This document shows, piece after piece, positions 1 to 52,582 of a stretch of DNA of 52,582 bases (positions are counted from its first letter, which is position 1; every line of letters begins with the position of its first letter). The notes under the pieces are model-generated. The model saw only the letters and a program-made list of their open reading frames with translations. It was not told where the DNA came from and did not search any database. A program made the translations under genes and the position numbers. This stretch comes from Phycisphaerae bacterium (GTDB lineage: Bacteria; Planctomycetota; Phycisphaerae; Sedimentisphaerales; Anaerohalosphaeraceae), in the NCBI GenBank assembly GCA_012729675.1, contig JAAYCR010000010.1:1-52582 (forward strand), in the 5' to 3' direction.

Positions 1-20
1 ACAACTTGGTCAGAACCAAT

Positions 21-224
21 ATGAACAAAAAATATCAATCCCCATGGCAAATCATTAAAAATCAGTGGCCCGAAATGAAAATCGACCTTGTCAAGCTCCC
101 ACCACTGATGATAGACTGGATCGGACCAGACTACATCACCAAAGAAGAATATGCCATAAGGGGGGACGATCTACCATGGCTTCCCTGTTTTTCAAAAAAA
201 TATAAAAAGTTGAAATTTCACTAA
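21..224 (+). CDS. hypothetical protein, possibly the 3' end of a longer gene
   Basis: From the ATG at 21 the frame encodes 67 residues, but it stays open back to the window edge, so this may be the C-terminal part of a longer gene. The protein is rich in Lys, Pro and Trp and ends in a basic KKYKKLKF tail. I see no signal peptide, membrane segment or known motif, and no clear ribosome binding site precedes the ATG. It does not look like topoisomerase VI subunit B, the usual neighbour of the next gene. Function unknown. Confidence 0.4.
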   Translation: MNKKYQSPWQIIKNQWPEMKIDLVKLPPLMIDWIGPDYITKEEYAIRGDDLPWLPCFSKKYKKLKFH

Positions 225-294
225 AATCAGGACTTTTTTTGGATTATTCTCAGATTTGATGGCCAATAGACTTTTGCCCGGATTCCAATTGCTC

Positions 295-323
295 TTGCAA
301 TCGGAGTATTTTTACTTTACAGT
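295..323 (+). promoter_or_regulatory. sigma-70-type promoter of the top6A gene
   Basis: TTGCAA at 295-300 and TACAGT at 318-323 are separated by 17 bases, which puts the transcription start near 330 and leaves a leader of about 30 nt. Pattern match only. Confidence 0.45.
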
Positions 324-362
324 AGCGGCGTTGTTACGAAATTACTATGGAGTCGTCTGACT

Positions 363-1460
363 ATGACATCAAGAAGCATTAAAGTCCCTGTCGTTGAAAA
401 GATTAAAAGCAATGCACAGGATGTATATAAAAAAATACTGGCCAGCCAGAAGCCGACGATGAGCACGCCGATTCGGTCGCTGTCCAACGTCAAATACAGC
501 GCCCGCAAAGGGCATTTTGAGATGCAGGATCGCGCCAAGAAGCGTACGCTGACGGTCAGCACCGTCAAGACGTTCGCCCAGACGCTCAAGATGATGGCGC
601 TGTCTAAAGAGCTGATCGAAAAAGACGACATGGCCACGAAACGAGAGGCGTACTATATCTCGAAGAACTGGGGCAAGGCGGGGTTTGACGAACAGCCGGA
701 ATCGGACACGATTATGGACGATATCGAGGCGATGTTCGGCGTCAACCGCGAGCAGCTCAAGTTTGTGCCGGAGGAAAAGGGCGGCGACGTGGCCGGGCAA
801 CTGATTGTGATTGACAAGGACGCGGCGGGTAAAAAACTGCGCATTGATTGCACCAAGTTCGGCTCCGGCGCCTATTCGATTCCGTCGGAAGTCGAAGAGC
901 TGAAATTTGAGAGCAAGGCCAAATTTATCATGGCCATTGAAACCGCCGGGGCCTTTCAGCGGCTGGTCAAATACGACTATTGGCGGCAGGTCAACTGCAT
1001 CCTGATCAGTATGGGCGGCGTGCCGACGCGGGCGTGTCGCAGGTTCATTCGCCGGCTCAGCGACGACCTGAAGATCCCGGTGTATGCGTTTGTCGATGGC
1101 GACCCGTATGGCTACTTCAATATCTACCGCACGCTGAAGGTCGGGTCGGGCAATGCGGCGCATCTGAACGAGTTTTTCTGCGTGCCGCAGGCGCGGTTTC
1201 TGGGCGTGACGCCGCAGGACATCAAGGATTACGACTTGCCCACGCACCCGCTCAAGGATGTGGATATCAAGCGGGCCAAGGACGCCCTGAAGAACGATCC
1301 GTTTGTCAAACATCACAAGGAGTGGCAGGTCGCGATCAACCAGATGCTCAATCTGGGCGTGCGTGTCGAGCAGCAGGCGTTTGCCAAGCACGGGCTGGAT
1401 TTTGTGGTGAACGAATATTTGCCGGTCAAACTCAAGAACGCCTCGAAGTTTTTGCCGTGA
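363..1460 (+). CDS. top6A: DNA topoisomerase VI subunit A (Spo11/Top6A family)
   Basis: This 365-residue protein is the cleavage subunit of a type IIB topoisomerase, which with Top6B makes ATP-dependent double-strand passages. The winged-helix catalytic motif is KREAYYISKNWG, with the active tyrosine at Tyr97 or Tyr98. The Toprim domain follows, with a metal-binding glutamate in ETAGAFQRL (Glu192) and the acidic pair in DGDPYG (Asp244, Asp246). Length fits archaeal and bacterial Top6A. GGAG lies about 10 nt upstream of the ATG. Subunit B is not in the window, and the fragment upstream is not Top6B. The family is common in archaea and plants but patchy in bacteria (established knowledge). yggS follows after 58 bp, probably on the same transcript. 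Confidence 0.93.
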   Translation: MTSRSIKVPVVEKIKSNAQDVYKKILASQKPTMSTPIRSLSNVKYSARKGHFEMQDRAKKRTLTVSTVKTFAQTLKMMALSKELIEKDDMATKREAYYISKNWGKAGFDEQPESDTIMDDIEAMFGVNREQLKFVPEEKGGDVAGQLIVIDKDAAGKKLRIDCTKFGSGAYSIPSEVEELKFESKAKFIMAIETAGAFQRLVKYDYWRQVNCILISMGGVPTRACRRFIRRLSDDLKIPVYAFVDGDPYGYFNIYRTLKVGSGNAAHLNEFFCVPQARFLGVTPQDIKDYDLPTHPLKDVDIKRAKDALKNDPFVKHHKEWQVAINQMLNLGVRVEQQAFAKHGLDFVVNEYLPVKLKNASKFLP

Positions 1461-1518
1461 CATCGGAACACTGAAAACTGAAATCACAGATTTCACCGAT
1501 ACCACAGAAAAAATCAGA

Positions 1519-2238
1519 ATGAATGCGTTAGCGGACAGATTGAAGCAGGTACAGGACTCCATTGCCGCCGCCTGCCAGCGCGCCGGGCGGAGCGAAAAGT
1601 CCGTCCAGATGGTCGTCGTGACCAAGACGGCTCCGCTTGAGGCTATTCAGGAAGTGATCCGTCTGGGCTGCACGGAGCTGGGCGAAAATCGGATGCAGCA
1701 TCTTAAGCAGGTCTCCGATGACATCGATGTCTTTCTCAAGGAACACGCCGACGATCCGGCGATTCCCAACGCGGTGCATTGGCACATGATCGGCCATCTC
1801 CAGCGAAACAAAGTCAAGCCCACGCTGAAAATCTGCCGGATGATTCATTCGGTCGATACGCTGCGGCTGGCCGAGGAGATCAACACCGAGGCGTATAAGC
1901 AGGGCATGCGTGTCGATGTGCTGCTGCAGGTTAACTGCTCCGGCGAGGCCCAAAAATACGGCGTTCCGGTCGGGGCGGCGATTCACCTGACCGAACAGAT
2001 GGCGACGATGCCGCACCTGCGGCTGATCGGGCTGATGACGATGGCGCCGCTGACCTTGGATAAGGACCGGGTGCGGGCCAGTTTTGCCCGGGCGCGCGAG
2101 GTGTTTGAAGACATTCGGGCCGAAAAAATTGTTGGCGCCAAGTTCAAGCATCTCAGCATGGGAATGAGCCAAGACTACGAGATCGCCGTCGAGGAGGGGG
2201 CTACCCTGCTGCGGATCGGTTCGGCCCTTTTTGCATAA
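1519..2238 (+). CDS. yggS: YggS-family pyridoxal phosphate homeostasis protein
   Basis: This 239-residue protein belongs to the COG0325 family (YggS/ProSC/PLPBP), which binds pyridoxal 5'-phosphate without known enzymatic turnover and buffers cellular PLP. The cofactor lysine is Lys36 in VVVTKT. The HMIGHLQRNK motif and the C-terminal LSMGMSQDYEIAV and GATLLRIGSALF stretches are intact. The family folds as a single TIM-like barrel, and the length is typical. The 58-bp gap after top6A holds a CACAGATTTCAC-type dispersed repeat, and no clear Shine-Dalgarno sequence is visible before the ATG. The neighbours give no specific functional hint. Confidence 0.92.
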   Translation: MNALADRLKQVQDSIAAACQRAGRSEKSVQMVVVTKTAPLEAIQEVIRLGCTELGENRMQHLKQVSDDIDVFLKEHADDPAIPNAVHWHMIGHLQRNKVKPTLKICRMIHSVDTLRLAEEINTEAYKQGMRVDVLLQVNCSGEAQKYGVPVGAAIHLTEQMATMPHLRLIGLMTMAPLTLDKDRVRASFARAREVFEDIRAEKIVGAKFKHLSMGMSQDYEIAVEEGATLLRIGSALFA

Positions 2239-2401
2239 CCCCGCCCACGTCCCATAATCGCCATTTTATTTCGGATAGCGGACAAACAGAATTCGATGGT
2301 GTCCCCATAAAACACCCCGCCCCAGTAAAAAGCTGTGCGATTATTCGCCAAACCCTAAAATCTCAGTAAATGCCGGTGTTTTTTTGACCGATAGAGCGGG
2401 T

Positions 2402-3208
2402 ATGCTTAGTACGGATATTCAACAAGATTCTCATCAGGCCGAGCAGGGCAGGCCGAGGCTTCGCGACGATATCGCCGACCAGTTGGAACTGGCCGGTCAG
2501 GTGCAGCGAAATTTTCTGCCGTCTCGCCTGCCACATACCGAACATATTCGCTGGGCGGCGATGTTTCGCCCGGCGCAGTGGGTGTCCGGCGATATCTATG
2601 ACGTCGCCCGGCTGGACGAAACGCACATCGGATTTTATCTGGCCGACGCGGTGGGGCACTCCATGCCCGCGGCACTGCTGACGATCTTTCTCAAGCAGGC
2701 GACCGTGATGCGTCAGACGCTGGGCAACGATTACCGGATATTTGAACCGAGCGAGGTCATCGACGGGTTGAACCGGAAAATGGCACAGCAGGAGTTTGCG
2801 GGGTGTCTGTTTGCGACCTGCTGTTACGGCCTGCTGAATATCCAGACGTATGAGCTGCGGATGGCGCGGGCGGGGCATCCGTATCCGATTCTGATCCGCG
2901 ACGGCCGGTCGGAGTGTCTGCAAAGCCGCGGCGGGTTGCTCGGCGTCTTCAGCGAGGCGCAGTTCGAACAGCACGCCTTTGGCCTTCAGCCGGGGGATAA
3001 GCTGTTTCTGTATTCCGACGGCGGCGAGCCGCTCATCGGCAGGTCCAACGACGACGGGACGTTTGCTTTCAGCAAGCACTTTTTGTCCATTGCCGAATTG
3101 CCGGTCGAGGCGATGATCGAGGCCTACGACGAAATGGCACGGCATTATCACTTTGAGCCGGGGGAGTTGGACGACGTCACCGCCGTCGCCCTCGAAATCC
3201 TGCCCTGA
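2402..3208 (+). CDS. PP2C-type serine phosphatase, SpoIIE/RsbU-like
   Basis: This 268-residue protein is almost entirely a SpoIIE-type PP2C phosphatase domain, the kind that dephosphorylates anti-sigma-factor antagonists (RsbV/SpoIIAA type). Visible signatures are LAGQVQRNFLP at the start of the domain, VSGDIYDV and LADAVGHSMPAALL carrying metal-binding aspartates, and the closing LDDVTAVAL motif. Only about 35 residues precede the domain, so there is no sensor, receiver or HAMP region, and input must come from a partner. I chose the ATG at 2402. A TTG 18 nt upstream is in frame but has no better ribosome site. No anti-sigma factor or STAS gene lies nearby, so its target is unknown. Confidence 0.85.
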   Translation: MLSTDIQQDSHQAEQGRPRLRDDIADQLELAGQVQRNFLPSRLPHTEHIRWAAMFRPAQWVSGDIYDVARLDETHIGFYLADAVGHSMPAALLTIFLKQATVMRQTLGNDYRIFEPSEVIDGLNRKMAQQEFAGCLFATCCYGLLNIQTYELRMARAGHPYPILIRDGRSECLQSRGGLLGVFSEAQFEQHAFGLQPGDKLFLYSDGGEPLIGRSNDDGTFAFSKHFLSIAELPVEAMIEAYDEMARHYHFEPGELDDVTAVALEILP

Positions 3209-3807
3209 ATCCATTAGAATATTTCCCCACCTAAAAACACCGCTTGTAGTTCAAGCTTCAGCTTGTATTTCAGGCATAACACACTGAAGTGTGAACTACG
3301 AACGGTAATGCTCGAAATTGGCTTTGAATTGGCTTTGTTTTTTTACAGTCATCAGTTGTCAGTTATCAGTAAGCAGTTGTGGAATAAGGGTTTATGGTTC
3401 TTTGCAGAATGGAGAATTGGGTTTGTTTGTTCATTTTTCAGGAGTCAGAAGACAGGAGTCAGAAGATCGAATTTTACTCATTTTTACCACCGAGGACACA
3501 GAGGACACTGAGGGTAGAGATAGTTCATAGTTCATAGTTCATAGTTCTTAGTTCTTAGTTCTTAGTTTTGAGTTTTGAGTTTTTAGTTTTGAGTTGGGGA
3601 GGGGGTAGGAGACAGAAGTCAGAACACAGAACTCAGAATTTCGAAATCTATTATTCAATTTTTGCTCTTTCTTTCACGGCCACGATGGCCGGGCTACGGG
3701 GGGTATTATACCATAAAACAGGCCGAAAGGCAAGGGGGAAGGGATTGACGATTGACGATGGACGATGGACGAAGAGGGGGGGAAGCCGGGTATGGAATGG
3801 ATTTTTC

Positions 3808-3837
3808 TTGACCTTGCCGGGGTGAATTTTGTAAAAT
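3808..3837 (+). promoter_or_regulatory. promoter of the LRR exoprotein gene
   Basis: TTGACC at 3808-3813 and TAAAAT at 3832-3837 are 18 bases apart. The predicted start near 3844 would give a leader of about 130 nt that contains the hairpins described in the next entry. Confidence 0.5.
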
Positions 3838-3887
3838 TATCGATATCGTGAGGAGAAATTGTGTTTTTTGGCCGTGTAAATGGGAAA

Positions 3888-3956
3888 TGTCAGTTCAAAT
3901 AGGGTAACATTGACCCACTGCTGACACCCTCGAAAGGGGGCAGGCAGTGGTTTTTT
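3888..3956 (+). promoter_or_regulatory. attenuator-like leader with alternative hairpins
   Basis: A long hairpin pairs CCACTGC (3915-3921) with GCAGTGG (3944-3950), with an inner CCCT/AGGG stem around a CGAA loop, and is followed directly by six T (3951-3956). That is an intrinsic terminator placed only 17 nt before the start codon. A competing fold is also present: TGTCAG (3888-3893) pairs with CTGACA (3921-3926), and GGGT (3902-3905) with ACCC (3913-3916). This fold would consume the left arm of the terminator. The layout is that of a transcription attenuator or riboswitch. I do not recognise a known class. Confidence 0.5.
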
Positions 3957-3973
3957 GATGGAGAGTGGAAAAA

Positions 3974-5956
3974 ATGAAGAGACTATTTCTATTATCAATT
4001 GCCGCTTATTTATGCGCCTCGGGTTTTACCTCGGCAGATACGTTTGGAGGTTATGCGTATTCCGACAACGGCAACGGCACATGCACCATCACCCGCTACA
4101 TCGGTCCCGGCGGAGATATTACCATCCCCGACACCCTCGGCGGTCTGACAGTCACCAGCATCGGAGACCGTGCATTCGAGTACTGGAACATCCTGACCAG
4201 CGTCATTATTCCCGACAGCGTCACCAGCATCGGTAACGGTGCGTTCTATTCCTGCACCAGCCTGACCAGCGTTGTAATTGGTGACAGCGTCACCAGCATC
4301 GGATACGCTGCGTTCGATTGCTGCTTCACCCTGACCAGTATCGTTATTGGCGACAGCGTCACCTACATCGGAGGATCTGCGTTCGCTTCCTGCAAGAGCC
4401 TGACCGGCGTCGTTATTCCCGACAGCGTCACGAACATCGAATACTATGCGTTCTGGGGCTGCACCAGCCTGACCAGCGTCGTTATTGGCAAAAGCGTCAC
4501 CAGCATCGGAGACTCCGCGTTCCAGAACTGCCGCAGCCTGACCAGCGTTGTTATTCCCGACAGCGTCACCAGCATCGGGAACTCTGCGTTCGCTTCCTGC
4601 ACCAGCCTGGCCAGCGTTGTTATTGGCGACAGCGTCATCGGCATCGGAGACTATGCGTTCGAGTACTGCACCAGCCTGGCCAGCGTCGTTATTGGCGACA
4701 GCGTCATCGGCATCGGAATTGATGCGTTCCGTTCCTGCACCAGCCTGACCAGCGTCGTTATTGGCAACAGCGTCACCAGCATCGGACTCCGAGCGTTCGT
4801 TGATTGCACCAGCCTGGCCGGGGTCGTTATTCCCAACAGCGTCACCAGCATCGGAGGATCTGCGTTCTCTTCCTGCGCCAGCCTGACCAGCGTTGTTATT
4901 GGCGACAGCGTCACGAGTATCGGTTCCCGTTCGTTCTATTCCTGCACCAGCCTGACCAGCGCCGTTATTGGCGACAGCGTCACCAGCATCGGAGACGGTG
5001 CGTTCGGGGATTGTTCCAACCTGATGGCTATAACGGTGGATACAAACAATCCCGCCTATGCCAGTTCGGACGGGGTTTTGTTCAATAAGAGCCAAACCAC
5101 GCTTATCCAATACCCGGCAGGGTTAAGTGGGAGCTACGCAATCCCCGACAGCGTCACCAGTATCGAATACAATGCGTTCTGGGGCTGCATCAGCCTGACC
5201 GGCGTCGTTATTCCCGACAGCGTCACGAGCATCGGTTACGGTGCGTTCCTTGACTGCACCAGCCTGGCCAGCGTTGTTATTGGCGACAGCGTCACCAGCA
5301 TCGGACACTATGCGTTCGAGCGTTGCACCAATCTGACCAGCGTCAGTATTCCCGACAGCGTCACCAGCATCGGAGGCTATACGTTCAGGTCCTGCACCAG
5401 ACTGGCCAGCGTTGTTATTGGCGACAGCGTCACCAGCATCGGACACTCTGCGTTCAAGTACTGCACGAGCCTGACCAGCGTCGTTATTGGCGACAGTGTC
5501 ACCAGTATCGGAACCGAGGCGTTCGAGTCTTGTACCAGCCTGACCAGCGTCGTTATTCCCGACAGCGTCACCTACATCGGAGACTATACGTTCGATTCCT
5601 GCACCAGCCTGACCTGCATTTTTTTCAAAGGGACTCCCCCCGCCCTTGGGTGGGATCCGTTCGATGACTGCGAAGCAACGGTTTATTACCTGCCCCAAAA
5701 TGCCGCAAGCTGGCGATGGTTCTTCGGTGGACTGCCAACGGCAGAATGGCAGTTGTCAATTGCTGATCTGAATGAGGACGGCAATGTGGATTTGATTGAC
5801 TTTCTGACATTCGCCGCGGCCTGGCAGGCCGTATCCGGTGTGGATGCTGCATACAATGTCGATTGCGACCTGGCTGAACCGTTTGGTGTGATTGACATCG
5901 CCGACCTGAAGTTGTTTGCCAGTGAATGGCTGATTACACCCTGCCAATTGCAGTGA
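3974..5956 (+). CDS. secreted BspA-type leucine-rich repeat protein with dockerin-like C-terminus
   Basis: This 660-residue exported protein opens with a signal peptide (MKRLFLLSIAAYLCASGFTS, cut near SAD). About 20 repeats of 23 residues follow, with the consensus VTSIG..AF..C.SLTSVVIGDS, the LRR_5/BspA (Treponema pallidum) type found in surface and adhesion proteins. One repeat near residue 360 is interrupted by a longer insert. The last 70 residues carry two calcium-loop-like segments, DLNEDGNVDLIDFLTFAAAW and DVIDIADLKLFASEW-like, which resemble dockerin type I repeats common at the C-termini of planctomycete exoproteins. GGAGAG lies 8 nt before the ATG at 3974; a GTG at 3965 overlaps that site and is less likely. 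The 69-bp DNA repeats invite copy-number change by recombination. Binding partner unknown. Confidence 0.85.
   Translation: MKRLFLLSIAAYLCASGFTSADTFGGYAYSDNGNGTCTITRYIGPGGDITIPDTLGGLTVTSIGDRAFEYWNILTSVIIPDSVTSIGNGAFYSCTSLTSVVIGDSVTSIGYAAFDCCFTLTSIVIGDSVTYIGGSAFASCKSLTGVVIPDSVTNIEYYAFWGCTSLTSVVIGKSVTSIGDSAFQNCRSLTSVVIPDSVTSIGNSAFASCTSLASVVIGDSVIGIGDYAFEYCTSLASVVIGDSVIGIGIDAFRSCTSLTSVVIGNSVTSIGLRAFVDCTSLAGVVIPNSVTSIGGSAFSSCASLTSVVIGDSVTSIGSRSFYSCTSLTSAVIGDSVTSIGDGAFGDCSNLMAITVDTNNPAYASSDGVLFNKSQTTLIQYPAGLSGSYAIPDSVTSIEYNAFWGCISLTGVVIPDSVTSIGYGAFLDCTSLASVVIGDSVTSIGHYAFERCTNLTSVSIPDSVTSIGGYTFRSCTRLASVVIGDSVTSIGHSAFKYCTSLTSVVIGDSVTSIGTEAFESCTSLTSVVIPDSVTYIGDYTFDSCTSLTCIFFKGTPPALGWDPFDDCEATVYYLPQNAASWRWFFGGLPTAEWQLSIADLNEDGNVDLIDFLTFAAAWQAVSGVDAAYNVDCDLAEPFGVIDIADLKLFASEWLITPCQLQ
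4122..5619 (+). repeat. 69-bp coding tandem repeats (LRR array)
   Basis: About 20 units of 69 bp encode the 23-residue leucine-rich repeats. Units recur with blocks such as GACAGCGTCACCAGCATCGG. Variation is concentrated at the exposed positions after VTSIG and before the cysteine. The array is interrupted once, at about 5010-5145. Confidence 0.9.
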
Positions 5957-6282
5957 TACGTTCATCGGCGCAATCGGTGGTTTCGGGGTGTGATTATCAA
6001 GCTGAAGCTTGGACTACGAACAGTGATAAGCTCAAGCCCATCCTACGAAACGGAAGGATGGGTGGATGCGGGAGCGCATTATTGGTCCACGGCCTTGCGG
6101 CCGAGGCTACAACATATCGCCCGCTGTGCGGGCTTTTTGAATGGCGATGGACAAGACGAATTAAGAATTAAGAATTTAGAATGAAGAAATTTTTATTCGA
6201 TTTGAGATAGCAGATTTGAGATTTGAGAAGAGGACTTTCGTTCGGCCCGTTGGGCGGCATCGGTTGATTATAGATGATTGGG
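5957..6282. other. intergenic region between the LRR gene and the sigma-54 activator
   Basis: These 326 bp contain no supported gene. They carry an AAGCTGAAGCTTGGACTACGAAC element near 6000, a terminator at 6119-6138, and the low-complexity runs GAATTAAGAATTAAGAATTT (6159-6178) and GATTTGAGATAGCAGATTTGAG (6198-6219). Confidence 0.6.
6119..6138 (+). terminator. intrinsic terminator after the LRR gene
   Basis: GCCCGC and GCGGGC form a 6-bp GC-only stem with a TGT loop, followed by five T. It lies about 160 nt past the LRR stop codon. Confidence 0.65.
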
Positions 6283-7338
6283 TTATCGTTTTGCTGAGAC
6301 GGAGATGTCGAGTTTTTCGATCAGGCGATTGAGGCGGCGGCGGTCGATGCCGAGGATTCGGGCGGCGGCGGTCTTTTGGCCTTTGGTTAGGCGCAGCGCC
6401 TCGGTGATGAGCTTTTGCTGGGCGTCGTCGAGGGTCGGCAGGGGGCTGTTGGGACGCACCGCGTAGGCCGAGACCAATATCTCCGACGGCAGCGATGCCG
6501 GCTCGATGACGTCCTCTGTGGTCAAGACATACGCCCGCTCCATTGCGTTGGCCATCTCGCGTACATTGCCCGGCCAGGGGTATTTGAGCAGAATCTGCCG
6601 TGTTTTTTCAGAGAGCTGCTTGGGCGGTTCGTCGTAAAAGGCCGCGAGATTTTTCAGGAAATGTTCGGCCAGCGGCAGGATGTCCTCGGCGCGCTGGGAC
6701 AGCGGGGGAATTTCGATATTCACGACATTGACGCGGTAATACAAGTCGGCGCGAAACTCGTTCTTATCGACCATTTCTTTGAGATTGCGATTGCTGGCGC
6801 AGATCACGCGGACGTCCACCGGATAAATCCGCGTCGAGCCGAGCGGCGTGACCGTCCCTTCCTGAAGGACGCGCAGCAGTTTGGCCTGCAATTCAAGGGG
6901 GATTTCGCTGATTTCGTCGAGGAAGATCGTGCCGCCGTCGGCCGCACGGAAAAAGCCGAGCGTCTCATTGATCGCGCCGGTGAACGCGCCTTTGACATGG
7001 CCGAACAACTGGCTTTCGAACAGCGTGCCGGTCAGGGTGGTGCAGTCCACGGGGATAAAGGGCTTTGTTGCACGCGGGCTGTACTCGTGGATTTTGCGCG
7101 CGAACATTTCCTTGCCGGTGCCGGTTTGGCCGGTAATCATCACGCAGCATCGCCGATGCGCGATGGCGCGCACCGAATCGACCAGCGACACAAAAGCGTC
7201 CGACCGGCCCACCATCGACTCGCCGGTAGTCTTAGACTGTGCCGGGTGGATCCTGCTGCCTGAAAGCGGCACGGAAGTACTTAGCGGTTCTTTATGCGCA
7301 TTACATTGCCGCGATATTTTGGTTTCCTCATCGCCCAT
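6283..7338 (-). CDS. sigma-54-dependent transcriptional activator without a receiver domain
   Basis: This 351-residue protein has a roughly 40-residue N-terminal region, a complete AAA+ sigma-54 interaction domain and a Fis-type helix-turn-helix. Visible motifs are Walker A GQTGTGKE (70-77), the sigma-54 contact loop GAFTGA (117-122), Walker B GGTIFLDE (135-142), the arginine-finger region FRADLYYRV and the WPGNVREM motif. The C-terminal TAAARILGIDRRRLNRLIEKL is the DNA-binding helix pair. No receiver, GAF or PAS domain precedes the AAA+ core, so activity is probably controlled by a separate protein or by expression level. It is divergent from the LRR gene and co-oriented with mtnP. I see no clear sigma-54 promoter nearby to name as a target. 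Confidence 0.9.
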   Translation of the reverse strand: MGDEETKISRQCNAHKEPLSTSVPLSGSRIHPAQSKTTGESMVGRSDAFVSLVDSVRAIAHRRCCVMITGQTGTGKEMFARKIHEYSPRATKPFIPVDCTTLTGTLFESQLFGHVKGAFTGAINETLGFFRAADGGTIFLDEISEIPLELQAKLLRVLQEGTVTPLGSTRIYPVDVRVICASNRNLKEMVDKNEFRADLYYRVNVVNIEIPPLSQRAEDILPLAEHFLKNLAAFYDEPPKQLSEKTRQILLKYPWPGNVREMANAMERAYVLTTEDVIEPASLPSEILVSAYAVRPNSPLPTLDDAQQKLITEALRLTKGQKTAAARILGIDRRRLNRLIEKLDISVSAKR

Positions 7339-7674
7339 TGCTGCTCAAGCTTCATGCACCATAACTGCGATTGATTTTAGAATCGTTGCACTCGGCACTC
7401 GATTATTAAAGGGGAGATAAAAAGAAACCACGAAGTCTCTTTCCTCTCACATCCATCCACAAGTGTATAATAACGGCAGGCAAATTGAAAAGCAAGTAAT
7501 ATTTTGTAAATCGTCCAAAATGTGGTGGTCATATCGCCATTATACACCTGATTGTTGGTGTGTTAGGTAAAAAACTCCACTCAATCTACGCCCAAGAACT
7601 TAAGCCTATTTCTGTCCTCAATGACCTCTTGTTCCTCGGTGGTTAACCCTGAATTTGAACAAATGAACACAGTT
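7339..7674. other. intergenic region between mtnP and the sigma-54 activator
   Basis: No supported gene lies here. A weak minus-strand promoter (TTTTCA at 7486-7491, TATACA at 7464-7469, spacing 16) could serve the sigma-54 activator. ACACC/GGTGT arms near 7544-7561 form a short inverted repeat. Confidence 0.4.
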
Positions 7675-8550
7675 TTAGTGAAATAACGGCGTTAGGCGGG
7701 CGCGGGAGGCGAGGGGGATTGTCTCCGGCGCGGTCCATACGGCCAGTTCGAGGCTCTTGCGGCAGGCGCAGTGTTCGTCGCACAATGCCCCATCCGAGTC
7801 CAGCGTTTTTTCGATCAGCGCGACGGCGTTCTGCGTGGTCTGATTGAGGTTGCCGATGATCTCCTGCAGGAGGCTCTGCTTGCTGGCGGCCGGGTCGTGC
7901 TCGCGCCAGCAGTCGTAATCGCTGACCAGCGCCACGAGCGCATAGCACATCTGGGCCTCGCGGGCGAGTTTGGCCTCCGGCAGGGCGGTCATCCCGATCA
8001 GGTCGCCGCCCCACGCCCGGTGCATTCGCGACTCGGCCTGCGTGGAAAACTGCGGCCCTTCCATACAGATATACGTCCCGTCGGCGTGGGTCACCGTTTC
8101 GACCTTCTCGGCGGCGAGCATCAGCCGTTCGCGCAGTCGGGCACACATCGGCTCGGCAAACTCAACGTGCACCGCGCCAAGGTCGTCAAAAAACGTGTTC
8201 TGTCGGCGAAATGTCTTGTCGATGAACTGGTCGGCCAGTACCAGATGCCCCGGCTCAATCGTCTCACGCAGCGACCCGACCGCGCCGCTGGCGATCAGCG
8301 TCGTAACGCCCAGCGACTTGAGCGCAAAGAGGTTGGCCGCATACGGCACACGGCTCGGATTGAACCGATGTCCCTTGCCGTGTCGATTCAAGAACGCCAC
8401 GCGATGCCGTCCCAGCGTCCCGACCCAAATTGCGTCACTCGGTGCGCCAAACGGCGTTTCCACGGTCTTTTGTTCCGGGTTCTGAATTCGCCGGGCCAGG
8501 GCGTCGCCCAGTCCCGTACCACCGATGATGCCCAGCAGAGGTGTCTGCAT
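7675..8550 (-). CDS. mtnP: S-methyl-5'-thioadenosine phosphorylase
   Basis: This 291-residue enzyme of the PNP/MTAP family phosphorolyses 5'-methylthioadenosine to adenine and 5-methylthioribose 1-phosphate in the methionine and polyamine salvage route. Signatures are the N-terminal phosphate loop GGTG (10-13), RHGKGHRFNPSRVPYAAN, EGPQFSTQAES, GMTALPEA (186-193) and SDYDCW (210-215). The DYDCW form favours MTA over inosine/guanosine substrates, though methylthioinosine cannot be excluded. The start at 8550 is preceded by GGAGT at a good distance; the frame extends upstream but into repeat DNA. The C-terminus has three clustered cysteines (C..H.ACR). No other methionine-salvage gene is adjacent. 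Confidence 0.9.
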   Translation of the reverse strand: MQTPLLGIIGGTGLGDALARRIQNPEQKTVETPFGAPSDAIWVGTLGRHRVAFLNRHGKGHRFNPSRVPYAANLFALKSLGVTTLIASGAVGSLRETIEPGHLVLADQFIDKTFRRQNTFFDDLGAVHVEFAEPMCARLRERLMLAAEKVETVTHADGTYICMEGPQFSTQAESRMHRAWGGDLIGMTALPEAKLAREAQMCYALVALVSDYDCWREHDPAASKQSLLQEIIGNLNQTTQNAVALIEKTLDSDGALCDEHCACRKSLELAVWTAPETIPLASRARLTPLFH

Positions 8551-8894
8551 AGCCGTCACTCCTATTAATTCTTGAATTCTTAAGCGACACTCCGATGCGG
8601 TAAATTCGACGCACGAAGCACGAAATCCGAAACAAATACAAAATCCCAATGGCTCCATATCAAAACAGGATTTTCACCCTATGCGATATCGGTGACCGCT
8701 CGTTTTGAACAGTCGGATTTGTTTCGGATTTCGAATTTCGATCATCGGGTTTGAATGCCCGCATTGGGTTACTTGTGAAAGACCACTAAATAACCGCCAA
8801 AAAACGAAGCCGTATTATACCTGACGGCCACAAAAAAACAAGCCGCCGGTACTTTCGCACCGACGGCTTGAAAAAAACACTGCATTAGAGAGAA
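8551..8894. other. intergenic region with a long inverted repeat
   Basis: No gene is supported. CGAAATCCGAAACAAAT (8621-8637) and its exact reverse complement (8717-8733) form a 17-bp inverted repeat with about 80 bp between the arms. The same words occur elsewhere as dispersed repeats (for example TTCCGAATTTCG near 52324). The DUF11 terminator lies at 8832-8870. Confidence 0.6.
8832..8870 (-). terminator. intrinsic terminator of the DUF11 lipoprotein gene
   Basis: Read on the minus strand, CAAGCCGTCGGT and ACCGGCGGCTTG form a 12-bp stem with one mismatch, around a GCGAAAGT loop, followed by seven T. Confidence 0.85.
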
Positions 8895-10457
8895 TTACTC
8901 AAAGAACCGTGTTGCTTCGGTTTCCATAACCTCACGCTGCAGCTCTTGGGTGTTCATCGTCACGCGGAGACGAACGTCGCCGGTCTTAACGGCCTTGACC
9001 ACCACACGCCATTCAGCCTTGGCCTTCGGCGCCAGACTGGGCAATGGTTCGAAAGTCACAGCGCCATCCGCAAACGAGCCGCGCGTTGCGCCGCTGGCCG
9101 AGACATACTGCATCGAATCTTCCAGGAACACCTTCATTCTGATATTGGTATCTGGTGCGGAACCCTGGTTGGTCACGGTGATGATGTACGTCTCATTCTT
9201 GCCGACTTCGATCGGGTCGTCCACGTCGATCACTTCAAGCAGAACGGCCGGGATACCCGCAATCTGCGTTGCAGCAGATGCGGCGACAGCCTGCGCACAG
9301 ACCGCCGTAGCGCGAGCCTCATTCCTGAACTCGCCGGCGCCGGAAGGTTTATAACTGACGGTCAGCTTACGGCTGGCACCCGGTGCCATGGTTCCCAGAT
9401 TCCACGTCACCTTACCGGCTGCGACCTGGCCGTTATCGCTGGCCCTAACCTCGGTGACATTGCCCGGAATCGTATCGGTCACAACCGTCTCGACTGCCGG
9501 AGCGTCGCCCTTATTGGCCACGACAATATCATACGAAATTGTACGCCCGATCCATTCGTTCCTCGAACCGGTCTTTTCAATCGTCAGAACAGGCTGCGTT
9601 ACAACCGTCTGCGTTACGCCGGATTCGGCTTTCAGGTTGCCGTCGGCAACGGCAGTCGCCTGATTTCTATACGTTCCGGTCTTGTCTGCCTTGACAACCA
9701 CGGTGCGGCTGACCGATTGCCCCGGTGCCAGATTGCCCAGCGACAGATCGATCGATGTCTTGCCGTCAGCCTTTAGACCGTTGGGCAGAGTATCTGTGAG
9801 CCGAACGTTCGTCGCAGTGCCCGTACCCTTGTTCGTTACCGTAAACTGGAACGGGATGTTGTCGCAGATGGTTACACGTTGAGGCGCTGTCTTGACAATC
9901 TCCAGCGCCGGCTGCACCACTTGGGTCTTGGCGCAGGCCAGAACGACATACGTCGCATCGGCGCAGGTCTGGACGCAGCCGACCTTGCCGGCGGATACCT
10001 TGAGGGTGATTCGCTGCGAGGCCCTGGGGCCGAGCGTATCCATATTCCAGGTAACCACATTACCCGCAAGGGTGCCTTTCGGCGTCGAATCGACATACTT
10101 GAGATCGTCGTGCAGACGTTCTGTGATGACCACGTCGCTGAGCGTCAGGTCGGTCGTGTTGACTGCCGTAATCGTATACTCAAACGGGGCGTTGAGCTGC
10201 ACGGTTTGCGGCATGACCTTCTCGATCCGGATCGCGCCGGATATTGGGTAAGCCTGTGACACGGTGTAGTTGCCGCAGGCGCCGGTTTGTGGAGCAGGAA
10301 CCGGTGCAGGTGCAGGTGCAGGTGCACGTGCAGGTGCAGGTGCAGGTGCAGGACGCGTCACTACGGGTTGGGGTTCAGGCTCGGCCTGCATGCACGCACA
10401 GCCAGTCATAGACAGTACGACCGCGGCGCTCGCAAGTAAACACAGTACAGTTTTCAT
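8895..10457 (-). CDS. DUF11-repeat lipoprotein (OmcB-like surface protein)
   Basis: This 520-residue protein starts with a lipoprotein signal (MKTVLCLLASAAVVLSMTGC). A Pro-Ala linker of about 20 residues (PAPAPAPARAPAPAP) follows, then four or five Ig-like DUF11 domains. Typical DUF11 words are VPFEYTIT-like FEYTITAVN, VVITERLHDDLKYV, NTLGP-type NMDTLGPRASQRITL and VTNKGTGTATNVRLTDTLPNGL. Such domains occur in Chlamydia OmcB and in large planctomycete envelope proteins, where a structural role in the cell surface is assumed. Cysteines occur in pairs (GCVQTC, ICDN). The start at 10457 is chosen because GGAGA lies 6 nt upstream and the signal peptide begins there; the frame extends further upstream through leader DNA. 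Expression is probably controlled by the leader at 10505-10692. Confidence 0.87.
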   Translation of the reverse strand: MKTVLCLLASAAVVLSMTGCACMQAEPEPQPVVTRPAPAPAPARAPAPAPAPVPAPQTGACGNYTVSQAYPISGAIRIEKVMPQTVQLNAPFEYTITAVNTTDLTLSDVVITERLHDDLKYVDSTPKGTLAGNVVTWNMDTLGPRASQRITLKVSAGKVGCVQTCADATYVVLACAKTQVVQPALEIVKTAPQRVTICDNIPFQFTVTNKGTGTATNVRLTDTLPNGLKADGKTSIDLSLGNLAPGQSVSRTVVVKADKTGTYRNQATAVADGNLKAESGVTQTVVTQPVLTIEKTGSRNEWIGRTISYDIVVANKGDAPAVETVVTDTIPGNVTEVRASDNGQVAAGKVTWNLGTMAPGASRKLTVSYKPSGAGEFRNEARATAVCAQAVAASAATQIAGIPAVLLEVIDVDDPIEVGKNETYIITVTNQGSAPDTNIRMKVFLEDSMQYVSASGATRGSFADGAVTFEPLPSLAPKAKAEWRVVVKAVKTGDVRLRVTMNTQELQREVMETEATRFFE

Positions 10458-10504
10458 TAAAGTTCTCCAAAAGTAATTGACATTTTCGTTCAGGTGATAT
10501 ATGT

Positions 10505-10540
10505 AAAAAAGAGCGCGGTGAAATATCAAGGCGGACTCTT
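10505..10540 (-). terminator. attenuator-like hairpin in the DUF11 leader
   Basis: On the minus strand AAGAG (10540-10536) plus CGC (10533-10531) can pair with GCG (10516-10514) plus CTCTT (10513-10509), followed by four more T. The left arm lies inside the last codons of the tiny Asn-rich ORF, and the hairpin is about 50 nt before the start of the lipoprotein gene. It is a modest stem with a 2-nt bulge. Confidence 0.4.
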
Positions 10541-10567
10541 GTTGTTGTTGTTCTGCATCAAATTCAT
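10526..10567 (-). CDS. 13-codon candidate leader peptide rich in Asn
   Basis: A short frame encodes MNLMQNNNNKSPP and stops inside the loop of the attenuator-like hairpin. A strong ribosome site (AGGAGAG, 10581-10575) lies 7 nt before its ATG. That ribosome site overlaps the 3' arm of a CCTGTC/GACAGG hairpin (10599-10579), so initiation could itself be gated. The four consecutive AAC codons directly before the hairpin arm recall amino-acid attenuation leaders. Whether it is translated cannot be told from sequence alone. Confidence 0.4.
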   Translation of the reverse strand: MNLMQNNNNKSPP

Positions 10568-10648
10568 GTTCGTTCTCTCCTGTCTAAAACAACGACAGGT
10601 GTCATCTCACACTCTATATGATAGTCTATTTAGTAAAATTACATTAAC

Positions 10649-10692
10649 AATGGTAACCATTCGCCCATAATAATCAACTATTATTTTGTCAA
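10649..10692 (-). promoter_or_regulatory. promoter and palindromic operator for the DUF11 gene
   Basis: On the minus strand TTGACA (10692-10687) and TATGGG (10669-10664) are 17 bases apart. A palindrome, AATGGT-A-ACCATT (10649-10661), covers the expected transcription start and is a good candidate repressor site. Confidence 0.45.
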
Positions 10693-11058
10693 AAATAGGA
10701 ACAAAGGAACATATCTCGGATTTTTCATCCCCCTGTCGAAAACCGCCGCAGAATAATCTCGCACATTTTGGTCGATTATCCTATAATGAAGATATCGTAC
10801 TTAAGCAATCTGATAATTTCGGTAAGATATGATTTTAACATATCTTAAAATCAAGACTTTTATCCTCTCTATGAAGCTTAGCAAATATAAAATCGCACAT
10901 TTTAATCACCCGCCGCTGAGCAGACAGGTGGCCATCGCCCAGCGTCTGAATGCGGCCGCATGGCCGATGGTACTCGACACCCTTCCCGACCGCTGAATCC
11001 TCTTTTGTGTTTAACTGTTTGTTTGTTCATTCTTAATTTCTATTTAAAGAGAGTATAT

Positions 11059-11547
11059 ATGTTTAAATTAACGGATCGCCAAAAAGAACTGTTTGAAAAA
11101 ATCGACAGTGATGCCGCCGATACGCAATGGCGGGATTGGAAATGGCAGCTTCGCCACCAAATCCGCGACATTGATACCTTCGAAGAGCTGCTGGGTGTAC
11201 AGTTTGAGCCGGACGAGCGGCGCCAGCTTGAGTAAACCGTCTCGCGCTTTCCGATTGCGATTACGCCGTATTATCTGTCACTGATCGATATTGATGAGAT
11301 GCAGAACGACCCGGTATTCAAACAGGCGTTTCCGATGCCCCAGGAATTGAGTACCTGCACATCGGAAATGGCCGACCCGCTGTCCGAAGACAAAGACAGC
11401 CCCGCGCCGGGTATGAACATCACCTTCGCCAAACACGGCTACCACTACGCCGGCACGCTGAACAACAACACGAATATCTGCGGCCGGATCGAAAGTATGA
11501 ATGTCTGGTACAAGTCCTTGGGCGAAGATAGTTTATCGCTACCATAA
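11059..11547 (+). pseudogene. kamA: decayed lysine 2,3-aminomutase (KamA family), N-terminal remnant
   Basis: The first 58 codons give the N-terminus of the radical-SAM enzyme lysine 2,3-aminomutase (DWKWQLRHQIRDIDTFEELLG). A TAA at 11233-11235 then interrupts, exactly where the family reads a Gln (CAA/CAG). The same frame continues as [18 protein letters not shown] and later [16 protein letters not shown], both strongly KamA-like. After that point (about 11415) family similarity ends. The expected THRYPDRVLFLV segment, the CxxxCxxC iron-sulfur motif and the whole catalytic barrel are missing, replaced by about 40 unrelated residues. The gene thus has an in-frame nonsense codon and a 3' deletion, and cannot make an active enzyme. 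An AAAGAGAG ribosome site still precedes the ATG. Confidence 0.8.
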
Positions 11548-11551
11548 CTAT

Positions 11552-11579
11552 TTGACACAAGAAAAGCTTGCGATACAAT
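11552..11579 (+). promoter_or_regulatory. near-consensus sigma-70 promoter of rmuC, leaderless
   Basis: A perfect TTGACA (11552-11557) and TACAAT (11574-11579) are spaced 16 bases apart. The rmuC ATG at 11586 begins 7 nt past the -10 box, so the transcript should start at or next to the start codon. Confidence 0.75.
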
Positions 11580-11585
11580 GACTCG

Positions 11586-12605
11586 ATGCTTGAAATTGTA
11601 TCCATTTCGCTTGTCCTGTCGGCAGGGTTGCTTGTTTTGGCGATTGTCTTGATTGTGCAGCTCGGGGCGGCGCGTCGGGAAGCGGCCGCACAGGGCGGGG
11701 CGGTCGCGCAGTTGAGCCAGCAGCTTGAGCAGGTTCGCACGCGACAGGACGGCTTGGCCCAGACGCTCGACACCAAGCTGAGTACCGGCCAAGAGCATAT
11801 CAACCGCTATCTGTCCGACAGCGGTCGCACGCTCGGCGAGCTTCGCGAGCAGATCGGCAAGCTGAAAAGCGACAGTGAACGTCTCTTGCAGCTCGGCACC
11901 GATGTACGCAGTCTTCAGCATATCCTGACCGCCCCCAAACTCCGCGGCCAGTTGGGCGAGCATTCGCTTGCGGGTTTATTGCAGACGATCCTGCCGACGA
12001 GCGGTTTTCGTCTCCAGCACGGCTTTCGCAGCGGCAAGATCGTCGATGCGCTGATAACACTGCCCGATTACAGCGTCTCGGTGGATGCAAAGTTTCCCCT
12101 TCCGAGTTTTGAGAAGATGGCCGCGGCGGCGACCGACGACGAAAAGCAGCGGCTCCGCCGTCAGTTCCAAGGCGATGTCATCAAGCACATCGACAAGATC
12201 GCCGCCGATTATATCCGGCCGGAAGAAGGGACCCTGGATTTTGCCCTGATGTACATCCCGGCCGAAAACGTGTATTACGAAACCGTGATTCGGTATGACG
12301 GCGACCGGACGGATGTGCTTGAGCATGCGATGGGCAAAAAAGTCATCCCCGTCTCGCCCAATCTTTTGTACGCCTATTTAATGACGATTGTGATGGGGCT
12401 GCACGGCCTGCAGATCGAACAGGAGGCCGCGGCGATTCGGGTTCGGCTGCAGGAACTGGCCGGGGGGTTTGCCGCCTTTATCGGCAATTGGGACGTGCTC
12501 GGAAAGCATCTCCGCAACGCACAGACCCAATACGATGACGGTCACAAGCAACTGGCCAAATTCACGACCCAGCTTGACCAGATACAAAGCAAGCCCCCCG
12601 CCTGA
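11586..12605 (+). CDS. rmuC: DNA recombination protein RmuC
   Basis: This 339-residue protein has an N-terminal membrane anchor (residues 5-25), a coiled coil of about 80 residues (QLSQQLEQVRTRQDGLAQTL and following), and the RmuC nuclease-like core. Core motifs include LTAPKLRGQLGEHSLAGLL, VDALITLPDYSVSVDAKFPL, DFALMYIPAENVYYE and VIPVSPNLLYAYLMTI. RmuC limits recombination between inverted repeats and guards against some invading DNA (established knowledge for E. coli). The protein is shorter than the E. coli form of about 475 residues. I chose the ATG at 11586 because the promoter places the mRNA start there; an upstream TTG at 11568 lies within the promoter spacer. Confidence 0.88.
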   Translation: MLEIVSISLVLSAGLLVLAIVLIVQLGAARREAAAQGGAVAQLSQQLEQVRTRQDGLAQTLDTKLSTGQEHINRYLSDSGRTLGELREQIGKLKSDSERLLQLGTDVRSLQHILTAPKLRGQLGEHSLAGLLQTILPTSGFRLQHGFRSGKIVDALITLPDYSVSVDAKFPLPSFEKMAAAATDDEKQRLRRQFQGDVIKHIDKIAADYIRPEEGTLDFALMYIPAENVYYETVIRYDGDRTDVLEHAMGKKVIPVSPNLLYAYLMTIVMGLHGLQIEQEAAAIRVRLQELAGGFAAFIGNWDVLGKHLRNAQTQYDDGHKQLAKFTTQLDQIQSKPPA

Positions 12606-13249
12606 GGGTTCAACAAGACCCGATCTGTTCAAGTGACCGGATATGCTTTATCTCTTTTTTAACTCACTATCCATGAATCTGAACAATAGTGATCCGCCCG
12701 GTTCGTCAAGCTTACTTCGGATGACGCCTCGTCTCCCAAGAAATGGACATTCAGCAGCTTTAATCGGATGGTTTTTGTTGTTGTTTAGATGTAATATATT
12801 TACAATGTCGTTTTAATTGGGTTTGTCCAGATGAATTATGGTTTAGAGGCCGAAGAGGATCGAGAAAGTGCAAATATCCTCGGCACACGTAATCCTATAT
12901 TATGGGCAACTCTATACATCACGACTGATACCAAAAAGGTTATGGGACTGTAAAAATGTAAAATTATTAAGAGAAATTGTTTCAAAGAAAAATTTGTTCC
13001 GTTTTGTTGAAACATTTTGACGCTTTCCTACGACATAGAGAATGAATTCGGTATTTTTTGCAACTGCAACAAAGTTTTTGAAGTATATCTTTTGTTGTAT
13101 GTTAGTGGTGTCATAGGTGATGATTGGGTAATTTTCATATTTTAGACTATTGTTATGTGTGTTTTTTGGATATAACTGTTGGCGCTGAATTGTCACCACG
13201 GTGGTGATGTTTCAGAAGAGACTTAAGGTTTCATTAAAGGACATTTGAC
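12606..13249. other. AT-rich intergenic region upstream of the T2SS operon
   Basis: No gene is supported in these 644 bp, which are more AT-rich than their surroundings. Frames at 12831-12953 (plus, 40 codons) and 12912-13199 (minus, 95 codons) have no ribosome site, and the second has a composition expected from AT-rich noncoding DNA. The last 100 bp probably hold the operon promoter: TTGTTA (13150-13155) and TATAAC (13171-13176), spacing 15, is the best but imperfect pair. Confidence 0.5.
13193..13207 (+). promoter_or_regulatory. perfect palindrome in the T2SS operon leader
   Basis: TCACCAC-G-GTGGTGA is a perfect 7-bp inverted repeat 43 nt before the gspE start. It could be an operator or a small leader hairpin. 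Confidence 0.45.
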
Positions 13250-14956
13250 GTGACGAAACGACTGGGCGAATTACTGTGTGAAGGCAACCATATCACAACC
13301 GCACAGCTTGAGGCTGCACTTGAGACGCAGAAGACATCGGGTCACAAGCTGGGGCAGATATTGTGTGACAACAAGGCGATCAGCAATCGTCGTCTGCTGG
13401 AGACGCTGGTCAAGCAGGCCGGACTGGATACAGTGACGCTGGAGGATCGCACCATCGACCGGGACGTGTTGGCGATGGTTCCGGCCGAGGTGGTCAGCCA
13501 ACACAGTCTGATTCCGGTGGAGCGTCAAAACGGTCGGCTGATAGTGGCGATGGCCGATCCGTTTGATCATGAGGCGATTGCCGATTTGCGGCTTCTGACG
13601 GGTCTGGTGATCCGGCGGTGTTACTGCCCGACGTCCGATCTTGAAAAGGCAATTCTGAAATATTACGGCAGCAATGTGGCACGAATGCTGCGTGACTTAG
13701 CGCCGGGCGAAAAGGCCGAAACGTCGGATGTCGAGGTGCTGGAAGGGGATCAGTTGACCACGGCCAAGTTGCATGAACTGGCCCGCGAGCCGAGCTTGGT
13801 CAACCTGGTGAATCTGATTTTGCTGGAGGCGGTGGAGTCGCGCGCCAGCGACGTGCATATTGAACCCTTTGAAAAAGACGTGCGGATCAAGTACCGCATC
13901 GACGGGGTGTTGATCGAAAAATCCTCTTCGCCCAAACGGCTGCACGCGGCGATTGTCTCGCGTGTCAAGATTATGGCCAATATGAACATTGCCGAGCGGT
14001 TTGTGCCGCAGGACGGGCATATCGAGTTTCTCGGGACCAAGGGCAAGATCGACATCCGTGTATCGACCGTGCCGACGATCTTCGGCGAGACGATTGTGAT
14101 GCGTTTATTGGATCGCAGTGCTGCCCTGATCGCGCTGGGCGACCTCGGCATGGACGAACAGACGCTGAAGGGGTATGCGCACTGTCTGGGCAAGTCGCAC
14201 GGGATCGTGCTGGTGACGGGGCCGACCGGCAGCGGTAAGACGACGACGCTGTATGCCTCGCTGAATCGTATATATGATCCCAGCCGCAAGATCATCACCA
14301 TTGAGGATCCGGTGGAATATCAACTTGACGGGATCGTTCAGATTCCGGTCAACCCCCGCCGTGGACTGACATTCGGGCGCGGGCTCCGGCATATTTTGCG
14401 TCAGGACCCGGATATTATCATGGTCGGCGAAATTCGCGACAAAGAGACGGCCGATATTGCGGTTCGCGCCGCGTTGACGGGTCACTTGGTGTTCAGCACG
14501 CTGCATACCAACGATGCGGCCGGGGCGATTACCCGTTTGATCGATATGGGGGTTGAGCCGTTTTTGCTGGCCAGCTCGCTGGAAGGGGTTCTGGCTCAAC
14601 GGCTGGTGCGGAAGATCTGTCCGGCCTGCCGGGAGGCGTATCGCCCCAGCGCGTCACTGCTTGAGAGCCTGAGCAATGCGGACCGCATCGATCCGAATGC
14701 GTCGCTGTATCACGGACGCGGTTGCGATGAGTGTAACCGCACGGGGCTGAGCGGGCGTCTGGGAATCTATGAGTTGCTGCGTGTTACCGAGCAGTTGCGC
14801 AAATTGATTGCGTCGCGTCCGACGCCTGAGCAGATTCTGGCTTCCGCACCACACGACCACGTGACGATGCGGCACAGCGGCGTGGAAAAGGTGCTTGCCG
14901 GGATCACAACCCCCGAAGAGGTGCTGCGTGCGACGCAGGGTGTTGAGGAAGATTGA
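13250..14956 (+). CDS. gspE: type II secretion system ATPase GspE
   Basis: This 568-residue cytoplasmic motor ATPase powers pseudopilus assembly. Residues 1-145 form an MshEN-type N-terminal domain (RLGELLCEGNHITTAQLEAAL; DRDVLAMVPAE). The ATPase core has Walker A GPTGSGKT (324-331), the Asp box IEDPVEYQ, Walker B DIIMVGEIRD (388-397) and the His box TGHLVFSTLHTN. A zinc-binding tetracysteine motif (C457, C460, C492, C495) is present, as in GspE and PilB. Translation starts at GTG with AGGA upstream. It heads a 14.4-kb run of plus-strand secretion genes. PilB is the alternative name, but the downstream gspG-K and gspD order supports T2SS. Confidence 0.93.
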   Translation: MTKRLGELLCEGNHITTAQLEAALETQKTSGHKLGQILCDNKAISNRRLLETLVKQAGLDTVTLEDRTIDRDVLAMVPAEVVSQHSLIPVERQNGRLIVAMADPFDHEAIADLRLLTGLVIRRCYCPTSDLEKAILKYYGSNVARMLRDLAPGEKAETSDVEVLEGDQLTTAKLHELAREPSLVNLVNLILLEAVESRASDVHIEPFEKDVRIKYRIDGVLIEKSSSPKRLHAAIVSRVKIMANMNIAERFVPQDGHIEFLGTKGKIDIRVSTVPTIFGETIVMRLLDRSAALIALGDLGMDEQTLKGYAHCLGKSHGIVLVTGPTGSGKTTTLYASLNRIYDPSRKIITIEDPVEYQLDGIVQIPVNPRRGLTFGRGLRHILRQDPDIIMVGEIRDKETADIAVRAALTGHLVFSTLHTNDAAGAITRLIDMGVEPFLLASSLEGVLAQRLVRKICPACREAYRPSASLLESLSNADRIDPNASLYHGRGCDECNRTGLSGRLGIYELLRVTEQLRKLIASRPTPEQILASAPHDHVTMRHSGVEKVLAGITTPEEVLRATQGVEED

Positions 14957-15043
14957 GGTTAGAAGGAAGATAGAAGTAAGAGGTGACGGGCTAACGCCCA
15001 TCCTACGAACTAAGAACTATGAACTAAGAACGAAGAGCGTATT
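14957..15043 (+). repeat. dispersed repeat between gspE and gspF
   Basis: The gap contains AGAAGGAAGATAGAAGTAAG, a GGGCTAACGCCC hairpin word, CATCCTACGAAC, and CTAAGAACTATGAACTAAGAAC. The last is the reverse complement of the family at 3522-3570, so a copy of an intergenic repeat sits within the operon. Confidence 0.7.
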
Positions 15044-16273
15044 GTGGCGACATTCTCATATAAAGGCATTGACGCCGGCGGACAGGCGGTTTCGGGAACG
15101 GTGGATGCGGTGGACCGCAAGGCGGCCATCGCGGAGCTGACACAGCGTGGACGGTATGCGATGGAGCTGATCGAGGGCAAGGCCGGGGCGGGATTGCTCG
15201 GCGGCATCGGAGGCGAGTCGTCGTCGCATAAGGGCGGTTCGATCCGCAGCAAAGAATTGCTGGCGATCATGGGGCAACTGGCGACGGCGCTGAAGGCGGG
15301 GCTGCCGATGGTCAATGCGCTGCAGATTATCAAGTCGCAGCAGAAGAAAGAGTCATTGTTCGCGCTGCTGGATGAGCTTGTTTCGGCGGTTAGCTCCGGC
15401 GACAGCCTCAGTGAAGCGATGGAGCGGCGGCCGGAATTGTTTGATCGGTTGTCGGTTTCGATGGTGCGTGTCGGCGAGACCGGCGGTATTCTTGAACAGA
15501 CCGCCGAGGAATTGGTCAAGCTCAAGCACCGCGAAGAAAAGGTCAAGTCGAATCTGGTTAATGCGGCGGCGTATCCGATCTTTGTGCTGACGGTGGGTCT
15601 GATCTCCATGGTTGTGATTTTGGTATGGGTGCTGCCCAAGATCATCACGACCATCGGCATCAGCGCCAACATGCTGCCGTTGCCGACGCGGATGCTGATG
15701 GGATTGAGCAACTTTATGCTCAGCTGGGGATGGCTGTGTGCGATCGTTATCATCATCAGCGCTGCGTTGTTTAAGAAATGGAAGCAGACGCCGGAGGGTC
15801 GATTCGGCTGGGACGGTTTTAAGCTCCAGCTTCCGCTGTTCGGGCCGGTGGTGAAAACGCTGGCGGTGGGGCGGTTTGCCCGGACATTGGGAGCGCTGAC
15901 CAAAAGCGGCGTCACGATCCTGGAGGCGCTGCTTGTGGTGCGCGATACGCTGGGCAATGAAGTGCTGGGGCGTCAGATTGACCAGGTCAGTCAGCAGGTC
16001 AAGACCGGACATAACCTGGCCGACCCGCTGGAAGAGTCGGGGATGTTTCCGGCGCTGCTGGTGCAGATCGTTTCGATGGGCGAGCAGACGGGGCGGCTGG
16101 ATGAACTGCTGCTCAGTGCCGCCGATACCTTCGACGAAACGGCCGATACGGTAATGAACCGGTTTTTGGCGCTGTTCCCGGCGATTTTGATCCTGCTTTT
16201 GGCGATGGCGATCTTTTTTATCATCGTTGCGACGCTGCTGCCGATTGTCGGTATGGACTTGAGCGTTCTTTGA
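15044..16273 (+). CDS. gspF: type II secretion system inner-membrane platform protein GspF
   Basis: This 409-residue polytopic protein is the T2SS platform that couples GspE to the pseudopilus. It opens with the usual MATFSYKGIDAGGQAVSG and contains two GspF domains. The first carries LLAIMGQLATALKAGLPMVNAL and SMVRVGETGGIL, the second FARTLGALTKSGVTILEAL and VQIVSMGEQTGRLDELL. Three membrane segments are visible, near residues 178-205, 222-245 and at the C-terminus (ILLLAMAIFFIIVATLLPIV). The start is GTG with a weak AAGAG site. Confidence 0.93.
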   Translation: MATFSYKGIDAGGQAVSGTVDAVDRKAAIAELTQRGRYAMELIEGKAGAGLLGGIGGESSSHKGGSIRSKELLAIMGQLATALKAGLPMVNALQIIKSQQKKESLFALLDELVSAVSSGDSLSEAMERRPELFDRLSVSMVRVGETGGILEQTAEELVKLKHREEKVKSNLVNAAAYPIFVLTVGLISMVVILVWVLPKIITTIGISANMLPLPTRMLMGLSNFMLSWGWLCAIVIIISAALFKKWKQTPEGRFGWDGFKLQLPLFGPVVKTLAVGRFARTLGALTKSGVTILEALLVVRDTLGNEVLGRQIDQVSQQVKTGHNLADPLEESGMFPALLVQIVSMGEQTGRLDELLLSAADTFDETADTVMNRFLALFPAILILLLAMAIFFIIVATLLPIVGMDLSVL

Positions 16274-16398
16274 AAAAAAAACCAGAAGACGCGGATATGT
16301 ACTGATTCATAAAAGAAAGCTGTGAAATTCAGTTTGAATCGGTATTATTTGTTCCTCTGTGATCTCTTTGACGAAAACCAAAAAAAAGGAAAACGATT

Positions 16399-16821
16399 AT
16401 GAGACGACGAAAACAAAAGGCGTTTACGATTATTGAACTGGTGGCGGTGGCGATGATTATTTCGCTGTTGGCTGTGTTTGTGGTGCCCCGTGCGTTCCAT
16501 GGGTTGGGTAAGGCCAAGCACGACATTGCGCGTGGTAAAATGGGCATTATTGAAGGCGCCTTGGCCCGATTTCAATACGACTGCGGTCGGTTTCCAGCGG
16601 ATTCCGAAGGGCTTGAGGCGCTGGTCGTTGCGCCGCCGGATTTGCAGCAGGTGTGGGCGGGTCCGTATTTGAAACGCAGCGATCTGACAGATCCGTGGGG
16701 ACAGTATTATCTGTATTCCGCCAATGGGGTCATCAACCCCGGCAGGTTTGATTTGGCCAGCTTTGGCGCCGACGCTGCGGAAGGCGGTGAAGGTGAAAAC
16801 GCGGACATCTATAACGATTGA
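16399..16821 (+). CDS. gspG: major pseudopilin GspG
   Basis: This 140-residue pseudopilin has a basic leader (MRRRKQKA) followed by FTIIELVAVAMIISLLAVFVVP, with the conserved Glu at +5. The globular part has the GspG words MGIIEGALARFQYDCGRFP, SEGLEALV and the DPWGQYYLY turn that precedes the calcium loop. The residue just before the cleavage site is Ala rather than the usual Gly, a rare but sometimes tolerated variant. AAGGA lies 8 nt before the ATG. It should be processed by a prepilin peptidase, which is not encoded in this window. Confidence 0.93.
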   Translation: MRRRKQKAFTIIELVAVAMIISLLAVFVVPRAFHGLGKAKHDIARGKMGIIEGALARFQYDCGRFPADSEGLEALVVAPPDLQQVWAGPYLKRSDLTDPWGQYYLYSANGVINPGRFDLASFGADAAEGGEGENADIYND

Positions 16822-16825
16822 TGTT

Positions 16826-16858
16826 AAATGTTTAATGTTAAATGTTAAATGTTGAATG
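16826..16858 (+). repeat. ATGTTAAATG-type dispersed repeat before gspH
   Basis: Five imperfect copies of TGTTAAATGTT fill the space between gspG and gspH and run into the proposed gspH start codon. The same words occur near 33834, 44397 and 46253. Confidence 0.8.
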
Positions 16859-17482
16859 TGGGTATCGGGTGGCGCCTTCAAGCGCGGCTCGTGGGTGTCG
16901 GTGACGCAGGTGAATAAGTCGATTCAAAAAATTCGTCAATCGTCAGTCGTCAATCGTCAATGCCAAGGCTTTACGCTGGTTGAGTTGACGGCAGCGGCGG
17001 CGCTGCTGGCGCTGTTGACCTCGGCGGCGTTTATCTCATACGCGCAGACGTGGAAGCATTGGGCGCTGCGGCAGGACGCCCAGCGTTTTTACCTGGCGGC
17101 CCGTTACGCGCGGGTCCTGGCGATTGAAAGCCAGCGTCCCTGTGTGCTGATGGTCGTTCCTGAGGAAAAGGCTTATTATATCGTTCAGTCCGTCGAGGGC
17201 GAGGAAGAGATTGCAGTTGTGTCCAACATGCTGCATCGTTCTTCGAAACTCGACGACTCGGTGTCGTTTGACCGTTTTGCGGCGGTTCAGACTGGACTGA
17301 CTGGAGATGTCAGCGGTATTACTTTTCGTCCGGATGGCAGTGCGGATGCGGCACTGGTGCAACTGACCAATGGCGAGCGGTCATTTACCATTCAGATCAG
17401 CGCCGCGACGGCGCAGGCGACGCTGTTGTCCGGTGCAACCGATTCGTATGAGCTGGACCAGATTGACTTGGATGATTTGTAA
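16856..17482 (+). CDS. gspH: minor pseudopilin GspH
   Basis: This is a minor pseudopilin of up to 208 residues. Its cleavage region is RQCQG followed by FTLVELTAAAALLALLTSAAFI. The rest reads as a GspH/FimT globular domain (ARYARVLAIESQRPCVLMVV; ITFRPDGSADAALVQL). The leader before the cleavage site is unusually long, about 38 residues from the ATG at 16856, and is encoded by two dispersed-repeat families: ATGTTAAATG words at the start, and TCGTCAATCGTCAGTCGTCAA words encoding RQSSVVNRQ. Internal GTG codons at 16895 or 16901 would shorten it to about 23-25 residues. None has a convincing ribosome site. The stop overlaps the gspI start. Confidence 0.82.
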   Translation: MWVSGGAFKRGSWVSVTQVNKSIQKIRQSSVVNRQCQGFTLVELTAAAALLALLTSAAFISYAQTWKHWALRQDAQRFYLAARYARVLAIESQRPCVLMVVPEEKAYYIVQSVEGEEEIAVVSNMLHRSSKLDDSVSFDRFAAVQTGLTGDVSGITFRPDGSADAALVQLTNGERSFTIQISAATAQATLLSGATDSYELDQIDLDDL

Positions 17483-17967
17483 TGAATAAAACAGGCAAAC
17501 CATTTCGGAGAGGCGTAAGCCTTCTTGAAACCGTGCTGGCGTCGTCGCTGCTGGGCGGTGCGGTGATGGTGGTCTGCGGCCTTTCGGCCGGCAGTCTTCG
17601 GTCGGTTCGGCTCAACCAGGAATACGAAAAGGCGTGGGACTATATTGAGCGTCAATTGACCCTGATTGACTTGATTGGTGTGCAGACGGTGGTTCAGACC
17701 GGCCAACTTACCGGAGAATTCGAGAGTCTCGATGGTCGGATTTGGGAATGGAACGTCCAGATTGCCGAGTCCGAGTCCGGCATCCCGTTGTTATACGATG
17801 TTCTGATCGGTGTGGAATGGGAGGGGGCCGGCCGTCTGCGGCGGGTGGAGTGCCTGACGCGGATGACGGCACGGAGCACTTCGGTGGATGCGGAACAGGT
17901 GGCTCCCGACGCCGAAGCGGCAACGGAAGGCTCTCAGTCAACGGCGGTACAGGGGGTGAGCCGATGA
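17482..17967 (+). CDS. gspI: minor pseudopilin GspI
   Basis: This 161-residue pseudopilin-like protein has the leader MNKTGKPFRRG and the hydrophobic helix VSLLETVLASSLLGGAVMVVCGL, with Glu at +5. The body is short and divergent. The gene order (H-I-J-K) and size support GspI more than any single motif. The ATG overlaps the gspH stop codon (TAATG), implying translational coupling, and the 3' end overlaps gspJ by 4 bp. Confidence 0.78.
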   Translation: MNKTGKPFRRGVSLLETVLASSLLGGAVMVVCGLSAGSLRSVRLNQEYEKAWDYIERQLTLIDLIGVQTVVQTGQLTGEFESLDGRIWEWNVQIAESESGIPLLYDVLIGVEWEGAGRLRRVECLTRMTARSTSVDAEQVAPDAEAATEGSQSTAVQGVSR

Positions 17968-18686
17968 CTAGAACTCGACGACAAGCCGGTTTTACTTTGG
18001 TGGAACTGATGGCCGCTTCTGTCATTACAGCGTTTTTGGCGATGGTGGCGGTCGGTGGGATGGTCAGTGTCACCAGTGCCCGCAACAGCCTGGACGAGGT
18101 GACAGAGGTGATGGACGAACTGCGGTTTGCGTCCGACCTGTTGCGTCAGGATTTATCGAATGTGTCCCGCGGCCGTCAGATGCTGTTTGAAGGGCTTATT
18201 GAAGAAGGCAGCGGCGTGGAAATACCGCGGCTTCGATTTTGGGCGATTTCAAAGTCCAAAGCCCGGCCGATGCAGCCCGAAGGCGATCTGTACGAGATAG
18301 AATACCTGTTTTTTGAAGGACAGGATGGCGGTACGTATCTGGCCCGGCGACAGTGCCCGATCGTCGGCGTGGAGCAATATGACGACGAAACTGCCGGGGG
18401 CGTGCTGACGAAGATCTCCGAGCAGATTGCATATTTCGGCATCCGGTATTTTGACGGGACGACCTGGTCGTCGATTTGGCCGATTGAGCAGGAGGAGCTG
18501 CCGATGCTTGTTGAAGTGTCGCTGGCATCGCGTCATGTGGACAAAAGCGGCAGGGAAAGGGTTTATTCCAAGCAGGTGATTCTGACATTCCCGCGATTGG
18601 GCGACCAGTCGGAACTGACGGAAGAAGACGATGCCGGAATTGAAGAGATTGAATTTACGGACCCGGAATCGGGATTGGAAATGTAA
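17964..18686 (+). CDS. gspJ: minor pseudopilin GspJ
   Basis: This 240-residue pseudopilin has the leader MTRTRRQAG and then FTLVELMAASVITAFLAMVAVGG. The body includes ELRFASDLLRQDLSNV and the C-terminal beta-rich region typical of GspJ (ISEQIAYFGIRYFDG; PMLVEVSLA), ending in an acidic tail. The ATG overlaps the gspI stop as ATGA. An open frame continues upstream, but the prepilin leader fixes this start. GspJ joins GspI and GspK in the tip complex (known for the family). Confidence 0.85.
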   Translation: MTRTRRQAGFTLVELMAASVITAFLAMVAVGGMVSVTSARNSLDEVTEVMDELRFASDLLRQDLSNVSRGRQMLFEGLIEEGSGVEIPRLRFWAISKSKARPMQPEGDLYEIEYLFFEGQDGGTYLARRQCPIVGVEQYDDETAGGVLTKISEQIAYFGIRYFDGTTWSSIWPIEQEELPMLVEVSLASRHVDKSGRERVYSKQVILTFPRLGDQSELTEEDDAGIEEIEFTDPESGLEM

Positions 18687-18687
18687 A

Positions 18688-19983
18688 ATGCGGCGGCGGT
18701 TGAATAAAAAACGGACCTTTCGGTCGGCGATGGCGCTGGTGGCGGCGTTGTGGGTTTCGGTGCTGATGATGGCGCTGGTCAGCGTCGCGGCCCAGAGCAG
18801 TTTGCTGGACAGCCGTATCAGCCAGATCGAGAACGAGAAACAGCGCAGCCGATGGGCCTGCCGGGCGGGTATCGAGACGGCCATCGGACTGTTGCTTGTG
18901 GACGACCGCACGTACGACAGTTGGGTCGATCTGTGGTCGTACAATCCGCAGGAACTTGAGAACATGGACTTTGGCGGTGTAACGGTTACGGTCGAAGTGG
19001 TCGATGCGGCATCGAAACTGAACGTTAACTCGGCCACACTCCAGCAACTGCTCAGCTTGCCGGATATGACCGAGGACATTGCCGAGGGCATTCTGGACTG
19101 GATTGACAGGGACGATACGATTCGGACCGGCGGGGCCGAGAGAGGATACTACCAGAATCTGGATTATCCCTACTTGCCCCGAAACGGCAGCACACAGACG
19201 ATCCGCGAACTGCTGCGTGTCAGGGGTATTACCGAAGGGCTGTTTTCCGGTATTTCGGAACTGGAAACGCTGTCCGTGGAAAACGAAGGGTGGCTCAACT
19301 ACCTGACCTGTGTATCGCAGGAGTCCAACCTGGACAGTGAGGGGAACGAACGGATCAATATCAACCGCGCGAACACCCAGTCGCTGACCCAGGATTTGGG
19401 GTTGTCGGAAGGTCAGGCTCTATGGGTGACGCAAAATCGTTCGTTCCGGCGGCTGACGGATATGATCGGACAGGCCACGGACACCTCGCAGGGCGCTGCC
19501 CAGACGTCCCAGCAGACTCCTCAAGCGGCACAAGGAGGACAGGCTCAGCAACAGTCTGGCGGCCAGCAACAGCAGGTGGAGCCCGTACCGTTGGATGCGG
19601 CCACCGTGCTGGGGATGGCCGATAAGATTACGCTGACCAATCGTCGGTCTGTAGCCGGCAAGATCAATATCAATACTGCCGGGCTTGTGGTGCTGACGGC
19701 CCTGTTTGACGGCAACCGCGAGTTGGCAGAAAAAGTGTATTCGACACGCGAGGGATTGGGCGGTGCGTTTATAGATCTCAGCGATATACTGATGGTGGAC
19801 GGCATGACACAGGATGTTATGCGTACCTATCTGGATCGTATAGCTATTCGTTCGAGTATTTTTGAAATTCGTGCGACGGCGGTTTCCACTGTGACGGGTC
19901 TGACCTACCGGGTCGAGGCGATCGTCAACCGCGAAGCGTCGCAAGGACAGGTTCTTTATTGGCGTGAAGGGATTGACCGGTGA
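18688..19983 (+). CDS. gspK: minor pseudopilin-tip protein GspK
   Basis: This 431-residue protein begins MRRRLNKKRTFRSAMALVAALWVSVLMM-like, with a pseudopilin-type helix, but lacks the Glu+5 that GspK characteristically lacks. Two GspK/SAM-like helix-hairpin modules follow (LNVNSATLQQLLSLPDMTEDIAEGILDWID; ININTAGLVVLTALFDGN). Between them lies a Gln-rich insert of about 35 residues near 275-312 (QTSQQTPQAAQGGQAQQQSG), not usual for the family. The ATG lies directly after the gspJ stop, 2 nt away. The stop overlaps the gspL start. Confidence 0.88.
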   Translation: MRRRLNKKRTFRSAMALVAALWVSVLMMALVSVAAQSSLLDSRISQIENEKQRSRWACRAGIETAIGLLLVDDRTYDSWVDLWSYNPQELENMDFGGVTVTVEVVDAASKLNVNSATLQQLLSLPDMTEDIAEGILDWIDRDDTIRTGGAERGYYQNLDYPYLPRNGSTQTIRELLRVRGITEGLFSGISELETLSVENEGWLNYLTCVSQESNLDSEGNERININRANTQSLTQDLGLSEGQALWVTQNRSFRRLTDMIGQATDTSQGAAQTSQQTPQAAQGGQAQQQSGGQQQQVEPVPLDAATVLGMADKITLTNRRSVAGKININTAGLVVLTALFDGNRELAEKVYSTREGLGGAFIDLSDILMVDGMTQDVMRTYLDRIAIRSSIFEIRATAVSTVTGLTYRVEAIVNREASQGQVLYWREGIDR

Positions 19984-21392
19984 TACAGACAGAGCAGCAA
20001 AAACAGACAGCTCAGCAAGCTGCCGGCGTCGTGATTTCTACGGCGTCGGGGAAAGCGTATGCAGCCGTCGTCAAACGACGCGGCAGTGAATATGAACGGA
20101 CCTTCCAGTCTACGTTTGAGCTTTCCGAAGGACTGGACAGCATTGTCAAGCATTTGCTTGAAAAAGCCGGAGGCGGATCAATGCCGGTACTGATCGGCTT
20201 GGATTCGGCGCAGATCCGATTTCTGGAGATGACATTGCCCCCGGCGCCGACGGCCCATTTGCCGTCGTTGATTCGTACACAGACCGAGTCCCGGCTGCCG
20301 CTGGACGGCGACCGGATGCAGTTGGCTTGGCGGTTGTCGCCGGCGACGGCGGGATACGACTGTACGGTGGCGGTGGTGCGGCAGGACGTCCTGGATGCGT
20401 CGCTGAAAAAATACAGTCTGAACGGATCGTTGACTGCGATGGTTCCCGATGCGGCGGGTTTTGCCCGGCTGCGAAATATCTGCTTCGCCCCGACACCCCA
20501 GACCTGCCTGGTCCTTCGCCGACGGGCGGATGGGTTTATTCTGCTGCGACTGGAAGGAGATGCACCGGTTCGCTGCGGGGTCATCGCCGTTGAGCCGGCG
20601 GATATGGAGCAGCGGCCGGGTTTGGTCATACAGGAAATAATGATGGAGATTGAGGCGATTGAGTCGAAGGACGACCAGCCATGCCCGGTCTACCTGTGGC
20701 CGGGCGACGATCCATTCATGCGGGATGTTGCCGCGCGTCTTGCCCAATCGGGTCGTCAGGTTGCCGCACTGGAAGCTGATCAGGCTGCGATGCAGCGGAT
20801 TTGTTCGTCGGACAACTCAAGCCTTGGCGGCGTTGAAATAGATGCGGCGGGGCTGGCGATACTGGGACTTTCCAGCACAACGCCGGCGTTTGACTTTTTG
20901 CTGACGCGGCGGTTGGTACAGCCGGCTGAAGAGGCCAAAAAGCGTAAGAAAAAAATGGTCCGCATGGCCTGTATGATCGTCGTGCTTGCGGTGCTGGGGG
21001 TGCTGGTGCATTACGTGAGCCTGACGATTCAAGTCCGTCAACTTCAGCGTGAGCTGGCCGCCGAGGAGAACGGTCTTGTCGCTCAGTCGCTTCTGGGGGA
21101 ACTGACCTATCAGGAAGCGGTGGCGCGGGCGCGGCTGGATGTTCTCGAAATGATCGAAGCTGTTCAGGATAGCCGCGAAGGAATGCTGCTGGACAGCTTG
21201 GAGTTTGAAAAAGGCAAGCCTGTCAAGCTCGTTGCCACTGCCGGCAGCTATGAGCAGGTTTATGCCTTTCAGAAACGGCTGGAAGAGCACGAAGGTGTCA
21301 ATCAGGTTCGTCTGGTTGACCCGCGTCTGGACGACCGTACCCGGCAGGTGCGGTTCACCTTACAATTCCATTATTTTCATTTTACGAAGTGA
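19980..21392 (+). CDS. gspL: GspL-like/PilM-PilN assembly platform protein
   Basis: This 470-residue protein has an N-terminal actin-like cytoplasmic region (VLIGLDSAQIRFLEMTLPPAP; LIRTQTESRLPLDGDRMQLAWRL), a basic stop (KKRKKKMVR), one membrane segment around residues 323-347, and a periplasmic coiled coil plus ferredoxin-like domain (VQDSREGMLLDSLEFEKGKPVKLV). This is the GspL architecture, equivalent to PilM fused with PilN. GspL links the ATPase to the pseudopilus. It starts at GTG, overlapping the gspK stop (GTGA), and overlaps gspM at its end. Confidence 0.82.
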   Translation: MIQTEQQKQTAQQAAGVVISTASGKAYAAVVKRRGSEYERTFQSTFELSEGLDSIVKHLLEKAGGGSMPVLIGLDSAQIRFLEMTLPPAPTAHLPSLIRTQTESRLPLDGDRMQLAWRLSPATAGYDCTVAVVRQDVLDASLKKYSLNGSLTAMVPDAAGFARLRNICFAPTPQTCLVLRRRADGFILLRLEGDAPVRCGVIAVEPADMEQRPGLVIQEIMMEIEAIESKDDQPCPVYLWPGDDPFMRDVAARLAQSGRQVAALEADQAAMQRICSSDNSSLGGVEIDAAGLAILGLSSTTPAFDFLLTRRLVQPAEEAKKRKKKMVRMACMIVVLAVLGVLVHYVSLTIQVRQLQRELAAEENGLVAQSLLGELTYQEAVARARLDVLEMIEAVQDSREGMLLDSLEFEKGKPVKLVATAGSYEQVYAFQKRLEEHEGVNQVRLVDPRLDDRTRQVRFTLQFHYFHFTK

Positions 21393-21931
21393 TGACTATG
21401 AAACCATTGAGCCAACGAGACAAACGAACGCTTAAAGTTACAGTGGCCGCCGCGGTCCTGATTGTCGGGTATTTTTTAGCCTTGGAGCCGATGCTGGCGT
21501 CGTATCATGAGAAGCGCAGCGAACGCGATCAATTGAAGCAGCAACTGGACAGGCTGACGTCCATTCAAAGCGGCATCGGGGCGATTCGCTTCAAGGAACT
21601 GAACGAACGTGTGCCGGTTTATGTGATGCCTGCGGCCGCCGCCGAACAGGGGGTGCTGTTTCGCGACGAACTGACCAGTCAACTCCAGCAGGCCGGGGTA
21701 CAGGCCAGAACGCTTCAGTTGCGCGACAACCGCGGCAAGCGTGAGGACGGCTTTGCCGTTTTGACGGTCGATGTTCAGGGCCAGTGCGGATACGAACAGA
21801 TGCTCCGGCTATTGGCCGATCTTAAGCGTAATCCCTATTACGTCGGCGTGGAGAAGTGTTCGCTTCGCGTCGATACGCGAAACCGAAACACAATGAGCTA
21901 TCAGCTTGCTGTGTACACTTACGCAAAATAG
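21392..21931 (+). CDS. gspM: GspM-like/PilO platform protein
   Basis: This 179-residue bitopic protein has a short cytoplasmic N-terminus, one membrane helix (VTVAAAVLIVGYFLALEPML), a coiled coil (HEKRSERDQLKQQLDRLTSI) and a small periplasmic domain. The size, topology and position directly after gspL match GspM/PilO, the partner that stabilises GspL. Sequence motifs in this family are weak, so the call rests on topology and order. Start codons at 21389 (GTG), 21392 and 21398 (ATG) are all possible; the ATG at 21392 overlaps the gspL stop. Confidence 0.78.
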   Translation: MTMKPLSQRDKRTLKVTVAAAVLIVGYFLALEPMLASYHEKRSERDQLKQQLDRLTSIQSGIGAIRFKELNERVPVYVMPAAAAEQGVLFRDELTSQLQQAGVQARTLQLRDNRGKREDGFAVLTVDVQGQCGYEQMLRLLADLKRNPYYVGVEKCSLRVDTRNRNTMSYQLAVYTYAK

Positions 21932-21946
21932 AAAAGAGGTGTTCAA

Positions 21947-22693
21947 ATGAAGCGCTATTTAAGCACGGTGGATCCCAAAGTACTGGAACGTTTACTGAAA
22001 CTGGGGGCGGCGGGTACGGTCGTCTGGCTGGCGGTTGTGGTGTTCAACGTCGGCGCACAAAGTCTGGACACGCCGGGAAAAGCGGAGACGGCCATTCGAG
22101 AATACGAACGGATCCGGACAGACGTTACCGCCCAGCGGCATGATCCGCGAGCTCAGATTCAGCAGCTCAGCCGTAACAGCCTGTTTAATGCGACGCCCAC
22201 GGTGACGACTACGGCGGTGCGCGTTCAGCCTCAGCTGCCGCAGACGCAGGCGATTTTGGGCGACGCGGTACTGTTCGGTGACCAATGGTATTATACAGGT
22301 CAGACGGTGCAAGGGTATGAGATTGCCTGGATCGGGCCGGATTCTGTTATTCTCAGCCTCGATGGAGTACTTGAGGAACTCGTGCCGTTTAACGTGGAGG
22401 TCAATTCCGGCCAGAATACCCGCGGAACGACCACAGCGGCAGGCTTCGCCGCGCAGCAGTGGCCCGGTGGTATGGGCGGCTGGGGCGGTATGGACGAAAT
22501 GCCTGGCTGGGGCGGCATGGGCGGCGGTATGGGCGAAATGCCTGGCTGGGGCGGCATGGGCGGCGCCATGGGCGAAATGCCCGGTATGGGCGGTATGGGC
22601 GGTATGGGCGAAATGCCTGGCAGGGGCGGTATGGGCGAAATGTCCGGAAGGGGCGGAAGGGGCGGTATGGGCGGCCGGGGCGGCGGAAGATAA
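21947..22693 (+). CDS. GspC-like inner-membrane protein, copy 1, Gly/Met-rich tail
   Basis: This 248-residue protein is the first of three tandem paralogues. Residues 1-12 are cytoplasmic, about 17-38 form a membrane helix, and residues 60-80 carry the shared RAQIQQLSRNSLFNATP. Residues about 100-150 form a small beta domain (ILGDAVLFGDQWYYTGQTVQGYEIAWIG) that resembles the homology region of GspC or PilP, which docks the secretin to the platform. The last 85 residues are low complexity, built from GGMGGWGG and GEMPG units. An AAGAGGTG ribosome site precedes the ATG. Position between gspM and gspD fits the GspC role (inference). Confidence 0.75.
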   Translation: MKRYLSTVDPKVLERLLKLGAAGTVVWLAVVVFNVGAQSLDTPGKAETAIREYERIRTDVTAQRHDPRAQIQQLSRNSLFNATPTVTTTAVRVQPQLPQTQAILGDAVLFGDQWYYTGQTVQGYEIAWIGPDSVILSLDGVLEELVPFNVEVNSGQNTRGTTTAAGFAAQQWPGGMGGWGGMDEMPGWGGMGGGMGEMPGWGGMGGAMGEMPGMGGMGGMGEMPGRGGMGEMSGRGGRGGMGGRGGGR

Positions 22694-22732
22694 TGTCCTT
22701 ACACGTAAAAATATAGATTAAGAGGTATTCAA

Positions 22733-23419
22733 ATGAAACGCTATTTAAGCACGGTGGATCCCAAAATCCTGGAACGATTACTGAAACTGGGGGCGGCCGG
22801 TACGGTCGTCTGGCTGACGGTCATAGTGTTCAATGCCGGCGCTCAAAGTCTGGATACGACGGGAAAAGCAGAGACGGCCATTCGAGAATACGAACGGATC
22901 CGGACAGACGTTATCGCCCAGCGGCATGATCCGCGAGCTCAGATTCAGCAGCTCAGCCGTAACAGCCTGTTTAATGCGACGCCGATCCCGACCACGGAGG
23001 TGCGCGTTCAATCTCCTCAACTGCCGCAGACGCAGGCGATTTTGGGCGACGCGGTACTGATCGGTGACCAATGGTATTATACAGGTCAGACGGTGCAAGG
23101 GTATGAGATTGCCTGGATCGGGCCGGATTCTGTTATTCTCAGCCTCGATGGGGTACTGGAGGAACTCGTGCCGTTTAACGTGGAGGTCAATTCCGGCCAG
23201 AATACCCGCGGAAGGAACACCGCGGCCGGACGCGCGCAGCCGCAGCAGGCCGGACGCACCGCGCAGCCGCAGCAGCAGAACGGTCGCTTCGCCCAACCTC
23301 AGACAGAACAGACCGGCCGCGCCGCACTGCAGCAGCGCCCCGGCGGTATGGGCGAAATGTCCGGCAGGGGCGGAAGGGGCGGTATGGGCGGTATGGGCGG
23401 CCGGGGCGGCGGAAGATAA
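22733..23419 (+). CDS. GspC-like inner-membrane protein, copy 2, Gln/Arg-rich tail
   Basis: This 228-residue paralogue is nearly identical to copy 1 through the membrane helix and the homology-region-like domain (about residues 1-155). The tail differs: an Ala-Gln-Pro-Arg segment (AGRAQPQQAGRTAQPQQQNG) comes first, then a short Gly/Met end (GRGGRGGMGGMGGRGGG) that matches the end of copy 1. The 39-bp spacer before it is almost identical to the one after it (37 of 39 bases), so the duplication included the intergenic DNA and ribosome site. All three copies keep an intact reading frame. Confidence 0.75.
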   Translation: MKRYLSTVDPKILERLLKLGAAGTVVWLTVIVFNAGAQSLDTTGKAETAIREYERIRTDVIAQRHDPRAQIQQLSRNSLFNATPIPTTEVRVQSPQLPQTQAILGDAVLIGDQWYYTGQTVQGYEIAWIGPDSVILSLDGVLEELVPFNVEVNSGQNTRGRNTAAGRAQPQQAGRTAQPQQQNGRFAQPQTEQTGRAALQQRPGGMGEMSGRGGRGGMGGMGGRGGGR

Positions 23420-23458
23420 TGTCCTTACACGTAAAAATATAGATTAAGAGGTGTTCAC

Positions 23459-24184
23459 ATGAAACGCTATTTAAGCACAGTGGATCCCAAAATCTTGGAA
23501 CGTTTGCTGAAACTGGGGGCGGCCGGTGCGGTCGTCTGGTTGACGGTCATGGTGTTCAACGCCGGCGCACAAAGTCTGGACACGCCGGGAAAGGCGGAGA
23601 CGGCCATTCGAGAATACGATCGGATCCGGACAGACGTTTCCGCCCAGCAGTATGATCCGCGGGCTCAGATTCAGCAACTCAGCCGTAACAGTCTGTTTAA
23701 TGCGACGCCGACGCCGACCACGGAGGTGCGCGTTCAAACTGCTCAACTGCCGCAGACGCAGGCGATTTTGGGCGACGCGGTACTGATCGGCGATCAATGG
23801 TACTCTGTTGGCCAGACGGTGCAAGGGTATGAGATTGCCTGGATCGGGCCGGATTCTGTTATTCTCAGCCTCGATGGGGTACTGGAGGAACTCGTGCCGT
23901 TTAACGTGGAGGTCAATTACGGTCAACCTGCCCGCGGCACTGCGCAGCAGGGCGGGCGCGCCGCACAGCAGCAGCGACAGAGGCCCGGCGGCATGGGCGA
24001 AATGCCGGGCGGCATGGGCGGTATGGGTATCATGGGCGGTTTTGGCGATTTCACAATTGATCGAGTTAATGATTTGCGTAATCGTTTTGAAGGGATGGCA
24101 CCTGACCAGCGACAGGATATGCTTAATCGCTTTGTGGGTGGTTCACCGGAAGAACGCATTCAGATGATAAGAGAATTTTTTTAG
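23459..24184 (+). CDS. GspC-like inner-membrane protein, copy 3, with a folded C-terminal extension
   Basis: This 241-residue paralogue shares the N-terminal 150 residues with copies 1 and 2 (MKRYLSTVDPKILERLLKLG; VPFNVEVNYGQ). Its tail has only a short Gln and Gly/Met stretch, then a distinct ending of about 45 residues (DFTIDRVNDLRNRFEGMAPD, then QRQDMLNRFVGGSPEE) that looks helical and is absent from the other two. Minor changes fall in the homology domain (QWYSVGQ instead of QWYYTGQ). It is the copy next to the secretin gene, and may be the ancestral form that binds GspD (inference). Confidence 0.75.
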   Translation: MKRYLSTVDPKILERLLKLGAAGAVVWLTVMVFNAGAQSLDTPGKAETAIREYDRIRTDVSAQQYDPRAQIQQLSRNSLFNATPTPTTEVRVQTAQLPQTQAILGDAVLIGDQWYSVGQTVQGYEIAWIGPDSVILSLDGVLEELVPFNVEVNYGQPARGTAQQGGRAAQQQRQRPGGMGEMPGGMGGMGIMGGFGDFTIDRVNDLRNRFEGMAPDQRQDMLNRFVGGSPEERIQMIREFF

Positions 24185-24203
24185 GAAATTGGACAGATTA
24201 ATT

Positions 24204-27200
24204 ATGAAGCGATCAACACTAACACTGAGCGTATTGGGGATTGCCGGTCTGTGTCTTGCCTTGATTTTCTTCAGGGGCACAGGGGCATCCGAAACAGATT
24301 TGACAGTCATTGAAGAGCCGCCGGTGGAAATACAGCTGCCGGTTGAGACAACTGTCCCGGTTTCCGAAGAGGCAGAGCCGGTTTCCGAGGGGGCAGAGCC
24401 GGTTTCCGAAGGGGCAGAGCCGGTTTCCGAGGGGGCAGAGCCGGTTTCCGAGGGGGCAGAGCCGGTTTCCGAAGAGGCAGAGCCGTCTGCTGAGGAACTT
24501 GCCCCGCCTGTCGAAACAATGGAGCCGCCTTTTGAGGACATGCCGCAGTCGCTGCAGCAGATACAGCAGATGTTTGGACAGTTCGGCGCCGCCATGGGTG
24601 GTGCGCAACGCGGCACGCAACGCGGCGGGCAGCGCGGCGGGCAGCGCGGCGGCATCGAATATCTTGACCGATTTGCCGGCCCGGCGGCCGTTTACGCCGG
24701 GGACGTCGGCGACCCGAACCAGCCCACGGAAGCGGTCAATCTCAACAATGTTGAGATGCGTCAGATTATTCAGAAAATCGCCGATTGGACCGGTAAGCCC
24801 GTACTGCCTGTCAACGATGAGATGATGCAGACCCGGGTGACGATTTTTTCGCCCAAGCTGGTGACACGCTCCGAGGCCCTTTCGCTGCTGATTATGGCGC
24901 TGCATGCCCGCGGCATTGTGGTTGAGCAGTTGGACAATCGCGTGATGCTGCGTCCGCTGTCGTCAATTCGGCAGCAGAACATCCCGACGGTGGGACCGGA
25001 TGAGTCGTTGTCCCGCTATGAAGACAAGACGCAGATTGTTGAAAAGTGGTTCAAGCTCAATGCTTACAGTCCCTCGCGCCTGCTTCAGATTGTTACGCCG
25101 CTTATCGCCGAGTACGGTTATGCGGTTGCGGACGAAAGCACGTCTCGTATAGCGATTATCGACACCGTGGAAAATCTGCTGCGCATCGAACGTCTGATCC
25201 AGCAGTTGGATGTCGCTGATGCCAGTCAGGAATTTGAGAAGATTATCGAGCTGCGTCATGCCGATCCGGCTGAGGTGGTGCAGATCATTCAACTGATCCT
25301 GGCCGATGCTCAGGCCGCTCAGCAGGTCGCTCAGCCGCAGGCCACCACGACGGGCCGTGGCGCGCAACAGCAGCAGGGTGGACGGGGCGGCCGCGGCGGA
25401 CAGTCACAGCAGCAGCAGATGCAGATGGGCGGCTTCGGCGGCTTCGGCGCGCAGCAACCGCAGCAGCAGCAGCGTGGCGGTGCGGGGGGATCTGCAGCCT
25501 CCGTCGCTGTGTCCGGGATTGTGCCGATCCAGGTTCGAATGATTCCGCTGGTCCAACAGCGATGGATCATTGTACGCGGCAGCCATGATGATATTGATCG
25601 TGTTGAAGAGTGGATTTCCCGACTGGATTTGGAAGACGCCGATGAAATGAAGCAGACGGTCGTCCAGGTCCGGTATGCCAATGTGACCGAAGTGGTGCAG
25701 ATGGTGCGGAATACGCTTCAGACGATGCCCGGCATGGATCTGAAGACCAATATCATCGTCGAAGCGCTCGCGCAGACCAGTCAAATCGTTATATACGGCA
25801 ATGACATAAACCGTGCAACGGTGGAGCGGTTGATCGCCCAGGTCGATCTGCCCAAGGAAGATTTCTTCGAAGAGCGGACGTTTCAACTGAAACATGCCGA
25901 TCCCGATCAGCTCAAGACCATCATTGAGGAACTCTATAGCGAAACCTCAGGCACGACGTCGACTCAGCAACTTCTCACCGGGCGAGGGGGCACCGGGCGG
26001 ACGTCGAGTACCTCGTCGGCCACAGGCAATCCTGAAGATCTGGTCCGTGTGATTTCGTATGCGATGCGCAAACAGATTACGGTCATTGCCTCGCCGCAGA
26101 ACATGGAACGCATTACCAAGCAGATTGAAGAGGAGTGGGACAGGCCTCTGGATATCGAGCTGGACCAATACCGTATTATCACCTTGAGCAATTCCGACCC
26201 GGTGAAAATGGCCGATCTGCTCAAAACACTGTTCAGTCAGGAAGGCGCTACGTCGTCGTCGGGCAGCACTTCCACGCGGAACCTACAGCAGATGCTCGGC
26301 GCCAGCTCGACATCGACGGCGACCGACCGGCAGAAGATTATCGGTTCGCTGTTCGGGATGGTGACGTTTGAGCCGGTGCCTGACACCAAGAAGCTTCTTG
26401 TTATCAGCCAGATTCCGGAAGCGTACGAAGTGGTCAAGCGTCTCATTGAAAAGCTCGATGCCCGCGATGAGGCGGATGTGCCGACCGTCATCACCCTCAA
26501 TTACGCCGACCCGGAGGCGCTGAGTGATCAATTGAATGCCATCCTGAATCCGGATGGTTCGACCGCCACCATCCAGCGCAGTGTCCGCGGCCTCAGCGCT
26601 TACAGCACCGGCACCTCTCAGGCGGTAAGTACCAGTGAAGAAGGCAGCGGCACCATTACCCCGTGGTGGACGCGGCAGCAGCAGGATACGACCCGGATGC
26701 CTGTCAGCAATCTGCTTGGACGCATTCGTTTTATTCCGGTGCATCGCAGTAAGGCGATCCTTGTACTGGCACCGCCGGAATATCTCGAAGATGTTCGGGC
26801 ACTGATTGCAGACCTTGACCGCCCCGGGATGCAGGTGATGATCAAGGTAGTGATCATGGAAATCAACCTGACCGATATGTCGTCGCTGGGTCTCCAGATA
26901 AGTTCCGGTGGGCTCCCATATGCTCTGAGCGCCTTTAGTACGCTGGAATATCTCGGTCCTGAAGCAAGCGCTAGGCATTATGCTACTTCTCTGGAAGGTG
27001 ACTTGAATGTACTGGTGGATTTGCTTATCAAAAATGTCAATGGGCGTGTGCTGAATCAGCCGACCCTGTGGACCAAAGACAACGAAGAGGCCGTTTTCGT
27101 CAAGGGTCAAAAGGTTGCTTTCATCACTGGGACGCAGACCGCCAATACCGGCTCCACACAGCAGAGTGTCTCATTTGAAGATGTCGGTGTGACGTTGCGT

Positions 27201-27644
27201 GTCCGGCCGAACATTACGCCGGAAAAGGCAGTGGATCTGATCATCAATCTGAATATTTCACAGGTTGATGGTAGCTTATCACAAGAAAACCCGCCGCGGT
27301 CCAACCTGGACACCACCAGCCGTCTGATTATCAATGACGGACAGTCCGTGATGATGGGCGGGATCCTGACCCAGAAAGACTCGCTCACGGTGCACAAGCT
27401 TCCGCTTTTGGGCGATTTGCCTCTTCTGGGCGGATTGTTCCGCCATGAGGTGGTCGATAGCGGCAACGCTGAAATGCTGATATTTCTGACGCCTTATGTC
27501 GTAGATGACGAGATTCTCACTTCTCTGCCGGCCGACCCGAAGGCGTTTGAAGTGATCGAAACCGCTCGCCGCCGAATGGAAAGTAACGCCGAGTCGCTCA
27601 ATTCGATTTTCGGCGATATTACTGAATCCTTTCAGGAGAACTAA
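24204..27644 (+). CDS. gspD: type II secretion system secretin GspD, unusually large
   Basis: This 1146-residue outer-membrane secretin is well above the usual 650-750. After an N-terminal signal or anchor helix comes a linker with seven 7-residue units (PVSEGAE) and a Gly/Arg/Gln patch. Next are an N0-like domain (VNLNNVEMRQIIQKIADWTGK) and several N1-type domains (for example KIIELRHADPAEVVQIIQLIL, FQLKHADPDQLKTIIEELY, VITLNYADPEALSDQLNAIL), two with Gln/Gly-rich inserts. The secretin core ends classically (VSFEDVGVTLRVRPNI; LPLLGDLPLLGGLFRHE). The chosen ATG is the one with the signal-like helix; a TTG at 24189 is in frame. A hairpin follows the gene. Confidence 0.92.
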   Translation: MKRSTLTLSVLGIAGLCLALIFFRGTGASETDLTVIEEPPVEIQLPVETTVPVSEEAEPVSEGAEPVSEGAEPVSEGAEPVSEGAEPVSEEAEPSAEELAPPVETMEPPFEDMPQSLQQIQQMFGQFGAAMGGAQRGTQRGGQRGGQRGGIEYLDRFAGPAAVYAGDVGDPNQPTEAVNLNNVEMRQIIQKIADWTGKPVLPVNDEMMQTRVTIFSPKLVTRSEALSLLIMALHARGIVVEQLDNRVMLRPLSSIRQQNIPTVGPDESLSRYEDKTQIVEKWFKLNAYSPSRLLQIVTPLIAEYGYAVADESTSRIAIIDTVENLLRIERLIQQLDVADASQEFEKIIELRHADPAEVVQIIQLILADAQAAQQVAQPQATTTGRGAQQQQGGRGGRGGQSQQQQMQMGGFGGFGAQQPQQQQRGGAGGSAASVAVSGIVPIQVRMIPLVQQRWIIVRGSHDDIDRVEEWISRLDLEDADEMKQTVVQVRYANVTEVVQMVRNTLQTMPGMDLKTNIIVEALAQTSQIVIYGNDINRATVERLIAQVDLPKEDFFEERTFQLKHADPDQLKTIIEELYSETSGTTSTQQLLTGRGGTGRTSSTSSATGNPEDLVRVISYAMRKQITVIASPQNMERITKQIEEEWDRPLDIELDQYRIITLSNSDPVKMADLLKTLFSQEGATSSSGSTSTRNLQQMLGASSTSTATDRQKIIGSLFGMVTFEPVPDTKKLLVISQIPEAYEVVKRLIEKLDARDEADVPTVITLNYADPEALSDQLNAILNPDGSTATIQRSVRGLSAYSTGTSQAVSTSEEGSGTITPWWTRQQQDTTRMPVSNLLGRIRFIPVHRSKAILVLAPPEYLEDVRALIADLDRPGMQVMIKVVIMEINLTDMSSLGLQISSGGLPYALSAFSTLEYLGPEASARHYATSLEGDLNVLVDLLIKNVNGRVLNQPTLWTKDNEEAVFVKGQKVAFITGTQTANTGSTQQSVSFEDVGVTLRVRPNITPEKAVDLIINLNISQVDGSLSQENPPRSNLDTTSRLIINDGQSVMMGGILTQKDSLTVHKLPLLGDLPLLGGLFRHEVVDSGNAEMLIFLTPYVVDDEILTSLPADPKAFEVIETARRRMESNAESLNSIFGDITESFQEN
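24357..24503 (+). repeat. 21-bp coding tandem repeat in gspD
   Basis: Seven units of 21 bp (consensus CCGGTTTCCGAGGGGGCAGAG, variants with GAAGAG) encode PVSEGAE or PVSEEAE in the periplasmic linker of the secretin. The high identity suggests recent slippage. Confidence 0.9.
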
Positions 27645-27677
27645 GCACTCGGCACATATACCGATGGTTTTTTGACG

Positions 27678-27713
27678 CGAGCAGGCATTGCCCTTCAGGG
27701 TGATGCCTGCTCG
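27678..27713 (+). terminator. hairpin after gspD, likely operon terminator
   Basis: CGAGCAGGCAT and ATGCCTGCTCG form a perfect 11-bp stem, with a CCCTTCAGGG hairpin in the loop. Only a weak T-rich tail (TATTATGTAT) follows, so termination efficiency is uncertain. Confidence 0.6.
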
Positions 27714-27788
27714 TATTATGTATAGGCACAGACAGACCCCCATTGCGGTGTCGGCATGTCGTTTTTATTAATTTGACTCTTTTTATGC

Positions 27789-27817
27789 TTGATATGACAG
27801 TCTTCTTGGTGTACACT
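27789..27817 (+). promoter_or_regulatory. promoter of the EF-G-like gene
   Basis: TTGATA (27789-27794) and TACACT (27812-27817) are 17 bases apart, 57 bp before the start codon. An alternative TTGACT at 27773 has only a short-spaced partner. Confidence 0.5.
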
Positions 27818-27873
27818 CATCCGTTTTATGTGAACCCGTAGAAGAACTCAAAAAAATCGGAGGTTCAAGACAC

Positions 27874-29910
27874 GTGACGAATCTAAAGGATATCCGAAAT
27901 ATCGTGTTGTTGGGACACGGCAACAGCGGCAAGACCTCGTTGGCCGAGGCGATCCTGCACAAAACGGGGATGACCAACCGGCTCGGCTCCATCGACGAAA
28001 AGAACACCGTCAGTGACTACGACGAAGAGGAAAAAAATCGCGGCAACTCGATTCATTCCTCTTTGATGTACGCCAACTACAAGGGCAAGCTGATCAACCT
28101 CATCGACACGCCCGGCTATCCGGACTTTGTCGGCGGGGCGCTGCCGTCGATTCCGGCAGGGGACCTGGCGGTCATCGTCATCAGCGCCGCCAACGGCATC
28201 GGGATGAACACCCGCAAGATGTTCCAGGCCGCGACGGCGCTGGGCAAGGCCCGGATGATCGTGGTCAACCGCATTGACGCCGACAACATCGATCTGAAAG
28301 AACTGGTCGGCCAGATTCAGGATACTTTCGGCACCCAGTGCCGCTGTGCCAATCTTCCGAGCAGCGACAAGAACTCGGTCATTGACTGCATCCTCAACAG
28401 CACGGGCGACTCGCCGGTGATGGATGCCGAGCAGGCGCACACCGAACTGATGGAAAGCGCGATCGAGGCCGACGAAGCCCTGATGGAAAGCTATCTGGGC
28501 GGCGAAGAGATCAGCCCGGACAAGCTGGGCGCCGTGATCATCAAGGCGATTGCCGCCGGCACGCTGATTCCCATCGTCTTTACCGATGCTCGGCACGAAG
28601 TCGGCGTCACTGAGCTTCTGGATGCGATCGTCAATTATGCCCCGTCCCCGGCCGATGCGGCTCCGGCGGTCGTCATAGACGGCGACAACACCGTCGAAGT
28701 CAAGCCCGACCCCAACGGCCCGTTGTGCGGCATCGTCTTTCGCGTGGGGTTTGACCCGCGGTCGAATATGAAATACTCGGCCATCCGCATTTTCAGCGGC
28801 CAGTTGACGCCGAGCACCCAGTTGATGGTCAACGACGCCCGCAAGGCGATTCGGCCGGGACATCCACTCAAGATGCAGGGTGTCGAGCCGAAGGAAGTCG
28901 AAGCCGGCGTCTGCGGTGATATCGTCTCGCTGGCCAAGATCGATGAGCTGCATCTGGGCGCCCTCGTCCACGACGGCAAGTTCAGCGGCAAAATTGAGAT
29001 GCCCGCGACCCCGAATCCGATGTTCTCGCTGGCGATGGAGCCGGCCTCACGCGGCGACGAAAACAAAATCAGCGCTGCCTTGGAAAAGCTGACCGACGAA
29101 GACCCATGCTTTAAGGTGACGCGCGACGCACAGACCAAAGAAATGGTCATCAACGGGCTGGGCGACCTGCATCTGCGAGTGATGCTCAGCAAGATGGAAC
29201 ATCGCTATAAGGCGATGGTCAACACCAAGCCCCCGAAGATTCCGTACCGCGAGACCATTACCGGTAAGGCCGACGGCCACTATCGCCACAAAAAGCAGAC
29301 CGGCGGCTCCGGCCAGTTCGGCGAGGTCTATCTGCGGGTTGAGCCGGCCGAGCGTGATTCCGATCCGTCGCTGATTTATACCTGGGATATTTTTGGCGGC
29401 ACGATCCCCGGCCAGTACGAACCGGCCATTCTTAAGGGTGTCAACGATGTGATGGAAAGCGGCTGCGTGGCGGGCTATCCGATGCAGGACGTCAAGGTCT
29501 CCGTCTATGACGGCAAGTATCATCCGGTGGACTCCAAGGAAGTGGCTTTCCGCGCCGCCGGGAAGGGCGCGTTTCTGGATGCTATAAGCAAGGCCAAACC
29601 CGTGTTGCTGGAACCCATCGTCAATATGGAAATCACCGTACCCGCCGACAACATGGGCGATATCACCGGCGATTTGTCCAGCCGACGCGGCCGTGTGACC
29701 GGTCAGGATATGCTCGCCGGCGGGATGATCACCATCAAGGCACAGGTGCCGCTGTCGGAAGTGGCCAACTACAACAGCCAACTCAAGAGCGTTACCGGTG
29801 GCCAGGGCAGCTACTCGATGGAACTGAGCCACTACGAGCCGACTCCGCCCAACATCCAGCAGCAGGTCATCGACCAGTACAAGAAAGAAAAAGAAGCCGA
29901 ACACGAATAG
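27874..29910 (+). CDS. elongation factor G-like GTPase (EF-G-2 type paralogue)
   Basis: This 678-residue translational GTPase has all five EF-G domains but diverged G motifs. G1 is GHGNSGKT (14-21), the switch I region is EEEKNRGNSI, G3 is DTPGYPDF (78-85) and G4 is VNRID. The catalytic His of the usual DTPGHVDF is Tyr82, as in the EF-G-2 group. Domain IV retains GGSGQFGEVYLRVEP and domain V the LSSRRGRVTGQD loop. Canonical EF-G must be encoded elsewhere, so this is likely an accessory or specialised paralogue of unknown role (inference). It starts at GTG with GGAGG 10 nt upstream, and is followed by a strong terminator. Confidence 0.85.
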   Translation: MTNLKDIRNIVLLGHGNSGKTSLAEAILHKTGMTNRLGSIDEKNTVSDYDEEEKNRGNSIHSSLMYANYKGKLINLIDTPGYPDFVGGALPSIPAGDLAVIVISAANGIGMNTRKMFQAATALGKARMIVVNRIDADNIDLKELVGQIQDTFGTQCRCANLPSSDKNSVIDCILNSTGDSPVMDAEQAHTELMESAIEADEALMESYLGGEEISPDKLGAVIIKAIAAGTLIPIVFTDARHEVGVTELLDAIVNYAPSPADAAPAVVIDGDNTVEVKPDPNGPLCGIVFRVGFDPRSNMKYSAIRIFSGQLTPSTQLMVNDARKAIRPGHPLKMQGVEPKEVEAGVCGDIVSLAKIDELHLGALVHDGKFSGKIEMPATPNPMFSLAMEPASRGDENKISAALEKLTDEDPCFKVTRDAQTKEMVINGLGDLHLRVMLSKMEHRYKAMVNTKPPKIPYRETITGKADGHYRHKKQTGGSGQFGEVYLRVEPAERDSDPSLIYTWDIFGGTIPGQYEPAILKGVNDVMESGCVAGYPMQDVKVSVYDGKYHPVDSKEVAFRAAGKGAFLDAISKAKPVLLEPIVNMEITVPADNMGDITGDLSSRRGRVTGQDMLAGGMITIKAQVPLSEVANYNSQLKSVTGGQGSYSMELSHYEPTPPNIQQQVIDQYKKEKEAEHE

Positions 29911-29932
29911 TGTTCTTCGGCAAACGGTTTTC

Positions 29933-29964
29933 AAAAGCCCGACCCCTCCCGGCCGGGCTTTTTT
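29933..29964 (+). terminator. intrinsic terminator after the EF-G-like gene
   Basis: AAAAGCCCG and CGGGCTTTT form a 9-bp stem around an ACCCCTCCCGGC-type loop, ending in six T. It lies 23 nt past the stop codon. Confidence 0.85.
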
Positions 29965-30016
29965 ATGCGCTGTTTCTCTGGAGTTCTTTTTTCGCCTCGG
30001 CGTCAGCGAAAAACTC

Positions 30017-30045
30017 TTTATCAATCGCCTGTATTTCGGTATAGT
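30017..30045 (+). promoter_or_regulatory. promoter of purC
   Basis: TTTATC (30017-30022) and TATAGT (30040-30045) are 17 bases apart, about 60 nt before the ATG. I see no purine riboswitch in the leader. Confidence 0.4.
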
Positions 30046-30105
30046 ATTGCCGTTGTAAGGCGGTTCAAATAATGGAAATGGTCTTCTGGTAAACGGAGAT
30101 AATTT

Positions 30106-31005
30106 ATGTCCAATGTCGTACTTAAGACGGAAATCCCCGGCGTGCCGGTCAAGCACGGCAAGGTGCGAGATGTCTATGATCTCGGCGATAAGCTGCTGAT
30201 CGCGGCGTCGGATCGCCTTAGCGCGTTTGATGTGATAATGAAGACCGGAATTCCCTACAAAGGCGAGGTACTGACCCGTATTTCCAAATTCTGGTTCAAC
30301 TATTTGGCCGAATTGGTCGAAAACCACCTGATTGCCGACGACGTGAAGGACTTTCCCAAGCCGTTTTGTGATTTTCCGGAACAACTGGCCGGGCGGAGTA
30401 TGCTGGTCAAAAAGACCCGCGTGCTGCCGGTCGAGTGCATTGTGCGCAGCTATATCACCGGCTCCGGCTGGAAGGAATATCAACAGCAGGGTACCGTCTG
30501 CGGCATCGCACTGCCCGTTGGGCTCAAGCAATGCGAAAAGCTGCCTGAGCCGATCTTTACCCCCTCGACCAAGGCCGAGCAGGGCGCTCATGATGAAAAC
30601 ATTGACTTTGACGAATGTGTCAAGATTATCGGCAAAGAAAAGGCTGAGTACATCCGTGACAAGAGCATCGCGATCTTCAAAAAGGCGCAGGACTTCGCCG
30701 CCAAGAAGGGAATTTTGCTGGCCGATACGAAATTTGAATGGGGCGAGATCGACGGGCGGATCATTCTGATTGATGAAGTGCTGACGCCGGATTCGTCACG
30801 GTTCTGGCCGGCGGACAAGTACGAGCCTGGACGCGATCAGGAAAGTTTTGACAAGCAGTTTGTCCGCAATTACCTTGAAGACATCAAGTTCAATAAGTCC
30901 GGCCCCGGCGTCGAGCTGCCCGACGATATCGTCGAAAAAACCAGCGCCAAGTACATCGAGGCGTATGAGCGACTGACGGGAAGCGTCTTTGAGCCGAAGG
31001 CATAA
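30106..31005 (+). CDS. purC: phosphoribosylaminoimidazole-succinocarboxamide synthase
   Basis: This 299-residue SAICAR synthetase catalyses ATP-dependent joining of aspartate to CAIR in de novo purine synthesis. Conserved stretches are GKVRDVYDL near the N-terminus, ASDRLSAFDV, the VECIVRSYITGSGWKEY block and the active-site DEVLTPDSSRFWP. The length corresponds to the longer family form seen in yeast rather than the E. coli form of about 240 residues. GGAG lies 8 nt before the ATG. The next enzyme in the pathway, purB, is at 41.9 kb and not in the same operon. Confidence 0.95.
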   Translation: MSNVVLKTEIPGVPVKHGKVRDVYDLGDKLLIAASDRLSAFDVIMKTGIPYKGEVLTRISKFWFNYLAELVENHLIADDVKDFPKPFCDFPEQLAGRSMLVKKTRVLPVECIVRSYITGSGWKEYQQQGTVCGIALPVGLKQCEKLPEPIFTPSTKAEQGAHDENIDFDECVKIIGKEKAEYIRDKSIAIFKKAQDFAAKKGILLADTKFEWGEIDGRIILIDEVLTPDSSRFWPADKYEPGRDQESFDKQFVRNYLEDIKFNKSGPGVELPDDIVEKTSAKYIEAYERLTGSVFEPKA

Positions 31006-31047
31006 CGTATAAAAAAAAATCCTAAGTACGAATATCGAAACAGCACT

Positions 31048-31839
31048 ATGACACAACCGGTTGTCGAAGTGAATCGGGTGACGTTTTTTCGCAAGGAGCG
31101 GGCGATCCTGTCAGATGTCCACTGGCGGATCGAGCCGAACCAGCATTTTGCGCTGCTCGGCGCCAACGGGTCGGGCAAGACGACGCTGCTCAAGCTCATC
31201 TGCGGCTATGAGTGGCCGACGTTCGGGTCGATTCAGGTGCTCGGCAGCCGCTTCGGGGCCTGCGATGTCCGCCGTCTGCGCAAACTCATCGGCTGGGTCA
31301 GCTCGGTGATGTGTCACCAACTGCCCGGCCACGACACCGCCCAGCAGGTGGTCGCGTCGGGGCTGGAGGCCAGTGTCGGCCTGTACCGGACGTTTTCCGC
31401 CGAGGAACTCGAACGAGCGCGCCGCCTGCTTGCTCATCTGGGGGCCGAGGCCATCGCCGAGCAGCGGTATAACACGCTTTCGCAGGGCGAGCAGCAAAAG
31501 ACCCTCATCGCCCGCGCGCTGGTCAGCGATCCGAAGCTGCTGATTCTGGACGAACCCTGCATCGGTTTGGACCCGGCCTCGCGTGAACGCTTTTTGCAGG
31601 ATATGGACGGGTTTGCCGCCCGCGCCGAGTCGCCGACAATAATCCTCGTCACGCACCACATCGAAGAAATCCGCCCGTGGGTGCAGCAGGTGCTGATGCT
31701 CAAAGACGGCTGTGTGCTGGCGCAGGGCAGGCCGGACGAGGTGATCTGCAGCCGGACGATGGGCGAATTGTTCAAGTGCCAATGTCGCGTCGGCAAAGGC
31801 GAAAACGGCTACTGGCTGCGGATGGAAACGACGCCATGA
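31048..31839 (+). CDS. ABC transporter ATP-binding protein
   Basis: This 263-residue stand-alone ATPase has Walker A GANGSGKT (38-45), signature LSQGEQQK, Walker B LLILDEPCIGLDP and the H-loop THHIEE. The order and the GYEWPTFGSIQVLG segment after Walker A resemble the YlmA/ModF-like group of ATPases of uncertain substrate. There is no ABC permease gene nearby. Instead the 3' end overlaps an MFS transporter gene (ATGA), implying a coupled product. It could serve a permease encoded elsewhere or a non-transport role. Confidence 0.85.
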   Translation: MTQPVVEVNRVTFFRKERAILSDVHWRIEPNQHFALLGANGSGKTTLLKLICGYEWPTFGSIQVLGSRFGACDVRRLRKLIGWVSSVMCHQLPGHDTAQQVVASGLEASVGLYRTFSAEELERARRLLAHLGAEAIAEQRYNTLSQGEQQKTLIARALVSDPKLLILDEPCIGLDPASRERFLQDMDGFAARAESPTIILVTHHIEEIRPWVQQVLMLKDGCVLAQGRPDEVICSRTMGELFKCQCRVGKGENGYWLRMETTP

Positions 31840-33044
31840 AAACGTCTCCAAGCCTGCTGGTGCAGTGGGCGCAATTGATCGCGTTGGCATTTGCCCATTT
31901 TGTTTTTGATTGCTTCCCCGGACTGATGCATACCATCCTGCCTGCCATCCAGGAGTCCTTTGTCCTGAACATTCAGGCCGGCGGCGTGCTGCTGACCGTC
32001 TTTTTGGTCGCCTCCAACGGCATCCAGATACTCATTGGCCACCTCCGTTGCGAACAGGACAGGCCGTTGTTTCTATACCTCGGCCTGCTATTAACCTGCG
32101 CCATCCTGTTCTTTGGCTGGGTCAGCCCGCAGTCGCATCCGCTGCTTTGGCTGTCGCTGATTGCCTTTGTCTGCGGCTGCGGCGTCGGTATGACCCATCC
32201 CGAAAGTCTCCGTGCCATCCACCGACTCGACGGCATCTCGTCCTCGCTGAGTTCGGCAATCTTTATGGGCGGCGGCGTCTTCGGTTTTGCTTTCGGCAGT
32301 TTTGCCAGCACGCATTTGTTCCAGCGGTACGGCTTTTTCGCACTGATACCGTTTTGTATCACCTCGGTTGCGGCTCTGGTCATGATGTTGCTGTTTCGCA
32401 TCCGGCTTGCGGTCGAGCGCGACGAACACGACCGCCAGACCCGCCATTCACAGCAGTCCCTGCACCTGCCTGTCTCCTTCTGGACTGTCATGGCGATAGC
32501 CACGCTGGGCGCCTGCTCGGTGCAGGTGTTGATGTGGATCGTCCCGCAGCACATCAGCCACATCGGGGCCGACCTGACGCGCGGCGGCAAGGCCGTCTCG
32601 TTATTTTCACTGGCCGGCGGTGTTGGCGGGATTGTCCTGGCCCGCTCGGCCGCCCGACGCGGCGAGATGAAGACCGTGGCCCTGATGCTGGCGACGGGTG
32701 TTCCTTTCGTGCTGGGCTACGTCCTGCTGTTGGAGTACAAAATTTCCGTCCTGCTTCTGGCCGTCGGCGGATTCTTCTGCTTCGGGGCCTATCCCCTCAT
32801 GGTCAGCATCGCCCGACACTGCAAAGGTCCCAATCTCGGCCGCCGGATGGGGCTGATCGTCGGCGGCATCTGGCTGGGTGCGTGTCTGCTGCCGATGCTG
32901 CTGGGCCCGGTTGCCAAGCACCTCGGAACGGGATTTGTTATCTTCCTGTGCCCTGTCGGATTTCTGCTGGCCCTTGCGTTATCTGTCCGAACGGCTATAA
33001 AATGCAGTAGAATTAACGGCCCTAAGGGCTGTCCGCACGTTTGA
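31836..33044 (+). CDS. major facilitator superfamily transporter
   Basis: This 402-residue membrane protein has about 12 hydrophobic segments in two halves and resembles the fosmidomycin-resistance (Fsr) type of MFS exporters. Visible features are HFVFDCFPGLMHTILPAI in the first helix pair, GVGMTHPESLRAIHRL, SLFSLAGGVGGIVLARSAARRGE and PLMVSIARHCKGPNLGRRMG. The start overlaps the ABC ATPase stop as ATGA; a longer upstream reading frame exists but is the ATPase gene out of frame. The substrate cannot be told from the sequence. Confidence 0.83.
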   Translation: MKTSPSLLVQWAQLIALAFAHFVFDCFPGLMHTILPAIQESFVLNIQAGGVLLTVFLVASNGIQILIGHLRCEQDRPLFLYLGLLLTCAILFFGWVSPQSHPLLWLSLIAFVCGCGVGMTHPESLRAIHRLDGISSSLSSAIFMGGGVFGFAFGSFASTHLFQRYGFFALIPFCITSVAALVMMLLFRIRLAVERDEHDRQTRHSQQSLHLPVSFWTVMAIATLGACSVQVLMWIVPQHISHIGADLTRGGKAVSLFSLAGGVGGIVLARSAARRGEMKTVALMLATGVPFVLGYVLLLEYKISVLLLAVGGFFCFGAYPLMVSIARHCKGPNLGRRMGLIVGGIWLGACLLPMLLGPVAKHLGTGFVIFLCPVGFLLALALSVRTAIKCSRINGPKGCPHV

Positions 33045-33065
33045 TTATTAATTGTTGATTTGACG

Positions 33066-33836
33066 ATGAAACCGATTGATTACGACCTGCATATTCATAC
33101 GGCCTACTGCGGCCACGCACCGGAAATGAAGATCGAGGCTGTCTGTGCCCGCGCCGACGCATGCGGCCTGCGGCTGATCGCGATTACCGACCATATTTAC
33201 GAGCCGGCCGATCGCGCGGTGATCGATACGATTCGCGCGGAGGTGGCGGCCTGTCGTCCGAAGTGCCGTGTGCTGGTGGGGGCGGAGGTCGATGTCGATT
33301 GGACGCACACTGATGGTCGGCTTGTGACCGATGACCTCGATGGGTTGGATTATCTGATCGCCGGGTTTCACTACGTTCCGACGATGGGGCACTATCCGTG
33401 GGCGATTCGTGAGCGGCGGATGGACATTGAGCCGTTTCTGGACGTTTGGGAAAGCTCGCTGCTGGGGATTTTCTCCAATCCGCGAATCCATACGCTGGCG
33501 CACCCCGGCCGGATGCTGGCGGCCTGTACGGAACTGGATATTTATTTTGAGCATGGCCTGGCCGTGCTGGACAAGGCAGCCCGGCTGTCGGCACAAAACA
33601 ATATCGCCTGGGAACTGAACGAACTGACCGGCCACCGCCTGCCGGGCGTTTGGCAGGAACAATGGTATCGCCTCTACGAAGTCGCTCTGGCCCGCGGCGT
33701 CAAGATCGTCTTCGGTTCCGATGCCCACGCCCTTGAGAGCATCGGGATGCAGAGCTTTGCGCAGCGAGTTCTTGACAAACTCCCGCCCGGCAGCTTGTCC
33801 GGTTCTGAAGACGTATTGAACTCGAAAAAATGTTAA
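33066..33836 (+). CDS. PHP-domain metal-dependent phosphoesterase
   Basis: This 256-residue protein has a complete PHP fold. Metal ligands are visible in DLHIHTAYCGH (His9, His11, His17), ITDH (Asp42, His43), GAEVDVDW (Glu74), IAGFHY, TLAHPGRM and VFGSDAH. The set matches histidinol-phosphatase-like and YcdX-like hydrolases. The substrate is unknown, and no histidine gene is nearby. I chose the ATG at 33066; a TTG 6 nt upstream is in frame. Confidence 0.83.
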   Translation: MKPIDYDLHIHTAYCGHAPEMKIEAVCARADACGLRLIAITDHIYEPADRAVIDTIRAEVAACRPKCRVLVGAEVDVDWTHTDGRLVTDDLDGLDYLIAGFHYVPTMGHYPWAIRERRMDIEPFLDVWESSLLGIFSNPRIHTLAHPGRMLAACTELDIYFEHGLAVLDKAARLSAQNNIAWELNELTGHRLPGVWQEQWYRLYEVALARGVKIVFGSDAHALESIGMQSFAQRVLDKLPPGSLSGSEDVLNSKKC

Positions 33837-33990
33837 ATGTTCAATGTAAAATGTCAAATGCAGCCGGGTGGCATCGGTTCTGCGCAGCAGACCGATGGGG
33901 GGGATACCGCCGAGGACACTGAGGATACCGATTTTTTCTTAGTGATTAACATCGGTGTCTTCGGCGGCCTCGGTGGTTAAAATATGATTC
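33834..33990. repeat. dispersed repeats between the PHP and SDR genes
   Basis: TGTTAAATGTTCAATGTAAA near 33834 belongs to the ATGTTAAATG family. CCGCCGAGGACACTGAGG (about 33909-33926) and CTTCGGCGGCCTCGGTGG (33960-33977) are copies of one element in opposite orientation, able to form a loop. Confidence 0.7.
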
Positions 33991-34004
33991 TGAAATGGTG
34001 AGTT

Positions 34005-34766
34005 ATGGTTGAGACGGATGTACTGAAAGATAAAACGGCGATGGTGACCGGTGGCGGGCGCGGGATCGGGCTGTGCATCGCGCACCGGTTTCTGCGGGCC
34101 GGGGCCAATGTCGTCATTGCCGAGGCGGATGCGACGCTGCGCGAGCCGGCGCTGGCGCGGCTGAATGCGGCCGGGCGAGCGGTGTTTGCGGCCTGTGATG
34201 TCGGCTGCGAAACCGCTGTTGCCGAGACGGTCGCGTTGGCGATTAAGCATTTCGGGAAGATTGACGCGGTGATCCACAACGCCGCCATCGCGGACAATCG
34301 CCCGATTGAAGAGCTTTCGTATGAGGGCTGGCGGCGCGTGCTCGACACTAACCTGTCGGCGGGTTTTCTGCTGGCCAAACACGCCGCCGCATACCTCCGC
34401 AAAACCGCCGGCGCGATGGTACTGATCGCCTCAACCCGGGCCCTGATGAGCGAGCCGAACACCGAGGCCTACTCCGCCTCGAAGGCCGGATTGGTCGGCC
34501 TGACGCACGCACTGGCGATGAGCCTGTCCCCCGTGCGCATCAACTGCATCAGCCCCGGCTGGATCGTAACCGACTCCTGGCGGCACGACGGCCAAACGAC
34601 GACGCTGTCACAACAGGACCACGCCCAGCACCCCGTCGGCCGCGTCGGTCGCCCCGAAGATATCGCGGATATGGTACTTTACCTTTGTTCCGACAAAGCC
34701 TCCTTCATTACCGGCCAAAACATCATCATCGATGGCGGAATGACAAAGAAAATGATTTACAGTTAG
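34005..34766 (+). CDS. short-chain dehydrogenase/reductase
   Basis: This 253-residue classical SDR has the cofactor motif TGGGRGIG (15-22), HNAA (91-94), catalytic Ser143, Tyr156 and Lys160 (YSASK), and the ISPGWIVTD segment. The C-terminal TGQNIIIDGGM is typical of the FabG-like group. Asp64-type and glutamate residues after the second strand (AEADAT) suggest NAD preference, but this is weak. The substrate is unknown. The ribosome site is poor. Its 3' end runs into the CAGTTATCAGTTAACAG repeat array: the last codons before the stop (YS) are encoded at the repeat border. Confidence 0.88.
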   Translation: MVETDVLKDKTAMVTGGGRGIGLCIAHRFLRAGANVVIAEADATLREPALARLNAAGRAVFAACDVGCETAVAETVALAIKHFGKIDAVIHNAAIADNRPIEELSYEGWRRVLDTNLSAGFLLAKHAAAYLRKTAGAMVLIASTRALMSEPNTEAYSASKAGLVGLTHALAMSLSPVRINCISPGWIVTDSWRHDGQTTTLSQQDHAQHPVGRVGRPEDIADMVLYLCSDKASFITGQNIIIDGGMTKKMIYS

Positions 34767-34842
34767 CAGTTAGCAGTTATCAGTTAACAGTAAACAGTTA
34801 CCAGTTAACAGTAAACAGTTACCAGTTAACAGTAAACAGTTA
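34761..34842 (+). repeat. CAGTTAACAGT tandem repeat array, left of the four-helix-bundle gene
   Basis: About ten imperfect units of CAGTTAGCAGTTATCAGTTA type, including three copies of a 21-bp unit AACAGTAAACAGTTACCAGTT. CAGTTATCAGTTAACAGTAA at 34774 has an inverted counterpart at 35229-35252. Confidence 0.85.
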
Positions 34843-34860
34843 TTGTGGAAGGGACTTGTT

Positions 34861-35235
34861 ATGGCGAGTGTGGATAAGAGTGTGGTTTATACAAAAGCCT
34901 ATGCGTTTTCAGTGCGGATTGTGAAGGTCTGGCAGCATGTGTGTGAGAAACGAAAGGAGTACGTCTTATCCAAACAGCCTATTCGCTGCGCTACTTCCAT
35001 CGGAGCCAATATGGCCGAAGCGAATGGGGCGATTTCTGACGCAGATTTCTCTTCAAAAATATCGCTCTCGTATAAGGAAAGCCTGGAAACCAAATATTGG
35101 CTTTCACTGATGAAAGATACGGGGTACTTATCGGAAAAAGCATTCACAAGCCTTCACACAGACGCCGACGAACTATCCAAAATGCTCTACGCCATCCTCA
35201 AAAAAACCAGATTATCCAAAACTGATCACTGTTAA
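34861..35235 (+). CDS. four-helix-bundle protein (23S rRNA-intervening-sequence protein family)
   Basis: This 124-residue protein belongs to the TIGR02436/S23 family, first found in rRNA intervening sequences and common in genomes of Bacteroidota and Planctomycetota. The signature words are AYAFSVRIVKVWQ, RCATSIGANMAEANGA, DFSSKISLSYKESLETKYWL and the final ADELSKMLYAILKKTR. All four helices are complete. A strong GGAAGGGA site precedes the ATG. Function is unknown in this family. The gene sits between inverted copies of a CAGTTATCAGTTAACAG repeat, and its final codons lie inside the right-hand copy. Confidence 0.88.
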   Translation: MASVDKSVVYTKAYAFSVRIVKVWQHVCEKRKEYVLSKQPIRCATSIGANMAEANGAISDADFSSKISLSYKESLETKYWLSLMKDTGYLSEKAFTSLHTDADELSKMLYAILKKTRLSKTDHC

Positions 35236-35252
35236 CTGTTAACTGATAACTG
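35229..35252 (-). repeat. inverted CAGTTATCAGTTAACAG repeat, right of the four-helix-bundle gene
   Basis: The reverse complement of this 24-bp segment matches 34774-34797 at 23 of 24 positions. Together they bracket the four-helix-bundle gene. Confidence 0.85.
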
Positions 35253-35255
35253 ACC

Positions 35256-35768
35256 ATGATTTATGTGTACGCCATTTTGTTGTGTCTGATCAACGCCGTG
35301 TGGCTGGCGACGGTGGTGTTTTATTTTCCGGGCAACTGGATGATTGTGCTTTCGACCGCGGCGCTGGCGTGGTGGCAGCGCGACGCGCAGATGATCTCGT
35401 TCTGGACCATCGGTGTGATGGCTTTCCTGGCACTGATCGGTGAATTCATTGAGTTTCTCGCGGGTCTGGGCGGCGCCAAACAAGCCGGCGCCGGCTGGCT
35501 AGCCTCCATCGCCGCCATCGGCGGTGCGATCGTCGGCGCAATTTTCGGGACGTTTCTATTGCCCATCCCTCTCCTTGGCACACTCTTGGGCGCCTGTATC
35601 GGCGCAGGACTTGCCACCTGGAGCTTTGAGCGGATCACCGGCAAAGAACAGCGACTGTCGATGCGCTCCGGCGTCGGGGCGGGGCTTGGGGTCTTCATCG
35701 GCACTTCGTCCAAAGTCGCCATCGGCGTCGTGCTGTACCTGATCGCGGCCGTCGCTGCTTTTTTATGA
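35256..35768 (+). CDS. DUF456 membrane protein
   Basis: This 170-residue protein of the DUF456 family has four or five membrane segments rich in Gly and Ala. Landmarks are NAVWLATVVFYFPGNWMIVLS at the start, LIGEFIEFLAGLGGAKQAGA in the middle and GAIVGAIFGTFLLPIPLLGTLLGACIGAGLA after it. Family members have no assigned function. The start lies only a few bases after the inverted repeat, which probably supplies its upstream region. No Shine-Dalgarno sequence is clear. Confidence 0.85.
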   Translation: MIYVYAILLCLINAVWLATVVFYFPGNWMIVLSTAALAWWQRDAQMISFWTIGVMAFLALIGEFIEFLAGLGGAKQAGAGWLASIAAIGGAIVGAIFGTFLLPIPLLGTLLGACIGAGLATWSFERITGKEQRLSMRSGVGAGLGVFIGTSSKVAIGVVLYLIAAVAAFL

Positions 35769-35797
35769 CCTGCTCATCGGCTGCCTGATGACGCTCT

Positions 35798-36517
35798 TCA
35801 ATGTGCCGCTGTTTGCCTCTGCTCGGCGGGTGTCTTTTTCGGCATCAGCCAAATCAGAAGTGTTAGCCATACGATGGGCCACAGGATGGACAGGCCAAAA
35901 GCCTTGTAGGTGTCTCCGATCGCAATTTGTCCCACCTTTTCTGCGCCTAACCTGACAAGCAGAGCAGTGTACCAAAACCTCACACCAAGATTGAGCAGCA
36001 CACCGAGCAGCACGTTAAGACCGATCACAACGATGATGATGCGGATTTGCGTCTTTTGGCGAAGTCTCTGGAAAACGGACAATTTGACGGCCGCAAAATA
36101 CAATCCCAGACACAGCCACAGCATTATCGCGAATTGAATCCCTGCGGAGATGACGCCCACGATCAGGGGGTTCCATCCGATCAGTTGACATCCGATGATC
36201 GTTCCGATAAAGGCGAAGAAGCTGGCGAACTTAGAGATAATCTGTATCAGCACGATACCCATGATCATCCAGAAAAAACGGTTTCTCCAGATGACCGTGG
36301 CGTTGATCTTTGCGAATTCCTGGCAGATGCTGTCCGGGTTCCCGATGCGTCGCGAGGCAATGACGAATGACTCTTCCTCGCTGAGGCCTGCGATGGATAG
36401 ACTGTCCATCTCATCCTGCAGGTGGGCTTCAAGCTCCTCAATATCCGATGCGATCATTGTCTGACGCCCGGCCAGTTCCTGTTTCCAGCCTTCAATCGCT
36501 TCATTTATGCTAAACAT
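35798..36517 (-). CDS. permease-prefix-type membrane protein, partner of PadR
   Basis: This 239-residue protein has a cytoplasmic N-terminal helix-rich region of about 80 residues (ELEAHLQDEMDSLSIAGLSEEESFVIASRRIGNP), which resembles the permease prefix or DUF1700-like domain found beside PadR regulators. Four or five membrane helices follow (WMIMGIVLIQIISKFASFF; IGWNPLIVGVISAGIQFAIM). The start at 36517 has GGGAGA 7 nt upstream and overlaps the padR-like stop by 13 bp, so the two are translationally coupled. The role is unknown, but such pairs often respond to membrane or drug stress (inference). Confidence 0.78.
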   Translation of the reverse strand: MFSINEAIEGWKQELAGRQTMIASDIEELEAHLQDEMDSLSIAGLSEEESFVIASRRIGNPDSICQEFAKINATVIWRNRFFWMIMGIVLIQIISKFASFFAFIGTIIGCQLIGWNPLIVGVISAGIQFAIMLWLCLGLYFAAVKLSVFQRLRQKTQIRIIIVVIGLNVLLGVLLNLGVRFWYTALLVRLGAEKVGQIAIGDTYKAFGLSILWPIVWLTLLIWLMPKKTPAEQRQTAAH

Positions 36518-36846
36518 AGCTTTGTCTCCCAAAGTTTATTTAAGGTAGCATATACGGTTCGCCACTGTGTCTGATAGGTCTCAATGACAGCCGACCCTGT
36601 CTCATTAAGCCGGTAGTATTTACGCTTGCGGCCGGTGTCGGCGATGCGCACTTCCGATGCGATCAACCCCTGACTTTCCAGCCGGTGCAGAATGGGGTAC
36701 AGCATGCCGTCCGTCCATTGCATAACCCCGCCGGACAGATCGGCTGCCCGCTTGATGATGGCATAGCCGTAACTGTCCCCTTCGGCCAGAATCGACAATA
36801 CCAGCGGCGTTGCTGAGGCGGCAACCAAATCTTTGGATAGGTTCAT
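36505..36846 (-). CDS. PadR-family transcriptional regulator
   Basis: This 113-residue PadR-type repressor has a winged helix with TPLVLSILAEGDSYGYAIIKRA, the recognition and wing region MQWTDGMLYPILHRLESQGLI and SEVRIADTGRKRKYYRLNETG. The short C-terminal helix is typical of the small PadR subgroup that dimerises. GGATG precedes the ATG; an adjacent GTG is in frame. It probably represses its own two-gene operon through the repeats in its promoter. Confidence 0.9.
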   Translation of the reverse strand: MNLSKDLVAASATPLVLSILAEGDSYGYAIIKRAADLSGGVMQWTDGMLYPILHRLESQGLIASEVRIADTGRKRKYYRLNETGSAVIETYQTQWRTVYATLNKLWETKLCLA

Positions 36847-36861
36847 CACTACATCCTTACA

Positions 36862-36906
36862 TATACATAGTTGATCTATACATAGAATACCAATGTATTA
36901 ATACAA
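36862..36906 (-). promoter_or_regulatory. promoter and PadR operator
   Basis: On the minus strand TTGTAT (36906-36901) and TATGTA (36884-36879) are 16 bases apart. Two direct copies of CTATGTATA (36885-36877 and 36870-36862) cover the -10 box and the start site, and AATAC-CAAT-GTATT (36886-36899) lies in the spacer. This is a likely autoregulatory site. Confidence 0.5.
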
Positions 36907-37098
36907 AGCAATAATATTTTCAAGTTTTCGAAAAATTTCCATAAAGAGCTGTATTTTAATGACTTACGGAAATGAATTTTGGGTGTTGAGTTTGTGCTAT
37001 TGTGAATTTGTTTAGAAATTAGTGCTTAGGATTTCATAATCTCTGCCGTCAAAGATATGTTCTGGAATTTTTTGTGCTGTTTGTGTACACTGCCGCCT

Positions 37099-37803
37099 AT
37101 GGAAAAACTGGAGTTGTGCATTTTGTGGTATGCGGTGTTTGTCGTGTCGATTGTCTGTCATGAGGCGGCGCACGGGCTGGCGGCGCTGCGGTTTGGCGAC
37201 CGCACGGCGGCCCTGCACGGGCTGGCGACGCTGAACCCTGTGCCGCACATCCGACGCTCACCGCTGGGGATGGTGCTGGTGCCGCTGATGGTTTTTGCCG
37301 GCAGCGGGTGGATGATCGGCTGGGCCAGTACGCCGTATGACCCGTATTGGGCGCAGCGGTATCCGCGACAGGCGGCGTGGATGGCGCTGGCCGGCCCCGG
37401 CGCGAATCTGTCACTGGCGATTCTGGCGGGGGTATTGATTCATTTGGGGATTGCCGCGGGGTTTTTCCATTCGCCGGAGTCGGTGGTGACCAGCCGGGTG
37501 GTCGAGGCGTATCGCGACGGCCTCCCGGCCGGGCTGGCCGTGGTCGTCAGCGTGTTGTTTTCGCTCAATATCCTGCTGCTGGTGTTTAATCTGATTCCCG
37601 TTGCGCCGCTGGACGGCACGGCATTGGCCGAATTTGTGCTTCGGGGCGATACGCTGCATCACTATCGGAACCTGATGGCCCAGCCCAACCTGCGCATCGT
37701 CGGCCTTTTCATCGCGTGGTTTATTCTGGACTTTATTTACGACCCGATCTTCACGGCCGCCCTGAACCTGTTGTATTTGCCGCGGGGTATTTCCTACGGA
37801 TAG
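37099..37803 (+). CDS. site-2 protease family (M50) membrane metalloprotease
   Basis: This 234-residue protein is a multi-pass M50 peptidase. The zinc motif HEAAH lies in the first membrane segment (VSIVCHEAAHGLAALRFGD) and the third ligand region is FNLIPVAPLDGTAL. AWMALAGPGANLSLAIL matches the second conserved stretch. No PDZ domain is present, so it belongs to the compact group. An upstream ATG at 37057 would add 14 residues. I prefer 37099 because TACACT (37086-37091) lies 7 nt before it, as in the leaderless rmuC, although the -35 box is poor. The 3' end overlaps the convergent acyltransferase gene by 53 bp. Confidence 0.82.
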   Translation: MEKLELCILWYAVFVVSIVCHEAAHGLAALRFGDRTAALHGLATLNPVPHIRRSPLGMVLVPLMVFAGSGWMIGWASTPYDPYWAQRYPRQAAWMALAGPGANLSLAILAGVLIHLGIAAGFFHSPESVVTSRVVEAYRDGLPAGLAVVVSVLFSLNILLLVFNLIPVAPLDGTALAEFVLRGDTLHHYRNLMAQPNLRIVGLFIAWFILDFIYDPIFTAALNLLYLPRGISYG

Positions 37804-38905
37804 CCTGAAATACTTTGTGCGGCTGTCGAAGGAAAAGATTACATACATGAACCCCAAACGCCGCCGTCGTTGCAACGAGCAAGAATACCAGGGCATACAA
37901 AAGCACCAGGGTTATACGCGTCTCCTCTTTGGCAAACCCCAACCACGGGTCCCGCAAATACGCGTTGACCAAAAACAGCGGCAATGAGATCGCCCCATAA
38001 AACAGCAGGGTCTTATGCAGGGCGGTAATGGGGATTTTTCGGAGCAGTCCATCCAGTGCGATCAGCAGCACCAATGCGCTGATGTGGTTGAGAGACCACC
38101 ACGCCGGATAGATGCACCCCAGCACAAACACAACAGCCGCGGCGGCGATAATGGCTCCCGGAAAGGCAATTGCTTGCTGCCGCTGTGCCAGATAGATCCC
38201 CAAGCACAGTTCCGGCAGATGGGCGACGAACGTATAATATAAATTTATCCCATATGCCTTGGCTATCGCCGAATTGAACAGCGCTGTCACAACAACCCCT
38301 GATACCGCCAGTCCCAGCAGGCCTTTTCCTCGGGTTTTTTGCCCGAACCAAAACAGCAGCGGAAACACCGCATAAAACTGAAAGATAAAGGACAAAAACC
38401 ACCACGGTCCGACCGGTCGCCCCGCCTGGCCGCGGATGAGATTGGCGATGTTCAGTACGACATATAATAAATCGTAGCTGAGCAGTCGGCTTAACGCTGC
38501 CGCTCGCCCGGAAAATAACAATATTTTTGCCAGCCACAGCCCGACCGCCAGCGCAAACACGGGATAGATCTTCCGGTACCGCGATACCATGAAGCCGCCC
38601 CATCCGGGGGTCTGCGTCAAAAACTTGCGTGTCAGTCCGTACGCACTGAGGAACATAAATATCTGAACGCCGAAATGACCGACAAACGACGACACTATCC
38701 GAATGCTGTCGGTCGGAGTGTCCTGCAGCATCTGCCAAAACGCGACGGCACGTTGAGGCAAAAAGTAAAACTCATTTTCCCGGGGAAGATCGCATACCAG
38801 ATGAAAAAAATTGTGCAGGACGATCATCAAGATCCCCAGCCCCTTAAACCGCAGGGTGTCCTCTTTGCCCCAGCGGCACAAGTTATCGGCGTATGGAGGC
38901 GTCAT
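37751..38905 (-). CDS. acyltransferase family 3 membrane protein
   Basis: This 384-residue polytopic protein has the features of acyltransferase-3/OafA-like enzymes, which O-acylate lipids, LPS or exopolysaccharide. These are RFKGLGILMIVLHNFFHL with the family His, FGVQIFMFLSAYGLTRKF, SRYRKIYPVFALAV and GPWWFLSFIFQFYAVFPLLFW, then about ten membrane segments. A GGAATGGG site precedes the ATG. The start lies 23 bp inside the upstream eptA-like gene, so they form a coupled pair. The substrate is unknown. Confidence 0.83.
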   Translation of the reverse strand: MTPPYADNLCRWGKEDTLRFKGLGILMIVLHNFFHLVCDLPRENEFYFLPQRAVAFWQMLQDTPTDSIRIVSSFVGHFGVQIFMFLSAYGLTRKFLTQTPGWGGFMVSRYRKIYPVFALAVGLWLAKILLFSGRAAALSRLLSYDLLYVVLNIANLIRGQAGRPVGPWWFLSFIFQFYAVFPLLFWFGQKTRGKGLLGLAVSGVVVTALFNSAIAKAYGINLYYTFVAHLPELCLGIYLAQRQQAIAFPGAIIAAAAVVFVLGCIYPAWWSLNHISALVLLIALDGLLRKIPITALHKTLLFYGAISLPLFLVNAYLRDPWLGFAKEETRITLVLLYALVFLLVATTAAFGVHVCNLFLRQPHKVFQAIRRKYPAANTTGSGRP

Positions 38906-40703
38906 AGTCCCATTCCTGCTGATATTCAAAAGCATTCACCCGTCGCTGACGCGGCCGAAATTCCGGTGAAAAGATGCTTCGTCCGGCGTCGAATCCGTCG
39001 AACCGCATCCCCAGCAGGTCGCAGATTGAATAGATCGCATCATCCATCATATAACGGCGGCCCAGGTAATCGTTGAGCCGTGCTGTCTTTTCGGGATGAA
39101 AGGACTTGTAGCTGTCGGAAAGCCACAAGACGAACGGAATTTCCAAGCCGCCTTCAAGGCTGTGTCCGAAGAAATTCCGCGTTTCAAACAACTCCAGCCC
39201 ATGGTCGGACAAATACAGCACCGTGGAATAGGCATTCAACTCTCGCACGGTTTCAATAATCCGTGTGACGATATAATCGTTGTAGAGCATCGCATTGTGA
39301 TAGCGGTTGATCAGACCTCTCTGCCGTTCGGTATTCTTGGGATACGGCTCGTTGAACACGTCATACGCTTCGGGGTATCGCAGGCGAAACGGGTTGTGCA
39401 GTCCCATTAGATGGAAAATGATGTACTGTCGGTCGATGTCTTCGGCCAGTACCGCATTGAGCGGTTCGAAGATCAGTTCATCATAAGAGGCCTGATTTAA
39501 ACTTTGCGTACGAGTGACAAAATGCGTCGCGTCGCAGCTTTGCGCCATGATCGTCGTCATCGTTTCATAGATACCCAGCGGCATCTGATTCGAGATCCAA
39601 ACGGTGTGGTAGTCAGCCTTTTGCAGGTATGAGATTAAAAACCCCGTTTCCATCAGACGATGGGGTGATTCATAGTTCTGAAATGTCAGCAGCGCCTGCA
39701 TATTGGGAATGGTGTTGGCAAACGGTGAAATCACATCCCGAAACGGATACAGGTACTCTCGCATCGCATCCAGTCGCGGCGTTGTCTCGAGACCGAATCC
39801 GTAAAGGCTCATGTGGTCGCGATCCGCCGATTCGCCGATAATCAGGACATGCACCTCTTTCTCGGGCCGTTCAAAGCGAAATGTGATTTCCGGCGTATTG
39901 GCCAGGGCTGCCGCGGCGCCGCGCCGGCTCTCGTCGTGGACCTTCCGGTATTCATGATAGCTGATGGCGCATTTGAACAAGAAGTTGCCGCGTGAGAGAG
40001 ACTGGCGAGAGGTCAGAAGTGTCATGGGAATGAGCAGCAGGATCGCCAGTGTCGCGACAAATAACCGTATGGCTTTGGCCTTAAGCCCGCGCGTCAGGCG
40101 GAATACGATCCAAAACCCGACACCCGCTCCCGCCCAAAAAAGAAACGTCGGCAGCGAGAGGAGATAATCCATTACATAGCCCTGGGCCTCGCCCGGGTGC
40201 GATTCGATCAGCACATATAAAAAAGAAACGCCGGGCAGGGTGTGATAATAATACAGGTAAATAAAATTCACAAAGGCAATAAGGCTTTGCAGTGAAAACG
40301 CAATCAGAATGCCCGTTCGCGGGGCCAATGCGATCAAAATCGCATACGGCACAAAACACAGCAGCTCGCCGTACATCAGATTGGCTGTATTGCCGAAATC
40401 ATTTCCCATCCACAGGAAATACAGATAAGGAAATACCACCACTACCAAAAGCGGCAGAAGAGCCAGCTTTTCCTGCCAATACAGCGCGCCGCCCCGGAAC
40501 AAGCGACACGCCTCGATAAAGCAGAGGATGCATGCCCCGGATAACAGAAGTGTCAGATGCATCGACAGCGACTTGCCCACATACAGCGGAAACATCGCTT
40601 CCAGTGTCCACTTATTGATCAGTACTGGAAACAGGCACAACATCCCCCCAACGATCATGGCCGCCTTGTCTTTTGAAACAGGTAATGCTTTGTCTTGATC
40701 CAT
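38883..40703 (-). CDS. phosphoethanolamine transferase (EptA/CptA-like)
   Basis: This 606-residue protein has five N-terminal membrane helices and a C-terminal sulfatase-fold catalytic domain on the periplasmic side. Family motifs are VHVLIIGESADRDHMSLYGF (metal Glu291), the nucleophile Thr331 in FANTIPNMQALLTF, YLSDHGLELFE for the second metal site, and GHSLEGGLEIPFVLW. It likely decorates lipid A, glycolipid or a capsule with phosphoethanolamine. Substrate choice cannot be told. It is divergent from the aldo/keto reductase and coupled to the acyltransferase, suggesting a two-gene envelope-modification unit. Confidence 0.85.
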   Translation of the reverse strand: MDQDKALPVSKDKAAMIVGGMLCLFPVLINKWTLEAMFPLYVGKSLSMHLTLLLSGACILCFIEACRLFRGGALYWQEKLALLPLLVVVVFPYLYFLWMGNDFGNTANLMYGELLCFVPYAILIALAPRTGILIAFSLQSLIAFVNFIYLYYYHTLPGVSFLYVLIESHPGEAQGYVMDYLLSLPTFLFWAGAGVGFWIVFRLTRGLKAKAIRLFVATLAILLLIPMTLLTSRQSLSRGNFLFKCAISYHEYRKVHDESRRGAAAALANTPEITFRFERPEKEVHVLIIGESADRDHMSLYGFGLETTPRLDAMREYLYPFRDVISPFANTIPNMQALLTFQNYESPHRLMETGFLISYLQKADYHTVWISNQMPLGIYETMTTIMAQSCDATHFVTRTQSLNQASYDELIFEPLNAVLAEDIDRQYIIFHLMGLHNPFRLRYPEAYDVFNEPYPKNTERQRGLINRYHNAMLYNDYIVTRIIETVRELNAYSTVLYLSDHGLELFETRNFFGHSLEGGLEIPFVLWLSDSYKSFHPEKTARLNDYLGRRYMMDDAIYSICDLLGMRFDGFDAGRSIFSPEFRPRQRRVNAFEYQQEWDYDASIRR

Positions 40704-40816
40704 TATCCCGCTGATTAGCTGGTGTTAGCGAACTTTTGCAGTATAGCCAAAATAACTCTAAAATACAAGGGTATATCGGCCATAAAGCCTGTCGCATTGG
40801 CAAAAAAAGCAAAAAC

Positions 40817-40845
40817 TTGCTCATATCGCGGCTGTCTGATAGACT
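40817..40845 (+). promoter_or_regulatory. promoter of the aldo/keto reductase gene
   Basis: TTGCTC (40817-40822) and TAGACT (40840-40845) are 17 bases apart, 38 bp before the start codon. Confidence 0.5.
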
Positions 40846-40883
40846 GCTCAAGCAGAACTAACGGTTGTTCAGGAGATATACCG

Positions 40884-41828
40884 ATGCAAACGCGAATATT
40901 GGGAAAAACGGAGCTGGAACTGACGACTCTCGGACTGGGGACGTGGGCCATCGGCGGGCCGTGGGAGTACGGCTGGGGGCCGCAGGACGAAGACGATTCC
41001 ATTCGGACGATCATTGCTGCGATTGACGGCGGGATAAACTGGATCGATACTGCCCCGATTTACGGTTGCGGCCACTCCGAGCAAATCGTTGGAAAAGCCG
41101 TCAGAAATTTTTGCGATAAGCCTCTCATCGCCACCAAATGCGGGTTGGCCTGGAACACCAAACGTGAAAAGGTCAACTGTCTGGACGCGGCCAGTATCCT
41201 CCGCGAGTGCGATGACAGCCTGCGACGGCTGAAGGTCGAGACGATTGACCTGTACCAGATGCACTGGCCGCAGCCGGACGAGCAGATTGAAGAGGCGTGG
41301 GCGGCGATGGCCAAATGCGTCCGGCAGGGCAAGGTCCGGTATCTGGGCGCCTCGAATGTAACCGTCGCCCATCTGGAGCGGCTGGCGAAGGTGCATCCGG
41401 TCGCGGCGATTCAGCCGCCGTACAGTATGCTCCGCCGCGAGATTGAGGCGGATGTGCTGCCGTACTGCGGCCAAAACGGCATCGGCGTGGTCTGCTACAG
41501 CCCGATGCAGAAGGGGCTGTTGACCGGCACATTCAGCAAAGAACGTATGCAGTCGCTGGCCCCCGACGACCATCGCAGAAATGATCCGATTTTTCAGGGC
41601 GAAAAACTCGAGCAGAATCTGAAGAGGGTCGAGGCCTTGCGCCGCATCGCCGAGCGGCACGGCAAAACCGTCGCCCAACTGGCGATTGCCTGGACACTGC
41701 GCCGGCCGGAAGTAACCAGCGCCATCGTCGGCGCCCGAAAACCCGAACAAATCCGGCAAACTCTCCCTGCCGGCGACTGGACGCTGGACGATGAGACAAT
41801 AAACGAGATTGAAACTGTTTTGAAATAG
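40884..41828 (+). CDS. aldo/keto reductase
   Basis: This 314-residue NADPH-dependent oxidoreductase has the AKR catalytic residues in WIDTAPIYGCGHSE (Asp, Tyr), followed by the lysine in IATKCGL and the His in YQMHWPQ. The cofactor region near the C-terminus is LRRPEVTSAIVGARKPEQI. LGKTELELTTLGLGTWAIGG is a standard N-terminus. AGGAGA lies 8 nt before the ATG at 40884. The frame opens 54 codons upstream, but that part would cover the promoter. The physiological substrate is unknown. Confidence 0.9.
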   Translation: MQTRILGKTELELTTLGLGTWAIGGPWEYGWGPQDEDDSIRTIIAAIDGGINWIDTAPIYGCGHSEQIVGKAVRNFCDKPLIATKCGLAWNTKREKVNCLDAASILRECDDSLRRLKVETIDLYQMHWPQPDEQIEEAWAAMAKCVRQGKVRYLGASNVTVAHLERLAKVHPVAAIQPPYSMLRREIEADVLPYCGQNGIGVVCYSPMQKGLLTGTFSKERMQSLAPDDHRRNDPIFQGEKLEQNLKRVEALRRIAERHGKTVAQLAIAWTLRRPEVTSAIVGARKPEQIRQTLPAGDWTLDDETINEIETVLK

Positions 41829-41905
41829 AAACCACAGATTTCGCAGATTACACAGATATATTTATAATCCGTGTTTATCTGTGTTAATCTGTGGCTAACA
41901 AAGGA
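41829..41905. repeat. inverted repeat of the ACACAGATT family before purB
   Basis: CCACAGATTTCGCAGATTAC and its near-reverse complement GTTAATCTGTGG flank ACACAGATA and TATCTGTG words. The leader can form a long, imperfect hairpin. Related words lie before yggS (1484-1509) and near 51578. Confidence 0.65.
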
Positions 41906-41910
41906 ACATT

Positions 41911-43344
41911 ATGACACAACGCACGGGTATTTACACCAGTCCGCTGGTGGAGCGAAACGCCTCGAAGGAGATGGCCGAATTGTTCGGGGCCGATATGAAG
42001 TTTACCACGTGGCGAAAGCTCTGGCTGGAACTGGCCAAGGCCGAGCAGAAGCTGGGGCTGAAGATTACCGATGTTCAAATCAAACAGATGCAGCAGCATC
42101 TGACGGACATCGACTATAAAAAGGCCGCCGACTACGAAAAGAAGTTTCGTCACGACGTGATGGCGCACGTGCACACCTTCGGGGATGTCGCTCCCAAGGC
42201 AGCCCCGATTATTCATTTGGGCGCGACAAGCTGTTATGTAGGCGACAACGCCGACCTGATTATTATGCGCGACGGGATGCGGCTATTGGCCGACAAGCTG
42301 GCCTGTCTGCTCGACCGGCTGGGAAAATTCGCCAAGACGTACCGTGCGCTGCCGACGCTGGGATTTACGCACTATCAGCCGGCGCAGTTGACGACCGTCG
42401 GCAAGCGGGCGACGCTGTGGGCGTATGACTTTGCGATGGACCTGGAAGAACTGGAGCGGCGGATCGAGACGCTGCCGTTCCGCGGGGTCAAGGGCACGAC
42501 CGGCACGCAGGCGTCGTTTTTGTCGCTGTTCGACGGCAATCACGAAAAAGTCCGCAAGCTCGATGAGAGGGTAGCCAAGGCCTTCGGGTTTTCGCGCCGC
42601 TGCGTCGTGACCGGCCAGACCTACCCGCGCAAGATTGATAAATATGTCGTCGATGTGCTGGCGTCGGTGGCCGTCAGCGCCCACAAGATGTGCAACGACA
42701 TTCGCCTGCTGGCCAATCTCAAAGAGATCGAAGAGCCGTTTGAAAAATCGCAGATCGGTTCGTCCGCGATGGCCTACAAGCGCAACCCGATGCGGTGCGA
42801 GCGCACGACAGGGCTGGCCCGGCTGGTGATGAGCCTGGCGGCCAGCCCGGCGATGACGGCGGCTGAGCAGTGGCTCGAACGCACACTGGACGATTCGTCC
42901 AACCGCCGCGTCAGCATCGCCGAGGCCTTTTTGGCGTCCGATGGGATTCTTGAAATCCTCATCAACGTCGCCTCCGGCCTGGTGGTCTATCCGAAGGTTA
43001 TCGCCGCCCGCGTCCAGGCGGAACTGCCGTTCATGGCGACTGAAAATATTCTGATGGCCGGCGTCCAGTCCGGCGGCGACCGACAGGCCCTGCATGAAGC
43101 CATCCGCGTTCACTCTCACGCCGCGGCTGCACAGGTCAAACAGCACGGCCTCCACAACGATCTGATCGACCGCCTCAAGGCCGACTCCGCCTTTGCCAAA
43201 GTCAACTTCGCCGGCGTGATGAACCCCAAAGACTACATCGGCCGCGCCCCCGAACAGGTCGATGAATTCATCACCGCGGTTATTGCACCTGTCCGACGTA
43301 AATATCGAAACGTGTTAAACAAGAAAGTTGAGCTGAAAGTATGA
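41911..43344 (+). CDS. purB: adenylosuccinate lyase
   Basis: This 477-residue fumarase/aspartase-superfamily enzyme cleaves SAICAR to AICAR and adenylosuccinate to AMP. The three conserved regions are visible: [11 protein letters not shown], the TH154[12 protein letters not shown] stretch with the catalytic His, and the mobile signature loop [10 protein letters not shown] (284-293). The length corresponds to the long (eukaryote-like) PurB form. The start has AAAGGAACATT upstream and follows the ACACAGATT inverted repeat. Confidence 0.95.
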
Positions 43345-43445
43345 GGATACTAAATGTTGCCGCGGATTTGACGCCCAAATGGCCGCAGGGATAGGTCAGG
43401 GAATCGCATTGGGCCGAATCCGGCTCATTGAATAAGAGGAATATT

Positions 43446-44363
43446 ATGTTATTTCCTTATGGTGTGGATGTACCGTTGGATCGTCGTCCACTGGTCAACT
43501 GGCTTTTGATCGGTTCGGTCGTGGTTGCTTTTGGTCTGCAGGTTACGGCTCCGGAAACAGAGGCGGTTGAGAGCTATGTGCTCAGAGACTTCGGGCTATC
43601 GGGGCTGCTGGGGCACATGTGGCTGCATGGGGATATTTTTCATCTTGGCGGCAATCTCTGGTTCTTGTTCATCTTCGGCAATGCCGTCTGCTCGAAGGTT
43701 AGAAATTGGGCTTTTCTGCCGATTTATCTTTTTTTAGGCATCATGGCGGCTGTTGTCCACTTGGTTTTTGACGGCCACCCGGCGATCGGCGCCAGCGGGG
43801 CGATCAACGGCATCGTTGGGATGTATTTGGTCTATTACCCGCTCAATGACATCAATTGTCTGTTTGGGTGGGGAGTTTATTTTCGTACGATTTCCCTGTC
43901 GGGTTTTTGGCTGATAGGGATGTGGTTTGTGTTTGATCTGTGGGGCGCGGCTGCGGGCGTCGGACAGGTCGCCTATTTAGCACATCTTGGCGGCTTTGCT
44001 GCGGGGGTCGGTATTGCGATCTTGCTGCAAAGGATAGGGTTTGTAACGATGGAACACGACGAGCGATCTTTAGTTGATATCTTCGATGGACGCAAACGCC
44101 GAAAAATACGGCAGGCGACATTTAACACCAATGCCCGAGAGGAAACGGATGCGATGCCAAAGCATGAGTTTATCGTGCCGATGCGATCGCCGCAAGATGT
44201 TGTGATTTCCCTGACTCCGGTTGCGGCAACAGCCAAGCCTGATGTGTTGCGGTTTTCATGTTCGTGCGGCCAACGTATCAAAGTACCCTTGTCATACGCC
44301 GGGCAGCGCGGCAAATGCCCCGGTTGCAAGAACAGTGTGGAAATCCCTTGTATTGAAGAATAA
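43446..44363 (+). CDS. rhomboid intramembrane serine protease with C-terminal zinc ribbon
   Basis: This 305-residue protein has six membrane helices with the rhomboid catalytic dyad Ser117 in GASG and His180 in AYLAHLGGF, plus the LHGDIFHLGGNLWFLFIFGN motif. After a cytoplasmic linker, the last 45 residues form a zinc ribbon with Cys272, Cys274, Cys291 and Cys294 (FSCSCGQRI; GKCPGC), a module often attached to planctomycete proteins. The ribbon may sense or bind a partner (inference). GAGG lies 7 nt before the ATG at 43446; a TTG at 43428 is in frame. The 3' end (CIEE) resembles a sequence that recurs before the SMP-30 gene. Confidence 0.87.
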   Translation: MLFPYGVDVPLDRRPLVNWLLIGSVVVAFGLQVTAPETEAVESYVLRDFGLSGLLGHMWLHGDIFHLGGNLWFLFIFGNAVCSKVRNWAFLPIYLFLGIMAAVVHLVFDGHPAIGASGAINGIVGMYLVYYPLNDINCLFGWGVYFRTISLSGFWLIGMWFVFDLWGAAAGVGQVAYLAHLGGFAAGVGIAILLQRIGFVTMEHDERSLVDIFDGRKRRKIRQATFNTNAREETDAMPKHEFIVPMRSPQDVVISLTPVAATAKPDVLRFSCSCGQRIKVPLSYAGQRGKCPGCKNSVEIPCIEE

Positions 44364-44414
44364 AAATTGAAACGATAGAAAGAAGGAGGTATAACCATGT
44401 TAAATGTTAAATGT
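44348..44414 (+). repeat. leader module, copy 1
   Basis: TTGTATTGAAGAATAA, then AATTGAAACGATAGAAA, a GGAGGT site, ACCATG and TTAAATGTTAAATGT. It overlaps the rhomboid stop and the ankyrin start. A second copy lies at 46203-46270. Confidence 0.8.
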
Positions 44415-45473
44415 CTATTAAGTGCGATGTGCCTGTTCATCCTGCTGTCAGGCTGCAGCCCAAAACCCGACCCCGAACAACTTAAAGCAACGTTTACAAT
44501 GGCTATTTGGCAGGAACGGCCGGACCAAATGGAAATGATCCTCAACCAAATGGACAAGTCAATTCAACAGCAGGCATTGAACGATGGGCTGTTTCAGGCG
44601 ACAAGGTTTATCGGGAACGAAGAGAAAGAAATTGCGATATTTCAAACCCTGCTCAAATTGGGAGCCGACATTAACTGTCAGCAGGACGACATGGACACTG
44701 TCACCCATATCGGCCTGGGCTTCGGCGGAAAAATGACCCCCGCCATGCTCGAATGGTTCATTCAAAACGGCGGCGACATCAACTTAAAAAACAGCACCGG
44801 CCAGACCGCTCTATCGCTCTGCGTTGACAACGCAGACAAGTTCAACATCGACCAGCGTCATCAGATGATCCGCATCCTGCTGGACAACGGCGCCGATATT
44901 AATGTGACTTGCAAGGGGAAGACACCGCTGCTCGAACCGCTGGTGATCTGGAGCGGACGAAATCCGAACGCAAAAGAACAAATTAAATGGCTCGTTGACG
45001 CCGGAGCCAACCTGGAAATAAAAAATACGTCTGGACGTACCGTATTGCTGACGGCAATCGAGAGCGGTATGGAAGATATGGCCGAGTATTTGCTCGAACT
45101 CGGCGCCGACTATAAAACCGCTGATGAATACGGGACAAGTGCACTGTTCAAGGCGGCCAACATGGGATTTGCCAAATGTGTGGAAATGCTGATCGGCCTC
45201 GGAGCCGATGTCAACAAAGTTAACTCCGGCGGATACACACCGTTGCATTTTGCTGTTGCCGGAGGCAATGAGGAAATCATTATAATGCTGCTGGACAACG
45301 GCGCATTAATGAATGTTGTGAATAAAGAGGGCATGACTGCGCTGGACAAAGCTGATCAAATAACACTGTGTGATCCAAATATCGACAAAGACGCAAAAAA
45401 AGCAAAAGTTATTGAATTGCTAATCCAACACGGCGCCAAACGCGCCAATCAGTTAAAGGAGACAAACGCATGA
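44397..45473 (+). CDS. ankyrin-repeat lipoprotein
   Basis: This 358-residue protein has a lipoprotein signal (MLNVKCLLSAMCLFILLSGC) and about seven ankyrin repeats. Typical units are TLLKLGADINCQQDD, WFIQNGGDINLKNSTGQTAL, ILLDNGADINVTCKGKTPLL and EMLIGLGADVNKVNSGGYTPLHFAV. Ankyrin arrays bind other proteins, but the partner is unknown. An exact AAGGAGGT site lies before the ATG. The first residues (MLNVK) are encoded by the ATGTTAAATG dispersed repeat. The end overlaps the next gene by ATGA. Confidence 0.87.
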   Translation: MLNVKCLLSAMCLFILLSGCSPKPDPEQLKATFTMAIWQERPDQMEMILNQMDKSIQQQALNDGLFQATRFIGNEEKEIAIFQTLLKLGADINCQQDDMDTVTHIGLGFGGKMTPAMLEWFIQNGGDINLKNSTGQTALSLCVDNADKFNIDQRHQMIRILLDNGADINVTCKGKTPLLEPLVIWSGRNPNAKEQIKWLVDAGANLEIKNTSGRTVLLTAIESGMEDMAEYLLELGADYKTADEYGTSALFKAANMGFAKCVEMLIGLGADVNKVNSGGYTPLHFAVAGGNEEIIIMLLDNGALMNVVNKEGMTALDKADQITLCDPNIDKDAKKAKVIELLIQHGAKRANQLKETNA

Positions 45474-46195
45474 ACCTAAAAAACGCAAGTATCATCGCAC
45501 TGATTCTGATCATTGTGTCAACTCTGTTGTATATCTGTGGGAACATCCTGTACATCCCATTAATACTAAAGGACCATATCAATCTTCCAACGCTCATTTC
45601 TGTATCCTCATCTACTACCCTGCCTGTCTTATTCAGGTCGTTGGGAGTCGTCCTGCTGCTCTCGGCAGTCATAAGCCGTCTCAGTAAACCCAACTCAGGA
45701 CGGGGATCAACACTGGCAATTTTCGCCGGTGTACTGATCCTGTTGTGCACATTGTTTACCATTATTACCAGCATCACACAAGCAGTTTCTTTATATCGGC
45801 ATCTCCCGCTGAGCCGTTCCCTGTTTTATACCATTTCCTATGCAATTCAAATTGTATCCGGCCTGGCTTTGGGTCTCTTCGCTTTAACTATCTCAGGCAG
45901 ATCCTCCGGCAAAGTCCTTGCCCTGCTGGCATTGATCAGTTACATTGCGAGCCTGCTGGTTAATCTCGGCAATTTAGTGATCACGTTCGGCGAAACGTTC
46001 GCCCAGCTTAATTTTCTTATGGATCTCGTTCGGATTGGGATGATCCTAGGTAGTTTTGGTATTACAATCGCGATCATCTTCTTCCTGCTGGTGTTCCTGA
46101 AGCAAAAACACTGGCCGCCAATGGCGGACGTCCGGGACTCATTACCGAACCCGTTGCCAATCCTGAGCGGCCAAACCCCTTTTCCGGAAGGATAA
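45470..46195 (+). CDS. hypothetical polytopic membrane protein
   Basis: This 241-residue protein has six or seven hydrophobic helices and no motif I recognise. The N-terminal helix is ASIIALILIIVSTLLYICGN and the last is IGMILGSFGITIAIIFFLLVF. Ser and Leu are abundant between helices. The start overlaps the ankyrin lipoprotein stop by 4 bp (ATGA), so the two are probably made together, and the pair may form one complex (inference). Confidence 0.75.
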   Translation: MNLKNASIIALILIIVSTLLYICGNILYIPLILKDHINLPTLISVSSSTTLPVLFRSLGVVLLLSAVISRLSKPNSGRGSTLAIFAGVLILLCTLFTIITSITQAVSLYRHLPLSRSLFYTISYAIQIVSGLALGLFALTISGRSSGKVLALLALISYIASLLVNLGNLVITFGETFAQLNFLMDLVRIGMILGSFGITIAIIFFLLVFLKQKHWPPMADVRDSLPNPLPILSGQTPFPEG

Positions 46196-46202
46196 AAATC
46201 CA

Positions 46203-46270
46203 TTGTATTGAAGAATAAGAAATTGAAACGATAGAAAACCGGAGGTAAAACCATGTTAAATGCAAAATGT
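46203..46270 (+). repeat. leader module, copy 2
   Basis: TTGTATTGAAGAATAAG, then AAATTGAAACGATAGAAA, CCGGAGGTAAAACCATG and TTAAATGCAAAATGTC. It is a close copy of 44348-44414 and includes a remnant of the rhomboid 3' end (TGTATTGAAGAATAA) that has no coding role here. Confidence 0.8.
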
Positions 46271-47299
46271 CAAATGTATCAAGTGTTGGTATGTGGAGTG
46301 TTCGTGTTGGTTGCGACGGGGTTCTGCGGGTGTGCGGCCTCGTGCGACTGTCCGGAGGATGCGGCGGGGTCAAACGAGACTGCGGCTGCATGCGACTGTG
46401 CGGCTGCTAAAGAGGAAAGCGAGGCTGCGACCACGTGCGACTGTGCGAAGGTGGCCGAGGCGGAGGGAATAATCGCAGCCGGGGCGGAGTTGGTTGCGGT
46501 GTCGTCGGCATTTCGCTTCACCGAAGGCCCGGCGGCCGATGCGGCGGGCAATGTCTATTTTACCGATCAGCCGAACGATCAGATTATGATTTATACGGTT
46601 GACGGCGAACTGAAGCAGTTTATGCAGCCGGCGGGCCGCAGCAACGGGATGTATTTTGATACGGATGGCACGCTCATCGCCTGCGCCGACAATAAGAACG
46701 AACTGTGGCGCATCAACGTCGAGACTAAGGAACACGTGGTGCTGACACAGCGTTACGAGGGCGGGCTGTTCAACGGGCCTAACGATGCCTGGGTGCATCC
46801 GCAGAAGCGATGGATCTACTTTACCGATCCGATGTATCGGCGGCAGTGGTGGGATCGCAGCCCTGCCTCCGAGCTCTCCTCCGAAGGGGCCTATCGCATC
46901 AATCACGACGGTACGGGGCTGGTGCGCGTTATCGATGATCTGGTCAAGCCCAACGGCATTATCGGCACGCCGGACGGCAAGACCCTGTACGTGGCCGACA
47001 TTGATGGGCGTAAGACCTGGGCCTACACGATTGGGCCGGATGGAACGCTGACGGACAAGCGGCTGTTCTGCGAGGCGGGATCGGACGGGATGACGCTGGA
47101 TTGCTGCGGCAATGTGTATTTGACCGGCGGCAACGGCGTGATGGTCTTTAATCCCGACGGCGAGCAAATCGAGCAAATCCGCGTACCCCAGGGGTGGACG
47201 GCCAATGCAACCTTCGGCGGCAAAGACCGAAAGACCCTCTTTATTACCGCCAGCAGAGCCGTCTATACTCTCCAAATGAACGTCTGCGGCGCCCAATAG
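46253..47299 (+). CDS. SMP-30/gluconolactonase-like lipoprotein with CDC motifs
   Basis: This 348-residue exported protein starts MLNAKCQMYQVLVCGVFVLVA and has a lipobox near FCGC. A cysteine-rich stretch of about 45 residues follows, with three CDC triplets (SCDC, ACDC, TCDC) about 20 residues apart. The remaining 270 residues form a six-bladed beta-propeller of the SMP-30/Gluconolaconase/LRE family (RFTEGPAADAAGNVYFTDQP; GLFNGPNDAWVHPQ; KPNGIIGTPDGKTLYVAD). It likely hydrolyses a lactone or binds Ca2+, but the substrate is unknown. The CDC triplets could bind metal or cross-link (inference). The strong GGAGGT site comes from the leader module. Confidence 0.85.
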   Translation: MLNAKCQMYQVLVCGVFVLVATGFCGCAASCDCPEDAAGSNETAAACDCAAAKEESEAATTCDCAKVAEAEGIIAAGAELVAVSSAFRFTEGPAADAAGNVYFTDQPNDQIMIYTVDGELKQFMQPAGRSNGMYFDTDGTLIACADNKNELWRINVETKEHVVLTQRYEGGLFNGPNDAWVHPQKRWIYFTDPMYRRQWWDRSPASELSSEGAYRINHDGTGLVRVIDDLVKPNGIIGTPDGKTLYVADIDGRKTWAYTIGPDGTLTDKRLFCEAGSDGMTLDCCGNVYLTGGNGVMVFNPDGEQIEQIRVPQGWTANATFGGKDRKTLFITASRAVYTLQMNVCGAQ

Positions 47300-47331
47300 A
47301 CCGTCCCAGACAATACGGGTATCGACACAGG

Positions 47332-47363
47332 ATCATCCCCCATCTTTCGGGATGGGGGATGAT
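47332..47363 (+). terminator. perfect 13-bp hairpin after the SMP-30 gene
   Basis: ATCATCCCCCATC and GATGGGGGATGAT pair perfectly around TTTCGG. No T-run follows, so it may act as an mRNA 3' stabiliser or a factor-assisted terminator. Confidence 0.55.
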
Positions 47364-47378
47364 TGCGATGTGCGGGGT

Positions 47379-47406
47379 TGTATTTGTGCGAGCCGTCGGG
47401 TACAAT
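47379..47406 (+). promoter_or_regulatory. promoter of lepA
   Basis: TTGTAT (47379-47384) and TACAAT (47401-47406) are 16 bases apart, 41 bp before the start codon. Confidence 0.5.
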
Positions 47407-47446
47407 GCCTCATTTTCTGTAATTCCAAGATAAAGATACCCATAAA

Positions 47447-49246
47447 ATGAGTACCGAACAGATACGTAATTTTTCGATTGTCGCGCATATCGACCACGGC
47501 AAGAGCACGCTGGCGGATCGGTTGCTGGAGTTGACCGGCGCGGTCAGCGACCGTGACCGCAAAGAGCAGCTTCTGGATGATATGGATCTTGAACGCGAGC
47601 GGGGCATCACCATCAAGGCCTCGGCCGTGACGATGCCGTATGTCTATCAGGGCAAGACCTTTATGCTCAACCTGATCGATACGCCCGGCCATGTGGACTT
47701 TCACTATGAGGTCTCGCGGGCGCTGGCGGCCTGCGAGGGGGCGCTGCTGGTGGTCGATGCCAGTCAGGGCGTCGAGGCTCAGACGGTGGCCAACGCCTAC
47801 CTGGCGGTCGAGAGCGGCTGCGAAATCATCGGTGTCATCAACAAGATCGACTTGCCCGCGGCTCGCCCGGACAGCGTGATCGAGGAAGTCGAGCATGTGC
47901 TGGGGCTGGGCGGCGAGGATTGCTACCCCATCAGCGCCAAGACGGGGCAGGGCGTGTCGGCCTTGCTGGAGGCGATTGTCACCAAGCTACCGCCGCCGGA
48001 AGACAAGAGCGACCGCCCCACGGCGGCACTGATTTTTGACAGCCACGCCGACACCTATCGCGGGGTGATTTGCTATGTGCGCGTCTTCGAGGGCAAGCTG
48101 GCGGTGCGGCAGAAGATTCGGCTGATGAGCAGCGGGCGAACCTACACCATCACCGAGTTGGGTAAGTTCTGTCCGCAGATGAAGCCGGTCGATGAAATGG
48201 GGGCCGGCGAGGTGGGGTATGTCATCGCCAATATCAAAGAACTGTCGGATGTGACCATCGGCGAGACGATTACCGACCACAACGCACCGGCCGAAAAGCC
48301 GCTGTCCGGATACAAACCCCCGATGCAGATGGTCTTTTCCGACTTTTATCCCGGCGGCACGACCGATTATCCCAAGCTGCGGGCGGCGTTTGAAAAGCTG
48401 GCGCTCAATGACGCGAGTTTTTCATACACGCCGCAAAATTCGCCGGCGCTGGGTTTCGGCTTTCGCTGCGGGTTTCTGGGTTTACTGCACATGGAAATCA
48501 TCCAGGAACGGCTCGAACGCGAAAGCGATATCGATGTCGTGCAGACCGCCCCGACGGTCAGCTATGAGGTCCAGACCACCGACGGTAAGGTCAAACGCAT
48601 CGACTCGCCCAGCGAACTGCCCGACCGGCAGAAGATCGCCGAGATCCGCGAGCCGATTGTCAAACTGGAGATCATCACCACGCGCGAGAGCATCGGCGGG
48701 ATTATGAAGCTGGCCGAGGAACGGCGGTCCCGGCTCATCAAGACCGAATACATCAGCGCGACGCGCGTTCTGCTGGAGTACCGGGCGCCGCTGGCCGAGA
48801 TTGTGTATGACTTTTACGACCAGCTCAAGGGCATCAGCCGCGGCTACGCCACGATGGACTATGAGCTGCTCGGCTTCGAAAAGGACGACCTGGTCAAGAT
48901 CGATTTTCTGGTCAACAAGGTGTCGGTCGATGCGCTCAGCCTGATCGTGCATCGCAGCAAGGCCGAACTGCGCGGGCGAAAGCTCATCATCAAGCTGCGC
49001 AGGGCCATTCCGCGCCACCAGTTTGAAATTCCCCTGCAAGTGGCCATTGGCGGCAAGATCATCGCCCGCGAGACGATCAAGGCCTATCGCAAAGATGTCA
49101 CGGCCAAGCTCTACGGCGGAGACGTGACGCGAAAGATGAAGCTGCTTAAAAAACAGAAAGAAGGCAAGCAGCGGATGAAAAACATCGGCCAGGTCAACAT
49201 CCCGCAGGAAGCGTTTATGTCGATTTTGGACACCAGCGATGAATAA
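47447..49246 (+). CDS. lepA: elongation factor 4 (LepA)
   Basis: This 599-residue ribosomal back-translocase GTPase has G1 AHIDHGKS (13-20), switch I ERERGITIKA, G3 DTPGHVDF with the catalytic His82, and G4 NKID. LepA-specific features are FGFRCGFLGLLHMEI, PSELPD and the C-terminal domain (LVKIDFLVNKVSVDALSLIVHR; GGDVTRKMKLLKKQKEGKQRMK). Length is typical. Unlike the EF-G-like protein at 27.9 kb, all G motifs are canonical. Confidence 0.97.
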   Translation: MSTEQIRNFSIVAHIDHGKSTLADRLLELTGAVSDRDRKEQLLDDMDLERERGITIKASAVTMPYVYQGKTFMLNLIDTPGHVDFHYEVSRALAACEGALLVVDASQGVEAQTVANAYLAVESGCEIIGVINKIDLPAARPDSVIEEVEHVLGLGGEDCYPISAKTGQGVSALLEAIVTKLPPPEDKSDRPTAALIFDSHADTYRGVICYVRVFEGKLAVRQKIRLMSSGRTYTITELGKFCPQMKPVDEMGAGEVGYVIANIKELSDVTIGETITDHNAPAEKPLSGYKPPMQMVFSDFYPGGTTDYPKLRAAFEKLALNDASFSYTPQNSPALGFGFRCGFLGLLHMEIIQERLERESDIDVVQTAPTVSYEVQTTDGKVKRIDSPSELPDRQKIAEIREPIVKLEIITTRESIGGIMKLAEERRSRLIKTEYISATRVLLEYRAPLAEIVYDFYDQLKGISRGYATMDYELLGFEKDDLVKIDFLVNKVSVDALSLIVHRSKAELRGRKLIIKLRRAIPRHQFEIPLQVAIGGKIIARETIKAYRKDVTAKLYGGDVTRKMKLLKKQKEGKQRMKNIGQVNIPQEAFMSILDTSDE

Positions 49247-49296
49247 CGCCAACGGCGAACGCCGGCGGAGTACGTTAGATAATAGGGAATAGAGCG

Positions 49297-50139
49297 ATGG
49301 AAAAAGTGTTTCTCAACGGCAGGCTTCTGGACGCCGACAAGGCGCAGATTTCGATCACCGACAGCAGTTTTTTGTACGGCATCGGGTTGTTTGAGACGAT
49401 GCGTGCCGTTAGCGGCCGGGTTTTTCGCTTGGCCGACCATCTGGCGCGTCTCAACGCCGGCGCCGCGGCGCTGGCCGTCCGCAACACCTTCAGCGACGCT
49501 GACATCGCCGCCGCGATAGACCGTCTTTTGGTGGCCAACGAGCTGGCCGACGCCCGCCTCCGCCTGTCGCTGTCCAACGGCCCCATCCAGCCCGACGGCC
49601 AGCCGACCACGCATCTGCTCATCACCGCCGCAAACTACACGCCTTATCCGCAGAGCTATTACGATAAAGGCGTTCGCGTGATTTTGACCGACCACCGGCA
49701 AAACTCCAAAGACCCCTACGCCGGGCGCAAGACCACCTGTTACGGCCCGCGCCTGTCTGTGCTGCGCGACGCCCACGAAAAGCTCGCCGCCGAGGCCCTG
49801 TGGTTCACGACGGAAAACACCCTGGCCGAGGGCTGCGTAAGCAATGTCTTTCTGGTGCAGGGCGGGCAGCTCTTTACGCCCCCCCTGGATACGCCCGTCC
49901 TGGACGGCGTCGCCCGAAAGACGGTCTTCGAGATCGCCGAGCAAGCCAAGCTGGCCGTCCACGAAAAGACGCTGGCCATTGACGACCTGCTGGCCGCCGA
50001 GGAGGTTTTTTTGACCAATGTCATTATGCAGGTGCTCCCCGTCGTCGCCGTCGAAGCCCACACCGTTGGCAATGGCACACCCGGCCCGGTCACCAAACAG
50101 CTTATGGAACACTATGCCGACAGGCTGCGTCAGCAATGA
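49297..50139 (+). CDS. class IV PLP-dependent aminotransferase
   Basis: This 280-residue fold-type IV enzyme resembles branched-chain aminotransferase, D-amino acid aminotransferase or aminodeoxychorismate lyase. The N-terminal VFLNGRLLDADKAQISITDSS and FLYGIGLFETMR are general for the family. The PLP lysine lies in GRKTTCYG, followed by EALWFTTENTLAEGCVSNVFLV. The phosphate-binding region near the end is VFLTNVIMQVLPVVAV. Residues that separate the three subclasses are not decisive here. It follows lepA by 50 bp and may share its transcript. Confidence 0.88.
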   Translation: MEKVFLNGRLLDADKAQISITDSSFLYGIGLFETMRAVSGRVFRLADHLARLNAGAAALAVRNTFSDADIAAAIDRLLVANELADARLRLSLSNGPIQPDGQPTTHLLITAANYTPYPQSYYDKGVRVILTDHRQNSKDPYAGRKTTCYGPRLSVLRDAHEKLAAEALWFTTENTLAEGCVSNVFLVQGGQLFTPPLDTPVLDGVARKTVFEIAEQAKLAVHEKTLAIDDLLAAEEVFLTNVIMQVLPVVAVEAHTVGNGTPGPVTKQLMEHYADRLRQQ

Positions 50140-50269
50140 TGTGAGCTTGTCAGGCACAGTCGGCTTGTCCTTGAAATATTGCCGATTGAATATTGGGTGG
50201 AATTTTCTATTGTTTTGGGCGAACACATAGGTTTGCCCCTACGGGGTTTGCGCTGCGGCGTCGGGCATT

Positions 50270-50360
50270 GTATGTTGTTCTTTCAGGCCGCGAAAAAACA
50301 AGCTGAAGCTTGAACTACGAACTGGCGAAAAAACAAGCTGAAGCTTGAACTACGAACTGA
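50270..50360 (+). repeat. two tandem AAGCTGAAGCTTGAACTACGAAC elements
   Basis: Two direct copies of AACAAGCTGAAGCTTGAACT (about 50298 and 50333), each followed by ACGAACTG and preceded by GCGAAAA. Related single copies lie near 3250 (inverted) and 5998. Confidence 0.8.
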
Positions 50361-50375
50361 GGGCTTGAGGGCTGA

Positions 50376-51203
50376 TTATAGCGATTTTTGGTCGTCGGTG
50401 AGGGTTTCGTTGAGGGCGCCGGAGCGGAAGCCCTGGAGGTCGAGGGTGATGAAGGTAAAGCCGAGGGTCTTGAGGTCGGCGGTGATGCGGATACGGATGG
50501 GGTCGGCCATGATGCGGGCAAAGTCGTCGGGCAGAAGTTCGATGCGGGCGACGGGGCCGTGATGGCGGACGCGAAATTCGACGAAGCCCAGCGAACGGAG
50601 CAGGTCTTCGGCCTTTTCGACCTGTGTCAGTTTATCTTCGGTGATCGTTTCGCCATAGGCGACTCGGCTGGCCAGGCACGGTGAGGCGGGGACATCGGCG
50701 GTGGGGAGGTCGAGGCCGCGGCTCAACTGGCGGATGTCGGCCTTGGTCAGATGCGCGTCCAGCAAAGGGGTAGCGATGTTCAGGGCCTTGACGGCGATGT
50801 TGCCGGGGCGGTAGTCGTCTTTGTCGTCGAAGTTGTTGCCGCAGAGGGTGTGTGCGATGCCGCGCGACAGGGCATAGTCGCGGATGGTGCGGAATTGGCT
50901 GGACTTGCAGTGAAAGCAGCGGTCGGCCTTGTTGGCCTGATAATCGGGGTTGTCCAGTTCGTCCAGCGTCAGTTCGACCAATGCTGTGCCCACGAGGGCG
51001 GCAACGCGGCGGGCCTGATCAAGCTGATGTTGCGACAGGGAGGGGCTGACGCCGATGCAGGCCAGGACATTGGCCGTGCCCAGCGTCTCGGCGGCGGCCT
51101 TGAGCAGAAACGCGCTGTCCACGCCGCCGGAAAAGGCCACGGCCGCTTTGCCCATCGGTTGTAATATCGCCTGAAGCTGTCGGTATTTGTCCTGTGCGGT
51201 CAT
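50376..51203 (-). CDS. larE: ATP-dependent sacrificial sulfur transferase LarE
   Basis: This 275-residue PP-loop protein of the LarE/ExsB-like family activates a pyridine dinucleotide carboxylate and donates its cysteine sulfur when making the nickel-pincer cofactor. The ATP motif SGGVDS is at 25-30, a CFHC pair lies near 96-99, and the sacrificial cysteine is Cys176 within PASPCLASRVAYGE. The Arg- and Asp-rich C-terminus matches the family. GGGGCG precedes the ATG at 51203. No larA, larB or larC gene is in the window, so the partners must be elsewhere. It follows the tRNA-Thr gene on the same strand, with a terminator between. Confidence 0.9.
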   Translation of the reverse strand: MTAQDKYRQLQAILQPMGKAAVAFSGGVDSAFLLKAAAETLGTANVLACIGVSPSLSQHQLDQARRVAALVGTALVELTLDELDNPDYQANKADRCFHCKSSQFRTIRDYALSRGIAHTLCGNNFDDKDDYRPGNIAVKALNIATPLLDAHLTKADIRQLSRGLDLPTADVPASPCLASRVAYGETITEDKLTQVEKAEDLLRSLGFVEFRVRHHGPVARIELLPDDFARIMADPIRIRITADLKTLGFTFITLDLQGFRSGALNETLTDDQKSL

Positions 51204-51220
51204 AGTACGCCCCAAAAGTC

Positions 51221-51240
51221 AAAACCCCGATTGTTCGGGG
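51221..51240 (-). terminator. intrinsic terminator after the tRNA gene
   Basis: On the minus strand CCCCGA and TCGGGG form a 6-bp stem with an ACAA loop, ending in TTTT. It lies between the tRNA and larE. A further T-run (51243-51248) directly follows the tRNA. Confidence 0.75.
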
Positions 51241-51249
51241 CTAAAAAAG

Positions 51250-51321
51250 AGCCGAAGAAGGGATTTGAACCCTCAACCCCGGCTTTACGAAAGCCGTGCT
51301 CTACCGTTGAGCTACCTCGGC
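51250..51321 (-). tRNA. tRNA-Thr (CGU)
   Basis: The 72-nt transcript folds into a standard cloverleaf: acceptor GCCGAGG/CTTCGGC, D arm GCTC/GAGC, anticodon stem CGGCT/AGCCG with loop TTCGTAA, variable loop GGGTT, and T arm GAGGG/CCCTT around TTCAAAT. The anticodon CGT reads ACG (Thr). The CCA end is not encoded. Confidence 0.92.
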
Positions 51322-52544
51322 ACAAGAGCAGTCATGATACCGGATTGGCCGGGGTTTGTAAAGCGGTTTTTTGGCGATACTTATCGGCACAGCATTTTGG
51401 CTTTGAATTGGGTTTGTTTTTTGGCAGTCAACAGTTGTCAGTTATCAGTAAGCAGTTGTGGAATAAGAGTTTACGATTTTTGCCCCTGCGGAAATTGGGT
51501 TCGTTTGTTCAAAAAAGAATTCAGAGGGTCGACGGCAGAAGTCAGAAGGTGGGAATTTGCTTGTTTTGTTTTTTTTTTAGCCACAGATTCACACAGATGA
51601 GCACGGATTTTTTAACTGGATTTATTGGATTTGTTTTTGCCGTCCCGATGGGTCGGGACTTCGCTGCGCTCAGCGAAGGGCGGAGGTTGGAAGTCAGAAA
51701 TTGGTATTTTTCTTGTTTTATGTGTTTTTTGACGCAGATTAACACTGATTTTTGGGATTTTTTTGGTTTTGTTCCGGTCTTTTTTTTCTCCTTCCTGTGC
51801 GGGCGGGGATGCCCGAATTGGGGGGTATTATACCATACTATTCGGGGAAAAGCAATTTATTTTACCATGAAGAACATGAAGGGCATGAAGGTTTTTTTGT
51901 TATTTTAGCCATTCCGACGGGTCGGGATTTTGCTGCGTTCAGCAGGACACGGAAAATAGAATTTGCCACGGACAGTTTGACGTTTAGAGGAAACAGGTAA
52001 AAAACAGTCTTGATAACAAATTAACTCCTTCATGCTTGATGGTTAAAAAATTATTTTCCCGCTTGCATCCGACCACACAATATCTATAATACTAAGAAAT
52101 TGCGGCGTGAATGGCCGCACAAAAGGAGATGAAGGAGACATCCATTTCCTTGAAACCAAAGGCTCTTTGCAATTATCAGGCAGGATTAACGGGCGATTTT
52201 GGACGGGATAACAGGATTGAACAGGAACAATTTTGAGTTTTGAGAATGGGTTTAACCACAGAGGTCACCGAGGACACGGAGAAAGAAAACTAAGATTGGA
52301 TTTTTTGTTTTGAGTTTTTTGAATTCCGAATTTCGATTTTGTTTAGTGCTTACAGCTTAGAATTTGGTGCTTTTAAAATCGCGGTATTGACGATGGACGA
52401 ATGACAAAGAACGATTTGATAGTGAAGAAGACGATAATGATAAATGGGATTAAAATAGTTGTACTGTCCAATTTCATTAAAGTTATATAAGTCTATATTA
52501 CGATTAACTTTCCAGGGGATTTGTCCCCATGGAAAGGAATTGTC
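51322..52544. repeat. repeat-rich intergenic region
   Basis: No gene is supported over 1.2 kb. The left part (51397-51555) is a second copy of the 3315-3480 block. CCACAGATTCACACAGATGA lies near 51581. A GTCGGGACTTCGCTGCGCTCAG stretch near 51652 has a relative near 51921. GGATAACAGGATTGAACAGG lies at 52206, and a GAGGTCACCGAGGACACGGA stretch near 52260. A promoter at 52063-52090 precedes a small hairpin and a 35-codon frame (52129-52236). Confidence 0.75.
52063..52119 (+). promoter_or_regulatory. near-consensus promoter with a 5' hairpin and no clear gene
   Basis: TTGCAT (52063-52068) and a perfect TATAAT (52085-52090) are 16 bases apart. The transcript would begin near 52097 and at once form a TGCGGC/GCCGCA hairpin (52101-52119), followed by AAAAGGAGATGAAGGAGAC. 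It may drive a small RNA, a short peptide or a long leader of the gene at 52545. Confidence 0.5.
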
Positions 52545-52582
52545 ATGGAACGACGTTATGAGATTCGAAAACGTGAAATACT
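52545..52582 (+). CDS. start of a gene cut by the window end
   Basis: An ATG at 52545 has a strong GGAAAGGAA ribosome site and begins MERRYEIRKREI, highly charged and basic. Upstream, GGGGATTTGTCCCC (52515-52528) can form a small hairpin. Too little is present to name the product. Confidence 0.55.
   Translation, partial: MERRYEIRKREI

Follow-up and report, generated by a model that had tools for sequence, protein, structure and literature searches.

In published GspC proteins a cytoplasmic part, a transmembrane (TM) helix, a linker and the homology region (HR) come first; a second linker then leads to a PDZ or coiled-coil domain (PMC3169554). The Klebsiella type II secretion system (T2SS) has about 12 PulC, which link its platform to the 15-fold secretin, and each PulC HR binds one N0 domain independently, without lateral contacts (PMC6882859). 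The PDZ domain of EpsC is reported to be required for the secretion of VesB (PMC12369372). The genes investigated here share with GspC, PulC, XcpP and EpsC the N-terminal TM helix, an HR of the same fold (3oss, 6hcg), the position directly before gspD and, in copy C, a predicted C-terminal domain beyond the second linker. In contrast, three tandem copies are present in one operon and two of them have no C-terminal domain. Copy C carries a short three-helix module with no recognised PDZ, and the scores lie below the Pfam and NCBIfam cut-offs.

The analysed DNA, called the window in the following, is one contig of 52,582 bp (52.6 kb; G000:C91) from the 99.9%-complete genome (2.8 Mb, 96 contigs) of an uncultured planctomycete of Sedimentisphaerales type. 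A complete T2SS operon was found on its + strand, from the start of gspE at 13250 to the end of gspD at 27644, with the gene order E-F-G-H-I-J-K-L-M-C-C-C-D; the three gspC copies are located between gspM and gspD (Table 1). The assignment of gspE and gspF is clear despite NCBIfam scores below the cut-offs, and gspG, gspI and gspJ were placed via weak profile matches, the prepilin motif and position. For gspD the Pfam families Secretin, Secretin_N and N0 all scored above cut-off; besides the N0 domain the protein has a long low-complexity N-terminal region. Upstream of the operon, positions 3965-5956 encode a protein of 663 aa in which leucine-rich-like 'SVVIGDSVTSIG' units are repeated and the C-terminal stretch is dockerin-like; from its sequence it is a candidate secreted protein.

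Table 1. T2SS genes and gspC-related features in the window
Feature	Position	Strand	Evidence or description
gspE (ATPase)	13250..14956	+	NCBIfam TIGR02533 E=7.5e-184, 612 bits, below cut-off 630
gspF	15044..16273	+	NCBIfam TIGR02120 E=5e-99, below cut-off
gspG-like major pseudopilin, 140 aa	16399..16821	+	prepilin-type N-terminus FTIIELV (sequence inspection), operon position
gspH-like pseudopilin	16856..17482	+	Pfam GspH and N_methyl above cut-off
gspI-like pseudopilin	17482..17967	+	NCBIfam XpsI weak, E=1e-7, below cut-off
gspJ-like pseudopilin	17958..18686	+	NCBIfam gspJ weak, E=7.7e-8, below cut-off; prepilin motif above cut-off
gspK	18631..19983	+	Pfam T2SSK_1st and T2SSK above cut-off
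gspL-like (PilM/PilN-type)	19980..21392	+	Pfam PilN above cut-off; position
gspM-like	21389..21931	+	Pfam T2SSM E=2.8e-5, just below cut-off; position
gspC copy A	21947..22693	+	248 aa; TM and HR core, Gly/Met/Trp low-complexity tail, C-terminal helices absent
39-bp tandem repeat, 4.0 copies	22484..22637	+	encodes Gly-Met tail stretch of copy A
spacer A-B, 39 bp	22694..22732	+	includes ribosome-binding region of copy B
gspC copy B	22733..23419	+	228 aa; TM and HR core, A/Q/P/R-repeat tail ending Gly-Met, C-terminal helices absent
spacer B-C, 39 bp	23420..23458	+	2 differences from spacer A-B
gspC copy C	23459..24184	+	241 aa; TM and HR core, disordered linker, C-terminal three-helix module
HR beta domain of copy C	23741..23902	+	residues 95-148; VIA-align 3oss_C; pLDDT 93-96
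C-terminal three-helix module of copy C	24056..24181	+	residues 200-241; similar tail in relatives
gspD secretin	24189..27644	+	NCBIfam TIGR02517 356.8 bits, above cut-off 351.35

The first-pass annotation had described three intact paralogues with about 150 N-terminal residues in common, nearly identical 39-bp spacers and differing C-termini. The description was confirmed. The three open reading frames contain no stops or frameshifts, are 90-92% identical across the first ~153 residues and diverge beyond, and the 3' ends and spacers of copies A and B are nearly identical. An origin of the 39-bp spacer from the 3' end of gspM was rejected (local match score 18, shuffle p ~0.03), other sites in the window having scored higher. 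Between the cores 27-39 nt of ~459 differ in pairwise comparison, with dS values of 0.156 (AB), 0.238 (AC) and 0.184 (BC). All three cores are under purifying selection, with a dN/dS of 0.20-0.23 between them and more synonymous than nonsynonymous change (Fisher p <= 1e-4). Given these values for nucleotide differences and dN/dS, the likeness of the cores is not due to chance. Within the HR only four positions vary, residues 95, 110, 116 and 117 of copy C.

The informative core sites are mixed: 22 group A and B against C, 17 group B and C against A, and 10 group A and C against B. Together with the near-identity of A and B at their 3' ends and spacers, this looks like repeated exchange among the copies. 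Gene conversion could keep the cores alike, so that the age of the duplications is uncertain; a formal dating was dropped, since conversion of the cores makes dS unreliable. An assembly artefact, which had been named as the finding that would overturn the triplication, is unlikely, because every copy is marked by numerous substitutions of its own and by a distinct tail, and all three lie on a single 52.6-kb contig of a 99.9%-complete genome.

The shared core had been compared with the GspC/PilP homology region, and its assignment as a GspC-type HR is supported by structure prediction. In the AlphaFold model of copy C (40-row alignment), a TM helix at residues 10-40 and a short helical stem precede a six-stranded beta domain at 100-145 with a pLDDT mostly of 93-96, behind which come a low-confidence linker and three helices. 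The low overall pTM of 0.31 is what domains connected via flexible parts should give. Copy A was modelled with the same core, its TM helix likewise predicted at residues 10-40 after a short N-terminus, and without an ordered tail; a hydrophobic N-terminal stretch is present in all three copies. With VIA-align the predicted HR of copy C was matched to GspC of E. coli (3oss_C) with Z 8.3 and an rmsd of 1.4 A over 54 of 65 residues. Further matches were GspB 4wfw (Z 7.0), 6hcg_e (Z 6.1) and 7oio (Z 5.7). The top rows include GspC 3oss, GspB 4wfw, PilP and PulC, LspC also matches, and ranks 1-5 of Foldseek are all GspB/GspC. The fold matches thus lead to GspC, GspB, PilP and PulC and not to an unrelated family, which would have contradicted the earlier comparison.

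Sequence profiles recognised the three copies poorly. PF11356 was the best family (E=1.4e-4 to 0.12, 12.7-22.1 bits, cut-off 27), the NCBIfam GspC model TIGR01713 reached 20.1 bits (cut-off 101.6), and the match to Pfam T2SSB was weak. Across the whole genome no match to PF11356 was obtained at E <= 0.001, after which the family was searched with an in-house profile (A3); in the PDB this profile gave only a weak match to GspC (7oio, E=0.13). The lineage shows that the planctomycete T2SS, which standard profiles recognise poorly, has a connector architecture of its own.

GspB serves as an accessory scaffold distinct from GspC and usually accompanies GspA. GspB/OutB proteins (T2SSB HR domain) have an HR-type fold matching the model (4wfw), but the window genes stand where gspC is expected, in an operon in which no further gspC was detected. 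This position argues for gspC rather than GspB. PilP of type IV pili shares the HR-like beta fold (Z 5.7-6.7); it is a lipoprotein without TM helix, whereas the window copies have a TM helix and stand in a T2SS context. In locus L106 of another contig (G000:C67) a weak HR-like match was seen at 2996-3643, in a TM protein encoded just before pilB-, pilT- and pilC-like genes; this protein probably corresponds to GspC/PilP in a type IV pilus. Besides GspD of the window, six further secretin-domain matches were detected, on contigs C40, C33, C13, C54 and C90 (two). In locus L107 a TM protein containing a poly-Pro stretch is encoded ahead of a secretin of 1295 aa.

Beyond the core the copies differ in composition and predicted order. 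The tail of copy A consists of 44% G, 17% M and 4% W and is predicted to be disordered (pLDDT < 50). Copy B has an A/Q/P/R/G-rich tail with repeats of an A/Q/P/R stretch and a Gly-Met stretch at its end. Copy C ends with a short Gly-Met linker, comprising one AQQ-rich and one GGMGEMPG-like stretch, and a helical extension of ~41 residues, for which helices at 200-212, 215-227 and 230-240 are predicted (pLDDT ~84-94). No PDZ match was seen in copy C with Pfam, with NCBIfam or in the predicted structure. The C-terminal domain is absent in copy A according to the model and in copy B according to its sequence. In a DNA pattern search of the genome only one match to the Gly-Met repeat, with 2 mismatches, was found outside this locus.

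Related proteins follow the plan of TM helix, HR, variable linker and helical module with a SPEER-type motif. Compared with the published domain layout (PMC3169554), copy C represents a complete GspC plan with a helical C-terminal module. Copy C keeps the helical module found in single-copy relatives and looks ancestral; copies A and B appear to have lost it. In the simplest account both arose from a C-like gene: the 3' module was lost, and different parts of the linker were unequally expanded.

The expectation that T2SS operons carry one gspC applies to the congeners with a complete locus, but not to the order. Among 57 gspD-anchored loci from named genomes of related bacteria, 45 showed gspC; one copy was present in 33/45, two tandem copies in 12/45 and three in 0/45, so that a search for the same triplication in relatives, as suggested in the first-pass annotation, was negative. 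Of 59 dereplicated loci, 35 have a single gspC, 23 have two and one, the window, has three; loci from two-copy genomes had been added to this set on purpose, and it is therefore enriched for doubles. Two congener loci (L003, L004) show a complete M-C-D arrangement with a single gspC ending in the helical module, and a third (L002) is broken by the contig end, where further gspC copies are possible. A single-sequence search of 40 relatives yielded one orthologue per matching genome in genus and family; this query missed second copies in some relatives, which were later recovered by the profile. Three full tandem matches were found nowhere else among the matches listed, neither for 161 genomes of the order nor for a class sample of 397 genomes. 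The trio is known from one genome of its species and could be strain-specific and transient. The titles and abstracts searched in the open-access PMC literature mention neither tandem gspC paralogues nor a planctomycete GspC. The triplication is the extreme case of a recurrent gspC expansion, in which the docking core stays alike and the tails differ.

The core tree places the window copies in a single clade (100/100), grouped with the single-copy congeners. At two-copy loci, copies in first and in second position are spread over the tree, and the starred branches force at least 10-11 label changes; thus duplication, or later homogenisation, occurred many times. The paired gspC-like genes of Sedimentisphaerales-type genomes (e.g. 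L044, L066, L090) resemble the trio in their position between gspM and gspD, the TM and HR core, the differing tails and, in some, the homogenisation of the core. They differ from it in number, being two, and most pairs combine a W-type with an R-type helical tail; a third gene, for a TM helix and a helical tail without HR, often follows. In the window all three copies contain an HR, and two have no helical tail. The two main tail types, W-type (DPLAWxG...KWN...) and R-type (Gly/Arg-rich, SPEER...), were assigned by regular expression and by eye. One of each is present in 18/23 two-copy loci, and the R-type tail is the more basic one in 17/18 of the mixed-type pairs.

The paralogues of L090 and L092 differ by 4% of nucleotides in their cores and by 27% and 36% in their tails, and from one genome to the other the cores diverge by 24%. 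Comparison of the first-copy tails of L089 and L092 gave a difference of 9%, that of first- with second-copy tails 34%. These divergences indicate cores homogenised within a genome and tails that remain type-specific, most strongly in this one genus; in others the pattern is suggestive. At the two-copy locus L080 the tail of the first gspC is strongly basic (net charge +22) and resembles neither common type. In many loci of the sister family an extra small gene was observed between the gspC copies and gspD (L041:3260-3760, L066:5036-5605, L068:5078-5665, L062:5152-5571). It encodes a TM helix and a SPEER-type helical tail without HR, has no Pfam match above cut-off, and may belong to the connector set as a member with a tail only.

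The most likely arrangement is one secretin shared by several connector variants. Since their HR domains are nearly identical, copies A, B and C would all bind the ring of N0 domains formed by the one GspD encoded next to them; as only four HR positions vary, the N0-docking surface is probably common to them. The three would be present in mixed or alternative occupancy of this secretin, which should be sterically easy because each HR binds one N0 independently (PMC6882859). Copy C would contribute the C-terminal module, with A and B as connectors without it; should this module touch the platform or cargo, such a contact would be missing from A and B. With the extra copies the connectors would change in number and composition, but would not select another secretin. 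Alternative or hetero-oligomeric connectors, as proposed in the first-pass annotation, are plausible and compatible with the published architecture. We regard this explanation as a whole, an intact trio docking on the adjacent GspD with mixed or alternative occupancy, as reasonably probable.

Nearly identical HR cores would also be expected if only dosage mattered, i.e. if the copies were equivalent at the HR, raised the amount of connector and had tails that are neutral, drifting linkers. The A and B tails are indeed tandem repeats, that of A predicted to be disordered, and the linkers between HR and helices are of low complexity and variable in all relatives. Two-copy relatives, however, keep their tail types distinct (18/23 pairs with W-type and R-type), and in one genus tails match orthologues over paralogues beside homogenised cores, which is unexpected for neutral tails. 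This argument is drawn from the relatives and not from the window itself; dosage alone is a somewhat unlikely explanation. Copies A and B might instead be recent redundant duplicates heading for loss and kept by chance in this strain. Their congeners are single-copy, both lack the C-terminal module, and three full tandem matches occur only in this genome among the matches listed for 161 genomes of the order. Nevertheless, a dS of 0.16-0.24, a dN/dS of ~0.2 and the absence of stops and frameshifts point to constraint long after duplication, unless conversion from C took place, and we consider such redundancy clearly unlikely.

The tails are the most divergent part of the three copies, and GspC is among the components linked to the secretion of particular substrates in proteobacteria, partly via its C-terminal domain. 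Both facts would suit a machine steered to different cargo by the tail of each copy. This is very unlikely, as the tails of A and B are Gly/Met or Ala/Gln repeats, in A without predicted structure, both are devoid of the only structured C-terminal element, and nothing in the sequence links any tail to a substrate. Service of different secretins encoded elsewhere is highly improbable. Seven secretin matches, including GspD of the window, would offer partners, but some of the other secretin or pilus loci have their own connector-like TM protein, and HR domains differing at so few positions make distinct partners unlikely.

The mixed or alternative occupancy preferred here may have a counterpart in the whole order. 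PulC is reportedly present at a ratio of 2:1 to PulL/PulM, which would leave room for a pair of distinct GspC subunits. Tentatively, the T2SS of this order might be built from at least two distinct GspC on one secretin, with cores evolving in concert, tails evolving apart and a hetero-oligomeric connector cage in the periplasm that has a division of labour; the trio would then be an independent expansion in which the module was dropped in two copies. The repeated duplication of gspC in this lineage, with a homogenised docking core and differing tails, constitutes a natural experiment on the role of the GspC C-terminus and, in the same way, on whether the connector ring can be mixed.
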